The notes beneath the pieces are model-generated. The model saw only the letters and a program-made list of their open reading frames with translations. It made no database searches and was not told the DNA's origin. The position numbers and the translations under genes are program-made. Below, in pieces: positions 1-64,000 of a DNA stretch of 64,000 nt (position 1 is the stretch's first letter; each line of letters opens with the position of its first letter). The DNA is from Aureimonas altamirensis (GTDB lineage: Bacteria; Pseudomonadota; Alphaproteobacteria; Rhizobiales; Rhizobiaceae): assembly GCF_023702225.1 (NCBI RefSeq), contig NZ_JAMQCO010000006.1:1-64000 (forward strand), written 5' to 3'.

Positions 1-484
1 ATGAGCCGTGGTCGTCTAAGCTACACCACTCCATGGGACACGATCGGGTCAACTTAAAACCGCATGCTGGGGTAGTGTGCCGCCGGCGGGGGATCAAAAA
101 TTTTCCGGCCGGGTGATCCCGCCGCCGAGCCTTTCTTAAACGTCCGCTTTGCGCCCCAACCCAGTCGTTCACGGCGCACCCATACGTTCCTAGAAGCGGA
201 CATCAAGCCGGCCGTGTGAAATTTTGCTCATCGATGAAGGTGACTTCCTGATCCGCTCGAGAACGATCTTGGCTTGCACTGTGTAGTCGCCTTGCCCCCG
301 GTCCTCATCACGTGTCGTCTGCATACTCTTAAACCGCGAATGGAACAGTCTACGAAAGGCACGCTCAAAACGCACCAGACATAGTAAGGGGCATGTTGTG
401 CAGTCATACTGTACAGTCCGCCCACGCAATCCCTTGTTATTGCTTGAGTCTCGGGCTACCCGGACTGCGGCCGGCAGCAAGTCG
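1..484. other. Intergenic, no supported gene
   Basis: No reading frame here has protein-like composition. A weak match to the dispersed repeat described at 30.0, 40.4, 41.7 and 49.8 kb (GAAGCGGACAT) lies around 194-205. Otherwise I see nothing. Confidence 0.5.
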
Positions 485-916
485 ATGGTGCGGCGCACGG
501 TACTGCCGGCTGCGGCGGCGGCCATGCTGGCGCTGGCCGCTGGGCTTGGGATCGGCTGGCAGGCAGCCTCTGTCGAACCGCGGGTCGTTGCTATTCTTCT
601 GGATGATGCAGGCGTCCCGCGGGCGATGGTGGAAGATTTCGGAGACGATACCGCGCGTCTTCGCTTTCTCGCGGCCGTCGAGGTGCCGGACGATCGCGTG
701 ATGCAGGTGTGGACGCTGCCCTCTGCCGATATGGGCCCCAGATCCATGGATCTCTTGCCGGACTCCCGCGTGACACGGCTGGACGATTTCAACCTGCCGC
801 CGCCGGCAAACGACCAGCTCTACGAGATCACGCTCGAGCCCGAGGGTGGATCGCCAACCGGGCTGCCGACCGGGCCCATCCTGGCGAAGGGTTTCGGCGC
901 CTTCCAGACATACTGA
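485..916 (+). pseudogene. Anti-sigma factor (RskA C-terminal type), N-terminally truncated
   Basis: The 143-residue frame starts with a transmembrane helix (about residues 4-25, rich in A/L/G) followed by the extracytoplasmic anti-sigma-K (RskA) domain: the segments VPDDRVMQVWTLP and EPEGGSPTGLPTGPIL are hallmark motifs of that domain. Family members are usually 220-250 residues and carry an N-terminal cytoplasmic helical region that binds the ECF sigma factor. That part is absent here, and no sigma factor gene lies upstream. The frame is open back to 398 but without recognisable anti-sigma sequence. I infer a 5'-truncated remnant next to another broken gene (integrase); an intact short variant starting at 485 is less likely. 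Confidence 0.6.
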
Positions 917-960
917 TGCGATGGATGGACAAGCGCCTGCCTTGCCACCCTTCGCTACCC

Positions 961-1535
961 GTCAAAGCTCGCGAAAGGGAAACTGGGACGCTTGGCAAAG
1001 GGCTGCGCGCGGGCAGAGAAGGCATGCACCCATACGCGGTGGCAATAACTGAGCTTCTCTGCCTGACGGGGTGCCGAGTGGGCGAGATCGCTAACTTGCA
1101 ATGGTCCGAGATCGATGATGAGGTCCAGTGCCTTCGCTTGGGCGACACAAAAACCGGGAGGAGCGTTCGACCTGTAGGAAAGCCGCTCTTGATTTCCTTA
1201 ACGCCTGAGCTCGTTAAGTTGGCTCCCCGTTCGTCTTTCCTGTACTGCGTGGGAGCGGCAGCTATCAAGGCATCAAGCGAGTGTCGCGGAAGATCTTCGA
1301 AGCTGCTGAGATCGACAGCGCGAGCAGGCATACCATTCGGCACACGTTCGCAACGGTAGCAGCCGGCCTTGGATACTCAGATGCGATCATCGGCGGCCTC
1401 CTGAGCCATGCCAGCCGGGGCGTGACGTCCCGGTATTTGCGCCGGCCGGACGAAGCGTTCGTTGCAGCCGCTGATGCCGTATCAACGAAGGTCGCGTGGC
1501 TGGCGGTCGACGATCGCGATGCAGATGGTCTCTGA
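961..1535 (+). pseudogene. Tyrosine recombinase (phage-type integrase), frameshifted remnant
   Basis: Two pieces in different frames together give the catalytic domain of a tyrosine recombinase. The first (about 961-1259) contains LLCLTGCRVGEIANLQW, with the first catalytic Arg, followed by a KTG strand-turn. The second (1260-1535) continues with SYQGIKRVSRKIF and the box II motif HTIRHTFAT, then LLSHAS and SRYLR with the nucleophilic Tyr. The reading frame changes around 1258-1262. The N-terminal core-binding (SAM-like) domain is missing. All catalytic residues survive but in split frames, so the gene is inactive unless the frameshift is a sequencing error. It is probably the relic of an integrated element. 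Confidence 0.8.
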
Positions 1536-1945
1536 ATCGGCCGAGAAGGCATCGTTAACGCGCGTTTGGTGGAATTCCGGTGGTCCGTCTAGCGCGACGA
1601 AGGCAGCCCCATGTGGCGGCCTCGAGCGCTCGTGTTGCCGTGGCGGCGGCCCACAACAGATTAGCCCCGCGGGTTTCGCGTAGCTCTTGTTCAATACCGG
1701 CCCTTTTTGAGGGCTGAAGTTAACCCAACGCGTTGAACCTCATAACGAGGTAGCGCTTCTGCGCATCAAGCCCAGAAGCCTTCGGCGGTTTGACCGCAAG
1801 GCGATCGTCCTCTGACGGTGGAAGCAGCAGACGATCCCGCTTTTCCACGTGGGACAGATACGCATCAGAGTTCGGCAAAATCTTTGCAAGTTAGCTTCGC
1901 GTTTCAGACCAATATGAGCGGACGCGCTAGCTTGTAGTGAATTGA
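1536..1945. other. Intergenic, nothing recognised
   Basis: About 410 bases between the integrase relic and a converging gene. No convincing coding frame, RNA or clear terminator hairpin was found. Confidence 0.4.
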
Positions 1946-2614
1946 TTAGGTGTTCGCGGTAGCAATCGCTACGATCAACGTCAGTCCAAGCATGAGCATG
2001 GCGCCGACTAGTAGCGTTCCCAGAACTCGCAAAAGTGCCGAAAGTGCCCTGACGCCAGCGTGCGCTGTAAACCAACGCGTCAGTACCGCCGCGTACCAGA
2101 GTAGTCCAAGCGCGAAGACGGCGGAACCGGTTACAACCTCTCCGATTGAGCCGTACCGCCCAACCGTTGTTGCGATATCGAAGATTAGTACGAAGGGCGC
2201 TGCGACATAGCACTGGCTGTAAAAAGCTGGGCGGAGCGTATCGCGCGTGACAGCCAGTCCTTTCAGGCGGACGCTCTGCACTGAAAACAGGAGTGGAAAC
2301 AGACTGAATAGGACGGCGCGGAAAACAAGAAGGTTGCGCCCGTCTGCCAATATGCCGGTCAACTCACGCGTGGGTATCGCATAGCGCAGCTCAACGAGAT
2401 GGGCGATCGCTAGTGTCAGGAACAAAAATATTGGCGGGCTGAGTGCTTCCGCAAAGCGTGACTTCGGGTCTCCCGTCAGTTCAAGCTGCGCATAACTCAT
2501 CATATACTGGGGCCGGCGCACGCACCGCCAAAAAGTCAAAGGGTAGAAGAGAAGCCAAGAAACAATCTCGTAGAGGAGCTCCTCAACGGATTTCAAAAGG
2601 TTCATAAAATCCAA
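1946..2614 (-). CDS. Yip1-like polytopic membrane protein, function unknown
   Basis: A 222-residue integral membrane protein with an N-terminal amphipathic segment (residues 1-45, with LLFYPLTFWRCVRRP) and about five hydrophobic helices: near residues 62-82, 98-115, 140-160, 165-185 and 192-220. The layout of a short cytoplasmic N-terminus followed by five helices resembles Yip1/DUF1282-type proteins. No catalytic motif is visible and no function can be assigned. It lies in a cluster of membrane and metal-stress genes (cytochrome b561, VIT, MntP). The start is the ATG giving MDFMNLL; an in-frame ATG three codons later is an alternative. Confidence 0.65.
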   Translation of the reverse strand: MDFMNLLKSVEELLYEIVSWLLFYPLTFWRCVRRPQYMMSYAQLELTGDPKSRFAEALSPPIFLFLTLAIAHLVELRYAIPTRELTGILADGRNLLVFRAVLFSLFPLLFSVQSVRLKGLAVTRDTLRPAFYSQCYVAAPFVLIFDIATTVGRYGSIGEVVTGSAVFALGLLWYAAVLTRWFTAHAGVRALSALLRVLGTLLVGAMLMLGLTLIVAIATANT

Positions 2615-2698
2615 ATGGCTTTCCCCACAGTGCTGCGCTTTTGCCTCAATATCAGCGGCCGGACGACAGCGGCTCTACCTTTAGGACAGCTTAGTCGG

Positions 2699-3199
2699 TC
2701 ACCTGACCATACGCCGTAACACGTCACTATGGAAAATGAAGTGCTGCGACAGCGCGCCAGCGATATGAACGCCGATGAGCACGAGCAATGGCGTCCAAAG
2801 CAGGGTGTGGAAGCCCGCAAGCTCATCAGACTCCGTTAACCAAGCAGCAAGCCCCAAGGATGGCATTGCTAAAAGGCAGGCGTAGATCCCCGCGTGTGTG
2901 ATCTTCGCAAGCAGCGTGGCCCAGCTCGGTTCGTTAACAGGGTAGGGCGGGCGGCCATTTTTGATGCGATCAGCCAATCTGATGACGGCAGCTACCAGGA
3001 CAGACGTACCAGCAACAATGTGTACCCACCCGAACGTTTGAATAGTTGAGTTCAGTGCAGCGCCCTCGGTCGTGGCGTCCCAAAGACCCTCCATGTACTC
3101 GGACTCCAACCATTGCAGGAGGATGAGCGCGACGATTACCCAATGAAGTACACGGCTTAGCCGCGTCCATGAGCTACCTTGTCGATCAACGTAAGACAT
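2699..3199 (-). CDS. Cytochrome b561 family protein
   Basis: A 166-residue di-haem membrane cytochrome of the bacterial b561 (CybB) type, which moves electrons between the quinone pool and acceptors at the inner membrane. The N-terminus shows SRVLHWVIVALILLQW with the first haem-ligand His. Further His residues lie in the second helix (WVHIVAGTSVLVAA), the third (ITHAGIYACLLAMP) and the fourth (VLIGVHIAGALSQHFIF), giving the expected four-helix bundle. I prefer the ATG at 3199 (MSYVDRQ) to an upstream GTG/ATG because the family normally starts 10-15 residues before the first helix. A second, broken b561 gene lies at 5665-6239. Confidence 0.8.
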   Translation of the reverse strand: MSYVDRQGSSWTRLSRVLHWVIVALILLQWLESEYMEGLWDATTEGAALNSTIQTFGWVHIVAGTSVLVAAVIRLADRIKNGRPPYPVNEPSWATLLAKITHAGIYACLLAMPSLGLAAWLTESDELAGFHTLLWTPLLVLIGVHIAGALSQHFIFHSDVLRRMVR

Positions 3200-3349
3200 G
3201 CTGCTGGTCCACTTTCTGACGGCTGCGATTGACACCCGCGACGAAGAGACCACAGTTACATCGCAACAGCATTTCCCGAACTATACAAATTTGAAACCTT
3301 TGCTGACATGATTGGCGAAGTCAGCACGTGTCAGGCCATGGGGATCGAG

Positions 3350-4054
3350 CTACCCCACCGCCGTTCCTACGATCGCACCAATTGCGGCCGTAACTGTCAT
3401 TGCGAGCGCGCCCCAGAATGTGACCCGTGCAGCAGCCTTCGCCATTCCCGCGCCGCCTGCCGCAGCGCCAACAAATCCGAGTATTGCGAGCGATACCAGT
3501 GCTGAACCTGACACGGCCCAGCTGGTGAGATTGGCAGGTGCGAGCACAGCGGCCAGAAGTGGCAAGGCTGCTCCTATGGAAAATGCCGCCGCAGATGTCA
3601 AAGCTGCTTGCACAGGCCGGGCCGTCGCCTGTTCGAACATGCCGAGCTCGTCCCGCAGATGCGTGCCGAGCGGGTCATGTTCCATCAGTTGCCGCGCCAC
3701 CTCGACTGCAAGGTTTCGTTCCAAGCCGCGATTTTCATAGATGCTCACAAGCTCCTCCAATTCCGCCGCCGGCTCTTCGCGCAGTTCCTTAGTCTCGCGT
3801 TCAATGTCAGCCTTTTCCGTGTCCAGCTGCGAACTGACTGAGACGTACTCGCCGGCCGCCATGGACATCGCGCCAGCTACTAGGCCAGCTGTCCCGGCGA
3901 TCAGAATGGCGCTTGTGGATGCTGAGGCTGAAGCTACGCCGACAATGAGGCTGGCGGTTGAGACGATCCCATCGTTTGCGCCGAGGATCGCTGCCCGGAG
4001 CCAACCAATTCGCGCTACAAGGTGGCGTTCGCTGTGAACTCGTGGGTTCAGCAT
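3350..4054 (-). CDS. VIT1/CCC1-family Fe2+/Mn2+ transporter
   Basis: A 234-residue member of the vacuolar iron transporter family, which exports or sequesters Fe2+/Mn2+. The N-terminal helix carries WLRAAILGANDGIVSTAS, the family signature, and the second helix carries AGAMSMAAGEYVSVSSQ. A charged cytoplasmic segment (about residues 75-135, rich in Glu, with RELREEPAAELEEL-like character) corresponds to the metal-binding domain, and three C-terminal helices follow. Length is typical. Its neighbours include the manganese exporter mntP, supporting a metal-homeostasis role. A strongly decayed copy of this gene lies 12 kb away (16434-16793). Confidence 0.88.
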   Translation of the reverse strand: MLNPRVHSERHLVARIGWLRAAILGANDGIVSTASLIVGVASASASTSAILIAGTAGLVAGAMSMAAGEYVSVSSQLDTEKADIERETKELREEPAAELEELVSIYENRGLERNLAVEVARQLMEHDPLGTHLRDELGMFEQATARPVQAALTSAAAFSIGAALPLLAAVLAPANLTSWAVSGSALVSLAILGFVGAAAGGAGMAKAAARVTFWGALAMTVTAAIGAIVGTAVG

Positions 4055-4162
4055 TGCTAGCTTCCAGTACCTGAGCTTATCTGAACTGCAACCAGCCTAG
4101 CGCCGTGTTCGGGCTGTTGAGACCTGCGTATTTCCCGGTGCACCAACAGGATCCAGGATAGC

Positions 4163-4765
4163 ATGACCCTATCTCAGTTTCAGCACTATCGCCGAATTGT
4201 ACTGGCGGTCCTTATCATGCTGATTTCGGCCGGCCTGCTCTTCGTCGGGTCGAAGGGAAGTGAAGCGCGACACGATAACATCGAGGCTGTTGGCTTAGGT
4301 CTCATCGTCATCGGCATACTTGGCCGACTATGGTGTACGCTATACATCGGGAACCGTAAGAGCGCGGTGCTGGTGGATGTGGGCCCATATTCGATAACGC
4401 GCAATCCGCTGTATCTCTTCTCGAGCGTCGCTGCGGGCGGGGTCGGTGCGCAGACAGGCAGCATTATCCTGTCCTTGCTGTTCTTCATCGGATCGGTCGT
4501 AGCATTTCAACTCGTCATTCGACGGGAAGAGCGCTTCCTGAGTAGCGCGTTCGGGGCACCATATGAGACTTACCTACAGCGTGTCCCACGTTTTTGGCCA
4601 TCGATACAAGGATGGCGAGATGAGCCCGTACTCACCATTTCAACCGGGAGGCTATACACGACGTTTCAAGATGGCCTCGTCTTCTTCGCTGCGAAACCAG
4701 CCTTCGAGTTCGTCGAGTACCTACAGCGTTCGGATGTCCTGCCAGTTCTTCTGCGGCTTCCGTGA
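4163..4765 (+). CDS. Isoprenylcysteine carboxyl methyltransferase (ICMT)-like membrane protein
   Basis: A 200-residue membrane protein. Helices at about residues 12-30, 42-62 and 88-118 are followed by the conserved C-terminal SAM-binding region of the ICMT/PEMT fold (GPYSITRNPLYL, then RREERFLSSAFGAPYETYLQRVPRFWP). The spacing N-P-x-Y ... E-E-x-x-L ... Y-x-x-V-x-R-F is diagnostic. Bacterial members methylate unknown substrates; no prenylated-protein partner is evident. It is encoded divergently from the VIT gene and ends before the mntP riboswitch. The C-terminal about 60 residues are not typical of the family and may be lineage-specific. Confidence 0.75.
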   Translation: MTLSQFQHYRRIVLAVLIMLISAGLLFVGSKGSEARHDNIEAVGLGLIVIGILGRLWCTLYIGNRKSAVLVDVGPYSITRNPLYLFSSVAAGGVGAQTGSIILSLLFFIGSVVAFQLVIRREERFLSSAFGAPYETYLQRVPRFWPSIQGWRDEPVLTISTGRLYTTFQDGLVFFAAKPAFEFVEYLQRSDVLPVLLRLP

Positions 4766-4901
4766 ATTTACCTGTTCGACTCATTAATCCGTTACAAGGG
4801 AGCGACGTGGTAAGGACGAAATTGTTTGTCGCCGCCAGTTGCAAATGCAAATCAAAGACATTTAAGATATTGATACTGTTTGCCAATTTGGCTTTGATGT
4901 T

Positions 4902-5040
4902 GTAGGACGCCCCTTATCGGGGAGTAGCTACCGTTGCGAAACGGGGGCGCGTCAACACACTCGTGCACGAGCACGTGGCGCGTTCAGCCGAACAGGCCCA
5001 GCAAGACCGTGGCAACCGTTTCACCGCTTGCGGACAGGTG
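4902..5040 (+). promoter_or_regulatory. yybP-ykoY manganese riboswitch
   Basis: The 5' leader of mntP contains the two conserved segments of the yybP-ykoY class: CGGGGAGTAGCTACC at about 4918-4932 and GCGTCAACACACTCG at about 4949-4963, the two loops that form the Mn2+ pocket. A downstream strand (CAAGACCGTGGCAACCG, about 5001-5017) fits the closing part of the aptamer. This class senses Mn2+ and commonly controls mntP. The remaining 40 bases to the start codon would carry the expression platform; I did not resolve an anti-Shine-Dalgarno or terminator fold. Confidence 0.85.
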
Positions 5041-5080
5041 CGACGGGCGCCCGGTTCCGCATGTCCGTTGGGTTGTTCTC

Positions 5081-5638
5081 ATGTCTCCCTTTACCATTGC
5101 CGTACTCGCAGTCAGCATGTCAGTCGACGCCTTTGCCGTCTCGGTTGGACGCGGTGCTGCGATCGGGCAGCCCCGCTTTTCCGAAACCCTTCGCACAGAA
5201 GCGGTTTTCGGTATTGTTGAGGCAATCACGCCGGTCATCGGTTGGGCTGCCGGCGTTGCCGCAAGCAGCTTTGTCGAGGCAGTCGATCACTGGATTGCAT
5301 TTGGACTGCTCGGCGCCGTCGGCCTGCACATGCTCTTCTCCGCCCTTGTCAAGAAGGAGCAAGATGCGCCGGTCGGACGATCGATGACCGTTCTTCTCGC
5401 GACGGCTATCGGTACGAGCCTAGACGCTATGGTCGTGGGTGTGTCGCTGGCGTTTCTCGACGTCAACATCGTGGTCATCGCAATCGCGATCGGTCTGGCA
5501 ACGTTTCTCATGTCATCCGGCGGCATGCTCGTCGGCCGCCTGATCGGAGAACGGTTCGGCCGGATCGCGGAGGGCATGTCAGGCGTTGCCCTTGTGTTGC
5601 TGGGCGCATCAATCCTGATCGAGCACCTCAGCGCATAA
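5081..5638 (+). CDS. mntP: Manganese efflux pump MntP
   Basis: A 185-residue, six-helix inner-membrane Mn2+ exporter. It has the two-fold repeat of the family: [15 protein letters not shown] near residue 11 and [17 protein letters not shown] near residue 110, each with the Asp thought to bind Mn2+. I chose the ATG at 5081 because the homologous region starts exactly there ([14 protein letters not shown]) and the in-frame extension upstream overlaps the riboswitch. Length matches the family (about 185-190). Regulation by the upstream yybP-ykoY element is expected: high Mn2+ switches expression on. Confidence 0.93.
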
Positions 5639-5664
5639 CCGGGCACAAGGTCAGCGGGTCGGGA

Positions 5665-6239
5665 AGATGGCGGGATACCGATGCGCGTTATGGATTGGTG
5701 AGCCGGTGCCTGCACTGGGCTGCCGCCTACCTCCTCGGCTGGCAATTCACCACATTGCTTGGTTGGCGCATCCTCGGTGATGGAGAGTTCATGCGCACGA
5801 TCTCCAACTTTGGACCCTATCATGGGACAGTCGGCGTGCTCGTCCTTGCAATCTTTGTTCCGAGGTTCTGCTGGGCATTCCTTAACCGAAAACGTCGCCG
5901 GCAACCGGACGGTTCAGTGTGGTCCGAGTTGGCGCGCGGTGTTCATATAATCTTCAACGTGCTCATGTTCGTGGTTCCCGCTCTTGCGCTACGTCGCGCA
6001 TATGGAAACGGGAAAGGCTATGACCATTGGGGGCTACGCTTATTCCCGCCACCGGCCGAGAAATGCCGTGGCTGACCGCTCCCGCCGACATGCTTCATGG
6101 CCCGTTGGCTTGGACATTGTCGGTCCTGATCGCCAGGCATATCATCATGGCTCTGCGGCCCCACGACGGGGAGGCGGGCATGAGAAGGGTAGCATGGTTT
6201 TCCGGCAAGTTGATTCTGGACCGGCTAACAGCTCTATGA
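5665..6239 (+). pseudogene. Cytochrome b561, frameshifted in a G-run
   Basis: Frame 1 gives RWRDTDARYGLVSRCLHW and continues through three helices to RAYGNGKGYDHWG. The rest of the protein (ATLIPATGREMPWLTAPAD, then LHGPLAWTLSVLIARHI) is in another frame. The shift falls in the G-run at 6029-6033; one more G would restore a continuous protein of about 190 residues. The start is also damaged: no ATG precedes RWRDT in frame, while an ATG at 5666 is out of frame. Haem-ligand histidines are present on both sides of the break. Probably a pseudogene; a homopolymer sequencing error is the alternative for the internal shift. Confidence 0.75.
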
Positions 6240-6336
6240 CTGCGGTTCATTTTGGTGATTAGGTACCCGCCCTGTGGACAAAAGAGCGACTTTGGGCTTC
6301 CCCTTCTGATCGACGGACTGCTGTCTTCAAGAGTGA

Positions 6337-6366
6337 TTTATACCCGAAAACTTGATATGCAATCAA
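6337..6366 (+). promoter_or_regulatory. Candidate operator upstream of the ArsR-type regulator
   Basis: About 50-75 bases before the regulator start there is an inverted repeat TTGAT-N5-ATCAA (6352-6366), a form common for ArsR-family sites. It overlaps a 22-base stretch (6337-6358, core ACCCG then C-TGATAT) that recurs in reverse orientation upstream of the transporter genes at 9022-9043 with 16 of 22 identities. I infer an autoregulatory site; binding is not shown. Confidence 0.4.
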
Positions 6367-6413
6367 ATGCGTTTTATGACCGAGCTGTACATACTTGGTC
6401 GTGAGGTAGTTTC

Positions 6414-7343
6414 GTGAGCCGCAATTTTCTCGTCGTCGATCCGGAAGAAGGTCAGGAGATCATAAGGGGGCTCGCATCGGAAACCCGCGTGCGCATCCTC
6501 AAACTCCTGCATACCGAAGGCGGCATGAACGGAAACGATATTTCCGAACGGCTGAGCCTGCCGCAGTCGACCGTATCTACCAACCTGCAGATCCTAGAAT
6601 CGGCCGGCCTGATCCGGACCGATGCGCAGAAAGCCCGCAAGGGCAGTCAGAAGATCTGTTATTCCCTGTTCGACGAAATCCTTGTCATGTTCAAGGAAGG
6701 CGTGGCCAAGCAACGCGAGAACATGATCGAGGTGAGCATGCCGCTCGGCCTCTACACGAGCTGCGAGGTTACGGCTCCTTGCGGGCTTTGCTCGCCTAGC
6801 GGCATCATCGGCCTGCTCGATGTGCCCGACACCTTCCTGAACCCCGAACGCATGAACGCCGGGTTGATCTGGTTTACGCGGGGATATGTCGAGTATCAGT
6901 TTCCCAACAACGCACACTTGACGCGCAGCACGGTGGACGGGCTGGAAGTATCGCTGGAACTGAGCTCCGAGGTGCCGGGCACAGCTTCCGACTGGCCAAG
7001 TGACATTACCATGTCGATCAATGGCCGCGAGATCGGCACCTGGACATCTCCAGGCGACTTCGGCGACAAGCGCGGCGTGTACACCCCAAGCTGGTGGAAG
7101 CTGAAAGGCAGCCAGTATGGCAAGCTGAAAAGCTGGCGCGTCACGGCCGACGGTACCTATGTCGATGGGTTGCGCGTCTCTCCGATCGCCATCGCGGACC
7201 TCGATCTGGCCACGCATCACTCGATCCGCGTGCGTATCGCAGTGAAGGCAGATGCACGCCGTCCCGGCGGCATGAACATTTTCGGCCGTGGGTTCGGGAA
7301 CTACGACCAGGATATCGTCCTGCGTCTGCAAACCGGGAACTGA
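6414..7343 (+). CDS. ArsR-type transcriptional regulator of arabinoside utilisation
   Basis: A 309-residue regulator. Residues 10-90 form an ArsR-type winged helix (LASETRVRILKLLHTEGGMNG, recognition helix LPQSTVSTNLQILESAGLI). The long C-terminal part (about 110-309) is rich in beta-strand and aromatic residues, unlike classical metal sensors of about 100 residues. It looks like a sugar- or effector-binding domain. It contains Cys117, Cys123 and Cys126 (SCEVTAPCGLC). Long ArsR-type proteins of this kind are found beside arabinofuranosidase genes in other bacteria. The GTG start at 6414 is supported by GAGGTAG just upstream. It is the first gene of the arabinoside cluster and its likely local regulator. 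Confidence 0.8.
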   Translation: MSRNFLVVDPEEGQEIIRGLASETRVRILKLLHTEGGMNGNDISERLSLPQSTVSTNLQILESAGLIRTDAQKARKGSQKICYSLFDEILVMFKEGVAKQRENMIEVSMPLGLYTSCEVTAPCGLCSPSGIIGLLDVPDTFLNPERMNAGLIWFTRGYVEYQFPNNAHLTRSTVDGLEVSLELSSEVPGTASDWPSDITMSINGREIGTWTSPGDFGDKRGVYTPSWWKLKGSQYGKLKSWRVTADGTYVDGLRVSPIAIADLDLATHHSIRVRIAVKADARRPGGMNIFGRGFGNYDQDIVLRLQTGN

Positions 7344-7418
7344 AGAAACCTCGGATTGTGCGCTGACAGGGACGATCCGCCCTTGCCAATGCCTTGCGGC
7401 TGTTGCACAACGGATTAT

Positions 7419-7432
7419 CTGATACGTATCAG
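7419..7432. promoter_or_regulatory. 14-bp perfect palindrome before the GH51 gene
   Basis: CTGATACGTATCAG is a perfect palindrome 25 bases before the GH51 start codon, between regulator and enzyme genes. It is placed like an operator that could uncouple the enzyme genes from the regulator. The binding protein is unknown. Confidence 0.4.
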
Positions 7433-7457
7433 TTTGTCTGCTGCAAGGGAGGGCGGT

Positions 7458-8969
7458 ATGAAAGCCTATGCCATCGCCAATACGGATTTCGTCGTTTCGA
7501 AGATCGACGACCGCCTGTATGGCGCGTTTCTCGAACATTTGGGACGCGCGATCTATGAGGGAATCTACGAGCCCGACCATCCGACTGCGGATGCCGATGG
7601 CATGCGCGGCGATGTCGCTGAACTGGTTCGCAACCTGAATTGTCCTGTCGTGCGCTACCCCGGCGGCAATTTCGTGTCCGCTTACAATTGGGAAGATGGC
7701 GTCGGTCCGCGTGAGAACAGGCCGGTACGGCTCGACCTTGCCTGGCATACGGCTGAAAGCAACGCAGTCGGAATCCATGAATTCGCCGACTGGTGCGCGA
7801 CCGTCGGGACCGAGATGATGCTGGCCGTCAATCTCGGCTCACGCGGTGTCGACGAGGCCCGCAACTTCCTGGAATACTGCAACCATCCAGGCGGCACCTA
7901 CTGGAGCGACTTGCGCATCAAGAACGGACGTGCCGAGCCGTGGAACGTCAAGATGTGGTGCCTCGGCAACGAAATGGACGGCCCCTGGCAGGTCGGCCAC
8001 AAGGATGCCGACGAATATGGCCGGCTGGCCGCCAACACGGCGCGGGCGATGCGCATGTTCGACAGCTCGCTCGAGCTGATCGTCTGCGGGTCGTCACATT
8101 CGGATATGCCGACCTTTCCCGACTGGGAGCGGATCGTACTCGAGCATACCTATGATCATGTCGATTATGTCAGCCTGCACATGTATTTCCGCAACCCGGA
8201 AAGCGATACGGCCAACTACCTCGCCTTGAGCGAAAAGCTGGATCGCTACATCGAAACGGTTGCCTCCACCATCCGGCAGGTCAAGCACAAGAAGCGCTCG
8301 AAGCGCGATGTGCGCATCTGCTTCGACGAGTGGAATGTCTGGTACCATTCCATGCAGCAGGACCGCGCCATCCGCGACGGACATCATGGTTGGCCGCATG
8401 CGCCGGCGCTACTGGAAGATATCTACAATTTCGAAGACGTGCTGATGGTTGGGCTGGTGATCAACACCTTCATCCGCCGGTCGGACGTCGTGCGCATCGC
8501 CTGCATCGCCCAGCTCGTCAACGTGATCGCCCCGATCATGACGGAAAAGGGCGGCCCGGCCTGGGCGCAGACGATCTACTATCCGTATTATTTCGCGTCC
8601 GTATACGGCCGGGGCGTGGCGTTGCAGATGCCTGTGCGCTCGCCTTCCTATGAAAGCAAGCATGCGGCCGAGACGCCGTACGTGGATATCGCCGGCGTGC
8701 ATGACGAAGATGGAGGTACGCTGACCTTCTTCATCGTCAACCGCAACCCGGACGAGGCGATCGACACCACCATCGACCTACAGGGCTTTACCGGGCGCGA
8801 AATCATCGATCACCAGGTTATGACGCATCCGGATCTCCGGGCAATCAACACAGCGGAAAACCCCATGGAAGTGGCGCCGCGCAAAGGGGCAGGGGCGCTA
8901 CTTGGAAGTAAGGGACTGTCGCTCTCGCTGCCTCCCTATTCCTACCAGATGGTTCGCCTTTCCATTTAG
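7458..8969 (+). CDS. Alpha-L-arabinofuranosidase, GH51
   Basis: A 503-residue intracellular exo-enzyme that releases L-arabinofuranose from arabino-oligosaccharides. It has no signal peptide. The GH51 (beta/alpha)8 barrel motifs are clear: LYGAFLEHLGRAIYEGIYEP at the N-terminus, RYPGGNFVSAYNWEDGVGP, acid/base Glu172 in CLGNEMDGPW, and nucleophile Glu291 in FDEWNVWY. The C-terminal beta-sandwich ends with SLPPYSYQMVRLSI. Length is typical (about 500). Start at ATG 7458 is preceded by GGGAGGGCGG and matches the family N-terminus. The following ABC importer would bring in the substrate, so cleavage takes place in the cytoplasm. Confidence 0.93.
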   Translation: MKAYAIANTDFVVSKIDDRLYGAFLEHLGRAIYEGIYEPDHPTADADGMRGDVAELVRNLNCPVVRYPGGNFVSAYNWEDGVGPRENRPVRLDLAWHTAESNAVGIHEFADWCATVGTEMMLAVNLGSRGVDEARNFLEYCNHPGGTYWSDLRIKNGRAEPWNVKMWCLGNEMDGPWQVGHKDADEYGRLAANTARAMRMFDSSLELIVCGSSHSDMPTFPDWERIVLEHTYDHVDYVSLHMYFRNPESDTANYLALSEKLDRYIETVASTIRQVKHKKRSKRDVRICFDEWNVWYHSMQQDRAIRDGHHGWPHAPALLEDIYNFEDVLMVGLVINTFIRRSDVVRIACIAQLVNVIAPIMTEKGGPAWAQTIYYPYYFASVYGRGVALQMPVRSPSYESKHAAETPYVDIAGVHDEDGGTLTFFIVNRNPDEAIDTTIDLQGFTGREIIDHQVMTHPDLRAINTAENPMEVAPRKGAGALLGSKGLSLSLPPYSYQMVRLSI

Positions 8970-9021
8970 CTACATACGATCTTAGCAGGCATGGCGGGGA
9001 GGTCCGACATGCCCGAACTAG

Positions 9022-9043
9022 ATATCATGAAAACGGGTTTATA
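9022..9043 (-). promoter_or_regulatory. Candidate operator upstream of the ABC importer genes
   Basis: The reverse complement of this 22-base stretch matches 6337-6358 upstream of the regulator at 16 of 22 positions, including ACCCG and TGATAT. The spacing of about 105 bases to the solute-binding protein start makes it a plausible second site for the ArsR-type regulator. Inference only. Confidence 0.35.
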
Positions 9044-9148
9044 TCGGAAAGTTTGTTGACCGATAGGTCCGCGTAAATTAGGTTTGCTGCAAGAATGGCA
9101 AAGACCGTTCACGCAGGTGAAGACGGGCACGGCCCGCGGGGAGGAACG

Positions 9149-11062
9149 ATGCGCAGGCGAGAGTTTCTGACGGGCACGGCATCCGGCGCCCTTCTGGTTG
9201 CAACCGGCGGGTGGAGCTGGGCGCAGGATGCCGCCGCACCCACGCTGGGCGATATTCCGCGCGAGCGAACGATCATTATTCAGAACCCTGAATCAGCCAT
9301 CCGCAACCCGGGGTGGTTCAATATCTGGGTGAATGCCGGAGGCGGCATTATGAACGGGCTTCAGCAGCTCGCGATGGACACGCTATGGTACATCGACCCG
9401 GATGCGGGCATCGAGGGGCAGATCGACGACGGCATCTACCATTCGCTGGCGGCCGGCCCCTGGGAATATTCGGACGACTTCAAGCGCATGACCGTACGCC
9501 TGCGCGACAATCTGCTCTGGAGCGACGGCACGCCGTTCACGGCCGACGACGTTGTCTATACCGTCACCAAACAGATCGAAACGCCGGGCATGATCTGGTC
9601 CAGCACCTTCTCGACGCAGGTGGATTCCGTCACGGCACAGGATCCGGCAACGGTCGTATTCGAGCTGAAAGAGCCGAATTCCCGCTTCCACGCCATCTTC
9701 TCGGTGCGCTGGGGCGCCTGCTGGATCATGCCGAAGCATGTGTTCGAGGGCGTCGACGACGTCCTGAACTTCCCGTTCAACCCGCCTGTGTCCATCGGCG
9801 CCTATACGCTCGACAGCTTCGACCCCAACGGCACCTGGTTCATCTGGAACAAGCGGTCGGACTGGGATCGCACCTCGCTTGGCGTCGTCGGCGAGCCCGC
9901 TCCGGAAAGGGCGATCTATCGCAACAACATCTCTATCGACAACCGCCTGATCGAGATGCGCAACGGCAATCTCGACATGATCCACGATCTGACGCCGGAA
10001 GGCGCCTTCTCGATCATCCAGCAGGATCCGCAGACCCAAGGGTGGTTCAAGGGCTTCCCTTATGCCCATCCGGACCCCACCCTGATCCACGCCATGTTCA
10101 ACCAGCAGGGTATGCCGATCTTTCAGGACAAGCGAGTGCGCTGGGCACTGGCCCTCATGTTGGATGCGCGTGCAATGAGCATGGCCAGCTATCGCGGGGC
10201 AGCCACGCTTTCGGCGATCGCCGTCCCGCCGACCGGTACGCATCCGCGCGACTATCACGAGCCACTGCAGCAATATCTTATGGATTACGAGCTCGATCTC
10301 GGCGCACGCAAGATCAAGCCGTATGACGCGGCGGTGCCGCTGCAGATCGCGGATATGGTGCGTGGCCAGTTCGGAGACGGCGTTCCGAGCGACGAGGCGG
10401 AGGTGCGGCGCGCCTTCGGCTATGGCTGGTGGAAGCAGGATATCGAGGCGGCTACGGAGCTTCTGACGGCAGCCGGGCTGACGCAGTCGGGCCGCCAGTG
10501 GCTTCTGCCCGACGGGCAGCCGTTTCGCTTCAGCCTGATGATGCCAACGGACGGCGTCGTCAACCGCCTTGGCAGCCTGATGGCGCAGTTGTGGTCGCAG
10601 CAGGGAATTCAGGTGACGCCCGAGCCGGCACCCGACGTTCGCGAGCGGCTGACCGCCGGCGACTACGTCGCCTGCGTCCGCTGGGCCGTGGAAACATACG
10701 GTGGCCACCCGGATCTCAGCTTCTTTCTCGACAGCTATCACTCGGACTTCGTTTCGCAGCGGGGCACGGCGCAGCCGCCGCGCAATCTTATGCGCTACAG
10801 CACCCCGAGGCAGGACGAGATCATCGAGGAGATTCGGCGGATCGACTTTTCCGACCCGAGGACGCTGGAGCTGGGGCACGAATTCGTCAAATACTATATC
10901 GACGAAATGCCGATCATTCCGATCATGGCGTACAACGTTTTCGCCATCCAATCGAACCGGTACTGGACCGGGTGGCCGAGCGCCGACCAGCCTTACGCCA
11001 ACCCCGTCACCAACTGGGGCAACAGCCGGTATGTCCTGACCCAGATCCGGCCGGCAGGCTGA
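9149..11062 (+). CDS. ABC transporter solute-binding protein, oligopeptide/oligosaccharide type (SBP_bac_5)
   Basis: A 637-residue periplasmic binding protein. The N-terminus MRRREFLTGTASGALLVATG looks like a Tat signal, with cleavage likely after WSWAQ near residue 32. The mature part has the DppA/OppA-like features of SBP family 5: WEYSDDFKRMTVRLRDN, LWSDGTPFTADDVVYT and a C-terminal YYIDEMPIIPI. It is larger than DppA (about 535), as seen in oligosaccharide-binding members. ATG 9149 is preceded by GGGGAGGAAC. It opens the five-gene importer set; the flanking GH51 and GH43 genes point to arabino-oligosaccharide cargo. Confidence 0.88.
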   Translation: MRRREFLTGTASGALLVATGGWSWAQDAAAPTLGDIPRERTIIIQNPESAIRNPGWFNIWVNAGGGIMNGLQQLAMDTLWYIDPDAGIEGQIDDGIYHSLAAGPWEYSDDFKRMTVRLRDNLLWSDGTPFTADDVVYTVTKQIETPGMIWSSTFSTQVDSVTAQDPATVVFELKEPNSRFHAIFSVRWGACWIMPKHVFEGVDDVLNFPFNPPVSIGAYTLDSFDPNGTWFIWNKRSDWDRTSLGVVGEPAPERAIYRNNISIDNRLIEMRNGNLDMIHDLTPEGAFSIIQQDPQTQGWFKGFPYAHPDPTLIHAMFNQQGMPIFQDKRVRWALALMLDARAMSMASYRGAATLSAIAVPPTGTHPRDYHEPLQQYLMDYELDLGARKIKPYDAAVPLQIADMVRGQFGDGVPSDEAEVRRAFGYGWWKQDIEAATELLTAAGLTQSGRQWLLPDGQPFRFSLMMPTDGVVNRLGSLMAQLWSQQGIQVTPEPAPDVRERLTAGDYVACVRWAVETYGGHPDLSFFLDSYHSDFVSQRGTAQPPRNLMRYSTPRQDEIIEEIRRIDFSDPRTLELGHEFVKYYIDEMPIIPIMAYNVFAIQSNRYWTGWPSADQPYANPVTNWGNSRYVLTQIRPAG

Positions 11063-11206
11063 GGCGCTTGCGCTTTCTTATGCATCGGCGGACGGGGCGC
11101 AATGCCGGCCCGACCGCCGGGCGCCCCGTTCCGCTACGCGCTTGCCTTTCGCTTTCATGACGACGAGCCTCTCCGCCGTTCGGGCGTCTCCCAGTGGAGC
11201 ACCACG

Positions 11207-12211
11207 ATGAATCCTTACCTTCGCTTTGTGGCCGGCCGTCTGCTTCTTCTGTTCGCGGTCATCTTCTTCGGCGTATCGGCGGCGTTCTTCATTACCCACC
11301 TGTCGCCGATCGACCCGGTCGAAACGGCGCTCGGGCGCATCATCAATCAGGCGAATTTCAGTCCTGATGCCGTTGAGCAGATGCGCGCCACGCTGACGGA
11401 CCTCTACGGGCGCGACGCATCGCCGGTCCAGCAATACATAACCTTCTGGAAGCGCGTCTTCGTGGGCGATCTCGGTCCCTCCATCATTGCGTTTCCGACG
11501 CCAGCCATGACGCTGGTCTGGCAGGCGTTGCCCTGGACGTTCTGCCTGCTCTTCGTATCGACGCTTATCACCTTCGCCATCGGCAATATCCTGGGCGGCA
11601 TGGCCGGCTACCGGCAAAACAATGCGATCCTCAAGGCGCTCGGAATGCTGGCCGTAACCCTGCAGCCGATACCCTATTACGTGGTTGCCTTCATTCTGCT
11701 TCTGATCTTCGGCTTCGTCTGGCCGGTCCTGCCGATTTCCGGTGGCTTCGGCATGAATGTATCGCCGGGTTTGAACTGGGCGTTCGCCTCGTCCGTCTTT
11801 CTGCATTCGCTGCTGCCCGCCATCTCGCTGGTGCTTGTGGGGTTCGGCAGCTGGTTCCTTGGCATGCGGGCCCTGGTTTCGAACATCGTGACGGAGGATT
11901 ACGTCACCTATGCCGAGCTGGCAGGCGTGCGCCGTCCGCGCATCATTCGCTCCTACGTCATGCGCAACGCGCTCGTGCCGCAGATCACCGGCCTTGCGAT
12001 GGCGCTCGGCACCGTCTTTTCCGGCACCATCATCACCGAGCAGGTCTTCAACTATCCGGGTCTCGGCTCGCTGCTGATCGATGCCGTGTTCGGCGGTGAC
12101 TACTCGGTGGTCCTGGCGGTTTCCACCGTGTCCATCGTTGCGGTGGCAACGACGATCTTCATCGTCGATCTGCTGTATCCGCTGCTCGATCCTCGCATTC
12201 GCACGGAGTGA
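11207..12211 (+). CDS. ABC transporter permease, DppB/OppB type
   Basis: A 334-residue inner-membrane permease with six predicted helices. The first (residues 8-28) is followed by a long periplasmic loop (about 30-105) as in OppB. The EAA-type loop that contacts the ATPase is YAELAGVRRPRIIRSYVMRN (about residues 238-257), followed by the family motif NALVPQITGLAMALGTVFSG. The ATG at 11207 (MNPYLRF) fits the homologues; an upstream in-frame extension is Arg/Pro-rich and not conserved in character. It follows the binding protein by about 145 bases and its stop overlaps the next gene's region. Confidence 0.9.
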   Translation: MNPYLRFVAGRLLLLFAVIFFGVSAAFFITHLSPIDPVETALGRIINQANFSPDAVEQMRATLTDLYGRDASPVQQYITFWKRVFVGDLGPSIIAFPTPAMTLVWQALPWTFCLLFVSTLITFAIGNILGGMAGYRQNNAILKALGMLAVTLQPIPYYVVAFILLLIFGFVWPVLPISGGFGMNVSPGLNWAFASSVFLHSLLPAISLVLVGFGSWFLGMRALVSNIVTEDYVTYAELAGVRRPRIIRSYVMRNALVPQITGLAMALGTVFSGTIITEQVFNYPGLGSLLIDAVFGGDYSVVLAVSTVSIVAVATTIFIVDLLYPLLDPRIRTE

Positions 12212-12216
12212 CCGGC

Positions 12217-13074
12217 ATGTTCGCTGTCCTGCGCGACCTCATCCGATACAATATCGAATTTGCGTTCGGTCTTCTTCTGCTGGGCGCCATCATCCTCTTC
12301 TCGGCCGCCAGCCTGTTTTCGCCCAATGATCCGGCGATGCTCTATACGGTTATCCCCGATCAGCCGCCCTCATGGGAGCATTGGTTCGGCACCAATTCAC
12401 GCGGTCAGGATCTGTTTTGGCAACTGTCGTTCGCGTTCCGCAACAGCCTGATCTTCGGCTTCACCGTGGCGCTTATCAGCCGGATCATATCCATCTGCGT
12501 CGGGCTTGCATCCGGCTATCTCGGCGGCTGGGTGGACCGGGCCCTGATGTTCGTCAACGATATCTTCCTTGCTCTGCCGATCTTTCCGGTGCTCGTACTG
12601 TTCTACTTCGTCCTGCGCGACAGCATGGACAGCTTCACCCTTGCACTGCTGATGGCCTGTTTCGGCTGGCCCTACGATGCGCGGCTGATCCGCTCCGTCG
12701 CGATCGGCCTCAAACACCGCGAGTTCACGCGGCATGCCGTGTTTTCTGGCATGTCGACACCCCGCGTGCTGGCGCAGGAGCATTTGCCCTACGTCATGCC
12801 GATCGTGTTTTCGACCTTCATGAACAACATGCTCTGGTCGATCGGGTTGGAGGTTACGTTGGCGGTGCTTGGCTTCACCAATATCAACGAACCGACGATC
12901 GGTACGGTGATCTATTGGGCCAACTCGCATTCGGCCATGGTCGTGGGCGTGTGGTGGTGGCTCGTCATCCCGATCATTCTGGTGATGATGACCTTCCTTG
13001 GCCTGTTTCTGCTGGCGGTCAGCACCAACGAATATATCGATCCGCGAAGCCGGCTGCGCAGGATGGGGGGCTGA
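12217..13074 (+). CDS. ABC transporter permease, DppC/OppC type
   Basis: A 285-residue partner permease. Typical features are HWFGTNSRGQDLFWQLSFAF near residue 50 (the OppC 'GTDxxGRD' region), the core helices, and the coupling loop (HREFTRHAVFSGMSTPRVL). It ends with the usual RSRLR-like tail. A GTG at 12208, overlapping the previous stop as GTGA, is an alternative start; the ATG at 12217 has better spacing from GGAG at 12205. It forms the heterodimeric channel with the preceding permease. Confidence 0.9.
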   Translation: MFAVLRDLIRYNIEFAFGLLLLGAIILFSAASLFSPNDPAMLYTVIPDQPPSWEHWFGTNSRGQDLFWQLSFAFRNSLIFGFTVALISRIISICVGLASGYLGGWVDRALMFVNDIFLALPIFPVLVLFYFVLRDSMDSFTLALLMACFGWPYDARLIRSVAIGLKHREFTRHAVFSGMSTPRVLAQEHLPYVMPIVFSTFMNNMLWSIGLEVTLAVLGFTNINEPTIGTVIYWANSHSAMVVGVWWWLVIPIILVMMTFLGLFLLAVSTNEYIDPRSRLRRMGG

Positions 13075-13079
13075 GGGCC

Positions 13080-14108
13080 ATGAGCGAGAATATCCTGACG
13101 GTGGAGGGCCTCAAGGCCTATTATCAGATGGGCTATTTCGGCGTGAACCGCGAGGTCCGCGCGGTCGACGGCCTGACGATGGCCGTGCGCCGCAACGAGG
13201 TTTACGGCATCGCGGGCGAAAGCTCGTCCGGCAAGTCGAGCCTGTTGAAGGTGCTGGCGGCCGCGATACGCCCACCCATGCGGGTTGTGGACGGTACGGT
13301 CGCCTATGATTTCGGCGATATGTGCATCGACCTGACGAAGGCATCGCCCGAACAGGTGGACGCCATCCGGTGGAAGCGCCTGTCCTACATCATGCAAGGC
13401 TCGATGAGCGTGCTCAATCCCGTAAGGCGCATCGGCAAGACCTTCGAGGATTTCGCCAGCCGGCCGCTCGGTCTGAAGGGTGAGCCATTCAGGACGCGCG
13501 TCACGGAGCATCTGGCGATGCTTGGCCTGGGGCCGGATGTTCTGCGGGCCTTTCCGCACGAACTGTCCGGCGGCATGCGCCAGCGCGTCACGATCGGGCT
13601 GGCGACGGTGTGCCACCCGCAGTTCATTCTGGCCGACGAGCCGACGACGGCTCTCGATGTCGTCGTTCAGAAGGAAGTGCTTAGCCTCATCCGGGACTTG
13701 CGCAAGGCCATGGGCGCATCGGTGATCTTCGTGACGCACGATATGAGCGTTCATGCCAATATCGCCGACAGGGTGGGCATCGTCTACGCCGGCAAGCTGG
13801 TCGAGGACGGCCCGACGCGGGACATGTTCTTCGCACCCAAACACCCCTATACCGCGCATCTGGTGGCCAGCCTGCCGCGGATCGGCGACACGTCGCAGCG
13901 ACCCTCGCTGGAGGGCCGGCCGCCCAACCTTTCCAATCCGCCGAGCGGCTGCCGCTTTCATCCGCGCTGCCCTCTGGCCGTAGAAAAATGCCGCAGCAGC
14001 GTGCCGCCCCTCGAAACGGTGGCGCGCGACCACAGAACGGCCTGCTGGCGCTGGCAGGATGTGAAGCCACTGGTCGGGAGCGCCCATCGCGCGGGGGTCT
14101 CGGCATGA
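13080..14108 (+). CDS. ABC transporter ATP-binding protein, DppD/OppD type
   Basis: A 342-residue nucleotide-binding subunit. Walker A is GESSSGKSS (about residue 44), the signature motif is LSGGMRQR, Walker B is [12 protein letters not shown], and the switch His lies in FVTHDMSV. The C-terminal oligopeptide-transporter extension contains [14 protein letters not shown], the Cys cluster typical of DppD/OppD proteins. It starts five bases after the permease stop and its own stop overlaps the next start as ATGA, so the two ATPases are translationally coupled. Confidence 0.93.
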
Positions 14109-15031
14109 CCACTTTGCTCGATGTTGCCGGCGTCTACAAACGCTTCTCCACCGGCGGCCTGCTGGCGCGCCGTATCGTCAACGCGGTGAACGATGCGTCG
14201 TTCTCGTTGAGCGCCGACAAGCCTGAGATCTTCACGATCATCGGGGAAAGCGGTTCCGGAAAAACGACGCTGGCGCGGATGATCCTTGGTCTCGAAGACG
14301 TGACCGAAGGGGAAATCCGCGTTCGCGGAGAGCGTGTCAGCCGCAAGGACGGGCGGCGCAAGCGGCTGGAGTACATGTCGCATGTTCAGCCCGTGTTCCA
14401 GAACCCGTTCGAGGCGTTCAACCCGCTGAAACGCGTGGATCGCTATCTTGAAAGCACCGCGCGCCGCTTCCTGAAGACGAGGGACCGCAAGGTGATCGCA
14501 CAAGCAAGCGATACCGCCCTGCAAAAGGTGGGTCTGAGCCTGGCCGAGATCGGTGGCCGCTTCCCTCATGAAATGAGCGGCGGCCAGTTGCAGCGCACGG
14601 CCATCGCCCGGGCGCTGATCCCCAACCCGCGCCTGCTGATTGCCGACGAGCCAGTGTCGATGGTGGATGCGTCGCTTCGGATGAGCATCGTCAACCTGCT
14701 GCGAAGCCTGCGGGACGATCATGGCGTATCGGTCATCTACATCACGCACGATCTGGCGACCGCCTACTACATCTCAGACCGGCTGATGATCATGCAACGG
14801 GGCCGCATCGTGGAGATGGGGCCGGCGCGCGCCGTTCTGGATGCTCCCGAACATGCCTACTCGCGCCTGTTGAAAGACAGCGTTCTTTCGACGGAAGACG
14901 CGGGCGAAGGGCGGCTCGACACAAACCGTGCGGCAATCCGTGAGGTGACGGCGCTGGCCGGGCGCCCGAGTCGTTTAATGGAGCAGCCGGACGGCCGCCT
15001 GCTTCGCGTCTACGACAACAACGAAAACTAG
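14105..15031 (+). CDS. ABC transporter ATP-binding protein, DppF/OppF type
   Basis: A 308-residue second ATPase. Walker A is IGESGSGKTTLARMILGL (residues 43-60), the signature motif is MSGGQLQRTAIARAL, Walker B is LLIADEPVSMVD, and the H-loop is YITHDLATAYY. VSMVD replaces the TSALD typical of DppF, a pattern seen in sugar-linked members. The DppF C-terminal Cys cluster is absent and the tail is short. It completes the importer: one binding protein, two permeases and two ATPases. The GH43-like gene begins 12 bases downstream. Confidence 0.92.
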   Translation: MTTLLDVAGVYKRFSTGGLLARRIVNAVNDASFSLSADKPEIFTIIGESGSGKTTLARMILGLEDVTEGEIRVRGERVSRKDGRRKRLEYMSHVQPVFQNPFEAFNPLKRVDRYLESTARRFLKTRDRKVIAQASDTALQKVGLSLAEIGGRFPHEMSGGQLQRTAIARALIPNPRLLIADEPVSMVDASLRMSIVNLLRSLRDDHGVSVIYITHDLATAYYISDRLMIMQRGRIVEMGPARAVLDAPEHAYSRLLKDSVLSTEDAGEGRLDTNRAAIREVTALAGRPSRLMEQPDGRLLRVYDNNEN

Positions 15032-15043
15032 GGTCGGCTTTCC

Positions 15044-16003
15044 GTGTCCAGGCAAATCTTTCGCGATCCGCTCGAGGATGGTGCAGCCGACCCGACCGTT
15101 ATCCGGAACCGGAAGACCGGTGACTGGTGGATGTTCTACACCAACCGCCGCCCCTCGGTGGCAGGTGGAAAAAAGTGGATTCACGGCACGGAGATCGGGG
15201 TGGCGGTGTCGCCCGACGATGGCGCGTCATGGCATTATCGCGGCACGGTCGACGGTCTCGACAATCCTGCCCATCCGGGCCGGAACACCAAATGGGCGCC
15301 CGAAATCATCCGCGACGGCGACGTCTATCATATGTACCTGACCTATATCGAAGGCTCACCCGACTCCACGACCGCCGGCCATGACCGCTCAATCATCCAT
15401 CTGACCAGTCCCGACCTTGCGCGTTGGACACGCCATGGTTCGGTCGAGCTGTCCAGCAACCGGGTTATCGACGCCTGCATCTTCCATTGCCCCGATGGCC
15501 TCTGGCGCATGTGGTACAAGGATGAAGCAGACGGCTCCAGCACCTGGAGCGCTACCAGCCGCGATCTGTTTTCATGGACGGTCGAGGGCAGGGTGATCGC
15601 CGGGCTGCCGAACGCTGCGCCTCATGAAGGGCCGAATGTCTTTAAGCTCGGCGGTTGGTACTGGATGATCGTCGACGAATGGCGAGGGCAGGCCGTCTAC
15701 CGATCCGATGATTGCCTCAAGTGGCATAGGCAGGGCATGATCGGAGATCTGCCAGGTGCCGATTCCGGCGACCGACGCTATGTGCGTCATGCCGATGTCG
15801 AGGCCTTCGACGGTCATGCGGCGCTCTTTTACTTTACACACCCGGAATGGGACGAACTGGTACAGGCGACCGGCCCGCAAACCGTTGCGGCGCGCCGGAC
15901 TGCCATCCATCACGCGCGCCTGACAGTTGAGGAGGGTAGGCTTTTCATGGAACGTGACATTGAAGGGAGCCATCCGATCCTTCGTCCAAAGAAGGGATCT
16001 TAA
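15044..16003 (+). CDS. Glycoside hydrolase, GH43-like five-bladed beta-propeller
   Basis: A 319-residue protein with five repeated beta-sheet segments, each around a W-x-x-Y/W motif: DWWMFYTNR, YHMYLTYIEG, LWRMWYKDEAD, WYWMIVDEW and ALFYFTHPEW. An early Asp (DGAADPTVI, about residue 11) and a Glu in HEGPNVF fit the general base and general acid of GH43/GH62-like propellers. No signal peptide, so it is cytoplasmic. With the GH51 enzyme it probably debranches imported arabino- or arabinoxylo-oligosaccharides. The exact subfamily and substrate are not readable. GTG start at 15044; last gene of the operon. Confidence 0.78.
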   Translation: MSRQIFRDPLEDGAADPTVIRNRKTGDWWMFYTNRRPSVAGGKKWIHGTEIGVAVSPDDGASWHYRGTVDGLDNPAHPGRNTKWAPEIIRDGDVYHMYLTYIEGSPDSTTAGHDRSIIHLTSPDLARWTRHGSVELSSNRVIDACIFHCPDGLWRMWYKDEADGSSTWSATSRDLFSWTVEGRVIAGLPNAAPHEGPNVFKLGGWYWMIVDEWRGQAVYRSDDCLKWHRQGMIGDLPGADSGDRRYVRHADVEAFDGHAALFYFTHPEWDELVQATGPQTVAARRTAIHHARLTVEEGRLFMERDIEGSHPILRPKKGS

Positions 16004-16433
16004 ACACAAAGCGAGCCGCCTACACTGTAGATGGCTAGTGCAGAGATCTATCGCGTCACGGTATACCCTGAGGTTGGGTGCCAAACGACACGGCACCGCC
16101 GTCACATCTGGTTCAAATTCGCCAAAAGTGACACGTCCGGCCATCCGCCTAAATGCTGACGTTACAACAAGTGCCGGCGCTGATTGGGGTCGGCCGCTAT
16201 GACTGCTTTGCGCCCCTTTTCAGACCGTTAGGCAAACTCCGCCTTTGCTGCAAACCGGACGCTCAGCCCTTTCCCGCGAACAGCTGCAGCGCACCCTTAT
16301 TTTGGTTGTTGAGGGAGAACAACGTTTCGTCAGACCGTTCTCGCCGTTCTTGCTTCGGTGGTGATTGACGCCGGAGATATTGATATAGTCGAGACGTCCA
16401 TGCGAATTGCACTCTCGCTTGATCACTCAGACA
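16004..16433. other. Intergenic, eroded sequence
   Basis: No supported gene. Lower GC than the flanking operons, with stops in all frames at high density. It adjoins a decayed VIT gene and may be remains of the same lost segment. Confidence 0.4.
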
Positions 16434-16793
16434 TGCCGAGCTCATCCCAGAGGTGCGCGCCGAGCGGGTTATGTTCTCACAATTTTCGTGAAAGCTTACA
16501 AGCTTAAAAGCTTGCAATTCTGCAGCTAGCTCTTTGCGGAGTTCAGCTATTCGCGTTGGATGTTGGCCTTTTCCGTATCCAACCGCGAATTAACTGAAAC
16601 GTACTCGCTGGCGACCTTTTACATCGCGGCAGCAGCCAAGCCAGTAGTTCCGAAGATACGATTTCTCGTTCGATGATGCTGAAGCTGCAGTTGGGTCGAC
16701 AACAAAACGGGCGGCTGGGCCCATCTCATCGTTGGCGTCGAGAATTGCTGCGCACAGCCACCCAATGCGCTCTACAAGGCGGTGATTAGACAT
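16434..16793 (-). pseudogene. VIT-family transporter, decayed paralogue of the gene at 3350
   Basis: The N-terminal frame from the ATG at 16793 reads MSNHRLVERIGWLCAAILDAND, close to the intact VIT gene's ARIGWLRAAILGAND. Further on, DNA of 16434-16480 matches the intact gene around 3640-3690 (CATGCCGAGCTC and GCGCCGAGCGGGTTATGTTC), and 16556-16620 matches 3800-3860. Stops, frameshifts and a deletion of the first helix-loop separate these blocks. Clearly a dead copy; whether by duplication or independent acquisition cannot be told. Confidence 0.82.
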
Positions 16794-17063
16794 GCCGCCT
16801 ACAGCAGCCCTTTGCAATATATACCGAGGCGCGCGATGCCGATGATACACGGTGCAGACTTTACGGCTTGATCACGCAGGTTGCTCGAGAGCCCAGAATT
16901 AAAAGAGTAGCTGCGGCCGTGCAGCCTTCACACAGTCTTGAAACAGGCGATCTTGCCGAAAGGCGGGGAAGCGTTCGATATCCACGCCGGGTGCAGGCGC
17001 TAAAGGGCGGATGCAGGTCTTGGAAAAACGTTGGTCGGGCCGCCAGCGTCGGAGACACTATGC

Positions 17064-17234
17064 ATGACCCTGATCGACCTTCTCGTCATTGTTGCCGTCG
17101 CAGCCTTCATTGCCTTTGCATTCTGGTCCACCCGGCGTCACCACCAGGACCGGATTGATGCTCAGAAGGCATCCAAGGCCGAAAGGCTGGACGCGTGCGC
17201 GAAAAAACTGCGCCGGGATTCGCCTCTTCCCTGA
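17064..17234 (+). CDS. Small single-pass membrane protein, unknown
   Basis: A 56-residue frame with one strong hydrophobic helix (TLIDLLVIVAVAAFIAFAFW, residues 2-21) followed by a basic, polar tail (STRRHHQDRIDAQKASKAER). This composition is protein-like and the initiation region has no competing frame. No family is recognised. It lies convergent to the Mrp operon. Coding status is uncertain. Confidence 0.4.
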   Translation: MTLIDLLVIVAVAAFIAFAFWSTRRHHQDRIDAQKASKAERLDACAKKLRRDSPLP

Positions 17235-17292
17235 ACGGGCCGGGTCGCGTCCGCACCTTCAAATCCTCGATACAGTCGATGATGTACGCGGC

Positions 17293-17676
17293 CTAGCGCT
17301 CCCGTTCGACTGCGATCCGTTCCTCAAGTGAGGATCCCTGCCGCTCGATCACGCTGGAAAGTGCGTCATCGCCTAGGAGTCCATCGATCTTCTCGCCCGA
17401 CGTGTAGGCCGCGCGGCCGAGCAGATGGCCTGCAATTGGAACGGTCAGCAACAGGAAGGCTATGACAAAGGCACCAATAATTGTTGGACCGACACCTTGC
17501 ATCGAGCATATGGTTCCGAGGATCGCGAAGATTGCGCCGACCGTGCCCGCCTTGGTTGCGGCATGCATGCGCTGGAATGGATCGCGAAAGCGGATAAGGC
17601 CAAGGGCGGCCGCGAAGATGAAGGCGACGCTGATCAGCTTGAAGACGACGGCAAAGAGGAGAAGCAGTGCGCTCAT
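17293..17676 (-). CDS. mnhG: Mrp Na+/H+ antiporter subunit G
   Basis: A 127-residue subunit with three helices and the MnhG signature FRDPFQRMHAATKAGTVGAI. The tail after residue 90 is charged and longer than in many homologues. It is the last gene of the seven-gene operon and its start overlaps the end of mnhF. Complex location: inner membrane. Confidence 0.92.
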   Translation of the reverse strand: MSALLLLFAVVFKLISVAFIFAAALGLIRFRDPFQRMHAATKAGTVGAIFAILGTICSMQGVGPTIIGAFVIAFLLLTVPIAGHLLGRAAYTSGEKIDGLLGDDALSSVIERQGSSLEERIAVERER

Positions 17677-17957
17677 CAAAGTCTCCGTTCCAGGAAGGCC
17701 GCGAAGGCGCATGTCGCCACGAAGGAGATGAGCGCGACGCCGACTGCTACATCCAAGAATTCGCGGCGGCCCGTCAGATCGGCCGTCAGGGCCGCAAGGG
17801 TGATAGCAATGCCCGTTAGCATATCGATAGCGATGAACCGGTCTGCAAAGCCGGGACCGCGCGCCATGCGCCAGAAGGTCATGGCCAGCGGAACCACCAG
17901 CAATGCGACGAGCGTGGCGTTTACTATACTGAGTATGTGATCGAGCTGTTCGATCAT
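17676..17957 (-). CDS. mnhF: Mrp Na+/H+ antiporter subunit F
   Basis: A 93-residue protein with three helices and the MnhF motif RGPGFADRFIAIDMLTGIAI. Length is normal. Start and stop overlap its neighbours (ATGA-type), so translation is coupled to subunits E and G. Confidence 0.92.
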   Translation of the reverse strand: MIEQLDHILSIVNATLVALLVVPLAMTFWRMARGPGFADRFIAIDMLTGIAITLAALTADLTGRREFLDVAVGVALISFVATCAFAAFLERRL

Positions 17958-18295
17958 AGTTCCACCCTCCGTATCCGCGCCTCAAAAGTCGAAACGATGC
18001 CGCTGACGAGACCCTCCGGGTCCGGCGCATCGAGCGCATGGACGTAGATCCATTTGCGGTCATCGCTGACATGCAGCGAGCAGGTGCCCGGCGTCAGGGT
18101 GATCATGTTGGCCAGCGTTGCGATGCCGAGGTCCGTCTTCAGCGTGATGGGCACGGCCACGATCGCCGAGCGCGTTGCCGGGTCTCGCGCAAAGGCGGCG
18201 CGTGCGACCGCCCATGACGACGTGATCAGTTCCCGGAAGAAGACGATGAAAAGTTCCGAGCCGGCGGCGATGCGCGAGACGAGCGAGTTTGCCAT
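17954..18295 (-). CDS. mnhE: Mrp Na+/H+ antiporter subunit E, short form
   Basis: A 113-residue MnhE. The conserved C-terminal half is intact: LANMITLTPGTCSLHVSDDR, then IYVHALDAPDPE. Typical MnhE is about 160 residues with two N-terminal helices; here only about 35 residues precede the conserved part and just one weak hydrophobic stretch (ELFIVFFRELI). The start is fixed by the TGATG overlap with the mnhD stop, and no longer in-frame start is compatible with mnhD. It is thus a genuinely short variant rather than a miscall. Confidence 0.85.
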   Translation of the reverse strand: MANSLVSRIAAGSELFIVFFRELITSSWAVARAAFARDPATRSAIVAVPITLKTDLGIATLANMITLTPGTCSLHVSDDRKWIYVHALDAPDPEGLVSGIVSTFEARIRRVEL

Positions 18296-19803
18296 CAGCC
18301 GATCCTCATGCCCAACACTGTTTCGATGTACTGGGTGGGGTCCACCAACTGCTGGGCGGCCGCTTCGGCAAAGGCCACGAATGGCTGCGCGAAGAGCCCG
18401 ATGGTGACCGTCAGGGCTGCCAGCAGCATGATCGCGGCGTAGAAGGGCGCCGGAACTGCGCGCCTGCGCTTCTGCCACTGCGGTGCGGGCTTCCAGAAGC
18501 CTTCGGCCCAAATCTTGCTCATCGAATAGAGGGTGAGCAGGCCGACGAAGAGCCCAAGGCCCGCAAGCCACCAGCGCTCCGCGCTGAACGTAGCGTCGAT
18601 GACCATGAACTTGGCCCAGAAGCCCGACAAGGGCGGAATGCCTCCCAGCGACAAAGCGGGAATCAGGAACAGGACGGCCAGGATGGGGTGGGCCGCCAGG
18701 AGGCCGCCGCTCCTGCGCAAATCGAAACTGCCCGAGCCGCGATGGATGGCGCCGGCGATCAGGAACAGGTTCGCCTTCACGACGATGTGGTGGACGATAT
18801 AGAAGATGCCGCCCGCCAGCGCTGCGGGTGTCGCGAGAGCTAGGCCCAGGAGCATGTATCCGATCTGACTGACAATGTGGAAGGACAGGATCCGCCTCAC
18901 ATCCCATTGCACCGCGGCCCCGAATACGCCGAACACCATGGTGCCGGCCGCGATCACCGCTATCACCGGTCCGAGGCCAGAGGTCTCCATGGGCAGAATC
19001 AGGGTGAAGACCCGGAAGCAGGCATAGACGCCCACCTTCGTCAGAAGGCCGGCGAAGATGGCTGCCACTGTAATCGACGCCGTGTGGTAGGAGGCCGGAA
19101 GCCAGAAGAACAGCGGGAAGTAGCCCGCCTTGATGCCGAAGCCGCAGAACAGGAGGACGCCCACGATGACGAGCGTCAGGGAGGGTTCCGCGCCGCGCAG
19201 CTTCAGGGCGATATCGGCCATGTTGAGCGAGCCGGAAACGCCGTAGAGCATACCGACGGCCATCAGGAACAGGAGCGTCGACAAAAGGTTCAGCACGGCA
19301 TACTTGAAGACGCCGTCGAGCTGGGCGCGGGTCCGGCCGATCGCGAGCAGGCCCATCGCCGTGATGAGCATGATCTCGAACCAAACATAGAGATTGAAGA
19401 TATCCCCCGTCAGGAAGGCGCCGTTGACGCCCGCCAGCATCCCGTTAAAGAGCGGGTGGAAGCCGGCGCGTTCTTCCCGCTGCCGGATGTCGGCCGTTCC
19501 GAAGATCATCGTTGCGAGGGCCATGAGGCCGGTGATGGCGGCCATGGCGGCGGCCAGCCGATCCGCCACGAAGCTGATCCCGAAGGGTGCTGCCCAGGTA
19601 CCGAACTGGACGGCCACGACGCCATCCATATCCACCCGCCGCAACAGGTAAAGACCGGCGAGGAACGTCGCCAGCGTGCCCAGCAGGGAAACGATCCGCT
19701 GCGCCTTGCGGAAATTCCACAGAAGCGCCGTCAGGCCAGCGGCCAGCACTGGCGCCAGGACCGGCCAGAGGACGGCGTTCGTCATCATCATGCCCCCCAT
19801 CAA
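18295..19803 (-). CDS. mnhD: Mrp Na+/H+ antiporter subunit D (NuoN/NuoL-like)
   Basis: A 502-residue polytopic protein of the complex I antiporter family, about 14 helices. The proton-channel signature is present: GDIFNLYVWFEIMLITAMGL with the conserved Glu, GFGIKAGYFPLFFWLP with the conserved Lys, and a later HHIVVKANLFLIAG Lys. Two potential starts lie within seven codons (MMGGMMMTNAV). It overlaps the mnhC stop by four bases. Confidence 0.93.
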   Translation of the reverse strand: MMGGMMMTNAVLWPVLAPVLAAGLTALLWNFRKAQRIVSLLGTLATFLAGLYLLRRVDMDGVVAVQFGTWAAPFGISFVADRLAAAMAAITGLMALATMIFGTADIRQREERAGFHPLFNGMLAGVNGAFLTGDIFNLYVWFEIMLITAMGLLAIGRTRAQLDGVFKYAVLNLLSTLLFLMAVGMLYGVSGSLNMADIALKLRGAEPSLTLVIVGVLLFCGFGIKAGYFPLFFWLPASYHTASITVAAIFAGLLTKVGVYACFRVFTLILPMETSGLGPVIAVIAAGTMVFGVFGAAVQWDVRRILSFHIVSQIGYMLLGLALATPAALAGGIFYIVHHIVVKANLFLIAGAIHRGSGSFDLRRSGGLLAAHPILAVLFLIPALSLGGIPPLSGFWAKFMVIDATFSAERWWLAGLGLFVGLLTLYSMSKIWAEGFWKPAPQWQKRRRAVPAPFYAAIMLLAALTVTIGLFAQPFVAFAEAAAQQLVDPTQYIETVLGMRIG

Positions 19804-20180
19804 CGGTGCTCCTCGGCGTCGAAGGGGCTGCCGAGGCGCTCCGCGTCGTTCAGATCGCGCGTATCGATGGCTCCGTTCGAGCGCATGAGCTGGAGCGCCA
19901 GCGCCGATGCGAAAGCCGTCAAGGCAAAGCCGATTACGATGGCCGTCAGGATCAGCGCTTGCGGCAGGGGGTTTGCGGTGTCCATGCCCAGTTCCGACAT
20001 GTCGGCCGGCATGATGGGCGGAAGGCTGCTGACGATCCGCCCGCTATACAGGATCACCAGATTGACCGCCGCCGACAGGATGGCGACGCCGATGATGATG
20101 CGGATGACGTGGCGCGACAGAAGCATGTAGACCCCGCAGCTCGCCAGCGCCGAGATCGCCAGCGCGTAGATCAGGTTCAT
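19800..20180 (-). CDS. mnhC: Mrp Na+/H+ antiporter subunit C (NuoK-like)
   Basis: A 126-residue, three-helix NuoK-like subunit. Conserved features are GVYMLLSRHVIRIIIGVAIL, SAAVNLVI and PLPQALILTAIVIGFA. The C-terminal 25 residues are hydrophilic. Translationally coupled to subunits B and D by overlaps. Confidence 0.93.
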   Translation of the reverse strand: MNLIYALAISALASCGVYMLLSRHVIRIIIGVAILSAAVNLVILYSGRIVSSLPPIMPADMSELGMDTANPLPQALILTAIVIGFALTAFASALALQLMRSNGAIDTRDLNDAERLGSPFDAEEHR

Positions 20181-20584
20181 GCTTCGGTTTCCTCGTAGAA
20201 GCGCAGCACCATGGCCATGACGCCGCCGATCACGACGAGATAGACACCGATATCGAAGAAAAGCGCAGTGCCGGCGTGGAAGTTTCCGATGTGCAGCCAC
20301 CAATGGGTCAGGTAGGACGACGAGGTCACCAGGCCCGGCAGTCCGCTGACAATGGCCATGGTCAGGCCGCAACCCGCTAGTGCCACGGGATGGACATACA
20401 AGGCCGTGCGTGCGGACGCCGCGCCATCCGCAAGTGCCAGAACCGCAAATCCCGAAGCCGCCACGAGGCCGCCCACAAAGCCACCGCCTGGGAAGTTGTG
20501 GCCACGGTAGAGAATAAAGAGCGATACCGCGAACATGATCACGAAAATGATGCGGGACATCGCCGACAGGACGAGCGAGCTCAT
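20177..20584 (-). CDS. mnhB: Mrp Na+/H+ antiporter subunit B
   Basis: A 135-residue subunit with four helices and the MnhB motif YRGHNFPGGGFVGGLVAASG. The end ETEA overlaps the mnhC start. Its presence as a separate gene marks a group 1 (seven-gene) Mrp operon rather than a fused A-B type. Confidence 0.93.
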   Translation of the reverse strand: MSSLVLSAMSRIIFVIMFAVSLFILYRGHNFPGGGFVGGLVAASGFAVLALADGAASARTALYVHPVALAGCGLTMAIVSGLPGLVTSSSYLTHWWLHIGNFHAGTALFFDIGVYLVVIGGVMAMVLRFYEETEA

Positions 20585-22914
20585 GCGGATTTCCCCCTGC
20601 GATGCGCGCCACGGACACGCAGCATTCCCCAGACGCCGATGGCAGCCAGGCAGATCACCGCGATTTCCCCCATCGTATCGAGGGCGCGGAAGTCCACCAG
20701 GATGACGTTGACGACGTTCCGGCCATAGGCCTCGGCATAGGAGGCGCGTCCGTAGAATTCGGAAAGGCTTAGGTCGAGCGGCGCGCCGGTCATGGCGAGG
20801 AGGCCGGCGAAGAGCAGGAGGCCGAAGCCCACCGACATCGCCGCATCCATGACCCGTTCGGAACGGGTGCGCGAATGACCGAGTCGAACCGGAGTGCGCA
20901 GAAGAAGCGCCGTCAGGATCAGGACGATCAGTACTTCGACCGAAAACTGGGTCAGGGCGAGGTCGGGCGCACCGTTCAGGAGGAAGATCAGCGCCGAGCC
21001 GAAGCCGATCATGCCCATGGAAACGACGGAGGTCAGAAGCGAGCGCACCCGTGTCGCGATCATGCCGCCGGCCACCATCAGGATCAGCACGGCGGTCGGC
21101 GCTAGGCGGAAGCCTTCCATGGACAGGTCCAGTTGCATCGACGGTGCGACCAGAACCAGCGTCCCTGCCGACACGGCCAGGACCGTGGCTAGGACGATCG
21201 CCGTATAGCGGTGCTGGTCGCCATTCTGCAGCATGCGGGTGGACAGGCGGGCCAGCGCCAGCGTGCCCTCGAACAGGCGGTTGTATCCGGCGTCGCCGAG
21301 GAGCCTGGCCAGCACCACATTGCTGCCGAGCCGGCGCACGGCTAGCGGCCAGGCCAGGTAGAGCAGGACGCCGAGCGCCACCACGGCAAGGCTGAGCATC
21401 AGCATGGGCGTGACGCCGTGCCAGAGATACAGCGAAAAGGCGACCTCCTGGCCCGCGATCGCCGTGGCCGCCGCATTGGTCAGCGGTTCGGCGACATTGG
21501 GAAAGAGGCCGAACAGAAAGCCCGCCGCTCCGAGCAGCAGCGGCCCGGCGACGAGGCCCGGCGATTCCCCGTGATAGATTTTCGATGGGGCTCCCGAGCC
21601 AAGTAGGAAGGGCCGCAGCGCCGCCGTCAGGCCGATCATCACGAAGGCCGCGTTGCCGACGACTGCGGCGACCAGGAGCAAGTAACCCGCACGATCGCCC
21701 AGCATCGCCTCGAAGATCGTCTCCTTGGCGATGAAGGCGAACAAAGGCGGCAGGCCGGCCATCGCCAGTGCCGCGAGTACGCAGGCCGTTGCCGTGAGCG
21801 GCAGGCGCCTGCTGAGGCCACGCATGGCAAGGATGTCGGGCTGGTGCGTCGCATGGATGGCCGTCCCGGCGCAGAAGAACAGGGCCGCCTTGTACAGCGC
21901 ATGGGCAAGGATGAAGGTGACGACCGCAACGCTGGCGACAGTGCCGCCGAGGCCGATGAGCATGACAAGCAGGCCGAGCGAGCCAACGGTCGACTGCGCC
22001 AGGATGGCCTTGAAGCCGCCCTGCATCAGCGCGCGCAGCGCGGCGACCAGCAGCGTCAGCGCCCCGAAGAAGACGAGCGTCGGCCCGAAGGCGGGCATGG
22101 CGGAAAAGGGGGCGTCCAAACGGGCCAGAAGGTAGACGCCCAGCTTGACCATGGTGGCCGAGTGCAGGAAGGCCGAGGCCGGGGTCGGCGCGGCCATGGC
22201 GTTGGGCAGCCAGAAATGGAACGGGAACTGCGCAGACTTGGTGAATGCGCCGATAAGCACAAGCACCAGGATGGCCGGTGCGAGCGGCGAAGCGGCAAGC
22301 TCCGGGCCGCGCATGGCGATCTGCGACAGGGACCAGGTATCCAGCGTCAGGCCGATCAGGAGGATACCGCCGAAGAGCGCCAGTCCTCCGCCCGCGGTGA
22401 CTATCAGCGATTGCAGGGCCGCCTTGCGCGCATCCTTCTTGGCGGCGTCGAAGCCGATGATGAGATAGGAGAAGAGGCTAGTCAGCTCCCAGAACACATA
22501 GAGGCCGATGAGATGGTCGGACCATACTGTCCCGAGCATCGCCGCCATGAACAGGAGGATCAGGCCGATGAAGCTGGCGCGCCGGGTGGCCGGCGCATCG
22601 GCGAAATAGGCGTTGGCATACAGGACGACCAGGGTTCCGATGCCGGTTACCAGAAGGGTGAACAGCAGCGAGAACCCGTCCAGCCGGAAGGTCAGCGAAA
22701 CTCCGAGTGAAGGCACCCAGCTGATGTCTTCGACGACTTCGAACCCACTGCCGATGTCCGGCAGATAGAGGATAAACCAGACGAACAGGGCGAAGGGGAT
22801 GAGCGCTGCCGCCGTGCCGAGCCGCGCACCGGTCAGGCGCAGAAGCCAGAAGCACAAGCCCGAAATGATGAATAGCAGAGTTAAGCTTATTGCCACGTAA
22901 GCACAGATCCCCAA
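20581..22914 (-). CDS. mnhA: Mrp Na+/H+ antiporter subunit A (NuoL-like)
   Basis: A 777-residue subunit. The NuoL-like antiporter core has TSLFSYLIIGFDAAKKDAR, the helix with KSAQFPFHFWLPNAM, and FLHSATMVKLGVYLLARL with the conserved Lys. The C-terminal part (after about 600) carries MbhD/MbhE-like helices, ending near ALDTMGEIAVICLAAIG. The first in-frame start is a TTG at 22914; a GTG at 22896 (VAISLTLLFIISG) with GGGGA upstream is equally possible. First gene of mnhABCDEFG. The complex exchanges Na+ (or K+) for H+ and is needed for pH and salt tolerance. Confidence 0.93.
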   Translation of the reverse strand: MGICAYVAISLTLLFIISGLCFWLLRLTGARLGTAAALIPFALFVWFILYLPDIGSGFEVVEDISWVPSLGVSLTFRLDGFSLLFTLLVTGIGTLVVLYANAYFADAPATRRASFIGLILLFMAAMLGTVWSDHLIGLYVFWELTSLFSYLIIGFDAAKKDARKAALQSLIVTAGGGLALFGGILLIGLTLDTWSLSQIAMRGPELAASPLAPAILVLVLIGAFTKSAQFPFHFWLPNAMAAPTPASAFLHSATMVKLGVYLLARLDAPFSAMPAFGPTLVFFGALTLLVAALRALMQGGFKAILAQSTVGSLGLLVMLIGLGGTVASVAVVTFILAHALYKAALFFCAGTAIHATHQPDILAMRGLSRRLPLTATACVLAALAMAGLPPLFAFIAKETIFEAMLGDRAGYLLLVAAVVGNAAFVMIGLTAALRPFLLGSGAPSKIYHGESPGLVAGPLLLGAAGFLFGLFPNVAEPLTNAAATAIAGQEVAFSLYLWHGVTPMLMLSLAVVALGVLLYLAWPLAVRRLGSNVVLARLLGDAGYNRLFEGTLALARLSTRMLQNGDQHRYTAIVLATVLAVSAGTLVLVAPSMQLDLSMEGFRLAPTAVLILMVAGGMIATRVRSLLTSVVSMGMIGFGSALIFLLNGAPDLALTQFSVEVLIVLILTALLLRTPVRLGHSRTRSERVMDAAMSVGFGLLLFAGLLAMTGAPLDLSLSEFYGRASYAEAYGRNVVNVILVDFRALDTMGEIAVICLAAIGVWGMLRVRGAHRRGKSA

Positions 22915-22992
22915 TTATCACCAGCGGGATAGCGGGCTAAAGCGAGCTGCGTCAACACGCTCACAAAGAATCTATGCTTATGCAGAGTGCGA

Positions 22993-23020
22993 GATGGTGT
23001 TCCGGTACCGGAACACCATC
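22993..23020 (-). terminator. Perfect 28-bp palindrome downstream of the symporter gene
   Basis: This 28-base segment (centre GGTACC) is a perfect inverted repeat that would form a 12-14 bp hairpin just after the stop of the AGCS gene and upstream of mnhA. No T-run follows, so a Rho-independent terminator is only one reading; an operator for mnhA is the other. Confidence 0.45.
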
Positions 23021-23025
23021 AGACG

Positions 23026-24441
23026 TCATTTTGACCAGATATCGCTATCGATGCGGCCCTGCAGCTCCGGATAATCGTCCGCTACGAAGACTGGCGACTT
23101 GCCCGCTGCACGCTGCCGGAAATAGTCGCGGGTCAGTTTGACCACCGTACCCGACAGGAGCACGATCGCAATAAGATTGATGGTTGCCATCAGTCCCATG
23201 GACGCATCCGCAGCGTTGAAGACGGTCGCCACGCTTTCATAGGCGCCCCAGACGACCATGGCCATGGCAGCGAGCCGCAGGAGCGTCATGGGGACCTTCC
23301 CATCGGCGCTCAGGAAGGCCATCGCATTTTCGGCATAGGCGAAGTTGCCGATGATCGAAGTGAAGGCAAAGAAGAAGATTGCCACTGCAATGAAATACAG
23401 TCCGAAGGCACCGAACTGCTCACTCAGCGCATTTTGCGTCAGCGTGGCGCCTTCGATCGCGCCGCCGAACTGGTAGACGTCCGACAGAAGGATCATGATG
23501 GCGGTGCAGGTGCAGATGACGATGGTGTCGATGAAGACGCCGAGCGCCTGCACGAAACCCTGCGACGATGGATGGTGCGGTTGCGGCGTTGCGACGGCGG
23601 CAATGTTGGGTGCCGAACCCATCCCCGCCTCGTTCGAGAAGAGGCCGCGCTTCACCCCGTTGAGCATCGCGGCCAGGACACCGCCGGTGACGCCGCCGGC
23701 GGCTTCTTGAAGCCCGAAGGCGTGGCTGAAGATCAAGGCAAGGACGCCGGGGATCTCCGACAGGTTCATGATCACGACGACGATGGCCAGGAGCAGGTAG
23801 AGCCCGGCCATGAGGGGCACGATGACTTCCGCGACGCGGGCGATCTGACGGATCCCGCCGAAGATGATGATGCCGGCCAGGATGGCGACAGCGATGCCCA
23901 CCGACAGCTTGTCGAAGCCGAAAGCCCCTTCCATCGCATCGGCGATCGAATTCGCCTGCACGGCGTTGAAGACAAGGCCGAAGGACAGGATGAGGAAGAT
24001 CGAGAAGAGGCTGCCTGCCCAGGGAGCACGAAGACCCCTGGCGATGTAGAAGGCCGGGCCGCCGCGATACTGGCCTTCGGCATTCTCGACCTTGTACAAT
24101 TGGGCGAGGGTGGATTCGGCATAGGCCGTCGCCATTCCGAGGAACGCGACGACCCACATCCAGAAGATGGCGCCGGGTCCGCCAAGCGACAGTGCGACGG
24201 CAACGCCGGCGATGTTGCCGGTACCGACGCGGGACGCGAGCGAGATGGTCAGGGCCTGGAAGGGGCTGATGCCGTGTTTGTCCGTCGTTTCGGACTTGGA
24301 GACGACCCGGAAGAATTCGGGGAAGTGGCGGAGCTGTAGAAAGCCCAGGCGAAAGGTGAAGAGAATACCGACCGCGAGAAGCCCGTATATGAGGATGTAA
24401 TTCCACAGAACGCCGTTCAAGGCGTCGATAAGGACTGTCAT
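23026..24441 (-). CDS. AGCS-family Na+/alanine (or glycine) symporter
   Basis: A 471-residue inner-membrane Na+:amino-acid symporter with about 11 helices. AGCS signatures: GISPFQALTISLASRVGTGNIAGVA, FLGMATAYAESTLAQLY and the GLFSNEAGMGSAPN loop. The C-terminus is hydrophilic and short. It stands alone between mnhA and the ArsA-like gene, on the same strand. The Na+ gradient it uses would be provided by the adjacent Mrp antiporter. Alanine/glycine specificity is a family-level inference. Confidence 0.92.
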   Translation of the reverse strand: MTVLIDALNGVLWNYILIYGLLAVGILFTFRLGFLQLRHFPEFFRVVSKSETTDKHGISPFQALTISLASRVGTGNIAGVAVALSLGGPGAIFWMWVVAFLGMATAYAESTLAQLYKVENAEGQYRGGPAFYIARGLRAPWAGSLFSIFLILSFGLVFNAVQANSIADAMEGAFGFDKLSVGIAVAILAGIIIFGGIRQIARVAEVIVPLMAGLYLLLAIVVVIMNLSEIPGVLALIFSHAFGLQEAAGGVTGGVLAAMLNGVKRGLFSNEAGMGSAPNIAAVATPQPHHPSSQGFVQALGVFIDTIVICTCTAIMILLSDVYQFGGAIEGATLTQNALSEQFGAFGLYFIAVAIFFFAFTSIIGNFAYAENAMAFLSADGKVPMTLLRLAAMAMVVWGAYESVATVFNAADASMGLMATINLIAIVLLSGTVVKLTRDYFRQRAAGKSPVFVADDYPELQGRIDSDIWSK

Positions 24442-24513
24442 TGTTGTGCAACTCCGAAAAAGTTCACCCCCCAGACCGGGGCATAGATGCGGTCACCACC
24501 GGAGTCTAGCGGC

Positions 24514-25482
24514 TCAGGATGGTACAGCAATTTCGGAACGAAAGAATTGCAGCAGCGCGTCCGGCCCCACGATTTCGGATGCGAGCATAGGAAGGCGGGC
24601 CAGAAGGCGCGGGCCCACGGCATCCTGCATCTGCGCGACGTAGGGGCGCTCGCCGGCGCGACGCGCGTCCTGGAACGCGCCGGCATCGGCCGGCGCCAGG
24701 CGGTTCAGGATAAAGCCCGCCACCGGTATGCCCGCGCGCCGAAGCCGGGTGTCGAGTTCCAGGCTTTCAAGCACAGGCAGCCGTTCCGCTGCCAGCACGA
24801 TGAGAAAGGCCGTCAGCCCTTCATCCGTCAAGGCGGCGCGCATGGTGTTGAACTTGTCGCGGCGCTTCGAAAGGACGTGACGGATTGTATGCTCGCGCGC
24901 CTCGCTCGCCGTGTCGGGACTATAAGCCCGAAACTGGCCGAGCGCCGCCTTGAACCGGTCGGCCCTGTCGCGGCGTCCCATCATGCCCTCGGTCCAGGCC
25001 GCCATCTGCTCGGGCAGCTCGAGGAGCCGCGACGTATGGCCGGACGGTGCCGTATCGAAGATGACGACGTCATGGGAGGACAGGCCGGCGCTGACGATAT
25101 CGGCCATCTTCTCCAGAAGGGCGGCTTCCGCCATGCCGGGGGCATCGCGCGCCAGGGTGAGATGATGCTGCAACGGGGCGCGCAGGCGTTCGGGCAGCAT
25201 AGGCCGCAACGTGTCGGCTACGGCCGAAAGATGGGCATCGACCGTTTGCGACGGATCAATCTCCAGCGCGTCCAGCCCCGCCGCCAGCCGAACCGGCAGG
25301 GGGCCGACCTCGCGCCCCCATATATGGCCGAGATTATGCGCAGGGTCGGTCGATGCCAGGAGCACCCGCTTGCCGCTGTCGGCCAAGCCTGCTGCGACGG
25401 CCGATGCGAGCGTCGTCTTTCCGACGCCGCCCTTGCCGCCGAAGAAGAGCAGCCTGCGGCCCGACAGCCGTGTCAGCAGCAT
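24514..25482 (-). CDS. ArsA/Get3-family ATPase associated with CstA
   Basis: A 322-residue single-domain P-loop ATPase. The deviant Walker A is FFGGKGGVGKTTLASA (residues 14-29), followed by LASTDPAHNLGHIW (switch I, with the catalytic Asp) and VIFDTAPSGHT (switch II). No ars genes are nearby. The conserved arsenite-binding Cys set of true ArsA is missing, so arsenic resistance is unlikely. Its start (ATGCTGCTGA) lies inside the last codons of the upstream small gene, a 10-base overlap. Get3-like ATPases handle membrane-protein clients; a role in maturation or regulation of CstA is my inference. Confidence 0.85.
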   Translation of the reverse strand: MLLTRLSGRRLLFFGGKGGVGKTTLASAVAAGLADSGKRVLLASTDPAHNLGHIWGREVGPLPVRLAAGLDALEIDPSQTVDAHLSAVADTLRPMLPERLRAPLQHHLTLARDAPGMAEAALLEKMADIVSAGLSSHDVVIFDTAPSGHTSRLLELPEQMAAWTEGMMGRRDRADRFKAALGQFRAYSPDTASEAREHTIRHVLSKRRDKFNTMRAALTDEGLTAFLIVLAAERLPVLESLELDTRLRRAGIPVAGFILNRLAPADAGAFQDARRAGERPYVAQMQDAVGPRLLARLPMLASEIVGPDALLQFFRSEIAVPS

Positions 25483-25733
25483 CGCAACCCGTCGAGGGGC
25501 GAGTGGGGTAGGCCCATGCGGCGGTGCCAGTCGTGGTACCGGTCCAGCATCTCGGGCAGAAGTTCCAGCGTATAGTAGGTCGCCGGGTTCGGCACGCCGA
25601 GCGCCTCGCTCATGGCCAGCATCATGAACAGGTCTTCTTCCTCCCGCGCCGCGCGGGCGAATGTCCGACGGTACGGGGCCACATAGAACTCGCGCAGCCC
25701 GTCGGATATGGCGGAGAAGAGGTCCCGGGTCAT
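25473..25733 (-). CDS. Small CC-terminal protein between cstA and the ArsA-like gene ('cory-CC-star' type)
   Basis: An 86-residue soluble protein ending in two cysteines directly before the stop (DGLRCC). It is helical and charged: FYVAPYRRTFARAAREEEDL near residues 16-35, NPATYYTLELLPEMLDRYHDWH near 49-70. I believe this matches the family named cory-CC-star in public annotation, but recall the name rather than a function. The start codon overlaps the cstA stop (ATGA) and the end overlaps the ATPase start, so all three are made together. The C-terminal Cys pair could be a metal-, thiol- or lipid-attachment point. Confidence 0.75.
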   Translation of the reverse strand: MTRDLFSAISDGLREFYVAPYRRTFARAAREEEDLFMMLAMSEALGVPNPATYYTLELLPEMLDRYHDWHRRMGLPHSPLDGLRCC

Positions 25734-27406
25734 TCCGCCGCCTGCGTCGCCTGGGCCTCCCGCTCCCGCTTCATCGCCATGACGGCCTCGAAGGTGACGA
25801 ACATCGCGGCAGCCAGCACGGCAAGGTTCAGCGTGACGAGGAGCCACTGCCCGCTGCTCACGAAGGTGCCGAGCTGGATGAACAGGGCGAAGATCGACAT
25901 CGTCAGTAGGAAGACGAGCGGAATGAGGACGTAGATGACGGGGCGGCGCAGCCGCATCAGCATCACGGCGATGATGGACAGGGTCAGTCCGGCCAGGAGC
26001 TGATTGGTGGTTCCGAATAGGGGCCAGATGAGCATTCCGCCCGTACCACCCGAACCCGCGCCGAAGGCAAGCGCTAGGCAGCAGGCGAGCGCGATGAAGG
26101 TCGCGCCCATTCCGCTCTTCAGCGGCGCGGCACCGGTGATCTCTCCCACTTCCTGGACGACGTAACGCTGCAGGCGCAGGCCCGTATCCATGGTCGTCCC
26201 GGCGAAGAGCGCCGCCATCACGGTCAGGATCGTGGCTGAAATGCCGACGTCGAGCCCGATGCCATTGGACAGGATGTTGGCACCGCCTTCAACGAAGGCG
26301 TTGACCCCGCCGGCCGAGAACTGCGTGTAGACCCCCTTCCAGGCTTCGAGCGAGGCGAAGCCCGCCGTGGCGCAGACGATCGCCGCCAAGGCGAGCATGC
26401 CTTCGCCGACGGCGCCGAAGTAGCCGACGAACCGGGCATCGGTCTCCTTGTTGAGCTGCTTGGATGAGGTTCCGGACGAGACGAGGCCGTGGAAGCCAGA
26501 GACGGCGCCGCAGGCGATCGTCACGAACAGAAGGGGGATGAAGCTCGGGGTTCCGGGAGGAACGTCGGTGTTGAAGGCAGGAACCACGATGCTCGGGCCG
26601 GCAAGGACCGTGGCCCCGTACAAGAGGATCAGGCCAACGAACAGCTGCAGGCCGTTGATGTAGTCCCGCGGCTGCAGGAGGACCCAGACCGGCAGGAGCG
26701 ACGCGATCCCGGCATAGATAAAGAGCAGCAGGATCCACTGCGTCGTCGGGTTCATGCCGAAGACGCTGTCCGGCAGGGTAATGGGTACGGCCTGGCCCAG
26801 CCAGATCATCGCGTAGAGGACGACGACACCGATCACCGAAGGCCAGAGCAGTCCCACATGGTGGCGGTAGATCAGCTGGCCGATGGCGAGGGCCACGACG
26901 ATGGCGCCCCAGATCGGAATGACGGATGTGGGGAAGCGGACGAGCAGGCCGGCGATGACGACGGCGAAGACCGCGTTCACCATGAGCAGCAGCAGGAAGA
27001 TGACCAGCATGAACACGTTGCGTGCCCGCGGGCCGAGAACGTTCGCCGTCAGCGAACCGATGGACTGGCCCTTGTTGCGCACGCTGGCCCACAAGGCGCC
27101 GAAATCGTGCACGCCGGCAAAGAAGATCGTGCCGAGCACGACCCAGGCGAAGGCCGGAGCCCAGCCCCAGATGACCGCAATGGCGGGACCCACGATCGGC
27201 GCCGCACCGGCGACTGATGTGAAGTGATGGCCCCATAGAACGAAGCGATTGGTCGGTACGTAATCGACGCCGTCCTTCATGGAATGGGCGGGCGTAACGT
27301 AGTTCGGGTCGAGCGCGTAAATCTTTTCCGCGACGAACTTCGAGTAAACGAAATAGCCGATAGCAAAGCACACCAGCCCGATCACGATCAGTAATGTCGC
27401 GCTCAC
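25730..27406 (-). CDS. cstA: Carbon starvation protein CstA (pyruvate/peptide transporter family)
   Basis: A 558-residue membrane protein with about 16 helices. Typical CstA segments: AHSMKDGVDYVPTNRFVLWG, GHHFTSVAGAAPIVGPAIA, HDFGALWASVRNKGQSIG, and later SGTSSKQLNKETDARFVGY. Family members import pyruvate and some peptides under carbon limitation. At 558 residues it belongs to the shorter (non-E. coli, about 700) branch. I chose the GTG at 27406 because GGGGAGG lies six bases upstream; a TTG 21 bases earlier is possible. First gene of a three-gene coupled operon. Confidence 0.92.
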   Translation of the reverse strand: MSATLLIVIGLVCFAIGYFVYSKFVAEKIYALDPNYVTPAHSMKDGVDYVPTNRFVLWGHHFTSVAGAAPIVGPAIAVIWGWAPAFAWVVLGTIFFAGVHDFGALWASVRNKGQSIGSLTANVLGPRARNVFMLVIFLLLLMVNAVFAVVIAGLLVRFPTSVIPIWGAIVVALAIGQLIYRHHVGLLWPSVIGVVVLYAMIWLGQAVPITLPDSVFGMNPTTQWILLLFIYAGIASLLPVWVLLQPRDYINGLQLFVGLILLYGATVLAGPSIVVPAFNTDVPPGTPSFIPLLFVTIACGAVSGFHGLVSSGTSSKQLNKETDARFVGYFGAVGEGMLALAAIVCATAGFASLEAWKGVYTQFSAGGVNAFVEGGANILSNGIGLDVGISATILTVMAALFAGTTMDTGLRLQRYVVQEVGEITGAAPLKSGMGATFIALACCLALAFGAGSGGTGGMLIWPLFGTTNQLLAGLTLSIIAVMLMRLRRPVIYVLIPLVFLLTMSIFALFIQLGTFVSSGQWLLVTLNLAVLAAAMFVTFEAVMAMKREREAQATQAAE

Positions 27407-27577
27407 GCAAACCCTCCCCTGCAGCAAGAGATTGCCCGAGCATTTTTGCGCAGGTGGCGAATCTCTCCTTTGTTCAGGTCTCTTTCAGAAAGCGGATCAT
27501 GGCAACGATGCTGCGCTCGAACTCACGCTCTTGTGACCGGATCTTAAGTTGCGGTTCGCCGCGCCACGCCTGCCATG

Positions 27578-28159
27578 TCAGGCAAAGTAACGAACGGCCG
27601 CGAAGCCACCGATGAGCAGCACCAGAAGGACCACGAAGACGAGGCCGAGCCTGCGTTCGATGAAATCCCGGATCGGTGGGCCGAAGGCGTAGAGTAGTCC
27701 TGCGACCAGATAGAAGCGCGTTCCGCGTGCCAGCGTGCACAACAGGACGAAGCTGACGAAATCCAGGCCCGTCGCGCCGCTGGCAATCGTCACCACCTTG
27801 AAGGGGAACGGTGTCAGGCCGGCGATCAGCACGATCCAGGCGCCATACTCGTTATAGGTGATAGCGAACTCGGCGAAGCGTTCGGAGTAGCCGTAGAGTG
27901 CAAGTATGGGCCGTGCGACCTGCTCGAAAAGCGCGGCGCCGATGACATATCCTGCAATGGCGCCGAGGACCGAGGTGAGCGTGCAGATCAAGGCGAGCCG
28001 CCAAGCCCGCCGGCGATTCGCGATCACCATGGGTATCAGCAAGATATCCGGTGGAACCGGAAAGAATGAACTGTCCGCGAAGGAGACGGCGCCCAGCGCG
28101 TAATTCGCCCGTGGTTTGGCGGCGAGGCGAAGGGTCCAGTCGTAAAGAGCTCTAATCAT
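27578..28159 (-). CDS. VTT-domain (DedA/YqaA-type) membrane protein
   Basis: A 193-residue integral membrane protein of the VTT/SNARE-associated family, YqaA branch. Diagnostic parts are YALGAVSFADSSFFPVPPDI (re-entrant loop with FPVPPD), GYVIGAALFEQVARPIL and AGLTPFPFKVVTIASGA. Other DedA-superfamily members flip undecaprenyl phosphate or affect envelope homeostasis; the YqaA branch is not well defined. A PAP2 phosphatase that could act in the same lipid-carrier cycle is encoded nearby (29120). Confidence 0.85.
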   Translation of the reverse strand: MIRALYDWTLRLAAKPRANYALGAVSFADSSFFPVPPDILLIPMVIANRRRAWRLALICTLTSVLGAIAGYVIGAALFEQVARPILALYGYSERFAEFAITYNEYGAWIVLIAGLTPFPFKVVTIASGATGLDFVSFVLLCTLARGTRFYLVAGLLYAFGPPIRDFIERRLGLVFVVLLVLLIGGFAAVRYFA

Positions 28160-28277
28160 CCTGCGGCTTTCGTTCGATTATGATTGGAGTTGACGCTCGA
28201 CCCAGCGGGGGTGCGAGCATTTTCAGTTGGCGGCGCTCCTGCACAGCTCTACCGCGGCTCGCTTGGCAAGGAGCCTG

Positions 28278-29123
28278 TCATCGCCCGGGATTGGGGATCT
28301 TCAGGATATGACCGCAGGCCTTGCAGTGGACCGCGTCTAGGTCGTGCTTCTGCAGGGCACATTGCGGGCAGGGATAGACGACCTTGGCCGGCCGGAAGAG
28401 GGATTGCCCGAGGCGGACGAACAGGGAAATGCCGCAGATCATCATGACGATCGAGGTGAGCTTTCCCATCGTACCCGGCAGCGTGATGTCGCCGAACCCC
28501 GTCGTCGTCACCGTTGCGACCGTGAAGTAGAAGGCATCGACGTAGCCTTCCAGGCCTGATCCGTCACGAAAGAAGAAGGTGTAGACGAAGCCGGTCGACA
28601 CGAACAGGAAGGTGACGAGGTTGAGCGACGCGCGGACCGTTTCCTCCCACCGGCGCAGCGAACCGCCCAGGAAGGCACGCCAGAACACGTCGTTCCGCGA
28701 CAGGGTCCAGAGCCGGACGATCCGCAGGAAGCCCCAGTTGGCGAATGTGTACGGGAACATGAGCGTGATCAGGACCACGATGTCGACGAGGACCGCCGGT
28801 TCGCGCAACCAGCGCCGACGATCGAGCGATGCGAGCCCGCGCGCCGTCAGCTCCGCCGCGACGACGAGGGCGATGGCATAATCCACCCACAGGAAGATGG
28901 CCTGGTCGCGCAGGACCGGCGTGGCCACGAAGAAGGCGATGATCACGAAATCGATGAGAAGGACCGCGCGCTGGTAGCGCAGGGCGCTCTTGCTGCGTCC
29001 GTGATACAGAGAGCGCAGACGCCGTACGGCCGGTGACGGGTTTCGACGCTCCGGCCGGTCGGCGGGGAGCGCGGCGTCGCCATCGGTGCCACGATCCGGC
29101 GCGCCATAGGCTGGATGGGTCAT
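28278..29123 (-). CDS. Voltage-gated-type K+ channel with C-terminal zinc ribbon
   Basis: A 281-residue six-helix cation channel. Helices S1-S4 occupy about residues 50-150, with an Arg-containing S4-like helix (FLRIVRLWTLSRN). S5 is LVTFLFVSTGFVYTFFF, the pore loop FYFTVATVTTTGFGDITL holds the K+ selectivity filter (TTGFGD), and S6 follows. After S6 there is a C-terminal CPQC-x12-CKAC zinc ribbon. The N-terminal 40 residues are hydrophilic and variable. The ATG at 29123 overlaps the stop of the PAP2 gene. No RCK/TrkA domain is present; the ribbon may be the regulatory module. Confidence 0.85.
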   Translation of the reverse strand: MTHPAYGAPDRGTDGDAALPADRPERRNPSPAVRRLRSLYHGRSKSALRYQRAVLLIDFVIIAFFVATPVLRDQAIFLWVDYAIALVVAAELTARGLASLDRRRWLREPAVLVDIVVLITLMFPYTFANWGFLRIVRLWTLSRNDVFWRAFLGGSLRRWEETVRASLNLVTFLFVSTGFVYTFFFRDGSGLEGYVDAFYFTVATVTTTGFGDITLPGTMGKLTSIVMMICGISLFVRLGQSLFRPAKVVYPCPQCALQKHDLDAVHCKACGHILKIPNPGR

Positions 29124-29752
29124 CGGCCGCGTGTCGGCCCATGCGGTGTACGGGCGGTTCCCGTCCACCGCTTGATCCAAGCGTCCGGCACCCCGGCCAC
29201 GGAGAGATAGGCGTGTTCCAGAAGCCTGGTCCATGCTTTACCAAAGGCCATGTCGAGCTGGACAGCAAGCCAGGAGGACGGGAGCGACAGAATGAGCGCA
29301 CCCACCATGTCGAAGGGAAAATGGACGCCTAGGTAGATGCGTGACCAGGCCACCGCGATCCCCGCAATGGCAATGGTCGCGGCGAGCCGCCCCCAGCCAA
29401 TAAGTACCAGCGTCATCGCATAGGTGAACATGATGAGCCCGTGGTTACTTGGGAAGGAAGGGCTGCCGCGATGGTCGAGCAGCTGATGGCCGAGAGGAAT
29501 CTGGAAGGGGCGTTGCGCGGGAAAAAGCGCACCGAGAAGGTAGCTCGCAACCAAGGCCAGGATGAGTGACGCAAACAGCGTGAGCGCTGCTCTTCGGGCC
29601 GCGCTGCCGCCGAGCACCCAGAGCAGGATAAGGTGCACCGGGACGAGGTAGATCACCAGCTTGGCGGCTAGGAAGGCTGCCCAGGCGAGGAACCCAAAAT
29701 GCTCTGTCGATGCGTTTAGGGCGAGGAAAAGCGACTGATCGAACGAGTTCAT
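29120..29752 (-). CDS. PAP2-family phosphatase, undecaprenyl-diphosphatase (BcrC) type
   Basis: A 210-residue membrane phosphatase with the three PAP2 motifs: FPAQRPF (part of K-x6-RP; the Lys position is not obvious), SPSFPSNHG with the catalytic His, and SRIYLGVHFPFD with the nucleophile-side His. Five to six helices. By similarity to BcrC it would dephosphorylate undecaprenyl diphosphate on the periplasmic side. The C-terminal 40 residues are basic. Overlaps the K+ channel gene by four bases. Confidence 0.85.
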   Translation of the reverse strand: MNSFDQSLFLALNASTEHFGFLAWAAFLAAKLVIYLVPVHLILLWVLGGSAARRAALTLFASLILALVASYLLGALFPAQRPFQIPLGHQLLDHRGSPSFPSNHGLIMFTYAMTLVLIGWGRLAATIAIAGIAVAWSRIYLGVHFPFDMVGALILSLPSSWLAVQLDMAFGKAWTRLLEHAYLSVAGVPDAWIKRWTGTARTPHGPTRGR

Positions 29753-30291
29753 CGAGGGGTATTAGGCAACGCCTCTCTCGGAGGCAACATCGTTTAACAA
29801 GGCGTTGCCAAAGCTCGCAAGCGGAAGGGCAGCTTCCGTGCGTCCACTTCACCAGAGCCAACTGCCTCGACGGGGTGGGAAGCCGACAGCTGGCTTTCCA
29901 AGGTGCGACGGCCACTTTGCGCCCCCAGCTTAGACGTTGAGGCAGAACTTGCTTTTACCCACAAGCGGACGCTCGCGCACGACACTACGGACGTCGGCAA
30001 TGCGCCCCGAAGCTGAACGGCAGCCTTCGCCTATCGTAAGCCCAGAAGCGGACTGTCCGCAAACGGCCCCAAAATCAGACAAGCGTATGCCTTCAATGGA
30101 GGTAGAATGCGGTTAGGCAGTTTTGATCCGGTAGCGATCTAATGCGCATGTGCCGTGGTCAGCCAGAAGTCCGTTAACCCGGTACTTGGCGCTGAAGCTG
30201 TTCGAGCAGTCCGTCACGCACCTAAGCTGAGGCTACCGTGAGAACATGACCAGATGGAGCGGCAGCTCAGAGAAATGGTGCGGTTTTGCCT
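29753..30291. other. Intergenic with dispersed-repeat copies
   Basis: No gene is supported. It carries a full copy of the dispersed repeat (30012-30070) and a weaker half-copy around 29820-29865. Confidence 0.6.
30012..30070 (+). repeat. Dispersed repeat copy A (about 58 bp)
   Basis: Starts GCTGAACGGCAGCCTTCGCC and ends GCGGACTGTCCGC then CGGCCCC. The same two blocks with the same spacing occur at 40363, 41730 and 49755, and imperfectly at 45406. The inner GCGGAC-TGTCCGC is a near-palindrome. Confidence 0.7.
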
Positions 30292-31191
30292 TTAGGCAGG
30301 AATAGCGGAGTAGTCCATCCTCGCGAGGTTCTCTGAGAGTGTCGGACCTTCGGGCACCCAACCGAGCCGTTCGCGGGTGATAGCACCCGAGCCAGGCATG
30401 TCGAAGGCGGCAAAGCCCGCCATCCACCCGAAATGCTTCTTCGCCTCGCTTTCCGTCAATGAAGTGACCGGCACGTCCAGCCCATCGCCGATCGCCTCCG
30501 CAATAGAGCGGAAGGAAAGGGCCTCCTCGGTCACTGCGTGCCAGCGGGCGCCGGGTTCATGTCGCTCCAGCGCAAGCACGTACAGGCGGGCGACGTCCTC
30601 GACGGCGGCGGCGCACCAACGGTTGCTACCGTCCCCGACATAAGCCGAGACGCCCGTTTGCCGAGAAAGCGCTATCAAGGGCGAGACCAACCCCTGCTTT
30701 ACTGGATCGTGGACCTGCGACAATCGAACGACCCCCACGGAGACGCCGCGCTCCCCGACCGTCAAACCCGCGAGCTCGCTAGCGATGCGGGGCATGAGGT
30801 GGTTGCGGTCAAGCACGTCCTCACGCGCGAACTCCCCGGCTCTAGGGCTCCCCATGCCGATGGCCGAGGTAATGAGTAGGGGTCGATCCGACCCAACGAG
30901 CACGTCGCCGATCGCCTCGATGACACGCCGATCCTTCTCGCAATTCTCGGCGTACCGCGAGAAATCGTGATCGAACGCCGTGTGGATCACGGCATCAGCA
31001 GTCTCGGCGCCTTTGGCGAGTCCCTCCGGATTGCTAAGGTTGCCGCTGTGCACAGCGGCGCCAACCTGCTCCAACCGACGGGCGCCAGCCTCGGATCGAG
31101 CGTTGCCGATCACCTGGTGGCCGGCGGCGAGCAGTTGAGGCAGTATACGGGAACCGATAAAGCCGGTTGCCCCGGTCAAGAAGACGCGCAT
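30292..31191 (-). CDS. NAD(P)-dependent epimerase/dehydratase-type SDR
   Basis: A 299-residue extended SDR. The N-terminal Rossmann motif is FLTGATGFIGSRI (residues 4-16). The usual active-site YxxxK is not in its classical form; the region LLITSAIGMGSPRAGEFA shows the Ser but no obvious Tyr-Lys pair, as in atypical NmrA-like SDRs. Soluble, cytoplasmic; substrate unknown. It is divergent from an XRE regulator across a 94-base gap, and such regulator/SDR pairs are usually regulator and target. Confidence 0.82.
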   Translation of the reverse strand: MRVFLTGATGFIGSRILPQLLAAGHQVIGNARSEAGARRLEQVGAAVHSGNLSNPEGLAKGAETADAVIHTAFDHDFSRYAENCEKDRRVIEAIGDVLVGSDRPLLITSAIGMGSPRAGEFAREDVLDRNHLMPRIASELAGLTVGERGVSVGVVRLSQVHDPVKQGLVSPLIALSRQTGVSAYVGDGSNRWCAAAVEDVARLYVLALERHEPGARWHAVTEEALSFRSIAEAIGDGLDVPVTSLTESEAKKHFGWMAGFAAFDMPGSGAITRERLGWVPEGPTLSENLARMDYSAIPA

Positions 31192-31285
31192 GAAAACCTC
31201 CTGTTTGAGGGGAGGAATGTCGCTGCGGACTTCAGCATGTTAAAGTAGTGATCTTATCGGGGTATAGAATTCAACAGGACCGGTC

Positions 31286-32122
31286 ATGCCTGAAAAGTCG
31301 ACAAACGAGTTCGGCATTTACCTGCGCGATCGGCGGACCCGCCTCGACCCAGCATCGTTTGGCTTTGTCGGCGGCAGACGTCGCACGCCTGGGCTTCGCC
31401 GCGAAGAGGTCGCCGCGCGTGCCAATATCAGTCCGACGTGGTATACTTGGCTAGAGCAGGGGCGCGGCGGCGCTCCGTCGGCCGACGTGCTCGATAGGAT
31501 CGCCAAGGGGCTGATGCTCACCGCATCCGAGCGAGAGCACATCTACATGCTAGGCTTGGGCCGCCCGCCGGAGGTAAGCTACCAGCCGGTCGATGGCGTC
31601 AGCCCGCGGCTGCAACGCGTGCTGGACGCGATGCGGTTCAGTCCCGCCATCATCAAGACAGCGATGTGGGACGTGGTCGGTTGGAACCGTGCTGCCGCCG
31701 CTTTGCTGACCGATTACTCCAAGCTGCCGAGGGAGGGACGCAACATCCTGCGTCTGATGTTCAGCAGTTCGCGCATCCGCGCCAAGCAGGAGGATTGGGA
31801 AAGCGTCGCTCGCTTCGTGGTAGGCGCGTTTCGGGCGGACGTGGCGCGAGCGGGGGCAAGCGGCAGTGCTGAAGCAACGGCGCTCATCGGAGATCTTCGC
31901 CGGACAAGCCCCGAGTTCGAGGCGCTGTGGCAGGACAACAACGTAGTCGCACACGGCGAGGGCATAAAGCGCATCCACCACCCGGAAGCAGGTTCGCTCG
32001 AGCTGGAGTTCTCGTCCTTCGCGGTCGAGGGGCGGCCCGAACTTGGCATGATCGTATACAACCCCGCTAGCCCTGCGGACGCTGAACGCTTAAGGGCGCT
32101 CATCGGCACCAAGACGGCGTGA
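31286..32122 (+). CDS. XRE-family regulator with MmyB-like ligand-binding domain
   Basis: A 278-residue regulator. An N-terminal helix-turn-helix (GLRREEVAARANISPTWYTW, about residues 34-55) is followed by a C-terminal MmyB-like domain (from about 100) with WDVVGWNRAAAALL and a His/aromatic-rich end (IHHPEAGSLELEFSSF). This domain binds small hydrophobic ligands in related proteins. It is transcribed away from the SDR gene, whose expression it probably controls. Confidence 0.88.
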   Translation: MPEKSTNEFGIYLRDRRTRLDPASFGFVGGRRRTPGLRREEVAARANISPTWYTWLEQGRGGAPSADVLDRIAKGLMLTASEREHIYMLGLGRPPEVSYQPVDGVSPRLQRVLDAMRFSPAIIKTAMWDVVGWNRAAAALLTDYSKLPREGRNILRLMFSSSRIRAKQEDWESVARFVVGAFRADVARAGASGSAEATALIGDLRRTSPEFEALWQDNNVVAHGEGIKRIHHPEAGSLELEFSSFAVEGRPELGMIVYNPASPADAERLRALIGTKTA

Positions 32123-32278
32123 TCCAGCATAACTGCATTGCGGCGGTGCCGATGTCCGCTTGCCGGCCAACCTCATGCAGCTCGCAGTGGTCTGGAAGGG
32201 GTCGGAGGCTGAATGGCAGTTACCGTAGACAGCCTTTACTCGGCATACGCTGCGGTGTGGGCTTTCAGCCTTGAGTTG

Positions 32279-32992
32279 TCATTCGGTGTTGTAGCGGATC
32301 CTTTTGGCGGCGCACTCAATGTGGCTCCGCATGGCCGCGCTGGCTGCGCGCGATGAACCGTCGCGGATCGCCGCAAGGATGGCGCGATGCTGTTCCACCA
32401 TCTCCTCGCTGACCCCGGGCGTGAACACCTCTCGGCGCGCTCGGATCCACTGCTGTTCCGAACGCACGGAGTTGACGAGGCGGAAGACCGCAAGCAGCAT
32501 GCGGTTGCGGACGCTTTCGGCAATCTTCGTGTGGAAGAGACTGTCCCAACGCTCGTAGGACTCGGCGTCGACAGCCGTATGCGCCCGCTCTACGACGACC
32601 TCCATCTCGGCGATCTCTCGCGGTGTCGCGCGGACGGCTGCGAGCCCAGCAAGCATCGGTTCTATAAGCTGCCGCGTCTCGATCAGATCGCTGGGACTGG
32701 TGATCTGGCTTAATGATAAATGGTTGGTCGAGCGGTTCGGCATTTCCCGCACGAAGGTGCCATGCCCCTGTTTGCGGTAGACCCGACCCTCTCCCTCCAA
32801 CCGCGTGAGAACCTGCCGGACGACGCGGCGCCCAACGCCCAGACGTACCGCTATCTCGCGCTCGGGTAACAGCTTGCCGTCTTCGACGAAGTGCTCGTCG
32901 CTGGTGGAAAGCGCGTCGCGCAACGTCGATTCGACCTGTTTCAGCTGGTTGGACAAAGCGGACACGTGGCGGACCCATATGATGCGTTGCAA
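32279..32992 (-). CDS. GntR-family regulator, FadR (FCD) subfamily
   Basis: A 237-residue regulator. Residues 15-80 are a GntR winged helix (LLPEREIAVRLGVGRRVVRQ, then YRKQGHGTFVRE). The C-terminal FCD domain has the metal-binding pattern: Asp/His in WDSLFHTKIAE, His in EEMVEQHRAIL and His in AMRSHIECAAKR. It is divergent from the ABC-importer/GGT operon across about 200 bases and is its likely repressor; the effector could be an acid or gamma-glutamyl compound. The gap includes GCATATGC-type dyads (about 33069-33078). Confidence 0.88.
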   Translation of the reverse strand: MQRIIWVRHVSALSNQLKQVESTLRDALSTSDEHFVEDGKLLPEREIAVRLGVGRRVVRQVLTRLEGEGRVYRKQGHGTFVREMPNRSTNHLSLSQITSPSDLIETRQLIEPMLAGLAAVRATPREIAEMEVVVERAHTAVDAESYERWDSLFHTKIAESVRNRMLLAVFRLVNSVRSEQQWIRARREVFTPGVSEEMVEQHRAILAAIRDGSSRAASAAMRSHIECAAKRIRYNTE

Positions 32993-33198
32993 AAGAAAGC
33001 GGCGAACCTATCCGAACCAATCCATTAGACAGGCAATTTGCAGGTTTGGTGGGCAGCTGCCACGTTAGCATATGCAATAGCCACATCTGCCGGCAATATG
33101 CGGTTGACGGAATGGGTCATGCGCGTTCTGCTATAGGCAAGGATACACGAAGGCGAATGAACCAATTTGATATGGTTCGTACTTTTGGGGATGCTCCG

Positions 33199-34257
33199 AT
33201 GCAAAGAAGAACGTTTTTGACCATGGCCGGCTCGGTCGCCGCCTACGGTGCATTCGGTCGAGTGCCAGCCTTTGCTCAGGCAAAGCCGGAAACGCTGTCG
33301 ATGATGACGTGGGGTGGTCTATGGGGCGACGGGATGGCTCAGAACATCGACGCCCCCTTCGCGGAAGAGACCGGTATCCGCATCGTTCAGGATCGTGGCT
33401 CCAGCCCGGTCGAGCGCATCACCAAGTTGCGCATCAGCCTCGACAACCAGATCTACGATCTTGTTCAGCTGGCGGACGGCGTCGTTCCGTTGGCGGAGTC
33501 CCAAGGCGTCCTGGAGGATCTGGACCCGGGCTCCGAGAACCTGCCGTTCCTTGCTCAGGTTCCCGAGCGGTTCCGGCGAAAGGGTTGGGTTGCCCAAATC
33601 TACTCAGCTCTCGGCATCGCCTACAACCCGGATCTTGTGGAAACGCCGCCCAAAAGCTTCGCCGATCTCTGGAATCCTGAATATGCAGGCGCGATCGTCC
33701 TACCGGAGATCACCCATTCGATCGGCCCCTACATCATTCCCATCGGAGCGCTTGCAGCCGGCGCGGACCTGAAGGACGAGGAAGCCGGATTCGCGAAACT
33801 GAGCGAAATGGTGGAACTGGATCCGATCTGGGCCAAGGATACCGACTCCATCATGAGCGCGCTCGTCAACGAGGAAGCGGCGATCGGCCTGCTTTACAAA
33901 TCGCAGACCAACACCGTCATCGAGCAGGGCGGCAACGTCGCGTGGGTTTTTCCCGAAGAGGGAGCGATCTCGTATCTCTCCGGCACGGGTATCGCCCGCA
34001 ACACACGCAACAAGCAGTGGGCGGAAGCTTACGTGAACTCCACCCTCGATCCGCAAAAGCAGCTATGGGTCGCCGATGTCTTCAACTACAGCGGCACCAA
34101 CCCCGCGATGATCGATATGCTTCCGGTTGAGTTGCAGGAGCGTATCCAATTTACGCCCGAGCAGTCCGAGCGGATCATCGATCTCGACCAGGAGTTCATG
34201 TCGGCCCAGCGCGGCGCCTGGGTCGATCGGTGGAACCGCGTGATAGCCGGCGGTTAG
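33199..34257 (+). CDS. ABC transporter solute-binding protein, PotD/spermidine-putrescine class
   Basis: A 352-residue periplasmic binding protein. The N-terminus MQRRTFLTMAGSVAAYGAFG is a Tat-type signal, cleaved probably after AFAQA near residue 28. The mature domain belongs to the polyamine-type SBP family 8: LSMMTWGGLWGDG at the start, GIAYNPDLVETPPKSFADLW in the middle, and SGTGIARNTRNKQWAEAYVN near the end. The Asp/Glu set that binds polyamines cannot be confirmed by eye. The ATG at 33199 is chosen; an in-frame ATG at 33157 would add 14 residues before the Tat motif. First gene of a six-gene operon. Confidence 0.87.
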   Translation: MQRRTFLTMAGSVAAYGAFGRVPAFAQAKPETLSMMTWGGLWGDGMAQNIDAPFAEETGIRIVQDRGSSPVERITKLRISLDNQIYDLVQLADGVVPLAESQGVLEDLDPGSENLPFLAQVPERFRRKGWVAQIYSALGIAYNPDLVETPPKSFADLWNPEYAGAIVLPEITHSIGPYIIPIGALAAGADLKDEEAGFAKLSEMVELDPIWAKDTDSIMSALVNEEAAIGLLYKSQTNTVIEQGGNVAWVFPEEGAISYLSGTGIARNTRNKQWAEAYVNSTLDPQKQLWVADVFNYSGTNPAMIDMLPVELQERIQFTPEQSERIIDLDQEFMSAQRGAWVDRWNRVIAGG

Positions 34258-34277
34258 GCCGCCGGCGCGATATCGAC

Positions 34278-35702
34278 ATGACCATCGAAGCATACCGCAT
34301 CCCCGAAGCCGGCCCGTTCGATGCCCGGCCGTTGGCCTTCGCCAATCGCGCGCGCTACCGCGGACTGGGTGCTACGGCACCGGCAGGGGTCCTCGCCGTA
34401 TCGGCGGACGCCTTGCCGGCGGCTCGCCGGTACGGACTTGTCTTGGAGGCGGCTGCCGGCGGCGCTAGTGCGGCAACGGCGCCTGACTTTCGCGTCGCCA
34501 TCTATGCGGGAGTCGCCATCGGGTATCCTTACTGGGGATACTACGCCCACGCTTTACTCAGCATCGGGCGGACCTTCGAAGCGATCGATGCGGACGACAT
34601 TCTGGACGGCGCACTGGACCATATCGACCTTTTGGTCCTGCCGGGCGGGTTCGCCACGTGGGGACTTGATAGGGCCGAGGCCAAAACGGGCGTCGATGAT
34701 CGCGTTTCCACCTTCATACGGGCGGGTGGTCGGGTACTCGGCTCCTGCGGCGGGGCGTTCTATCTCTCTTCCGGGCGACCGGGCTGGCTCGGCGCGTTGG
34801 ATGCCACGCCGCGCTTCACGCAGGAGTATCTCTCGACCGGTGCAGGGCTGGTCAGTATCTCCGAATTCGATGAGGGACTTGCAGCCGGACTTCCGGAGGC
34901 GGTCGAGTTGCCGTATTTCCATGGGCCGATCTACACATGTGCCACACGTACGGCGCAGACCGGGGCGCGCTTTCGGGACTTTGTCGCCGCCACTGGTGCC
35001 TTCATAGAGAACCCCCTGTCGCAAGCCTTCTTCGACCGCGCGATGCACGGCGCGCCTGCGGTGCTTCACGCGCGGATGGGAAGGGGCGCTGTCCTCGCTT
35101 TCTCTCCGCACCCTGAAATGGGCGAGTTCGTGCGCAAGGGCATGATCCTCGACACTTACGTTCGCCGCTTCCTGCCGATCAGAGGCGAGCAGGTGATGGA
35201 CGAGACCGTACGGTTTTTGGGTGGCGACGATAGCGCCGGTTTCCGGTTGATCGAGAACGCCGTCGAGTTGCTGCAGACGATGTCCCCGATTTCGGGTGAG
35301 AGCACTAGGCCTCGGCGACCGGAGCCCGAACAGGGAGTGCTCGCGGCGCTTATCGAAGCGATGCAAGGCCATGTCACGATGCTTCTCGACCGGGTCGAGA
35401 CCATTGGCTCAAATCAGGATCCAGTGTTTCGCTCGCTTCTTGCAAAGGAAGTGGAACGTCGCCGTACGGAACTGGCTGACCTGCTGCCTCGGCTCCACAC
35501 ATGTTTCGTCGCGCGGCGAGCTGCGCCCGACATCGCGCGTGCGTTGGTGGCATCCCTGAAGGCGGCCGGCCGCCACGGCGAACGCGCCGTGGCCGACGGA
35601 CCGGCCGAAAGTCTGGTCCTGGCAGAGCTGCCTCTCCGGATCTGTTCCGTCGCGGTACGGCTCGAAACGATCGACCGCGCTTTCATCGGAGTGAACGAAT
35701 GA
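34278..35702 (+). CDS. GATase-like protein with BPL_N domain, in polyamine-type importer operon
   Basis: A 474-residue protein. Residues about 70-300 have the class I glutamine-amidotransferase-like fold: YAGVAIGYPYWGYY, the strand LLVLPGGFATWGLD, the nucleophile elbow VLGSCGGAFYLS (Cys157), and a C-terminal FSPHPEMGEF that supplies a His. This arrangement is that of the BPL_N family (biotin-protein-ligase N-terminal-like), whose chemistry is largely unknown. The last 130 residues are helical and Arg/Glu-rich, with no known domain. It starts 20 bases after the binding protein and its stop overlaps the ATPase start (ATGA). A role in amide or peptide-bond cleavage of the imported substrate is inferred. 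Confidence 0.72.
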   Translation: MTIEAYRIPEAGPFDARPLAFANRARYRGLGATAPAGVLAVSADALPAARRYGLVLEAAAGGASAATAPDFRVAIYAGVAIGYPYWGYYAHALLSIGRTFEAIDADDILDGALDHIDLLVLPGGFATWGLDRAEAKTGVDDRVSTFIRAGGRVLGSCGGAFYLSSGRPGWLGALDATPRFTQEYLSTGAGLVSISEFDEGLAAGLPEAVELPYFHGPIYTCATRTAQTGARFRDFVAATGAFIENPLSQAFFDRAMHGAPAVLHARMGRGAVLAFSPHPEMGEFVRKGMILDTYVRRFLPIRGEQVMDETVRFLGGDDSAGFRLIENAVELLQTMSPISGESTRPRRPEPEQGVLAALIEAMQGHVTMLLDRVETIGSNQDPVFRSLLAKEVERRRTELADLLPRLHTCFVARRAAPDIARALVASLKAAGRHGERAVADGPAESLVLAELPLRICSVAVRLETIDRAFIGVNE

Positions 35703-36790
35703 GCGCCACCCCACAACGCCAGGCGAAAGACGTTCGATTTGCGGGGGTTCGCAAGAATTTCGGCCCTGCGGTCGCCTTGCATACGTTCGATCTCGATATT
35801 CCAAGAGGCACGTTGTTCTCTCTTCTCGGCCCCAGCGGCTGCGGAAAGACGACGACGCTTCGCCTGATAGCCGGCTTCGAGCAGCCCAGCGCGGGAACCG
35901 TGACGATCGGAGACCGGAACGTGACAGGCGTGCCGGCCCACAAGCGCAATTTCGGCATGGTCTTCCAGAATTTCGCACTGTTTCCCCATCTGTCCGTTTC
36001 CGAGAATGTCGCGTTCGGGCTGCAGATGCGCCGACTCCCGAAGGCGGAGATCGGCGAGCGGGTCGCCAAGGCGTTGAGCCTCGTTGCGTTGGATCGCTTC
36101 GCCGAGCGTTACCCGAGGCAGCTCTCGGGCGGCCAGCAACAACGCGTGGCGCTGGCGCGCGCCGTCGTATTCGAGCCCGACGTGCTCCTGCTCGATGAGC
36201 CGCTGAGCGCGCTCGACAAGATGCTGCGCGACCAGATGCAGATCGAGATCCGTCAGCTTCAGCAGAGGCTTGGCATGACGACCGTCTTCGTCACCCACGA
36301 CCAGGAAGAGGCCCTGACCATGTCCGATCAAGTAGCGGTCATGAGCGAGGGGCGCGTACAGCAGGTGGGTCCGCCCCGCGCCATCTACGAGAACCCGAGC
36401 AATGAGTTCGTGGCCCGGTTTCTTGGCTCGAGCAACATCGTGACGGCGCGCGTCGTCGGCCGCGACGCCGATAGCGTCGTGGCCGATGTTGCGGGATCCC
36501 GCGTCCTGCTCGCGCCGTCGCCGGAAACCACCGATGGCACGGTGCGGTTTGCGGTGCGGCCCGAGCGGATCATGGTCGCCAGGGAGGGTGCGGCGGGAGC
36601 CGGCGCCGTGTTGCGGCAATGCGTGTTCAAGGGCGCACAGACGCATCTCCTGTTCGACCTCGCGGGAGAGCCGGTGTCGGCGACGGTGCCGAACACCGTG
36701 GCCGACGCCCTCGACCTGCAGCCCGGCGAGACGGCCTATCTGACCTGGGAGCAGGGTGCGGCAGTCGTTCTGGCGGGACCCGCAACGTGA
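35699..36790 (+). CDS. ABC transporter ATP-binding protein, PotA class
   Basis: A 363-residue ATPase. Walker A is LLGPSGCGKTTTLRLIAGFE (residues 42-61), Q-loop FQNFALFPHLSV, signature LSGGQQQRVALARAV, Walker B LLLDEPLSALD and H-loop FVTHDQEEALTMSD. A C-terminal TOBE domain (about residues 280-360) senses substrate or interacts with the permeases. It overlaps both neighbours: ATGA with the GATase-like gene and GTGA with the first permease. Confidence 0.94.
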   Translation: MSATPQRQAKDVRFAGVRKNFGPAVALHTFDLDIPRGTLFSLLGPSGCGKTTTLRLIAGFEQPSAGTVTIGDRNVTGVPAHKRNFGMVFQNFALFPHLSVSENVAFGLQMRRLPKAEIGERVAKALSLVALDRFAERYPRQLSGGQQQRVALARAVVFEPDVLLLDEPLSALDKMLRDQMQIEIRQLQQRLGMTTVFVTHDQEEALTMSDQVAVMSEGRVQQVGPPRAIYENPSNEFVARFLGSSNIVTARVVGRDADSVVADVAGSRVLLAPSPETTDGTVRFAVRPERIMVAREGAAGAGAVLRQCVFKGAQTHLLFDLAGEPVSATVPNTVADALDLQPGETAYLTWEQGAAVVLAGPAT

Positions 36791-37644
36791 AGGGCCGCTA
36801 TCTCGTCACGGTCGCGGTCGCGGCCCCGCCCGTAGCGCTGCTGGCCGCCTTCTTCGTCGTGCCGCTCGCCTACCTTCTCTATGTCAGCTTCATGAGCAAT
36901 TCCGATACGGCGCTCTTCGATGCAAGACCCACGATCGAGAATTACACGGTCGTTCTGACGGACCCGTTCTACTGGATGATCATCCAGCGAACACTGTTGG
37001 CCACCGGCACCGTCCTGGTTCTCTGCTTCGTCATCGGCTATCCCGTCGCCCTGTACGCGGCGCGCCTCTCGCCCCGTGGCAGGATGCTGATGCTGCTGGC
37101 CATGATGGTGCCGCTGATGGTCAGCAACGTGGTGCGGGCCTATGGCTGGGTTGCCATTCTCGGCCGTCGCGGGGTCGTCAGCAGTACGCTGGAGGGTCTC
37201 GGGGCTATCGCTCGTCCGGCCCAGTATCTCTACTCCTTCGAGGCGGTGACGCTTGGGCTCCTGACCATTCTCCTGCCGTTCATGATCGTGTCCTTGACCA
37301 ACTCGATCGCCGCCATCGACAAGACCTACTCCGAAGCCGCGCAATCGCTCGGGGCCGGGCCTTGGCGGTCATTCTGGCGCGTGACCCTGCCCCTGAGCAG
37401 TCCAGGCATAGCCTCCGGGTTAATGCTGGTGACGTTTCTCGCCCTCAGCGCCTATGTCAGCATCGCGCTCTTGGGGGGGCCGCGCTACAAGCTGCTCGTC
37501 AGTTTCGTGTTCGAGAGTGTGTCGACATTCCGTTGGCCCCGCGCGGCTGCGCTTTCCTTCATCCTGCTTGCCATAGCACTCGTCATCGCTGTTGCGATAC
37601 AGATGATCGTGCGTCCGCAGCGCGTCCAGGGAAGGGGCGCCTGA
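36787..37644 (+). CDS. ABC transporter permease, PotB class
   Basis: A 285-residue inner-membrane permease with six helices. The family features LLAAFFVVPLAYLLYVSF at the N-terminus and the coupling loop DKTYSEAAQSLGAGPWRSFW (about residues 178-197) are visible. GTG start overlapping the ATPase stop. Encodes one half of the channel. Confidence 0.92.
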   Translation: MKGRYLVTVAVAAPPVALLAAFFVVPLAYLLYVSFMSNSDTALFDARPTIENYTVVLTDPFYWMIIQRTLLATGTVLVLCFVIGYPVALYAARLSPRGRMLMLLAMMVPLMVSNVVRAYGWVAILGRRGVVSSTLEGLGAIARPAQYLYSFEAVTLGLLTILLPFMIVSLTNSIAAIDKTYSEAAQSLGAGPWRSFWRVTLPLSSPGIASGLMLVTFLALSAYVSIALLGGPRYKLLVSFVFESVSTFRWPRAAALSFILLAIALVIAVAIQMIVRPQRVQGRGA

Positions 37645-37646
37645 CC

Positions 37647-38429
37647 ATGGGGACATTCCTGCTCCGGCTCATTACGGGCATCGCATTGGCACTCATCGTG
37701 GGTCCGATCCTCGTCGTGCTCGTCGTCGCATTCAGCTCGGGCGCCAGCCTGTCCTTCCCGCCGCCGGGGGTGTCGCTGCGCTGGTTCGTCGCCTTCCTGC
37801 AGAACAACGAAATGCGCAACGCCTTCGTGCTGAGCATCGGTCTGGCGCTCGTATCGGCAAGCGCATCGACGGTGCTGGGCCTTCTAGCGGCCGTCCACGT
37901 GTCGCGAACGCGGGGAACCGCGTCGAATATCGTGCAGATCTTGACGATGGCGCCGCTCGTGTTTCCGGCACTTATCCTGGGCGTGGCGCTTCTTCTCATG
38001 TTCAAGTCGCTTGGCATCGGGATCCTGCCTGGGCTGTTCATCGCCCATGTCGTCGTCTGTCTGCCCTACGCCTTCCGCAGTGTCCTGACGTCGCTGCAGA
38101 GCTTCGACCTGACGCTGGAGGAAGCCGGGCGCAGCCTCGGCGCGAGCCCGATGCGCACCTTCATGCTGATCACCCTGCGCATCGTTTGGCCGGGTGTGCT
38201 GAGCGGTTGGCTGTTCGCCTTCGTGGTTTCCTTCGGCGAACTCAACACCGCCTTGTTCCTGACCGGGCCCGGCGTGACGACCTTGCCCATCGAGATCTTC
38301 AGCTACCTGCAGTTCCAGGGCAATCAGCTGGTGGTCGCCGCGGCGTCGGCGCTTCAGATTCTCGTCATCATCCTTGTCCTTCTGGTCGCCGAGCGCATCG
38401 TCGGCGCCCGTCAAATCGTTCAACGGTAA
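37647..38429 (+). CDS. ABC transporter permease, PotC class
   Basis: A 260-residue partner permease; FSSGASLSFPPPGVSLRWF is typical of PotC proteins, and the coupling loop is TLEEAGRSLGASPMRTFM. Two bases separate it from the PotB-type gene. Six helices, no signal peptide. Confidence 0.92.
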   Translation: MGTFLLRLITGIALALIVGPILVVLVVAFSSGASLSFPPPGVSLRWFVAFLQNNEMRNAFVLSIGLALVSASASTVLGLLAAVHVSRTRGTASNIVQILTMAPLVFPALILGVALLLMFKSLGIGILPGLFIAHVVVCLPYAFRSVLTSLQSFDLTLEEAGRSLGASPMRTFMLITLRIVWPGVLSGWLFAFVVSFGELNTALFLTGPGVTTLPIEIFSYLQFQGNQLVVAAASALQILVIILVLLVAERIVGARQIVQR

Positions 38430-38433
38430 CATC

Positions 38434-40221
38434 ATGGCTCCCTTCACCACACGTCCCGAACTGTCCGGAACCTTCGGTGCCGTCAGCACGACCCATTGGC
38501 TGGGCACCGGGGTCGGCATGTCCGTCCTGGAACGTGGCGGCAACGCCTTCGACGCCGCCGCCGCATGCGGTTTCGTCCTCCAGATCGTCGAGCCGCATCT
38601 GAACGGTCCCGGCGGTGAAGTGCCGATTATTCTGCAGGCAGCCGGACAAGACGCTCCCATCGTCATCTGCGGGCAAGGGGTTGCTCCGGGCCTGGCGACC
38701 GTCGATCGGTTCCGCGAACTGGGTCTCGCCATGGTGCCCGGTACGGGCCTGCTACCCGGCGTCGTACCGGGCGCCTTCGACGCATGGATGCTCATGCTGC
38801 GCGACTACGGTACATGGCACCTGGAAGACGTGCTTTCCTACGCGATCGGGTATGCGGAACGCGGCTTTCCGCTCATCGAGCGTGCGGTTTCGTCCATCGT
38901 GCCGGTGGCCGATCTCTTCCGGCAAAGCTGGACCAGTTCGGCGGAGGTCTGGTTGCCCGCAAACCGCATCCCGCGACCGGGCGCGCTGATGACTACTCCG
39001 GGGATCGCGCAAACCTATCGCCGTATCATAGACGAAGCCAAAGCGTCGTCCGCCGACCGCATCGCGCAGATAGAGGCCGCGCGGAACGCGTTCTACCGAG
39101 GGTTCGTCGCGGAGGCGATCGACCGTTTCTACCGGACCGCTTCGCTGCCCGACACGTCGGGCCGTGACAACCCCGGCCTGCTACGAGGCGACGACCTTGC
39201 CGCATGGTCGGCAACGGTCGAGGAAACCACCTCGTGCACCTATGGCGGCTTGGAGGTGCACAAGACGGGCCCGTGGGGTCAAGGCCCGGTGATGCTTCAG
39301 CAGCTCAAGATGCTCGAGTGCTTCGATCTGCCGGCGCTGGACCCGCTCGGCGCGGAGTTCGTGCACTTGCAGGTCGAATGCGCCAAACTCGCCTTTGCCG
39401 ATCGCGAAGCCTTTTACGGCGACCCGCAAGCATCCGACATTCCGATGGAAACGCTTCTGTCCACAGCCTATGCCAATGAGCGCGTCAAGCTGGTGGGTGC
39501 GCAAGCGAGCATGGAACTGCGCGCAAGCCATCTGCCTGACGCCGCAAGACGGCTTGCAGCCATCGCCGCCCGTGGTGGGAGCGAGGTTCCAATGGGACCC
39601 GGCGGAGGCGAGGTGACCTTTGCACCCGTACCGGAAATCGAAGGCGATACGGTTCATCTCGACATCATGGATCGCTTAGGAAACGCCGTTTCTGCCACAC
39701 CCAGCGGCGGATGGTTGCAGAGTTCGCCGGTGGTGCCGGGTCTCGGTTTCCCATTGTCGACGCGCGCCCAGATGTTCTGGCTCGATGACGATCTGCCCTC
39801 GACCCTGCGACCGGGAACGCGCCCGCGGACAACTTTAACGCCGACATTGATTACCCGGGAAGGCCGGCCTTGCCTAGCCATCGGTACGCCGGGGGGCGAC
39901 CAGCAGGACCAGTGGCCGCTGACCGTGCTGCTTCGGCACCTGCATCATGGCTATGCACTCCAACGCGCCATCGATGCGCCGATGTTCCACAGCCGACATT
40001 GGCCGGGCTCCTTCTACCCGCGCGAGTACGAGCTGGGCAGCCTGCTTATCGAAGACAGGTTCGCCCCCCATGTGCAGGCTGACCTTCAGGCGCGGGGCCA
40101 CCTGCTGAACGTGCAAGGCGCTTGGTCTTTGGGCCGCGTCTGCGCTGTTTCGCGCGACGGCGATCTGCTGGGCGCCGCAGCAACGCCGCGCCACATGCAG
40201 GGCTATGCGTTGGCGCGTTGA
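38434..40221 (+). CDS. Gamma-glutamyltransferase/hydrolase-family protein, cytosolic
   Basis: A 595-residue member of the Ntn-hydrolase GGT family. The N-terminal subunit begins with the substrate-side motif SVLERGGNAFDAAAACGFVL and has EPHLNGPGGEVPI. The autocleavage/nucleophile site is EGDTVHLDIMD, with Thr406 as the predicted catalytic residue. A later GTPGGDQQDQWP matches the conserved GTPGG region. Unlike secreted GGT it has no signal peptide, so cleavage takes place inside the cell after import. Starts four bases after the PotC-type gene. Substrate unknown: glutathione conjugates, gamma-glutamyl-polyamines and gamma-glutamyl amino acids are all possible; cephalosporin-acylase-like activity also occurs in this family. 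Confidence 0.88.
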   Translation: MAPFTTRPELSGTFGAVSTTHWLGTGVGMSVLERGGNAFDAAAACGFVLQIVEPHLNGPGGEVPIILQAAGQDAPIVICGQGVAPGLATVDRFRELGLAMVPGTGLLPGVVPGAFDAWMLMLRDYGTWHLEDVLSYAIGYAERGFPLIERAVSSIVPVADLFRQSWTSSAEVWLPANRIPRPGALMTTPGIAQTYRRIIDEAKASSADRIAQIEAARNAFYRGFVAEAIDRFYRTASLPDTSGRDNPGLLRGDDLAAWSATVEETTSCTYGGLEVHKTGPWGQGPVMLQQLKMLECFDLPALDPLGAEFVHLQVECAKLAFADREAFYGDPQASDIPMETLLSTAYANERVKLVGAQASMELRASHLPDAARRLAAIAARGGSEVPMGPGGGEVTFAPVPEIEGDTVHLDIMDRLGNAVSATPSGGWLQSSPVVPGLGFPLSTRAQMFWLDDDLPSTLRPGTRPRTTLTPTLITREGRPCLAIGTPGGDQQDQWPLTVLLRHLHHGYALQRAIDAPMFHSRHWPGSFYPREYELGSLLIEDRFAPHVQADLQARGHLLNVQGAWSLGRVCAVSRDGDLLGAAATPRHMQGYALAR

Positions 40222-40609
40222 TACGAACCGTCGGCCCGCAGTCTTCTCGACCATCTCGTATCGGACGATAAGACTTCGCCGATGACGTATGCTTGAGGCT
40301 GCGGAGGTTTTCGCTTTCGGGGTGATCTTACGGTAAGCCCGATGTCCTGAATGGGGTTGGTCGCTGAACGGCGGCTTTCCCCGATCCTTCATTGAAATCG
40401 GTCAGTCCGCTGTCGGCCCCGAACCGTACGGGCCATAAACAGCTTCGATGCTCCGCGAATATCGGGAGCGTCTTCGAAGAGGTGGTAGGGAGAAGGGCAA
40501 CCTTTTGCAGTCCCCTTTACATGCGCGGAAGCTGGAGGATGATGTGGGGATGAGCATAGGCCCGGCGCTTACAACTCGGTGATTCCAGGCTAAAGGCTTC
40601 CAGGGCGCG
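40222..40609. other. Intergenic with dispersed-repeat copy B
   Basis: No gene supported. Contains a repeat copy (40363-40420) followed by a stretch shared with 45455-45488. Confidence 0.55.
40363..40446 (+). repeat. Dispersed repeat copy B with 3' extension
   Basis: GCTGAACGGCGGCTTTCCCC then GGTCAGTCCGCTGTCGGCCCC, aligned with copy A. The following bases, together with the end of the unit (40413-40446), are shared with 45455-45488: 34 positions with about four differences, including GGGCCATAAA. Confidence 0.7.
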
Positions 40610-41647
40610 ATGCGATTTCCTAGCCACTTCTTCCGCCGCCGCAAGGCTGAGCCGGCCCCAGTGACGCCGTGGCCAGACGGTCCTGCACCCGCCGAAGTTA
40701 AGCCAGATCCCGACGGCATGAACCCGATCCTGCGCCTTGCGGACGAGTGGCGCCTACCTCGGCACGAGACGCGCATGGAGGTCGAGGCACGCTGCGGCAT
40801 TCTACCCGATCCGATCTATGGGTGGCCAGCTCTCGTCCTTTTTGATGCCAAATCCCTGCCAGGCGCAATGGCGCCCTGGACGGCGAGCGCCTTCGAGCGC
40901 ATTCCGCCTCAGTTTCCCATCACGCGCTTCAGTGTCCTCGCGTGGTTCGAGGACGACGCACACGAGAACTTGCGACGCACAGCCGATTATCTCGAGACAT
41001 CGCTCGGGCCGGCGCCGGTCGGTCAGCAATGGAACACTGTCGTTGCCAAGTGGCGCTCGGGGCTGGCCGAGGTCTCGCTCACGGTATGGCCGCCAGCCTG
41101 GCAGTCGCACGATGTGCAGAACCCCTCCGAGGATCGCGAGCCCCGCATAGGGACCGCCTGCCATGTGACGTTGATGACTGGCTTCCGTTTGGGCCTGAGC
41201 GGAACGGAGAGGGAATGGGTTGAAGGCTTCCAACCGATCGCGATCGACGGAAATGTAGGGACTGTAAGCATGGCACGGGCCGGACGCCACGCGCCAAACG
41301 AAACGGAACTCGAATACGTGCGTGACCCAGAAGACCTGGTAGAAGACCGGCTCAGGACGCTCGGCGTGTCACGGGACGGCGAGGCGCTCATCGTGGTGTC
41401 GGATCAGCTTTACGTCATACCTTGCACTGACATCCTGCGCTTGGAGGTGCTCCGCATGACGCCGGCTAAGGGCGGAGGCGGTTCGTCGCTCCATGCTCAT
41501 TGCCGGACGAGGGCACCGGGCGCGGACGACCATTCCGTGTTCGTCGCGCAGCACAGCGATCCCAACGGCATGACGGCGCTCGGGCAAGAGCTTGGCAAGC
41601 GGCTCGGCTGCTCAGTCGAGATCAGCCCCTATTTTCCGGATTGCTGA
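40610..41647 (+). CDS. Uncharacterised protein, 345 residues
   Basis: A soluble-looking protein with no transmembrane helix or signal peptide. It begins with a basic patch (RFPSHFFRRRK). Much of it is mixed alpha/beta with many Trp and Arg (RLADEWRLPRHETRMEVE, VWPPAWQSHD). The composition and codon use are those of a real gene. I do not recognise the family. It stands isolated between two dispersed-repeat copies, which suggests it sits in an exchangeable segment. Confidence 0.6.
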   Translation: MRFPSHFFRRRKAEPAPVTPWPDGPAPAEVKPDPDGMNPILRLADEWRLPRHETRMEVEARCGILPDPIYGWPALVLFDAKSLPGAMAPWTASAFERIPPQFPITRFSVLAWFEDDAHENLRRTADYLETSLGPAPVGQQWNTVVAKWRSGLAEVSLTVWPPAWQSHDVQNPSEDREPRIGTACHVTLMTGFRLGLSGTEREWVEGFQPIAIDGNVGTVSMARAGRHAPNETELEYVRDPEDLVEDRLRTLGVSRDGEALIVVSDQLYVIPCTDILRLEVLRMTPAKGGGGSSLHAHCRTRAPGADDHSVFVAQHSDPNGMTALGQELGKRLGCSVEISPYFPDC

Positions 41648-42013
41648 CCTAATGCGAATGACGGTTCAAATGAATGACGGCTTTCGGGATGGCACAAAAA
41701 GCGTTGCTCGGGCTGAAACGGGGTCGTTTGCTGAACGGCCGCTTTCCCATCACCTGAGCCAGAAACGGACAGTCCGTTGTCGGTCCCAGCTCTGCCATCC
41801 GTGCGGGCAGACTGGATGGCAAGTTTCCGGCGATGCCGGAAGCACCACGAACGGCTACAATGGGGGTCGGAACCCGCCCTTGCGATCAGCTTGCATTCAA
41901 TTGCAGTGTCGGCGTTGAGTCACGCGGATCCGGACTTTTCGGTATCGGCGCGGAAGCGTACGAGGAGGTTATCTCCGATGAGGCGTGGTTTCCTGTCAGT
42001 CTCCTTTCGGGCA
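41648..42013. other. Intergenic with dispersed-repeat copy C
   Basis: No gene supported beyond the repeat at 41730-41787. Confidence 0.5.
41730..41787 (+). repeat. Dispersed repeat copy C
   Basis: GCTGAACGGCCGCTTTCCCA then CAGAAACGGACAGTCCGTTG and TCGGTCCC, the same layout and length as copies A and B. Confidence 0.7.
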
Positions 42014-42504
42014 ATGAATACAGAAAGGCCGCCGTCGATCGTCGGCGGTCAGGCACGACGAGGCATCGACATCAACGGATTGCTAACGAAGTATGAGAAC
42101 GTTCTAAAAGCACTGTCGGCATGGGCTGCGGGCAGCGATAACATCCGATGCGTCGTACTTACAGGCTCAGCCGCTTCCAAAACCGCCCATCCGCTATCCG
42201 ATCGTGACGTCGAGCTCCATGTTCGCGATCCCGCGATCTTTGAACATGACGACCCATGGTGGAGAACGCTCGGCAATGTTCTCGCAGTCGAGCGGCTGGA
42301 GAACGGTAACTGCCAGTCGACGCGTATCGTGTACTAGGTCCAGGCAAGCTCGACTTCACTTTGGTAGATATCGGTGACGAGCGCGGCGCCTACGATCGGC
42401 CGTTCGAGGTTCTGCTCGATAAGGACGGTGACGGATTACGCTTTGGTGGCGGACCAAATTCGGAAACTTCACGGCCGATAAGCGCGGAGAATGTCGGTGT
42501 TTAG
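42014..42504 (+). pseudogene. Aminoglycoside 6-adenylyltransferase-like remnant
   Basis: From the ATG at 42014 the frame has the nucleotidyltransferase motif VVLTGSAASKTAHPLSDRDV, with the D-x-D pair that binds metal (SDRDVELHV). It stops at 42337 (TAG). In another frame the protein continues from about 42331: PGKLDFTLVDIGDERGAYDR through to a stop at 42504. Family members (ANT(6)/AadK-like) are about 280-300 residues; the C-terminal half is absent. Frameshift plus truncation make it a pseudogene. Resistance is not expected. Confidence 0.7.
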
Positions 42505-42523
42505 TAGCACGACACGCGGCTCG

Positions 42524-42793
42524 CTACACGGCCCGTTTATCGGCTGGTTCGATAAAGGCAATGGGACGTGACGGGGATTGGTGGTCTATCCGTTGAAAGA
42601 GGCTCACCCAAGTGTTGTCGTCTCGATGGCGGAACTTCGCTACGAACATAAGGGTTCCTAATGCAACGCACTCTTCGGCCTGGCTCAGCAACTCATCGCC
42701 ATAAGCGCCATGAACACCGACGCCATGCTGCACAACCAGATACCCGTTGTATTTGTCCAAGCCTGTTTGAACTAACCGCTGCGTGTCTATCAT
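42524..42793 (-). CDS. Hypothetical small protein
   Basis: An 89-residue frame (MIDTQRLVQTGLDKYN at the start) of balanced composition, soluble. No family recognised. It lies in a low-quality interval between a pseudogene and chrA; coding status is doubtful. Confidence 0.35.
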   Translation of the reverse strand: MIDTQRLVQTGLDKYNGYLVVQHGVGVHGAYGDELLSQAEECVALGTLMFVAKFRHRDDNTWVSLFQRIDHQSPSRPIAFIEPADKRAV

Positions 42794-42965
42794 CGCCAAT
42801 CCGCTATGTTGCAGCGTGCCCGTAAGTGCTGCTCGTCACGGTTCCAGATACGGAACAGCACTGCTGTTGGATGCACTGCAGCAAACTATTTTCTCATACC
42901 CATACCTCCGCTCTGAATATGCAGGGTTTTCCGCGGGTAGCGCTATCGTCTGACGTGCGCCGGCG

Positions 42966-44381
42966 TTACTCCGAGATCGCAACGAGGTGCCAAAGCGCTC
43001 CGGCTGCTGCCGCACCGAGCAATGTTGGAATTACCCCAAGGCGGAAGCGGAAAAGGGCGACTGCAGCAGCGACAAACAGAATGAGGGCGGCGGGATCGAC
43101 GCTCGTCATCTGCGGCAAGTCCAGGGACAGATAGCCGAGCCGGACCTCCAAGACCTCGCGGAATAGGACATGCAGCCCAAACCAGACGGCAAGGTTCAGT
43201 ATCACCCCAACTACTGATGCCGTGATAGCGGAAAGTGCTCCCGAAAGCGCGCGATTGCCGCGCAGCCGTTCTATGAAAGGCGCGCCGAGGAATATCCATA
43301 GGAAGCACGGCAGGAAAGTCACCCACGTCGTCAGCAGTCCTCCGAGAGTGGCCGCGAGGTATGGGTTCAGGGTGCCAGGATCGCGGAAGGCAGCCAGGAA
43401 GCCGACGAACTGCGTGACCATGATCAAAGGTCCCGGCGTCGTCTCAGCCAGCCCAAGGCCATTCAGCATTTCGCCGGGCGCCAGCCAGCCAAAATTGTCC
43501 ACTGCCTGTTGAGCGACGTAGGCGAGCACGGCGTAGGCTCCGCCGAAGGTGACCACCGCCATTTTGGAGAAGAACACGGCTATGTCGGCGAAGACGTTCT
43601 CGGTTCCAAGTGCGAGGATCAAAGCCCCGACGGGGACGAGCCAGAGAGCCAGGAAGACCACCGAGATGCGCAGCGCCCAACCAAGGTTTGGGCGGGTATG
43701 CTCGGGCACACCTTCGCCGAGAGCTGAGTCTGAGTCCGACAGCACATCGCCCTTCGAAGCGCTGTGTCCACCACCTCCGGCGAAAGTTGCCGACCCTGAA
43801 CGGGCGCCGGCGTAGCCAATCAGGCCAGCCGCGACGATGATGGCAGGGAACGGTACGTCGAAAAGAAAGATCGCGGCGAAGGCGGCGCTGGCAATGGCGA
43901 CCATGGTTCGGTTGCGCAACGCTCTGCGACCAATACGGTTCACAGCTTCGAGCACGATCGCCAGCACCGCCGCCTTGAGGCCGAAGAACAGCCCGGCAAC
44001 TATCCCAACGTTTCCGAACAAGACGTAGACGAAGGATAGGGCCATGATCGCCAACAGGCCCGGCAGCACGAACAGTCCACCCGCCACGAGACCGCCCTTC
44101 GTGCGATGAAGAAGCCATCCGACATAGGTGGCGAGCTGCTGGGCCTCGGGACCGGGCAGGAGCATGCAGTAGTTCAGCGCATGGAGGAACCGCTCCTCGC
44201 CGATCCAGCGCTTCTCGTCGACGAGCACCCGGTGCATGAGGGCGATTTGTCCGGCGGGACCGCCAAAGGACAAACAGGCGATCTTGAACCACACCCAGGC
44301 AGCTTCCCCGAAGGCAATACCATGAGCGTGGGCGGCCGGGCGGTCGGCATCTGAGAGCCGGGTCACGTGAGCGTCGGTCAT
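42966..44381 (-). CDS. chrA: Chromate transporter ChrA (two-domain)
   Basis: A 471-residue inner-membrane chromate efflux protein of the long CHR family with two homologous halves. The first half has FKIACLSFGGPAGQIALMH and NYCMLLPGPEAQQLATYVGW; the second has FSKMAVVTFGGAYAVLAYV and LGLAETTPGPLIMVTQFVGF. The G-P-G / T-P-G motifs are diagnostic. ATG at 44381 (MTDAHV), one base beyond the end of chrB, so the two are co-transcribed. Confidence 0.94.
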   Translation of the reverse strand: MTDAHVTRLSDADRPAAHAHGIAFGEAAWVWFKIACLSFGGPAGQIALMHRVLVDEKRWIGEERFLHALNYCMLLPGPEAQQLATYVGWLLHRTKGGLVAGGLFVLPGLLAIMALSFVYVLFGNVGIVAGLFFGLKAAVLAIVLEAVNRIGRRALRNRTMVAIASAAFAAIFLFDVPFPAIIVAAGLIGYAGARSGSATFAGGGGHSASKGDVLSDSDSALGEGVPEHTRPNLGWALRISVVFLALWLVPVGALILALGTENVFADIAVFFSKMAVVTFGGAYAVLAYVAQQAVDNFGWLAPGEMLNGLGLAETTPGPLIMVTQFVGFLAAFRDPGTLNPYLAATLGGLLTTWVTFLPCFLWIFLGAPFIERLRGNRALSGALSAITASVVGVILNLAVWFGLHVLFREVLEVRLGYLSLDLPQMTSVDPAALILFVAAAVALFRFRLGVIPTLLGAAAAGALWHLVAISE

Positions 44382-44382
44382 G

Positions 44383-45201
44383 TCATGCTCCTCCCTTCCT
44401 GCCCGGCCAATTGTGCGTCTCCTCCGTCGCGTCACGGCACCAGCGGTAGAACGCGTCGTAGAGGATAAGGCCCGCGTTCAGCTGCTCCAGATCGTCGGAA
44501 AACATTCGGGAAAGCCCGAGGGAGGCAGCAAGAAGGCCGGGCGCTTCAGTCGCGAGCTCTGGGCGCGCGGTGTCGGCCCCCCGTACCATCGTCGCGAGGC
44601 GCAGGAGCGGCGCGGTGCCAAGTGCGAGCTCGTCAACCATGGTGTCGAAGGTGCAGCGCTCCCCGCGGTGACTCCAGAAGACGCTCTCAACGTCGAAGGG
44701 CGTTGCGCCGAAGCGCTCGGCAACGGCCTCGACCTCGGGGGGCTGGACGAACAGGAAGACGGCGAAGGGGTCGACAAAGCGGCGGATCAGCCAGGGACAT
44801 GCGATACGGTCGACCTTGGGTCGGGCCCGCGTCACCCAGACGGTACGACCCTGCTTGTCCCGCCGCGGGAGTTTCCCCTCCGGAACGAGAGGAAGTTCGG
44901 CCGCCGCCCATGCATTGTGTCCGCCGTCCAGCGCCTCCGCGGGAATGCCCTCGTGGCGAAGCCAAGCCGCGACCCCGTGACTGAGCCCGGCGCCCGTCCG
45001 ACAGACCACGACGGCCGTTCGTCCCGTTAGGTCCCTCGACCACGAGGCAGCATCGAGGTGCCCCCGTCGCAGGGCACCGGGAAGGAGGCGTGGGTCGGCG
45101 AAAAAGTCCTCGTCGGTGCGTACGTCGACGATGAAGGGTGACTTCGGGGTGCCCACGAGGCGGGCGAGCTTGTCGTGCGTAATGGTAATAGAAGAGGCCA
45201 T
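44383..45201 (-). CDS. chrB: Rhodanese-ChrB fusion, chromate resistance protein
   Basis: A 272-residue two-domain protein. The N-terminus (residues 8-110) is a rhodanese domain with active-site loop VVVCRTGAGLSHG. The C-terminal domain (about 125-265) is ChrB_C: WVTRARPKVDRIACPWLIRR, CTFDTMVDELAL and a terminal helix LILYDAFYRWCRD. The classical ChrB N-terminal chromate-sensing domain is replaced by the rhodanese module. It may thus act in sulfur/redox protection rather than as a repressor. Start at ATG 45201; an in-frame ATG at 45216 is possible. Followed directly by chrA. Confidence 0.9.
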   Translation of the reverse strand: MASSITITHDKLARLVGTPKSPFIVDVRTDEDFFADPRLLPGALRRGHLDAASWSRDLTGRTAVVVCRTGAGLSHGVAAWLRHEGIPAEALDGGHNAWAAAELPLVPEGKLPRRDKQGRTVWVTRARPKVDRIACPWLIRRFVDPFAVFLFVQPPEVEAVAERFGATPFDVESVFWSHRGERCTFDTMVDELALGTAPLLRLATMVRGADTARPELATEAPGLLAASLGLSRMFSDDLEQLNAGLILYDAFYRWCRDATEETHNWPGRKGGA

Positions 45202-45602
45202 GCCGCGTCCGTCCATGAAATGGATATGGGGGAACGCGATACTTCGACCGTGGCCTCGTGGGGAGATCGCAGTCCCCATTCGTCTACATCACCTGCCTGC
45301 ATAACCCGTGTCAACGGCCGCTTCGAGCGTTTCTGCAGACCCCTCGTAAACGTCTCGATTGGGGTCGTGAGCGGACCAGGCAAACTTTGCCCGATGATGC
45401 GAGCCCAGACGTCAGCTTACCGCCAAGCGTTCACCAGAACCGGACGGTTGGGAATCGGCCCCGAACCAGACGGGCCATAAATGGCTTCCATGGGGTGGAA
45501 AGGAGATCTTCCGCTTCCGGCAAATTGAGACATGAAAGCTGCCACTCGTGGCGAGGAATCGTCCAAAGACAAGGACGCCTTCCGTTGCGAGTGCTGCCGG
45601 GT
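45202..45602. other. Intergenic with a degenerate dispersed-repeat copy
   Basis: No gene supported. Holds repeat copy E (45406-45488). Confidence 0.5.
45406..45488 (+). repeat. Dispersed repeat copy E, degenerate
   Basis: Aligns weakly with the 5' block (ACGTCAGCTTACCGCC) and better with the 3' block (CAGAACCGGACGG, then TCGGCCCC). The end (45455-45488) matches 40413-40446 at about 30 of 34 positions. Confidence 0.55.
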
Positions 45603-46568
45603 TCAAACTGTGTCTAACCCCGTCCACGCAGTGGACAATTGCCATAGGCTTTCGGCCGAGTCCGGATCGCATGCCCACGGACTGACGCCCTTCCTCCCTA
45701 TGCTCGGCTCGTTGACGACCGCGACGTCGCAGTCCTCGCAGTAGACCCCACCCATGCTGTTAAGCTGCGGGCTCGTGGCGCACCAAACGCTCGTGGCGGC
45801 CCCTTGCTCCACCGTCTTCATCCCACGCTCGGGATCGACTATTGGACGGCCCGCTTCGTCGAGTGCGTCGAACGAGGCGATCTCCTCCGCGCTGAGGTGC
45901 CGGGCGAGATCGGTGAGGATCTGGCCTGGATGAAGCGAGAAGGCCCTGATGCCGTGACCTTGTCCTCGGCGGTCGAGTGCCATCGCGAAGAGGGCGTTAG
46001 CTGTCTTTGATTGGCCGTAGGCAATCCACTTGTCATAGGGACGAACCCGGAAGTCGATGTCCTCGAGATCGACCCCGGCGATCTGGTGGCCGCGCGACGA
46101 AACGCTGACGACCCGTGCGCCCCACGCCGCCACGAGAGCCGGCCAGAGGCCGAGCGTAAGCCGGAAGTGGCCGAGGTGGTTCGTCGCGAACTGCGCCTCG
46201 TGTCCGTCCGCGTCCCGCGTCTCGGGCGTCGCCATAATGCCCGCGCTGTTGACGAGGATCGACACCGGACGGCCGGCGGACACGACCCGACCAGCGAAGG
46301 CGGCGACGGAATACGAATCGACGAGATCCGTGTGCTCGACCGTGGCTCCGACAAGCCCGCGCAAGGCGGTGCTCGCTCGCTCGGGATTGCGCGCCGGCAC
46401 GATCACCTCGGCCCCCGCATGAACGAGAGCGCGCGTCGTTTCGAGCCCAAGGCCCGAGGCGCCTCCGGTCACAACGGCGAGCTTACCCGAAAGATCGATC
46501 CCGGAGACGACCTCCATTGCCGTGCTGGCAGCACCGAAGGAGGAGCCGATGGGCTTTTGCTGGGTCAT
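45603..46568 (-). CDS. Short-chain dehydrogenase/reductase
   Basis: A 321-residue SDR. Cofactor motif VVTGGASGLGLETTRALVH (residues 33-51), NNAG-equivalent LVNSAGIMATPE, catalytic Ser in VVSVSSRGHQ, and the YxxxK motif YGQSKTANALFA. This is the WW-domain-oxidoreductase-like (retinol dehydrogenase-like) SDR type. Start at ATG 46568 (MTQQKPIG). It is downstream of the ECF41 sigma gene, 101 bases away, on the same strand. As an oxidoreductase it fits the class of genes usually found with ECF41 factors. Confidence 0.9.
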   Translation of the reverse strand: MTQQKPIGSSFGAASTAMEVVSGIDLSGKLAVVTGGASGLGLETTRALVHAGAEVIVPARNPERASTALRGLVGATVEHTDLVDSYSVAAFAGRVVSAGRPVSILVNSAGIMATPETRDADGHEAQFATNHLGHFRLTLGLWPALVAAWGARVVSVSSRGHQIAGVDLEDIDFRVRPYDKWIAYGQSKTANALFAMALDRRGQGHGIRAFSLHPGQILTDLARHLSAEEIASFDALDEAGRPIVDPERGMKTVEQGAATSVWCATSPQLNSMGGVYCEDCDVAVVNEPSIGRKGVSPWACDPDSAESLWQLSTAWTGLDTV

Positions 46569-46669
46569 GCTGTTGTCCTGCGTGAGTTGGCGCGCCATGA
46601 CTGAGTATGGAGCGTGCACTGAAAGGTAGATGCCAAGCCGAGGCGACCCGCTGGTCGCTTGATACCCGA

Positions 46670-47575
46670 TCACTGTGTCCGCAAAGTCGGGTCCGGATCC
46701 GCCGCGAGAGCCTGCGCGACGTGGCGAAGCTTGTCGGGATTGCGCGTGATGTAAATTGCGGTGATCTGGCCACCTTCGATGGCGAGCGCCGTCGTCTGGA
46801 GGATATCGCCGCGCTCGCGGCTGACATAGCCGGGGAGCCCGTCGATCCAGACGGGCTCGAGCATCTGCGCCGAGCCTTTCCCCCACTTGCGCTGCACGGT
46901 CTCGTATAGCCGTAGGAGGCGGTCCAGTCCTGTGATCGGGTTGATGAATGCCTGAACCTTGCCGCCGCCATCAGAGCGCAGAACTGCGTTCTCGGCAAGA
47001 AGCGTGCGCAGCGTCGCGGTGTCGCCGCTTGTCGAGGCTGCGAAGAAGGCGCGCGCGATCCGCTCGCCCTTTTCGCGCTCGACCGGGAAACGTGGCCGGG
47101 CGGCCTGAATGTTCCGCCGCGCCCGGGCGGCGAGCTGGCGCACGGCTGCGTCTTCCCGGTCGAGCGCGTCCGCGACTTCACCAAGCGGCATACCGAAGAC
47201 GTCGTGTAGCAGGAAGGCCGCCCGCTCAAGCGGCGACAGGCGCTCCAATGCCATCATCAGCGTCAGCGTCAGATCGTCCTCGTCCATGCCATCCTCCTCC
47301 GCTTCCACCAGCGGCTCGGGCAGCCAGGCGCCGACATAGGTCTCCCGGCGAGCGCGGGCCGACTTCATCTCGTCGAGGCAGAGCCGGGTGACGACGCGCG
47401 CGAGGAAGGGATAGGGGGCTGCGATCCCGCTCCGGTCGGCGCCAACCCAACGCAGCCATGCGTTCTGCACGATGTCCTCGGCCTCGCTGCGTGAACCGAG
47501 CATGCGGTACGCGATGCGCAGGAGCCGCGCCCGATGCGTCTCGAAGATGACCGTGGCTTCGTCTGCTTGGCGCAT
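46670..47575 (-). CDS. ECF41-family sigma factor with SnoaL-like C-terminal extension
   Basis: A 301-residue ECF sigma factor. Region 2 (residues 8-75) has YRMLGSRSEAEDIVQNAWLRW, region 4 (about 110-160) has LSPLERAAFLLHDVFGMPL. The long C-terminal extension is SnoaL-like and carries all three ECF41 hallmarks: WLPEP (residues 84-88), DGGGK and NPDKL. In ECF41 the extension replaces an anti-sigma factor and regulates activity in cis. Start at ATG 47575 (MRQADEA). Genes around it (oxidoreductase, epimerase, carboxymuconolactone-decarboxylase-like) match the usual ECF41 targets. Confidence 0.93.
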   Translation of the reverse strand: MRQADEATVIFETHRARLLRIAYRMLGSRSEAEDIVQNAWLRWVGADRSGIAAPYPFLARVVTRLCLDEMKSARARRETYVGAWLPEPLVEAEEDGMDEDDLTLTLMMALERLSPLERAAFLLHDVFGMPLGEVADALDREDAAVRQLAARARRNIQAARPRFPVEREKGERIARAFFAASTSGDTATLRTLLAENAVLRSDGGGKVQAFINPITGLDRLLRLYETVQRKWGKGSAQMLEPVWIDGLPGYVSRERGDILQTTALAIEGGQITAIYITRNPDKLRHVAQALAADPDPTLRTQ

Positions 47576-47657
47576 GCGCGTTTCCTCGGGGATGGTTTTA
47601 GGCTGCTTCAGCGATGATGGCCAGCAATGTGCCCGCTGCCCAGAATACATGGGTTCC

Positions 47658-48083
47658 TTACGGGCGGTCCGGCGTCGTCAGCTTGGTATCGTCCGTATCC
47701 ACGACGAAGACGGCAAGGAGCTTGGACGGCTCGACGTCACTGGCGTTGGCGCTGACGCCGTGATGATCGCCCGGCATCTCGACGAAGCTTTCGCCTACGT
47801 GGAAAACCTTCTCCGGTCCGTCGTTGATCCGGCTGCGCACTGCGCCCTCGATCACTGTCGCCGTGATGAAGGCGGAGGCCGCATTGGTGTGAGACGGCGA
47901 GGAGCCACCCGGACCATACTCCACGAGAACACCGCGCAGGCTCTTGCCCGGAACAGAGGGCAGCGGATGGTCAAAGATAGTCGTGACGCGTGCCTCACCA
48001 GTCGCGACATCCGCCGCCATGGCCGGAACGGCAGAGGTGACGGAGACGCAAAGGAGGGCTCTCAGTAGGACGGATCTGAACAT
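47658..48083 (-). CDS. Secreted cupin-domain protein
   Basis: A 141-residue protein with a Sec signal (residues 1-23, cleavage after AMAA) and a single cupin barrel: LRGVLVEYGPGGSSPSHTN (the first His motif), VIEGAVRSRI and FVEMPGDHHGVSANAS (second His motif). A metal-binding small-molecule enzyme or sensor in the periplasm. It is downstream of the epimerase by 42 bases and probably in the same ECF41-driven transcript. Confidence 0.82.
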   Translation of the reverse strand: MFRSVLLRALLCVSVTSAVPAMAADVATGEARVTTIFDHPLPSVPGKSLRGVLVEYGPGGSSPSHTNAASAFITATVIEGAVRSRINDGPEKVFHVGESFVEMPGDHHGVSANASDVEPSKLLAVFVVDTDDTKLTTPDRP

Positions 48084-48125
48084 GGAGAAGGGCTTTCTTC
48101 GTGGATGGGGAAAGGGAAGCTGAGT

Positions 48126-48875
48126 TCAAGCGGCGGTGAGCCAGTTCTTGAACCGCGTCCGCCCGAGCCTCGCCGCTCCCGCATGCTCGGGAACAAGTGA
48201 CCCCACCTCGAGCGCGGTGCCGAAGTAGCGCGCCGCCCTGTCGGCTAGTACCTGCCGATTGTCGCCATTGGCGGCGAGGCCGCTAGCCACAAAGTCACGG
48301 AACGGTAGGCGGTCGGGCCCGGCGATCTCGATCGTCGCATTGCGCGGCGGAGCAAGCGCGGCATCGGCGAGTGCTGCGGCGACATCGACGGCAGCAATGG
48401 GCTGGAAGTCGGCATCAGGAACGATAATGCGACCGCCATCGACGGAGGCTTCAGCGATGGTGGCGACGAATTCGAAGAATTGGGTCGCGCGCACAATGGT
48501 GAAGGGGATGCCAGAGTCCCTGATGAGCCGTTCCTGGACGACCTTGGCCCGGAAGTACCCGTTCCCCTCGAGGCGGTCAGTTCCGACGATGGACAGGACG
48601 ACGTGATGCCTCACGCCCGCCCCGAGCTCGGCGGCGAGGAGGTTGCGACCCGAGCGCTCGAAGAACTCGAGCACCGCGGCATCCTCGAAGGAGGGCGAGT
48701 TCGACACGTCGACAACGACGTCGGCTCCGTGGAGGACGTCCGTGAGGCCTTCGCCCGTCAACGCGTTCACCCCGGTGCTCGGCGAAGCCGCGATGGCCTC
48801 GTGCCCCTGCCGCGCAAGTTCGGTTGTCAGGTGGCGCCCGATGAGTCCGCTTCCGCCTATCACCACAATCTTCAT
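48126..48875 (-). CDS. NAD(P)H-binding epimerase-type protein (NmrA-like SDR)
   Basis: A 249-residue atypical SDR with the Rossmann motif MKIVVIGGSGLIGRHLTTEL at the N-terminus, a central LSIVGTDRLEGNGYFRAKVV (Tyr-x3-Lys region) and FTIVRATQFFEFVATIA. No signal. It is the epimerase member of the ECF41 neighbourhood. A strong ECF41-like promoter lies upstream at 48947-48974. Confidence 0.88.
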   Translation of the reverse strand: MKIVVIGGSGLIGRHLTTELARQGHEAIAASPSTGVNALTGEGLTDVLHGADVVVDVSNSPSFEDAAVLEFFERSGRNLLAAELGAGVRHHVVLSIVGTDRLEGNGYFRAKVVQERLIRDSGIPFTIVRATQFFEFVATIAEASVDGGRIIVPDADFQPIAAVDVAAALADAALAPPRNATIEIAGPDRLPFRDFVASGLAANGDNRQVLADRAARYFGTALEVGSLVPEHAGAARLGRTRFKNWLTAA

Positions 48876-48946
48876 GGGTTTCCGTCTCCTTGCTCGAGAA
48901 CGGACCGGGCGGCTCCATGCCGCGCCCTCCTGTCCGTCGAACAGAG

Positions 48947-48974
48947 GACGAGGCGGGCGGGGCCGGATGTGACA
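48947..48974 (-). promoter_or_regulatory. Predicted ECF41 promoter of the epimerase-cupin transcript
   Basis: On the minus strand TGTCACA (48974-48968), a 17-base gap, then CGTC (48950-48947). The ECF41 target promoter is TGTCACA-N16/17-CGTC. It points to the epimerase gene, about 72 bases from the start codon. Confidence 0.75.
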
Positions 48975-49085
48975 TGCCTTGGAAAAAATTAGCGACGTGA
49001 AGCGCCGAACTGCGGTCGAGGATGGATTGGCATCTACAGAAGAAGGACGGCGCTGGCGCCGCCCTGGCAGGTAAGACGGATTTGA

Positions 49086-49541
49086 CTAGGCTTTTGCCTG
49101 GACCGGGAGGCGGAACGGCGCTCCGAGACGGTTGAACGCGTTCATCGCCGCAATGGTTATCGTCAGGTCAACGAGGTCCTTGGGAGCGAAGGCAGCGCTT
49201 GCGGCTGCGTAGGCCTCGTCGGAGGCGTGCGTCTCGCTGACCAGCGTAACCTCCTCCGCCCAGGCGAGAGCGGCGCGGTACTGGTCGGAGAACAGGTGGG
49301 GCACCTCGGCCCAGACCGGAACCAGGACCACCTTCTCGAGCGGCATCGTCTTCAGCAGGTCCCGTGTGTGCAGGTCGATGCAGTGCGCGCAGCCGTTGAT
49401 CTGCGACACGTGCAGGAAGATGAGATGGATCAGCTCATTTGGCAGATCGGTGCTAGTCGTGATGTAGTGGTGGATGCCATAAAGCGCCTTCGCACCCTGC
49501 GGTGCCACTTCGTTCCACACCAGCCGCTTGTTCTCGCTCAT
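49086..49541 (-). CDS. Carboxymuconolactone decarboxylase/AhpD-like protein
   Basis: A 151-residue protein with the AhpD-like redox motif NGCAHCIDLHTRDL (Cys-x2-Cys-x3-His, about residue 53). This motif type serves in peroxide reduction or as a thiol-disulfide unit rather than in true decarboxylation. ATG at 49541 (MSENKRLVW). It is monocistronic with its own ECF41-type promoter (49589-49615). Known ECF41 regulons typically include exactly this family. Confidence 0.9.
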   Translation of the reverse strand: MSENKRLVWNEVAPQGAKALYGIHHYITTSTDLPNELIHLIFLHVSQINGCAHCIDLHTRDLLKTMPLEKVVLVPVWAEVPHLFSDQYRAALAWAEEVTLVSETHASDEAYAAASAAFAPKDLVDLTITIAAMNAFNRLGAPFRLPVQAKA

Positions 49542-49588
49542 ATTTCGTCCTTGTGCTCGTAACGCCGGGAAGTGACGTTTGAAGGCAG

Positions 49589-49615
49589 GACGAACAGAGC
49601 GATCCGGATGTGACA
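49589..49615 (-). promoter_or_regulatory. Predicted ECF41 promoter of the AhpD-like gene
   Basis: TGTCACA (49615-49609), a 16-base gap, then CGTC (49592-49589), the ECF41 consensus with ideal spacing. About 48 bases upstream of the start codon. Bases CATGTCACATCCGG are identical in both promoters of this locus. Confidence 0.8.
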
Positions 49616-49754
49616 TGCCAGCAGCATTTTCACTCAAATCAGCTCGTATTTGACCCGAACGCATCTACGTTCGCTTCCGATCAAGTTGGGTAGGTCGATG
49701 GCCGACTAATGTGGGTCGTAAACGGGCATTGGTAACTTTGCCTGATCAGAAGGC

Positions 49755-49812
49755 TCTCGACGGCAGCTTTCTGCCGTGCACCTCCTGGAAGCGGACAGTC
49801 CGCATTCGACCC
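49755..49812 (+). repeat. Dispersed repeat copy D
   Basis: TCTCGACGGCAGCTTTCTGC then GGAAGCGGACAGTCCGCATT and CGACCC; same layout and length as copies A-C. Confidence 0.65.
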
Positions 49813-49873
49813 TTTCGCTGCCAGTGATCGACAGCGTTTCTCTACCGGCCAATCAAGGCCGAGGAGAACTCAC

Positions 49874-50506
49874 ATGGGCCATTCTCAATACGATGACGCT
49901 ATCCGCGAACGTGCAGCTTGGAATGCAGGCAAGACGGTCGGCACCAAACGTCCGTTCACTCAGAAGCAAATCTGGGCAATTCGCTTTTTCCTCGATCGCG
50001 AAAGACGCGTTCGCGACAGAGCGCTGTTCGATCTAGCAATCGACAGCAAGCTCCCCGGCTGTGACCTGGTCAAGATCAGGATCCGCGATGTCGTCGCTGG
50101 GCCAGAGATTCGTACTCGCGCAATCGTCGTTCAGCAAAAGACGGGAAGGCCGGTCCAGTTCGAGATTACCAGCGACGTCAGAGCCAGCCTTCAAGCTTGG
50201 CTTGAACGCCGAAGAGGTTCCATCGAAGACTATGCGTTCCCTAGCCGCATCGATCACTCCCGCCACATGAGCACTAGGCAGTACGCGCGCCTGGTCGACG
50301 AATGGGTGACCGCGATTGGTTTGCGTGCGGAGGAATTTGGAACACACTCGCTTCGTCGCACCAAGGCATCGATGATCTACCGGGCGACTGGCAACATACG
50401 CGCCATCCAAATCTTGCTCGGTCACTCCAAGATTGAGAACACTGTTCGATATCTGGGCGTTGACGTGGAGGACGCGCTGCTCTTGGCCGAACGGACCGAG
50501 ATATGA
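49874..50506 (+). CDS. Small tyrosine recombinase/integrase, catalytic Arg replaced
   Basis: A 210-residue, catalytic-domain-only tyrosine recombinase of a widespread small family. KTGRPVQFEI gives the conserved beta-hairpin Lys, HSLRRTKASMIY is the His-x-x-Arg box, ILLGHSKIENTVRYLGVDVED holds the His and the nucleophilic Tyr. The first catalytic Arg is expected in SKLRGCDLV, but here the sequence reads SKLPGCDLV (Pro61, codon CCC at 50054-50056). A single base change from CGC would explain it. The frame is otherwise intact. Probably recombination-dead or recently inactivated. Confidence 0.85.
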   Translation: MGHSQYDDAIRERAAWNAGKTVGTKRPFTQKQIWAIRFFLDRERRVRDRALFDLAIDSKLPGCDLVKIRIRDVVAGPEIRTRAIVVQQKTGRPVQFEITSDVRASLQAWLERRRGSIEDYAFPSRIDHSRHMSTRQYARLVDEWVTAIGLRAEEFGTHSLRRTKASMIYRATGNIRAIQILLGHSKIENTVRYLGVDVEDALLLAERTEI

Positions 50507-50999
50507 CATTGGGCGGCCATCCGACAAACGCACGGATGGCCGCTGTTGGCATACGGAACGATGGGCTGCGCTGGCTATGGGGGTGGAAAGCCGTCAGTCG
50601 GCTTTCGAGCGAAGAGCACTATCATTTGACGTTCCCGTCCTCCGTTCGGAACGGGACACGATGAGGATGCCTGCGGTGAGGATTACCGCCTGCCGATCAG
50701 TGTGAAGGCGTCGAGCTTCCTCGGCGTGCGTCGGGGATCGCGCGCGCCCGGTTCCGCGCAACGCTCTCGGCGAACGGAATGTCTGCCTTCGAACGTGAAG
50801 TCGAATGCCTTCGGCCTCGAATCGAGGAAAATTCCCGACCAAGGCGCTACTTCTTGCAACGATTTGACAACCTGACTTCGCGACCAATGCGGCCCCCTGG
50901 TACTTATCATGTGAGGTTTCGTTAGACGCGCCGAAGTCGCGGAAGCATCTCATCATTGCGGCGACTGCGATCATAAGCTTTATTTCGCAACATTCCGAA
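50507..50999. other. Intergenic, nothing recognised
   Basis: About 490 bases between the integrase and the helicase-nuclease gene. No supported gene; the promoter of the latter must lie here, AT-richer towards 50960-50999. Confidence 0.4.
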
Positions 51000-53900
51000 A
51001 TGGGTGTCGCGATGTCAGTTATCGAATCAACCTCGTTGTACCAGAGCGATCTACCGATCGAGCAGAAACTCGAACGTGCTCGAACCGAACTGCTCGACCT
51101 CTCAGCACGGAATCGTCTATTGAACGTGCCGCGAATGTCTAAAGCGGCCCGAACGATCGACATCGTCGACGAGCGTTCCGCGGATGTTTACCGCCTGCTC
51201 GCGAAGGAAGCGAAGGCGTTCACGTTCGCCGCCGGGCGTCCGGACCGCCCGGGCGTGGAGGGTACGGAGGAGGAAGAGGGCTTGCCCGTTGTCGAACTCG
51301 CGCAGCCGGACGAGGCGCACGACGAGGTCGACGAGCAAGGCCGCACCAAGCGGCATGTCGACACAAAGCTTCAGACGCGCATGACCCCGAAAGGACTCCA
51401 GAGGCGGCTTCTCGACCTGTACCATGACGCCAGGACGTTGGAGGAGGAGCAGGGCGTTAACGTCCTCTTCCTCGCGCTCGGCATGCTCCGTTGGGTGGAT
51501 CCGAACAACAAGGAGAACCTTCGGCACGCCCCGCTCGTCCTCGTACCCGTGCGGCTCGAGCGCGGCACTGCGGGCGAGCGCTTCCGCCTGCGGGTGCGGC
51601 CGGAGGACCAGACGTCGAACCTGTCGCTCGAGGCCTACCTCGACCGGGTCCACAAACTTCGCCTGCCGACGTTCGAGGGCGGCGACGAGTTCGATCCGGA
51701 TGCTTACTTCCGCGAGGTTGCCGAAGCCGTCTCGACGAAGGACGACTGGTCGGTCCTCCCCGACGACATCGTTCTTGGGTTCTTCTCGTTTTCTAAATTC
51801 CTGATGTACCGGGACCTCGATCCAGAGAACTGGCCCGCGGACGGGCGCATCACCGACCAGTCGACGATCCGGTCGCTGCTGTCCGACGGCTTCGACGCAG
51901 GTGAGCCCCTCCTATCGGAGGACGAGCGGATCGACCGCCACATCGACCCAGCGGACATGCTGCACATCGTCGACAGCGACGGGTCGCAGACGCTCGCCGT
52001 CCACGATGTCCGCCGTGGCCGCGACCTCGTCATTCAGGGGCCGCCCGGGACGGGCAAGTCCCAGACGATCGCCAACGTGATCGCCTCGGCCGTGGCCGAC
52101 GGGAAGACCGTCCTGTTCGTCGCGGAGAAGATGGCCGCGCTTGACGTCGTGAAGCGCCGGCTGGACAACGCCGGGGTCGGCGACGCCTGCCTCGAGCTTC
52201 ACAGCAACAAGGCGAACAAGCGGGGTCTCTTGGAGGAACTGCGCCGGACTTGGGAGCTCGGCTCCCCGCGCGGCGAGTTCCCGTCGAGCCTGGCGGGCAA
52301 GCTCCGCGAGGCGCGCGACGTCCTGAACCTCCATGCCGAGCGCATGCACGTGCCGCACGTCGCGTCCGGCCTCACGCCCTACCAAGTGGTCGGGGCGTTG
52401 ACGAAGCTCAGGCAGGAAGGACAGCGGCCGGTCGACCTGAACCTCGACGGCGCGACGCTCTGGTCGCCCGATGACCTGTCTGCCCGGCGAAGACTCCTCG
52501 TGGAGTTGACGCAGCGCGTCGACGAGATCGGCTTGCCCGTCCGTCACCCTTGGCACGGTGTTGGCCTCGACCTTGTCCTGCCGACGACCCTCGAACGGCT
52601 GCTGCCGCGCATCGAGGCGCTCCGGTCGGCCGTCGCCGAACTGGAGACCGAATACGCGGAACTAGCTGGGACGCTCGAGCTGGAGCCGAAGCCCGATACG
52701 TTCGCGGGGGCAGCCGCGCTGCGCGATCGCGCGGACATCTTGGCCCGTGCGCCCGACCTATGCCCTGAAGCGCTCGGGGCCGCGGCCTGGGGCGACCGGC
52801 GCGGGGCGATCGCCGATCTCGTGAGGGCGGGCGCTGACTTCCGAAGGCAGGGCGTGTCCTTGGGCGATGCCGTCCATCCCGCGGCGCTAGGCACGTCCAT
52901 CGAAGGACTGGAAGCCCAGCTCGCCTGGTTGCCGCGAGACTTTCCGGCGGAGGCGTTCGGCCGGGCCGTCGAGCTCGCCGATCTGCTTCCGCGCTTGCGT
53001 GCGGAGGCCAATCGCCTCGCGTCCGAACTGGGTGTCCCAGGCCCGGTCGACACGCTCGCTGCCATCTCCCGCCTCATCACGACGGGCGAGCGCGTGGCGG
53101 CCGCACCCGACGCCAGTCCCGAGGCGTTCGCCGCCACCGTCTGGGACCAAGGCGTCGAGCAGGCGGGCGATCTGGCGGAGGCCATGGAGACGCTGGAGCA
53201 TTCGCGCGCGGCGATGAGCGATCGGATTCTCGACGTCGCCTGGACGACCGAGGTCGCGGCCGCGCGACAGGCGCTGGCGACGAACACCGGGTTCCTGAAG
53301 TCGCTGAACGGGGACTACCGCAAGGCAAAGGCGCTGGTCCGCTCCATACTGCGCAATCCCGACATGGCGACGCAGGAGATCATCGAGCTCCTCGACACGC
53401 TGATGAAGGGGCAGGCTGCGGCCAAGCGAGTGCGCGACGACGACGCCTTCGGCCGCTCGGCGTTCGGCGCCGACTGGCGGGGCGAGCGCTCGGCGTCCGC
53501 GCCTCTCCTCGCGCTCGTCGCCTGGATGCGCACGCTGCGCGGTCTTGGCGCCGAGCCACGGCTCATTGCCGGCCGCCTCGCCGAACGGCAGGTCGTCGGC
53601 GAGCACGCTGCACTGGTCCTTCGTCATGTCGACGCCGCCAAGCCTTTGCTCGAAGCGGTGTGGAGGGACCTCGGCTCATCGGCCGGCCCTGCGTTCGACA
53701 ACGCCGTGTCCGTGGACCGGGCGTCCCTTGACCTCGTTGAGGCCCGGGCACGCAACCTCGCCTGGGCCGATGGCCTCTGCCGAGAGATCATGCGCTCCGT
53801 CCCCGAAGCCCTCGCCGACCGCCTCGGTCTCGTCGCGCGCGTCGCGGCGTTGCAGGCCGCAGCCCGGTCGCTCGACGAGCGCGCCGACCTCGGGGGCGAG

Positions 53901-56609
53901 GCGTTCGGCCCCGTATGGCGCGGCAAGGATTCGGACTGGGACGCGCTCGTGGCGGCCGTCGAGTGGATCGGGGCGCACGGCGACCTTCGGCACCTTGCCG
54001 CGCGCCTGCCCGACCGTGCCGCGGTCGCGGAGCGGGCCGGACGGGCCGTCGCCGCGTCCGACACGGCGCAACGCACGCTCGCGGAGGTCGCCTCGTTCCT
54101 AATAGCCGACGCCAAGAGCCTGTTCGGTGTCGAAGGCCACGGCGACGTGGCGCTCGCGCGTTGCCATGAACGGATGGAGATTTGGCTCGCCAACGCCGAG
54201 CAGCTTTCGAAGTGGGTCTCCTACCGCGATCGGGCGGACCGGGCCCGAACGGACGGCATGTCCGTGTTCGTCGACCACCTTGAGGACGGTCGCCTTTCGA
54301 CGCCAGAGACGCTTCCATCGTTCGAGATCGCCTACCACGAGGCGATCCTCGACGAACTGATCCGTGCGAACCCCGAGCTTGGCCGCTTCGACGGCAACCT
54401 CCATGGCCGGCGGGTCCGCGAGTTCGCCAATCTCGACCGCGAGCGCATCAAGGCTGCCAGCCTGGAGGTCGTGCGCGCCCACCATCGGCGCATCCCGCCG
54501 CGCGACGGCGGCGTCGGTCCGGTTGGCATCCTGCGTGGTGAGATGGCGAAACGCAGCCGTCACATGCCGATCCGCCAGCTCATGCAGAGGGCGGCGCCTG
54601 CAGTACAGGCGCTGAAGCCCGTCATGATGATGAGCCCACTCTCGGTTGCCCAGTTCCTGACGCCAGGCAAGCTGTCCTTCGACCTTCTCGTCATGGACGA
54701 GGCGTCGCAGATCCAGCCTGTCGATGCATTGGGCGCGATCGCCCGCGCCGGGCAGGTCGTCGTGGTCGGCGACGAACGCCAGCTCCCGCCGACCAAATTT
54801 TTCTCAAAGATGACGGGAGGCGCCGAGGACGACGATGACGAGGAGGGTGCGCAGGTCGCCGACATCGAGAGCATCCTCGGGCTGTTCACGGCCCGTGGGC
54901 TGCCGCAGCGCATGCTGCGGTGGCACTACCGCAGTCGTCACCAGTCGCTGATCGCCGTTTCCAACACGCAATTTTACCAGAACAAGCTCTTCATCGTGCC
55001 GAGCCCCTATACGGCCGAAGCCGGGATGGGGCTCCGCTTCCACCACGTGCCCGACGGCGTCTTCGATTCCGGTGGGACATCGGTGAACGCCGTCGAGGCG
55101 AGGATTGTCGCCGAGGCGGTCATAAGGCATGCCAAAACGAACCCCGGGCAATCGCTCGGCGTTGCGTGCTTCTCCGTGTCCCAAAGGCGAGCGATCCAGG
55201 ACGAGGTCGAACTCCTCCGCCGCCTGAACCCAGATACCGAGGAGTTCTTCCACGCCCATGCCTCAGAGCCGTTCTTCGTCAAGAACCTCGAGAATGTGCA
55301 GGGCGACGAGCGCGACGTGATCATGATCTCCGTCGGCTACGCCAAGAACGCCCAAGGGTACATGGCCATGCGGTTCGGCCCACTCGGAGCGCAAGGCGGC
55401 GAGCGACGTCTGAACGTACTCATCTCCCGCGCCAAGCGGCGCTGCGAGGTCTACGCCTCGATCACCGATGAGGACATTGACCTCGAGCGCGGCAAGGGCG
55501 CGGGCATCTTCGCGTTCAAACTCTTCCTCCACTACGCGAGGACCGGACGGCTCTCGATCGCTCAAGCGAGCGAGCGCAACATGGACAGCGTCTTCGAGGA
55601 GCAAATAGCGACCGCACTTCAGGCGAAGGGTTACCAGGTCCATCCACAGGTCGGCATAGCCGGGTTCTTCGTCGATCTTGCCGTATCCGATCCGGAGTGG
55701 CCCGGACGCTACCTCATCGGCATCGAGTGCGACGGCGCATCCTACCACGCGTCGAGGTCTGCCCGGGACCGGGACCGTTTGCGGCAATCGGTTCTCGAGG
55801 ACCATGGCTGGATCATCCATCGGATCTGGAGCACCGACTGGTTCCAGCGGCCGCAGGAACAGCTCGAAAGAACGGTCGCCGCGATCGAGGCCGCGAAGGC
55901 CGAATTGGACGAGCGGATGGAGCGGGGCCTGGCTTCCCACCGCGCGGTGCCGATCGAGATCGTCACGGTAGATCGCGGCGAGGTCACCGAGGTCGGTCTC
56001 GGCGACACCGTTCCCGAGGGTCGCGCGGCCCCTATAGCCTACATCGAGGCCACGCTGACGCGCCCTGGATCATACGAGTTGCACGAGACCCCCGTCGGGA
56101 CCATGGCAGACCTCGTGACGCAGGTCGTCCAGGTCGAGTCCCCAGTCCACGTCGACGAGGTCGTCGCCCGCATCCGCGACGCCTTTAAGCTCCAGCGCGC
56201 CGGCGCTCGGATCCAGGCCGCCGTCGAACAGGGCATCGCACGCGCCGTCGCCCACCTCGGGATCGTGCGTCAAGGAGCGTTTCTCGCGTTGGCGGATGCC
56301 GAAGCGACCGTCCGCAACCGGCGCGACGCGCTGTCGCTCGGCTTGCGGAAGCCCGAGTCCTTGCCTCCGGCCGAACTCCAGGTCGGCGTCATGCGCATCG
56401 TGACCGACAACTTCGGGGCGACTGACGACGAGGTCGCGGGAACACTTTCTCGCCAGCTCGGTTTCAAGGCGACCAGCGCACAGCTCCGCTCCGTCATAAA
56501 CGCCGCTATCAAGGCTCTGTTGGGGGAGGGGCGGTTGCAACGCCGCGACCAAATGCTCGTAGCGTCGGCTCCGGTCGCACCGGACGATGTGGCTACGGAG
56601 GCAGGCTAG
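51000..56609 (+). CDS. Giant DUF4011-SF1 helicase-Vsr-like nuclease-DUF3320 protein, probable antiviral defence
   Basis: A 1869-residue soluble protein. Residues 20-330: DUF4011 (starts ELLDLSARNRLLNVPR). SF1/Upf1-like helicase: Walker A GPPGTGKSQTIANVI (about residue 347), then an insert of about 880 mostly helical residues, Walker B LVMDEAS (Asp1233, Glu1234), VVVGDERQLPP, and AAA_12 motifs HYRSRHQSLI, VQGDERDVI and LNVLISRAKRR (up to about 1475). A PD-(D/E)xK/Vsr-like nuclease follows at about 1540-1640 (Asp1559 in FFVDLAV, Glu1576 and Asp1578 in IGIECDG). DUF3320 ends the protein (about 1690-1770). This architecture occurs in single-gene defence systems; 'Hhe' may be the name but I am unsure. 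It adjoins an integrase and a tRNA gene. Confidence 0.9.
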   Translation: MGVAMSVIESTSLYQSDLPIEQKLERARTELLDLSARNRLLNVPRMSKAARTIDIVDERSADVYRLLAKEAKAFTFAAGRPDRPGVEGTEEEEGLPVVELAQPDEAHDEVDEQGRTKRHVDTKLQTRMTPKGLQRRLLDLYHDARTLEEEQGVNVLFLALGMLRWVDPNNKENLRHAPLVLVPVRLERGTAGERFRLRVRPEDQTSNLSLEAYLDRVHKLRLPTFEGGDEFDPDAYFREVAEAVSTKDDWSVLPDDIVLGFFSFSKFLMYRDLDPENWPADGRITDQSTIRSLLSDGFDAGEPLLSEDERIDRHIDPADMLHIVDSDGSQTLAVHDVRRGRDLVIQGPPGTGKSQTIANVIASAVADGKTVLFVAEKMAALDVVKRRLDNAGVGDACLELHSNKANKRGLLEELRRTWELGSPRGEFPSSLAGKLREARDVLNLHAERMHVPHVASGLTPYQVVGALTKLRQEGQRPVDLNLDGATLWSPDDLSARRRLLVELTQRVDEIGLPVRHPWHGVGLDLVLPTTLERLLPRIEALRSAVAELETEYAELAGTLELEPKPDTFAGAAALRDRADILARAPDLCPEALGAAAWGDRRGAIADLVRAGADFRRQGVSLGDAVHPAALGTSIEGLEAQLAWLPRDFPAEAFGRAVELADLLPRLRAEANRLASELGVPGPVDTLAAISRLITTGERVAAAPDASPEAFAATVWDQGVEQAGDLAEAMETLEHSRAAMSDRILDVAWTTEVAAARQALATNTGFLKSLNGDYRKAKALVRSILRNPDMATQEIIELLDTLMKGQAAAKRVRDDDAFGRSAFGADWRGERSASAPLLALVAWMRTLRGLGAEPRLIAGRLAERQVVGEHAALVLRHVDAAKPLLEAVWRDLGSSAGPAFDNAVSVDRASLDLVEARARNLAWADGLCREIMRSVPEALADRLGLVARVAALQAAARSLDERADLGGEAFGPVWRGKDSDWDALVAAVEWIGAHGDLRHLAARLPDRAAVAERAGRAVAASDTAQRTLAEVASFLIADAKSLFGVEGHGDVALARCHERMEIWLANAEQLSKWVSYRDRADRARTDGMSVFVDHLEDGRLSTPETLPSFEIAYHEAILDELIRANPELGRFDGNLHGRRVREFANLDRERIKAASLEVVRAHHRRIPPRDGGVGPVGILRGEMAKRSRHMPIRQLMQRAAPAVQALKPVMMMSPLSVAQFLTPGKLSFDLLVMDEASQIQPVDALGAIARAGQVVVVGDERQLPPTKFFSKMTGGAEDDDDEEGAQVADIESILGLFTARGLPQRMLRWHYRSRHQSLIAVSNTQFYQNKLFIVPSPYTAEAGMGLRFHHVPDGVFDSGGTSVNAVEARIVAEAVIRHAKTNPGQSLGVACFSVSQRRAIQDEVELLRRLNPDTEEFFHAHASEPFFVKNLENVQGDERDVIMISVGYAKNAQGYMAMRFGPLGAQGGERRLNVLISRAKRRCEVYASITDEDIDLERGKGAGIFAFKLFLHYARTGRLSIAQASERNMDSVFEEQIATALQAKGYQVHPQVGIAGFFVDLAVSDPEWPGRYLIGIECDGASYHASRSARDRDRLRQSVLEDHGWIIHRIWSTDWFQRPQEQLERTVAAIEAAKAELDERMERGLASHRAVPIEIVTVDRGEVTEVGLGDTVPEGRAAPIAYIEATLTRPGSYELHETPVGTMADLVTQVVQVESPVHVDEVVARIRDAFKLQRAGARIQAAVEQGIARAVAHLGIVRQGAFLALADAEATVRNRRDALSLGLRKPESLPPAELQVGVMRIVTDNFGATDDEVAGTLSRQLGFKATSAQLRSVINAAIKALLGEGRLQRRDQMLVASAPVAPDDVATEAG

Positions 56610-57064
56610 CACGGCTAGCAAGGGTGTTTCAGGGACGTTTGCCGCCGCACCGGCGAACTTCCTACCTGCCTTGAACCAAGTCCGTTAGGAGTAACCAGTC
56701 ACGAGGCTTGTTCCTCGAAAGGCTCGAACCGTTCGAGACCGAACGGTCGGAGGCTGTCGATACCTCTGGGTGCGAAGATCAGCGTCCCCCACTCGGTAAG
56801 GAGCGACGTGTCCGTCGCTTGCTCGACTAAGCTTTCCGTTCAAGCCAGCGTCGCTGAGCCTCCGACAGTTTCTTCACCGATAACGCTCACCCACCCGACT
56901 CGGACTGCACCTTTACAATCACACTCCACACATTCACGCACGTTGCACGCAGCCTAACCGCACGCCGCTGGAGGATCGCGCATCGTCATCAAATGCTGTA
57001 AAGATTCACGGAGTACGATTTGCTACAGCCGTGGCCGCTGGAACCCCACCGGAACCCCGGTTGG
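56610..57064. other. Intergenic, island edge
   Basis: No gene supported. A short hairpin (CCGTTCG / CGAACGG, 56729-56746) is visible. This stretch lies between the helicase-nuclease and the tRNA-Lys terminator and would include any attachment-site remains. Confidence 0.4.
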
Positions 57065-57102
57065 TTTTTCGAGGCATTTATCACTTATCTTGCCTCGAAA
57101 AA
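57065..57102 (-). terminator. Rho-independent terminator of tRNA-Lys
   Basis: A perfect 12-bp stem: TTTTTCGAGGCA and TGCCTCGAAAAA around a 14-base loop. It lies 23 bases beyond the 3' end of the tRNA. Read on the minus strand the stem is followed by AACC rather than more T, but the stem's own A/T ends give the U-tract on either strand. Confidence 0.75.
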
Positions 57103-57124
57103 CTCAATGATTTCAGGTGTTTCA

Positions 57125-57200
57125 TGGTGAGCGCGGTGGGGCTCGAACCCACGACCCCATGATTAAAAGTCACGTGCTCTACCAACTGAGCTACGCGCTC
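57125..57200 (-). tRNA. tRNA-Lys (anticodon TTT)
   Basis: 76 bases including an encoded CCA. Acceptor stem GAGCGCG pairs with CGCGCTC, D-arm GCTCAGTTGGTAGAGC, anticodon loop CTTTTAA (anticodon TTT), and T-arm GTGGGTTCGAGCCCCAC. The 3' end faces the helicase-nuclease/integrase segment, which is the usual side for island insertion. Confidence 0.97.
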
Positions 57201-57351
57201 ACAACGCGTCAAACGAGTCGCGGAAACGGGCGGACCATAGGCATGGCGGTCTTGCGCGTCAATGCCCAGTTTGCCATGTCGGCCAGCCGGTTTGCGTGGC
57301 GCGGGCGGGCGCGATAAGAACGCCTCGCGATCCAACGAAGACGGCGTGCCG

Positions 57352-58089
57352 ATGCTGGAATTATCATACCCGACAGCCGTACTGGCCGGTGCGCTCTCGT
57401 TCCTGTCGCCCTGCGTGCTGCCCCTGGTGCCGCCCTATCTGTGCTACATGGCGGGCGTGTCGGCCGACGACCTGCGCGCCGGCCACACCGCCGCCGCGCG
57501 GGTACAGGGGCGGGTCGTGGCCAGCGCCGTCGTCTTCGTGCTCGGCTTCTCGAGCGTCTTCATAGCCCTTGGCGCCGGCGCATCCAGTATCGGCCAGATC
57601 CTTCGGCAAAACCTCGACTGGCTGGGTATCCTGGCGGGCGTGGCGATCATCGTCATGGGTCTCAACTTCCTCGGCGTCTTCAGGCTTTCCTTCCTGTCGC
57701 GGGAGATGCGCGTGGCGGCGCCCGACAAGCCACGCAGCTTCTGGGGCGCCTATCTGATGGGCCTTGCCTTCGCTTTCGGGTGGACACCGTGCATCGGCCC
57801 CGTCCTCGGCGCGATCCTGGGGCTTGCCGGGGCGCAGCAGACGGTGGGCGAGGGCGCCGTCCTGCTCGCCTTCTATTCGGCCGGCCTCGGCATCCCGTTC
57901 ATTCTGGCGGCCGCGTTCTCCGGCGTGTTCCTGCGCGGGCTCGGACGCTTCCGCGCTTATTACGGCACGGTCGAGAAAGCCATGGGCGGGCTCCTCGTCG
58001 TGACGGGCATCCTCTTCCTGACCGGCGGCATGCAGACGATGGCGTTCTGGCTGCTGGAAACCTTCCCTACGCTGCAGATGATTGGCTAA
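57352..58089 (+). CDS. ccdA: Cytochrome c biogenesis protein CcdA
   Basis: A 245-residue membrane thiol-disulfide transporter, six helices. The two active cysteines are in GALSFLSPCVLPLVPPYL (about residue 21) and FGWTPCIGPVLGAILG (about 147), each in the family's proline-flanked motif. It passes electrons from cytoplasmic thioredoxin to periplasmic apocytochrome c maturation factors. Start ATG 57352 (MLELSYP) fits the family; the upstream extension is low complexity and overlaps the tRNA leader. Confidence 0.93.
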   Translation: MLELSYPTAVLAGALSFLSPCVLPLVPPYLCYMAGVSADDLRAGHTAAARVQGRVVASAVVFVLGFSSVFIALGAGASSIGQILRQNLDWLGILAGVAIIVMGLNFLGVFRLSFLSREMRVAAPDKPRSFWGAYLMGLAFAFGWTPCIGPVLGAILGLAGAQQTVGEGAVLLAFYSAGLGIPFILAAAFSGVFLRGLGRFRAYYGTVEKAMGGLLVVTGILFLTGGMQTMAFWLLETFPTLQMIG

Positions 58090-58128
58090 AGCGGTTAAGT
58101 GTTGCCGCGGATCGACGAACGGATACTC

Positions 58129-59499
58129 ATGAGCAGAACCTGCCTGACCATCATCCTCGCTGCCGGCGAAGGAACGCGGATGAAATCCAGCCGCGCCAAG
58201 GTGCTGCACCCGGTTGCCGGTTTGCCGCTGGTCTGCCACGTGGCGGCGGCCGCCGAAAAGGCCGGCGCCGACGCCATCGCAGTGGTGACGGGGCGGGATG
58301 CCGAGGCCGTGGAGGCGGCAGTCGCCGTTCATCACGGCGAGGTGCAATCCTTCCGGCAGATCGAGCGGCTCGGCACGGCCCATGCCGTTCTTGCCGCAGC
58401 GCCCGAGATCGAGCGCGGCTATGACGATATCCTCGTCCTGTTCGGCGATACGCCTCTGCTGACGGGCGAAAGCCTGGCAAAGGCGCGGGGGCAACTCGCC
58501 GCCGGTGCCGGCGTGGTCGTCTTTGGCTTTCATTCCAAAACTCCAACGGGTTACGGACGATTGCTGACCCAGGACGGCGAGTTGCTCGCCATCCGGGAGG
58601 AAAAGGACGCATCGCCGAAAGAGCGGGCGGTCACCTTCTGTAATGGCGGGTTGATGGCGATGGACGGTCGACGGGTCGCGCCGCTGCTGCGCGACATCGG
58701 CAACGGGAATGCCAAGGGTGAGTATTACCTGACCGATATCGTGGCGCTGGCGCGCGCGGCGGGCGAGCGGGTCGTAGCCCTGGAGACCGAAGAAAGCGAG
58801 TTGCAGGGTGTCAACGATCGCGCCGACCTGGCCTGCGTCGAAGCGGCCTGGCAGGCGCGGCGGCGCGAGGAAATCATGGAAGCCGGAGTGACGATGATCG
58901 ACCCGGCGACGATATTCCTGTCCTTCGATACGCGCATCGGCGCCGACTGCGTGCTGGAGCCGAATGTCTTCTTCGGCCCGGGCGTCTCCATCGGCCCCGG
59001 ATGCACCATCCATGCCTTCTGCCACATCGAAGGCGCAACGCTTGCGGGCCATTCGGAGATCGGGCCCTTCGCAAGGCTGCGCCCCGGCACCGAGCTGGCG
59101 GACAAGACGAAGGTCGGGAATTTCTGCGAAACCAAGAACGCCAAGGTGGAGCGGGGGGCGAAGATCAACCACCTGTCCTATATTGGCGATGCGCGCGTCG
59201 GCGCCGAGGCCAATATCGGCGCGGGCACGATCACCTGCAACTACGATGGCGCGCTGAAGCATCATACGGACATCGGCGCCGAGACCTTCATCGGTTCCAA
59301 CTCCTCGCTGGTCGCGCCGATCACGATCGGCGATGGAGCCTATGTCGCCTCCGGAAGCGTCGTGACCGAGGACGTGCCGGCCGATGCCCTGGCCTTCGGT
59401 CGCGCGCGACAGGTGGTCAAGGAAGGGCGGGGCCTTGCCATCCGCCAGCGCAACGCCGCCGCCAAGGCTGCGCGGAATGCGGCAAGGCAGTCGGGTTGA
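58129..59499 (+). CDS. glmU: Bifunctional UDP-GlcNAc pyrophosphorylase / GlcN-1-P acetyltransferase
   Basis: A 456-residue cytoplasmic enzyme making UDP-GlcNAc. N-terminal nucleotidyltransferase: [20 protein letters not shown] with the G-x-G-T-R-M-x(4)-K motif, LFGDTPLL and [10 protein letters not shown]-terminal left-handed beta-helix acetyltransferase (from about residue 255) with hexapeptide repeats and catalytic [14 protein letters not shown] His. Length is typical. The start at 58129 is chosen over a TTG ten codons earlier. glmS follows, the enzyme acting earlier in the same pathway. Confidence 0.97.
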
Positions 59500-59533
59500 G
59501 CGCCTTGCAAGGCGAAACGATCGGACATCAAAA

Positions 59534-59562
59534 TTGACACCCCTCGTACGCCGCTTCCGCTA
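59534..59562 (+). promoter_or_regulatory. Candidate sigma-70 promoter of glmS
   Basis: TTGACA at 59534-59539 with a possible -10 (CCGCTA or GCTAAAT) 17-19 bases later. About 45 bases before the glmS start. Confidence 0.5.
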
Positions 59563-59605
59563 AATCTCTCGTCAAACGTATCGCGTCGGTTTCTGGAGCA
59601 ATCCC

Positions 59606-61432
59606 ATGTGCGGCATCATCGGCATCGTCAGCAACCAGCCCGTGGCCGGACGCCTCGTGGATTCCCTGAAGCGCCTCGAATATCGCGGCTACGATTCTGC
59701 CGGTATCGCAACGCTGGATGGCGGTCGGCTGGATCGTCGGCGCGCAGAGGGCAAGTTGCGCCACCTCGAGGCGCGCCTTGCGGAAGCGCCCCTGCCGGGA
59801 ACCATCGGCATAGGCCACACGCGCTGGGCCACGCATGGGGCGGCCACCGTGGCCAATGCGCACCCGCACGCGTCCGGACCGGTCTGTGTCGTGCATAACG
59901 GCATCATCGAGAATTTTCGCGAGCTCAAGAACGAGTTGATCGCCGACGGCTTCACCTTCGAGAGCGAAACCGATACCGAGATCGTCGCCGTGATGGTGGC
60001 GCGCGAGCTGAAGCAGGGCGCCTCGCCCCGCGATGCCGTGTCGCGCATCCTGCCGAGGCTGGAAGGCGCGTTCGCCCTGGCTTTCCTGTTCGAGGGCGAG
60101 GAAAACCTCATGATCGGTGCCCGGCGTGGCAGCCCGCTGGCCGTGGGCTCGGGCGAGGGCGAGATGTTCCTCGGCTCGGATGCCATCGCCCTGTCGCCCT
60201 TCACCGATACGGTGCGTTACCTGAACGATGGCGACTGGGTGGTGCTCGGGCACGACCATGCCGAAATCTTCGACGCCGAAAACAGGCCGGTGGACCGGCC
60301 GGTGCGACAGGCGGTGGGCAAGAGCTTCAACGTCGACAAGGGCAATTACCGCCACTTCATGCAGAAGGAGATGTTCGAGCAACCGGAAGTCATCTCCCAT
60401 ACGCTGGGCGCCTATGTGGACATGGCAAGCGGGCGGACACGCCTGCCGGCCGGCGCCGACATCGATTTCGGCAAGGTGCGGCGCATCGCGCTGTCGGCCT
60501 GCGGAACGGGCTACTATGCGGCGCTGGTGGGCCGCTACTACTTCGAGCGTTATGCCCGCATCGCCTGCGATCTCGATGTCGCTTCAGAGTTCCGCTATCG
60601 CGAAAGCCCGCTCGACGGCATCGACCTGGCGCTCTTCGTTTCGCAGTCCGGCGAGACGGCCGATACGCTGGCTTCGCTGCGCTATGCAAAGTCGCAGGGC
60701 GTACCAGCTGCCGCCATCGTCAACGTGCCGGAATCCACCATCGCGCGCGAGGCCGATGTCGTGTGGCCAACCCTTGCCGGGCCCGAGATCGGCGTCGCTT
60801 CAACCAAGGCCTTCACCTGCCAGCTTACCGCCCTGGCCGCCCTGGCGATCCGCGCCGGGGTGGCGCGCGGCGTGATCGATGACGCAGAAGAACTCGAATT
60901 GACCCGTCAACTGATGGAAATCCCGCGGCTGGTGAACGAGGCGCTGGCGCTGGAGCCGGAGATCGAGACGCTCGGCCACGACCTGGCAGGCAAGCGACAC
61001 GCTCTGTATCTCGGCCGCGGATTCTCTTTCCCACTGGCCCTCGAAGGCGCATTGAAGCTGAAGGAAATCAGCTACATACACGCCGAAGGTTATGCAGCAG
61101 GCGAGCTGAAGCACGGGCCGATCGCGCTGATCGACGAAACGATGGACGTGGTGGTTATCGCCCCGCACGACCGCGTCTTCGACAAGACGGTTTCCAACAT
61201 GCAGGAGGTTGCGGCGCGCGGCGGCCGTATCCTTCTCATTACCGATGCGCCGGGTGCCGAAGCCTGCGCCATGCGCGACCTGCGGACGCTGGTCCTGCCG
61301 GTCATGCCGGAAATCCTGACGCCCATCGTCTATGCCGTACCGTTGCAGATGCTGGCCTATCATACGGCGGTGCAGATGGGCACCGATGTCGACCAGCCCC
61401 GCAACCTCGCCAAGTCCGTCACGGTGGAGTAG
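59606..61432 (+). CDS. glmS: Glutamine-fructose-6-phosphate aminotransferase (isomerizing)
   Basis: A 608-residue enzyme, the entry step of UDP-GlcNAc synthesis. N-terminal glutamine amidotransferase: MCGIIGIVSNQ with catalytic Cys2, followed by LEYRGYDSAGIA and GHTRWATHG. Two SIS domains bind fructose-6-phosphate (from about 285: ALSACGTGYYAAL; VSQSGETADTLASL). It ends in LAKSVTVE, the conserved C-terminus. No glmS ribozyme is expected or seen. Converges with recG with no gap. Confidence 0.98.
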   Translation: MCGIIGIVSNQPVAGRLVDSLKRLEYRGYDSAGIATLDGGRLDRRRAEGKLRHLEARLAEAPLPGTIGIGHTRWATHGAATVANAHPHASGPVCVVHNGIIENFRELKNELIADGFTFESETDTEIVAVMVARELKQGASPRDAVSRILPRLEGAFALAFLFEGEENLMIGARRGSPLAVGSGEGEMFLGSDAIALSPFTDTVRYLNDGDWVVLGHDHAEIFDAENRPVDRPVRQAVGKSFNVDKGNYRHFMQKEMFEQPEVISHTLGAYVDMASGRTRLPAGADIDFGKVRRIALSACGTGYYAALVGRYYFERYARIACDLDVASEFRYRESPLDGIDLALFVSQSGETADTLASLRYAKSQGVPAAAIVNVPESTIAREADVVWPTLAGPEIGVASTKAFTCQLTALAALAIRAGVARGVIDDAEELELTRQLMEIPRLVNEALALEPEIETLGHDLAGKRHALYLGRGFSFPLALEGALKLKEISYIHAEGYAAGELKHGPIALIDETMDVVVIAPHDRVFDKTVSNMQEVAARGGRILLITDAPGAEACAMRDLRTLVLPVMPEILTPIVYAVPLQMLAYHTAVQMGTDVDQPRNLAKSVTVE

Positions 61433-63538
61433 TCATCCGGAGCGCAACAGGCGCACCGCCTCATCCTTGCCGAACAGATACAGGAGGGCGCGGACGGCCT
61501 GTCCGCGCGGCGAGGTCAGATCCGGATCCTGTGTCAGGAGCAGGCGCGCGTCGTCACGGGCGATCTCCATAAGGGCGGAATGCTCTTCCAGACGGGCGAT
61601 GCGAAAACTCTGCATGCCCGATTGTCGCGTGCCGAGAATGTCGCCTTCGCCCCGCAGGCGCAGGTCCTCCTCCGCGATCCGGAAGCCGTCTTCCGTTTCG
61701 CGCATGATGGCCAGCCTGGCATGGGCCGTCTGCCCCAATGGTCCGCGGTAAAGAAGAACGCAAGTGGAGGCGCGCGTTCCACGGCCGACACGCCCTCGCA
61801 ACTGGTGAAGTTGCGACAGGCCGAAGCGCTCGGCATGCTCGATCACGATGATGGAGGCCTCCGGCACGTCGACGCCGACTTCGATGACGGTCGTCGCCAC
61901 GATCAGCTTCGTATCGCCCGCCTTGAAGGCCGCCATCGCGGCGTCCTTCTCGTCACCGCTCATCTGGCCATGGACCAGCCCGACCTTGTCGCCGAACCAG
62001 CTTTTCAGCGTCTCGTACCGCTCCTGTGCGGCGGTCAGGTCGCTTTTCTCCGATTCCTCGACGAGCGGGCAGACCCAGTAGACGCGGTCGCCGCCATCCA
62101 TCGCCTTGCCGATGCGTTGCACGATTTCGCCGATCCGCTCGGTGGAGACGGCCACGGTGGCTATCGGCAGCCGGCCGGCCGGCTTGCCGGACAGCCGGGA
62201 AACGTCCATGTCGCCGAACGCCGCCAGTACGAGCGTGCGCGGGATCGGCGTCGCGGTCATGACGAGAAGGTCGGGCGCAACGCCTTTCCTGGTCAGTTGC
62301 AGGCGCTGATGGACGCCGAAGCGATGCTGCTCGTCCACCACGACGAGGCCGAGATTGCCGTAGGCGACATCCGCCTGGAACAGCGCATGCGTTCCGACCA
62401 CGATGTCGACCGAGCCGTCGGCCATGGCCTGCAGCTTGCGTTCGCGTGCCTTGCCGCTGTCACGCCCGGTCAGCAGCGCGATGGACATGCCGGCCTTGGC
62501 GCATATCGCCTCCAATCCGGCAAAATGCTGACGGGCAAGGATCTCCGTCGGCGCCAGCAAAGCGGATTGCGCGCCGGATTCACGTGCGGCGGCCATCGCC
62601 ATAAGCGCGACGACCGTCTTGCCGGCGCCGACATCGCCCTGCAGCAGCCGAAGCATTCGATCGGGCGCGGCCATGTCGGTGTAGATTTCCTGCAGCGCCG
62701 CGTCCTGCGCTTCCGTCAGCGTGAAGGGAAGCGCATCGACGACGCGCGCACGCAACGCGCCGTCGCCGCCAAGGCTTTGGCCGCGCAGCTTGCGCATGCG
62801 CTGACGCGACAGGGCAAGCGCCATCTGGCTGGCGAGGAACTCGTCATAGGCTAGGCGTTGGAAGGCCGGGCTCTTCGGTTCCGCATGGTCCGGGGTTTCG
62901 GGGTTGTGGATCTGCAGCAGCGCTTCCGCGAAGGCAGGAAAGCGCTGGCGCGCCAGTGCCTGCGGCTCTATCCATTCCGCCAGCGGCGGAACGCTCGTCA
63001 GCGCCGCCTCCACCGCCTTGCGCAGGGTGCGCGGCGACAGGCCCGCCGTCATCGGGTAGACAGGTTCCACCAAGGCGAGATGTTCCGCCTCGTCCAGCGG
63101 CGCGACGAAATCCGGATGGACCATGGACGGGCGGCCGTTGAACCGCTCGACCTTGCCGGAGACGAGAACGTCGGCCTCCAGCGGCAGAAGTTTTTCGATC
63201 CACGGCCGGTTCGGCCGGAAATAGGTGAGGGTGATTTCTCCGGTCTCGTCGGTCGCCAGGATTCGGGCGGGCTGGTTGCCGGCCTTGCCGCCGGGAAAGA
63301 AGTGCCGTGTCACGCGCAGCGCCAGGCTGACGATCTCGCCCTCCGGCGCATCGGCCACCGCGACGCGCCTTCGCCTGTCGATCACACCGGAGGGCAAATG
63401 GAACAGGAGGTCGCGGACCCGTGCGTCCCCGCCACCGGAGGGCGCGACAAGGCCAGCCATTGAGGCAGCCACCTTGGGCCCGACGCCGGGCAGGCTCGTG
63501 ATCGGCGCAAAGAGAGGATCGAGGGCGGAAGGGCGCAT
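61433..63538 (-). CDS. recG: ATP-dependent DNA helicase RecG
   Basis: A 701-residue branch-migration helicase that reverses stalled forks. The N-terminal wedge/OB domain (about 60-200) is followed by the helicase core: Walker A LLQGDVGAGKTVVALMAM, motif II VVVDEQHRFGVHQR, motif III MTATPIPRTL, and motif VI QLRGRVGRGTR. Length is right. The stop abuts the glmS stop; terminator sequence is not evident. Confidence 0.97.
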   Translation of the reverse strand: MRPSALDPLFAPITSLPGVGPKVAASMAGLVAPSGGGDARVRDLLFHLPSGVIDRRRRVAVADAPEGEIVSLALRVTRHFFPGGKAGNQPARILATDETGEITLTYFRPNRPWIEKLLPLEADVLVSGKVERFNGRPSMVHPDFVAPLDEAEHLALVEPVYPMTAGLSPRTLRKAVEAALTSVPPLAEWIEPQALARQRFPAFAEALLQIHNPETPDHAEPKSPAFQRLAYDEFLASQMALALSRQRMRKLRGQSLGGDGALRARVVDALPFTLTEAQDAALQEIYTDMAAPDRMLRLLQGDVGAGKTVVALMAMAAARESGAQSALLAPTEILARQHFAGLEAICAKAGMSIALLTGRDSGKARERKLQAMADGSVDIVVGTHALFQADVAYGNLGLVVVDEQHRFGVHQRLQLTRKGVAPDLLVMTATPIPRTLVLAAFGDMDVSRLSGKPAGRLPIATVAVSTERIGEIVQRIGKAMDGGDRVYWVCPLVEESEKSDLTAAQERYETLKSWFGDKVGLVHGQMSGDEKDAAMAAFKAGDTKLIVATTVIEVGVDVPEASIIVIEHAERFGLSQLHQLRGRVGRGTRASTCVLLYRGPLGQTAHARLAIMRETEDGFRIAEEDLRLRGEGDILGTRQSGMQSFRIARLEEHSALMEIARDDARLLLTQDPDLTSPRGQAVRALLYLFGKDEAVRLLRSG

Positions 63539-63648
63539 GCCATTCCAATACCCCGGCAGGCCGCAGATGCAAGCGCCGGGCTTTCCGTTTGCGTCCGCGA
63601 TGCCCTATATGTGCGCGCTCGTGCTGCAAGGAGCCGCAAGGAAAGACG

Positions 63649-63945
63649 ATGACAGGTATCGGCCGTACATCCAGCGATCTCGACCCGCGCAGGCGCAAGG
63701 TGCTGTTCCGCTCCTGGCATCGCGGCACGCGCGAGATGGACCTGGTGCTGGGCCGCTTCGCCGATGCCGAGATAGACCGGCTGAGCGAGGATGAACTGAC
63801 CGTCTACGAGGCGCTCATCGAAGCGCCCGACCGGGAAATATTCTCGTGGATCACGGGTACGGAGCCGACGCCGGCCGAATACGATACGCCGATCTTCCGG
63901 CGCATCCGCGATTTCTATGCGCTGCCGGAAGGCGATGCGCGATGA
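63649..63945 (+). CDS. sdhE: Succinate dehydrogenase assembly factor SdhE (YgfY/Sdh5)
   Basis: A 98-residue FAD assembly factor for succinate dehydrogenase. The conserved RxGxx segment appears as FRSWHRGTREMDLVLGRF (residues 21-38, with R-G-x-x-E-M-D). A second helix LSEDELTVYEALIEAPD follows. ATG at 63649 lies after GGAAAGACG. Its stop overlaps the next start (ATGA). Confidence 0.93.
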   Translation: MTGIGRTSSDLDPRRRKVLFRSWHRGTREMDLVLGRFADAEIDRLSEDELTVYEALIEAPDREIFSWITGTEPTPAEYDTPIFRRIRDFYALPEGDAR

Positions 63946-64000
63946 GCCAGCCGGCGGATTTGAAGAAAGGGCTGTCCAGGGACGGCGCGCTCGCCATCGG
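63942..64000 (+). CDS. mfd: Start of a probable transcription-repair coupling factor (partial)
   Basis: Only the first 19-20 residues are inside the window (MSQPADLKKGLSRDGALAI). The call rests on context: in Hyphomicrobiales the gene after recG-sdhE is normally mfd. The visible residues do not prove it. Confidence 0.5.
   Translation, partial: MSQPADLKKGLSRDGALAI

Follow-up and report, generated by a model that had tools for sequence, protein, structure and literature searches.

The question raised by the seven genes at 32279..40221 of the 64,000-nucleotide stretch of Aureimonas altamirensis DNA analysed here (the window) is which compound is taken up and cut by an operon that joins a PotABCD-like ABC importer to two putative hydrolases, a gamma-glutamyltransferase (GGT)-family enzyme and a BPL_N/class I GATase-like protein. 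The earlier note on this DNA had described an import-and-cleave operon with a divergent FCD regulator and had proposed a gamma-glutamyl compound as its substrate; we retain the first part, an operon for uptake plus cytosolic cleavage, and part with the proposed substrate. On balance we lean to the view that a small amide-type compound is taken up and then hydrolysed in the cytosol, the enzymes being an Ntn-hydrolase of the LmbA type and an amidase of the GATase type, and a gamma-glutamyl or polyamine substrate appears disfavoured by the predicted ligand sites. The database label 'gamma-glutamyltransferase' on such cytosolic enzymes steers annotators and modellers to glutathione, although the active site resembles that of LmbA2991 and not that of GGT. 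Since two enzymes, their binding protein and a regulator for which an operator can be proposed are all found in one small unit, the substrate class is directly testable.

Organization of the locus

All seven reading frames are open at the positions given by the earlier note, and the Pfam searches bear out the families it assigned. The divergent gene (32279..32992, minus strand, TTG start) encodes a FadR/FCD-type GntR regulator of 237 amino acids (FCD 88.1 bits, 8.2e-25; GntR 8e-12). The plus strand encodes a PotD-family solute-binding protein (SBP) with a Tat-like signal (33199..34257, 352 amino acids; SBP_bac_8 73.6 bits, 3e-20; TAT_signal score 13.7, below the Pfam cut-off of 22.7), the BPL_N/class I GATase-like protein (34278..35702, 474 amino acids), a PotA-subfamily ATPase (35699..36790, 363 amino acids; ABC_tran 126.1 bits), a PotB-like permease with a GTG start (36787..37644, 285 amino acids; BPD_transp_1 48.9 bits, 8.4e-13), a PotC-like permease (37647..38429, 260 amino acids; BPD_transp_1 62.0 bits, 8.1e-17) and a GGT-family Ntn-hydrolase of the LmbA2991 type (38434..40221, 595 amino acids; G_glu_transpept 342 bits). 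From the SBP to the GGT gene the spacings are 20, -4 (ATGA), -4 (GTGA), 2 and 4 bases. The overlaps and short gaps are thus as previously described, except that the 'five coupled junctions' of the last five genes number four, the fifth being the 20-base gap behind the SBP gene. The consensus scan found no sigma-70-like promoter and no terminator upstream of the operon; downstream, too, no terminator was detected, and the only promoter-like site, at 40516, is weak. A known RNA element in the operon region was rejected, the Rfam scan of 32200-40700 giving no match at the gathering threshold.

Conservation of the gene set

The six genes from SBP to GGT are collinear in nine other records, two of them from the same species (L009 and L013), and therefore their order is not due to chance. 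The earlier reading was to fall if its genes did not co-occur elsewhere; SBP, BPL_N protein and GGT do recur together in other records. The set is thus a genuine and well-conserved, though rare, bacterial arrangement, and among the matches listed in the open-access literature no publication describing it was found. The divergent FCD regulator accompanies most of these module loci: a homologue 50-58% identical to that of the window is present in seven of the nine others, the one at L016 is 27% identical and no match was obtained at L017.

In a 27-row tree the GGTs of all ten module loci group together in a single clade (support 100/99), and the two nearest non-module rows, L030 and L031, are FCD-paired GGTs with other transporters. 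Outside the module a two-permease ABC importer adjoins nine of the 13 annotated GGT loci examined, which comprise 12 of 81 plasmid records and the second GGT of L009, with L090 (no annotation) omitted. Two genomes (G182 and G286) carry the SBP-BPL_N-ABC genes without an adjacent GGT and have GGT relatives elsewhere, so that the GGT and BPL_N enzymes are separable.

The GGT-family enzyme

The closest characterised relative of the window GGT is LmbA2991 (PDB 6j3a), with 51% identity over 541 residues. The two share the fold and an Asp-Thr motif, D405-T406 in the window (codons 39646..39651, plus strand), which aligns with D420-T421 of LmbA2991 and T391 of E. coli GGT and is the predicted self-cleavage site and nucleophile. 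At 14 positions picked by the analyst around the active site of E. coli GGT and located by sequence alignment, 13 residues are those of LmbA2991 and four are those of E. coli GGT. The earlier note had remarked that the enzyme, unlike secreted GGT, has no signal peptide; the N-terminal extension is indeed absent, but it is also absent from LmbA2991 and close relatives and is therefore a mark of the subfamily, not of the operon. LmbA2991, LmbA and Ant6 are actinobacterial, and LmbA and Ant6 are biosynthetic, whereas the window enzyme is encoded next to importer genes and shares its operon with a GATase-like protein.

That the enzyme takes a gamma-glutamyl group off the imported compound in the cytosol, as proposed before, is unlikely in our estimate. 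Its Pfam score is that of a GGT-family member, and with E. coli GGT it shares the Ntn-hydrolase fold, the catalytic Thr (T406), the equivalent of His393 and the oxyanion glycines (G487 and G488) in the alignment. The E. coli enzyme, however, has an N-terminal signal-like extension and a set of glutamate contacts, and the window enzyme lacks both: R114, N411, Q430 and D433, which we take to be such contacts, and S462 and S463 correspond to Q81, G426, R444, M447, T466 and T467. The score of 219.5 bits against the NCBIfam GGT equivalog TIGR00066 is likewise below the cut-off of 357.85. S462 and S463 are given as glutamate contacts in PMC4568574, where the pockets of the family are also said to differ among clades, a point in favour of a gamma-glutamyl substrate; against it, the authors of the LmbA work report (PMC6085292) that LmbA and Ant6 have no gamma-glutamyl activity. 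The window 'gamma-glutamyltransferase' thus looks like a differently specialised relative without the usual glutamate pocket. No native role is known for LmbA2991, so that the resemblance cannot tell which compound is cut.

Another hydrolase of the GGT family is HpxW (PDB 5hft), taken to be an oxamate amidohydrolase; one of its chains is 27% identical to the window enzyme along 278 aligned residues, a comparison of overall sequence only. For the third GGT-family gene in the genome of the window, the nearest PDB entry is 2nlz, which bears the name cephalosporin acylase.

The BPL_N/GATase-like protein

The second enzyme passes the gathering thresholds of both GATase_3 (33.3 against 27) and BPL_N (29.9 against 24.2). 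The amidotransferase-like Cys157 noticed earlier is present and, like His278 and Glu280, does not vary in any of the 15 sequences compared, the window protein among them. The predicted model is weak (mean pLDDT 68.9) and gave no Foldseek match in the PDB at E up to 0.001; a sequence search of the PDB returned nothing useful (best E 0.75). A biotin-protein ligase was rejected, as no ligase catalytic domain occurs among the Pfam matches up to E 0.1.

The protein might instead leave the import uncut and serve the ATPase, either in a glutaminase-like role or as a regulatory partner. Its gene overlaps the ATPase gene, the order SBP-BPL_N-ATPase is retained even without an adjacent GGT, and its C-terminal part is long and helical. 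Complete catalytic triads are seldom retained by pure scaffolds, and the invariance of the full Cys-His-Glu triad makes such a partner role rather improbable to us.

A candidate operator and its distribution

A perfect palindrome GAACCA-N8-TGGTTC (GAACCAATTTGATATGGTTC), the likely operator by prediction, occupies 33159..33178, 20 bases before the SBP start; at up to one mismatch 0.13 copies would be expected in the window. It is a new observation of the present analysis. Tandem half-sites GAACCNNTNNGAACCNNT, recognised in the alignment of module loci, lie at 33004..33021 on the plus strand and are perfect in seven of the ten loci (the window, L009, L010, L011, L013, L014 and L015). The palindrome, too, occurs at up to one mismatch in 7/10; it is absent from L016 and L017, and the form in L011 is one base longer. 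The motif TTGTNNNACAA was rejected as an operator (6 matches against 7.8 expected).

The 4.33 Mb assembly contains two perfect palindromes, the one described here and one at an FCD-ABC-GGT operon on C12, whose regulator (L083) is assigned to FCD from its 37% identity to the window regulator and its reading frame. A search of 21 genomes of the genus with a stricter pattern, allowing up to one mismatch, returned only the C12 site and one in G001, at the beginning of an FCD-ABC-GGT operon. In Paraburkholderia two palindromes are intergenic and flanked by divergent FCD and GGT genes. The motif is not general among GGT loci: of 16 non-module loci scanned, two (L031 and L083) carry it upstream and 14 do not, although many of these have an FCD gene. 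The alphaproteobacterial operons of the C12 kind (such as C12, L033, L037 and L091-L094) have in common with the window an FCD-type regulator, an ABC importer and an LmbA-type GGT; their importer, however, is oligopeptide-type, and no BPL_N gene appears among the neighbours annotated for them, though these lists have gaps. C12 shares the palindrome of the window operon; L033, L037, L091, L092 and L094 lack it, and L093 has only a stray copy inside the GGT gene.

Three perfect palindromes were found in a Rhizobium genome. One is in a chemotaxis-looking region and is read as chance; another lies about 600 bases upstream of a gene group for an Amidase, an oligopeptide-type ABC importer and an amidohydrolase. 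The latter site argues against the view that the enzyme, like LmbA2991, breaks a C-C bond adjacent to a carboxylate and that the import is an alpha-keto or dicarbonyl acid instead of an amide. This view, to which we assign little probability, draws on the 13 of 14 shared positions, LmbA2991 being described in PMC5519988 as hydrolysing a C-C bond with oxalate release from a pyrroline side chain through a proposed oxalyl-Thr intermediate. The LmbA2991 gene, though, reportedly lies outside the lincomycin cluster, replaces LmbA only partly and yields about 37% of the activity of Ant6, and C-C cleavage may therefore be a side activity.

A more speculative reading, and something of a long shot, is that the palindrome marks a small unrecognised regulon of some Rhizobiales and Paraburkholderia, with interchangeable importers and cytosolic amide/oxalyl hydrolases, in which the LmbA-type 'GGT' of the operon would cut oxalyl- or alpha-ketoacyl-type bonds and the GATase-like enzyme a second amide. 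Oxamate-like compounds or N-oxalyl amino acids from plants would be examples of such substrates. It is made slightly less probable by the 14 of 16 non-module GGT loci that have no upstream palindrome. If it is true, a native catabolic role would be found for cytosolic 'gamma-glutamyltransferase family proteins' of the LmbA type.

The binding protein and the proposed route

The transporter shares its family and gene set with the PotABCD spermidine/putrescine importer, to which the window operon adds two hydrolase genes. A plain polyamine or gamma-glutamyl-polyamine route, for which the ATPase score above the TIGR01187 potA cut-off (384.0 against 355.6 bits) and the PotD-family chains as nearest PDB relatives of the SBP would speak, is nevertheless very improbable, as D168, E171 and D257, presumably the three acidic ligand contacts of PotD, are I, S and S in the window SBP and I/V, S and S in 12 of 12 SBPs of one alignment (window included; those of L026-L028 and L082 lie outside it), an invariant Lys234 aligns beside the position of PotD W229, and the NCBIfam PotD profile gives 60.6 bits against a cut-off of 582. 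The description 'polyamine-type' accordingly fails as a statement about the ligand.

The operon appears to be part of an accessory segment, and under the preferred reading, import and hydrolysis of a small amide-type compound, it would be an accessory catabolic unit. The FCD regulator would bind GAACCA-N8-TGGTTC before the SBP gene and, in the absence of an effector, keep the operon down. The exported SBP, its pocket apparently remodelled away from polyamines, would hand a small compound to the PotA/B/C-like importer. In the cytosol the LmbA2991-type Ntn-hydrolase, by its alignment, would cleave itself between D405 and T406, and together with the Cys-His-Glu GATase-like enzyme it may split the acyl bonds of the compound, probably amides. 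The operon would thus work like other regulator-transporter-GGT units of related bacteria, where transporters of different types can stand in for one another and the hydrolase is constant.

Organization and conservation of the operon

A divergent FCD/GntR regulator gene and six co-directional genes occupy positions 32279-40221, the latter in the order solute-binding protein (SBP), BPL_N/GATase-like protein, ABC ATPase, two permeases and GGT-family enzyme. The gene calls and coordinates of the earlier note hold here, with its count of coupled junctions wrong by one; the intergenic spacings are 20, -4, -4, 2 and 4 bases from the SBP gene onward. The list of open frames also contains one of 1869 aa at 51000-56609.

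A translated search of plasmid records with the BPL_N protein gave two records and a scan of genome contigs gave nine loci. The six-gene order is kept in nine of these 11 loci (L009-L017), from Neorhizobium, Rhizobium, Aurantimonas and Roseovarius, two of them from the single species Neorhizobium petrolearium; the SBP, BPL_N and GGT genes, which the earlier note proposed to seek together elsewhere, are thus collinear there. At the remaining two, the contig stops within the second permease (L018), or a different GGT relative, 36% identical, starts about 1.9 kb past that permease, with another GGT at the end of the locus whose 196 available residues are 61% identical (L019). The divergent regulator is 50-58% identical to that of the window in seven of the nine collinear loci and 27% identical in L016, and no match was found at L017. 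Two genomes of one genus, G182 and G286, carry SBP, BPL_N and ABC genes without an adjoining GGT and have GGT relatives elsewhere. A GGT relative is found upstream and divergent in G430, and upstream of the SBP gene on the same strand in G187.

The gene set is rare across the genomes searched. At class level 6/385 genomes gave matches (E ≤ 1e-10): four were full-length, the genome studied among them, one was truncated where its contig stops (G187) and another was weak; at phylum level the only match among 398 genomes was the genome itself (E ≤ 1e-15). Eight of 61 relatives matched (E ≤ 0.001), two in full (the own genome and its congener G005) and six weakly and partially. The G005 module does not count as independent: 19,901 bases there are the same as in the window. 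In G014, another species of the genus, the relatives search found no BPL_N match, and contig C8 (L081, 5470-7412) follows window positions 30260-32203 at 96.7% identity, the match ending just before the regulator. The operon therefore seems to be part of an accessory segment, whose apparent left edge is at 32204. A short dispersed repeat lies downstream of the operon (40347-40450 and 45455-45506; G000:C3:106188; L080), and further copies are found in other parts of the own genome and in G014.

The binding protein

The earlier note described the importer as polyamine-type. The SBP does belong to the PotD family; the ligand, judged from its pocket, is unlikely to be a polyamine, because the PotD contact positions, whose residue letters agree with the PotD sequence, are mostly changed in the aligned SBPs. 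The acids D168, E171 and D257 of E. coli PotD are replaced by I/V, S and S in 12/12 proteins, that of the window included; T35, Y37, S83 and Y85 are altered, W229 and W255 are Tyr, and W34 and Y293 are retained, as is Q327 in 9/12.

A palindrome shared with other operons

Alignment of eight upstream regions revealed a palindrome ahead of the SBP gene and a pair of half-sites further upstream. In the window it is a perfect GAACCA-N8-TGGTTC at 33159-33178, 20 bases ahead of the SBP start codon; chance alone predicts 0.13 sites for the window with ≤1 mismatch allowed. At this stringency it occurs in seven of ten module loci, is absent from L016 and L017, whose regulators differ, and is longer by one base in L011. 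Twelve sites were found across 32 scanned loci, where shuffling by two-letter blocks predicts 0.55; two of these twelve are stray and carry one mismatch (L083 13589, L093 8157).

The own assembly contains exactly two perfect palindromes, at this operon and at C12:68378, and eight with one mismatch; a reversed control pattern gave one site. The C12 site directly precedes an FCD-like regulator gene, whose operon (G000:C12:68378-74369, L083) carries ABC genes and a second LmbA-type GGT, 55% identical. With a stricter pattern, one that misses the window site itself, the 21 genus genomes yielded just two sites at ≤1 mismatch: that of C12 and another in G001, where an FCD-ABC-GGT operon begins. G005, which carries the identical module, had none. 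In Paraburkholderia two palindromes lie between divergent FCD and GGT genes. Ten genomes and records with the module or a GGT were searched over their full length, and five have perfect palindromes: three of them at the module only, the Paraburkholderia plasmid at the two places just given, and the Rhizobium genome G802 at three. The G802 sites are at the module, some 600 bases before an amidase/ABC/amidohydrolase group, and in a chemotaxis-looking region, the last probably by chance. Downstream of the second (L110, G802:C28, 6511-13351) are genes for an amidase, a permease, an oligopeptide-type SBP and an amidohydrolase; an amidohydrolase and SBP like these flank the L016 module. A general GGT regulon is argued against, since only 2/16 scanned GGT loci outside the module have the palindrome upstream (L031, L083). 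The motif instead links this operon with a few other import-and-cleave operons.

Predicted function

The operon, its conservation, the remodelled pockets, the catalytic residues and the palindrome are evident at the sequence level. The FCD protein would bind the predicted site GAACCA-N8-TGGTTC and repress the operon, the importer would take up a small non-polyamine compound, the Ntn-hydrolase would self-activate, and the two enzymes of different folds would hydrolyse amide-type bonds. The gamma-glutamyl substrate proposed earlier is disfavoured, and the GGT annotation can be corrected to LmbA-type. Known regulator-importer-hydrolase operons are of the same kind, but this one differs in its unusual BPL_N partner. 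The neighbours of another LmbA-type GGT, at L085 (G286:C113, 2-14134), are two AstE/AspA deacylases, a DAO oxidoreductase, a class II aldolase, DUF1611 and two enolase-family genes, suggesting that N-acyl or D-amino acids are used there.
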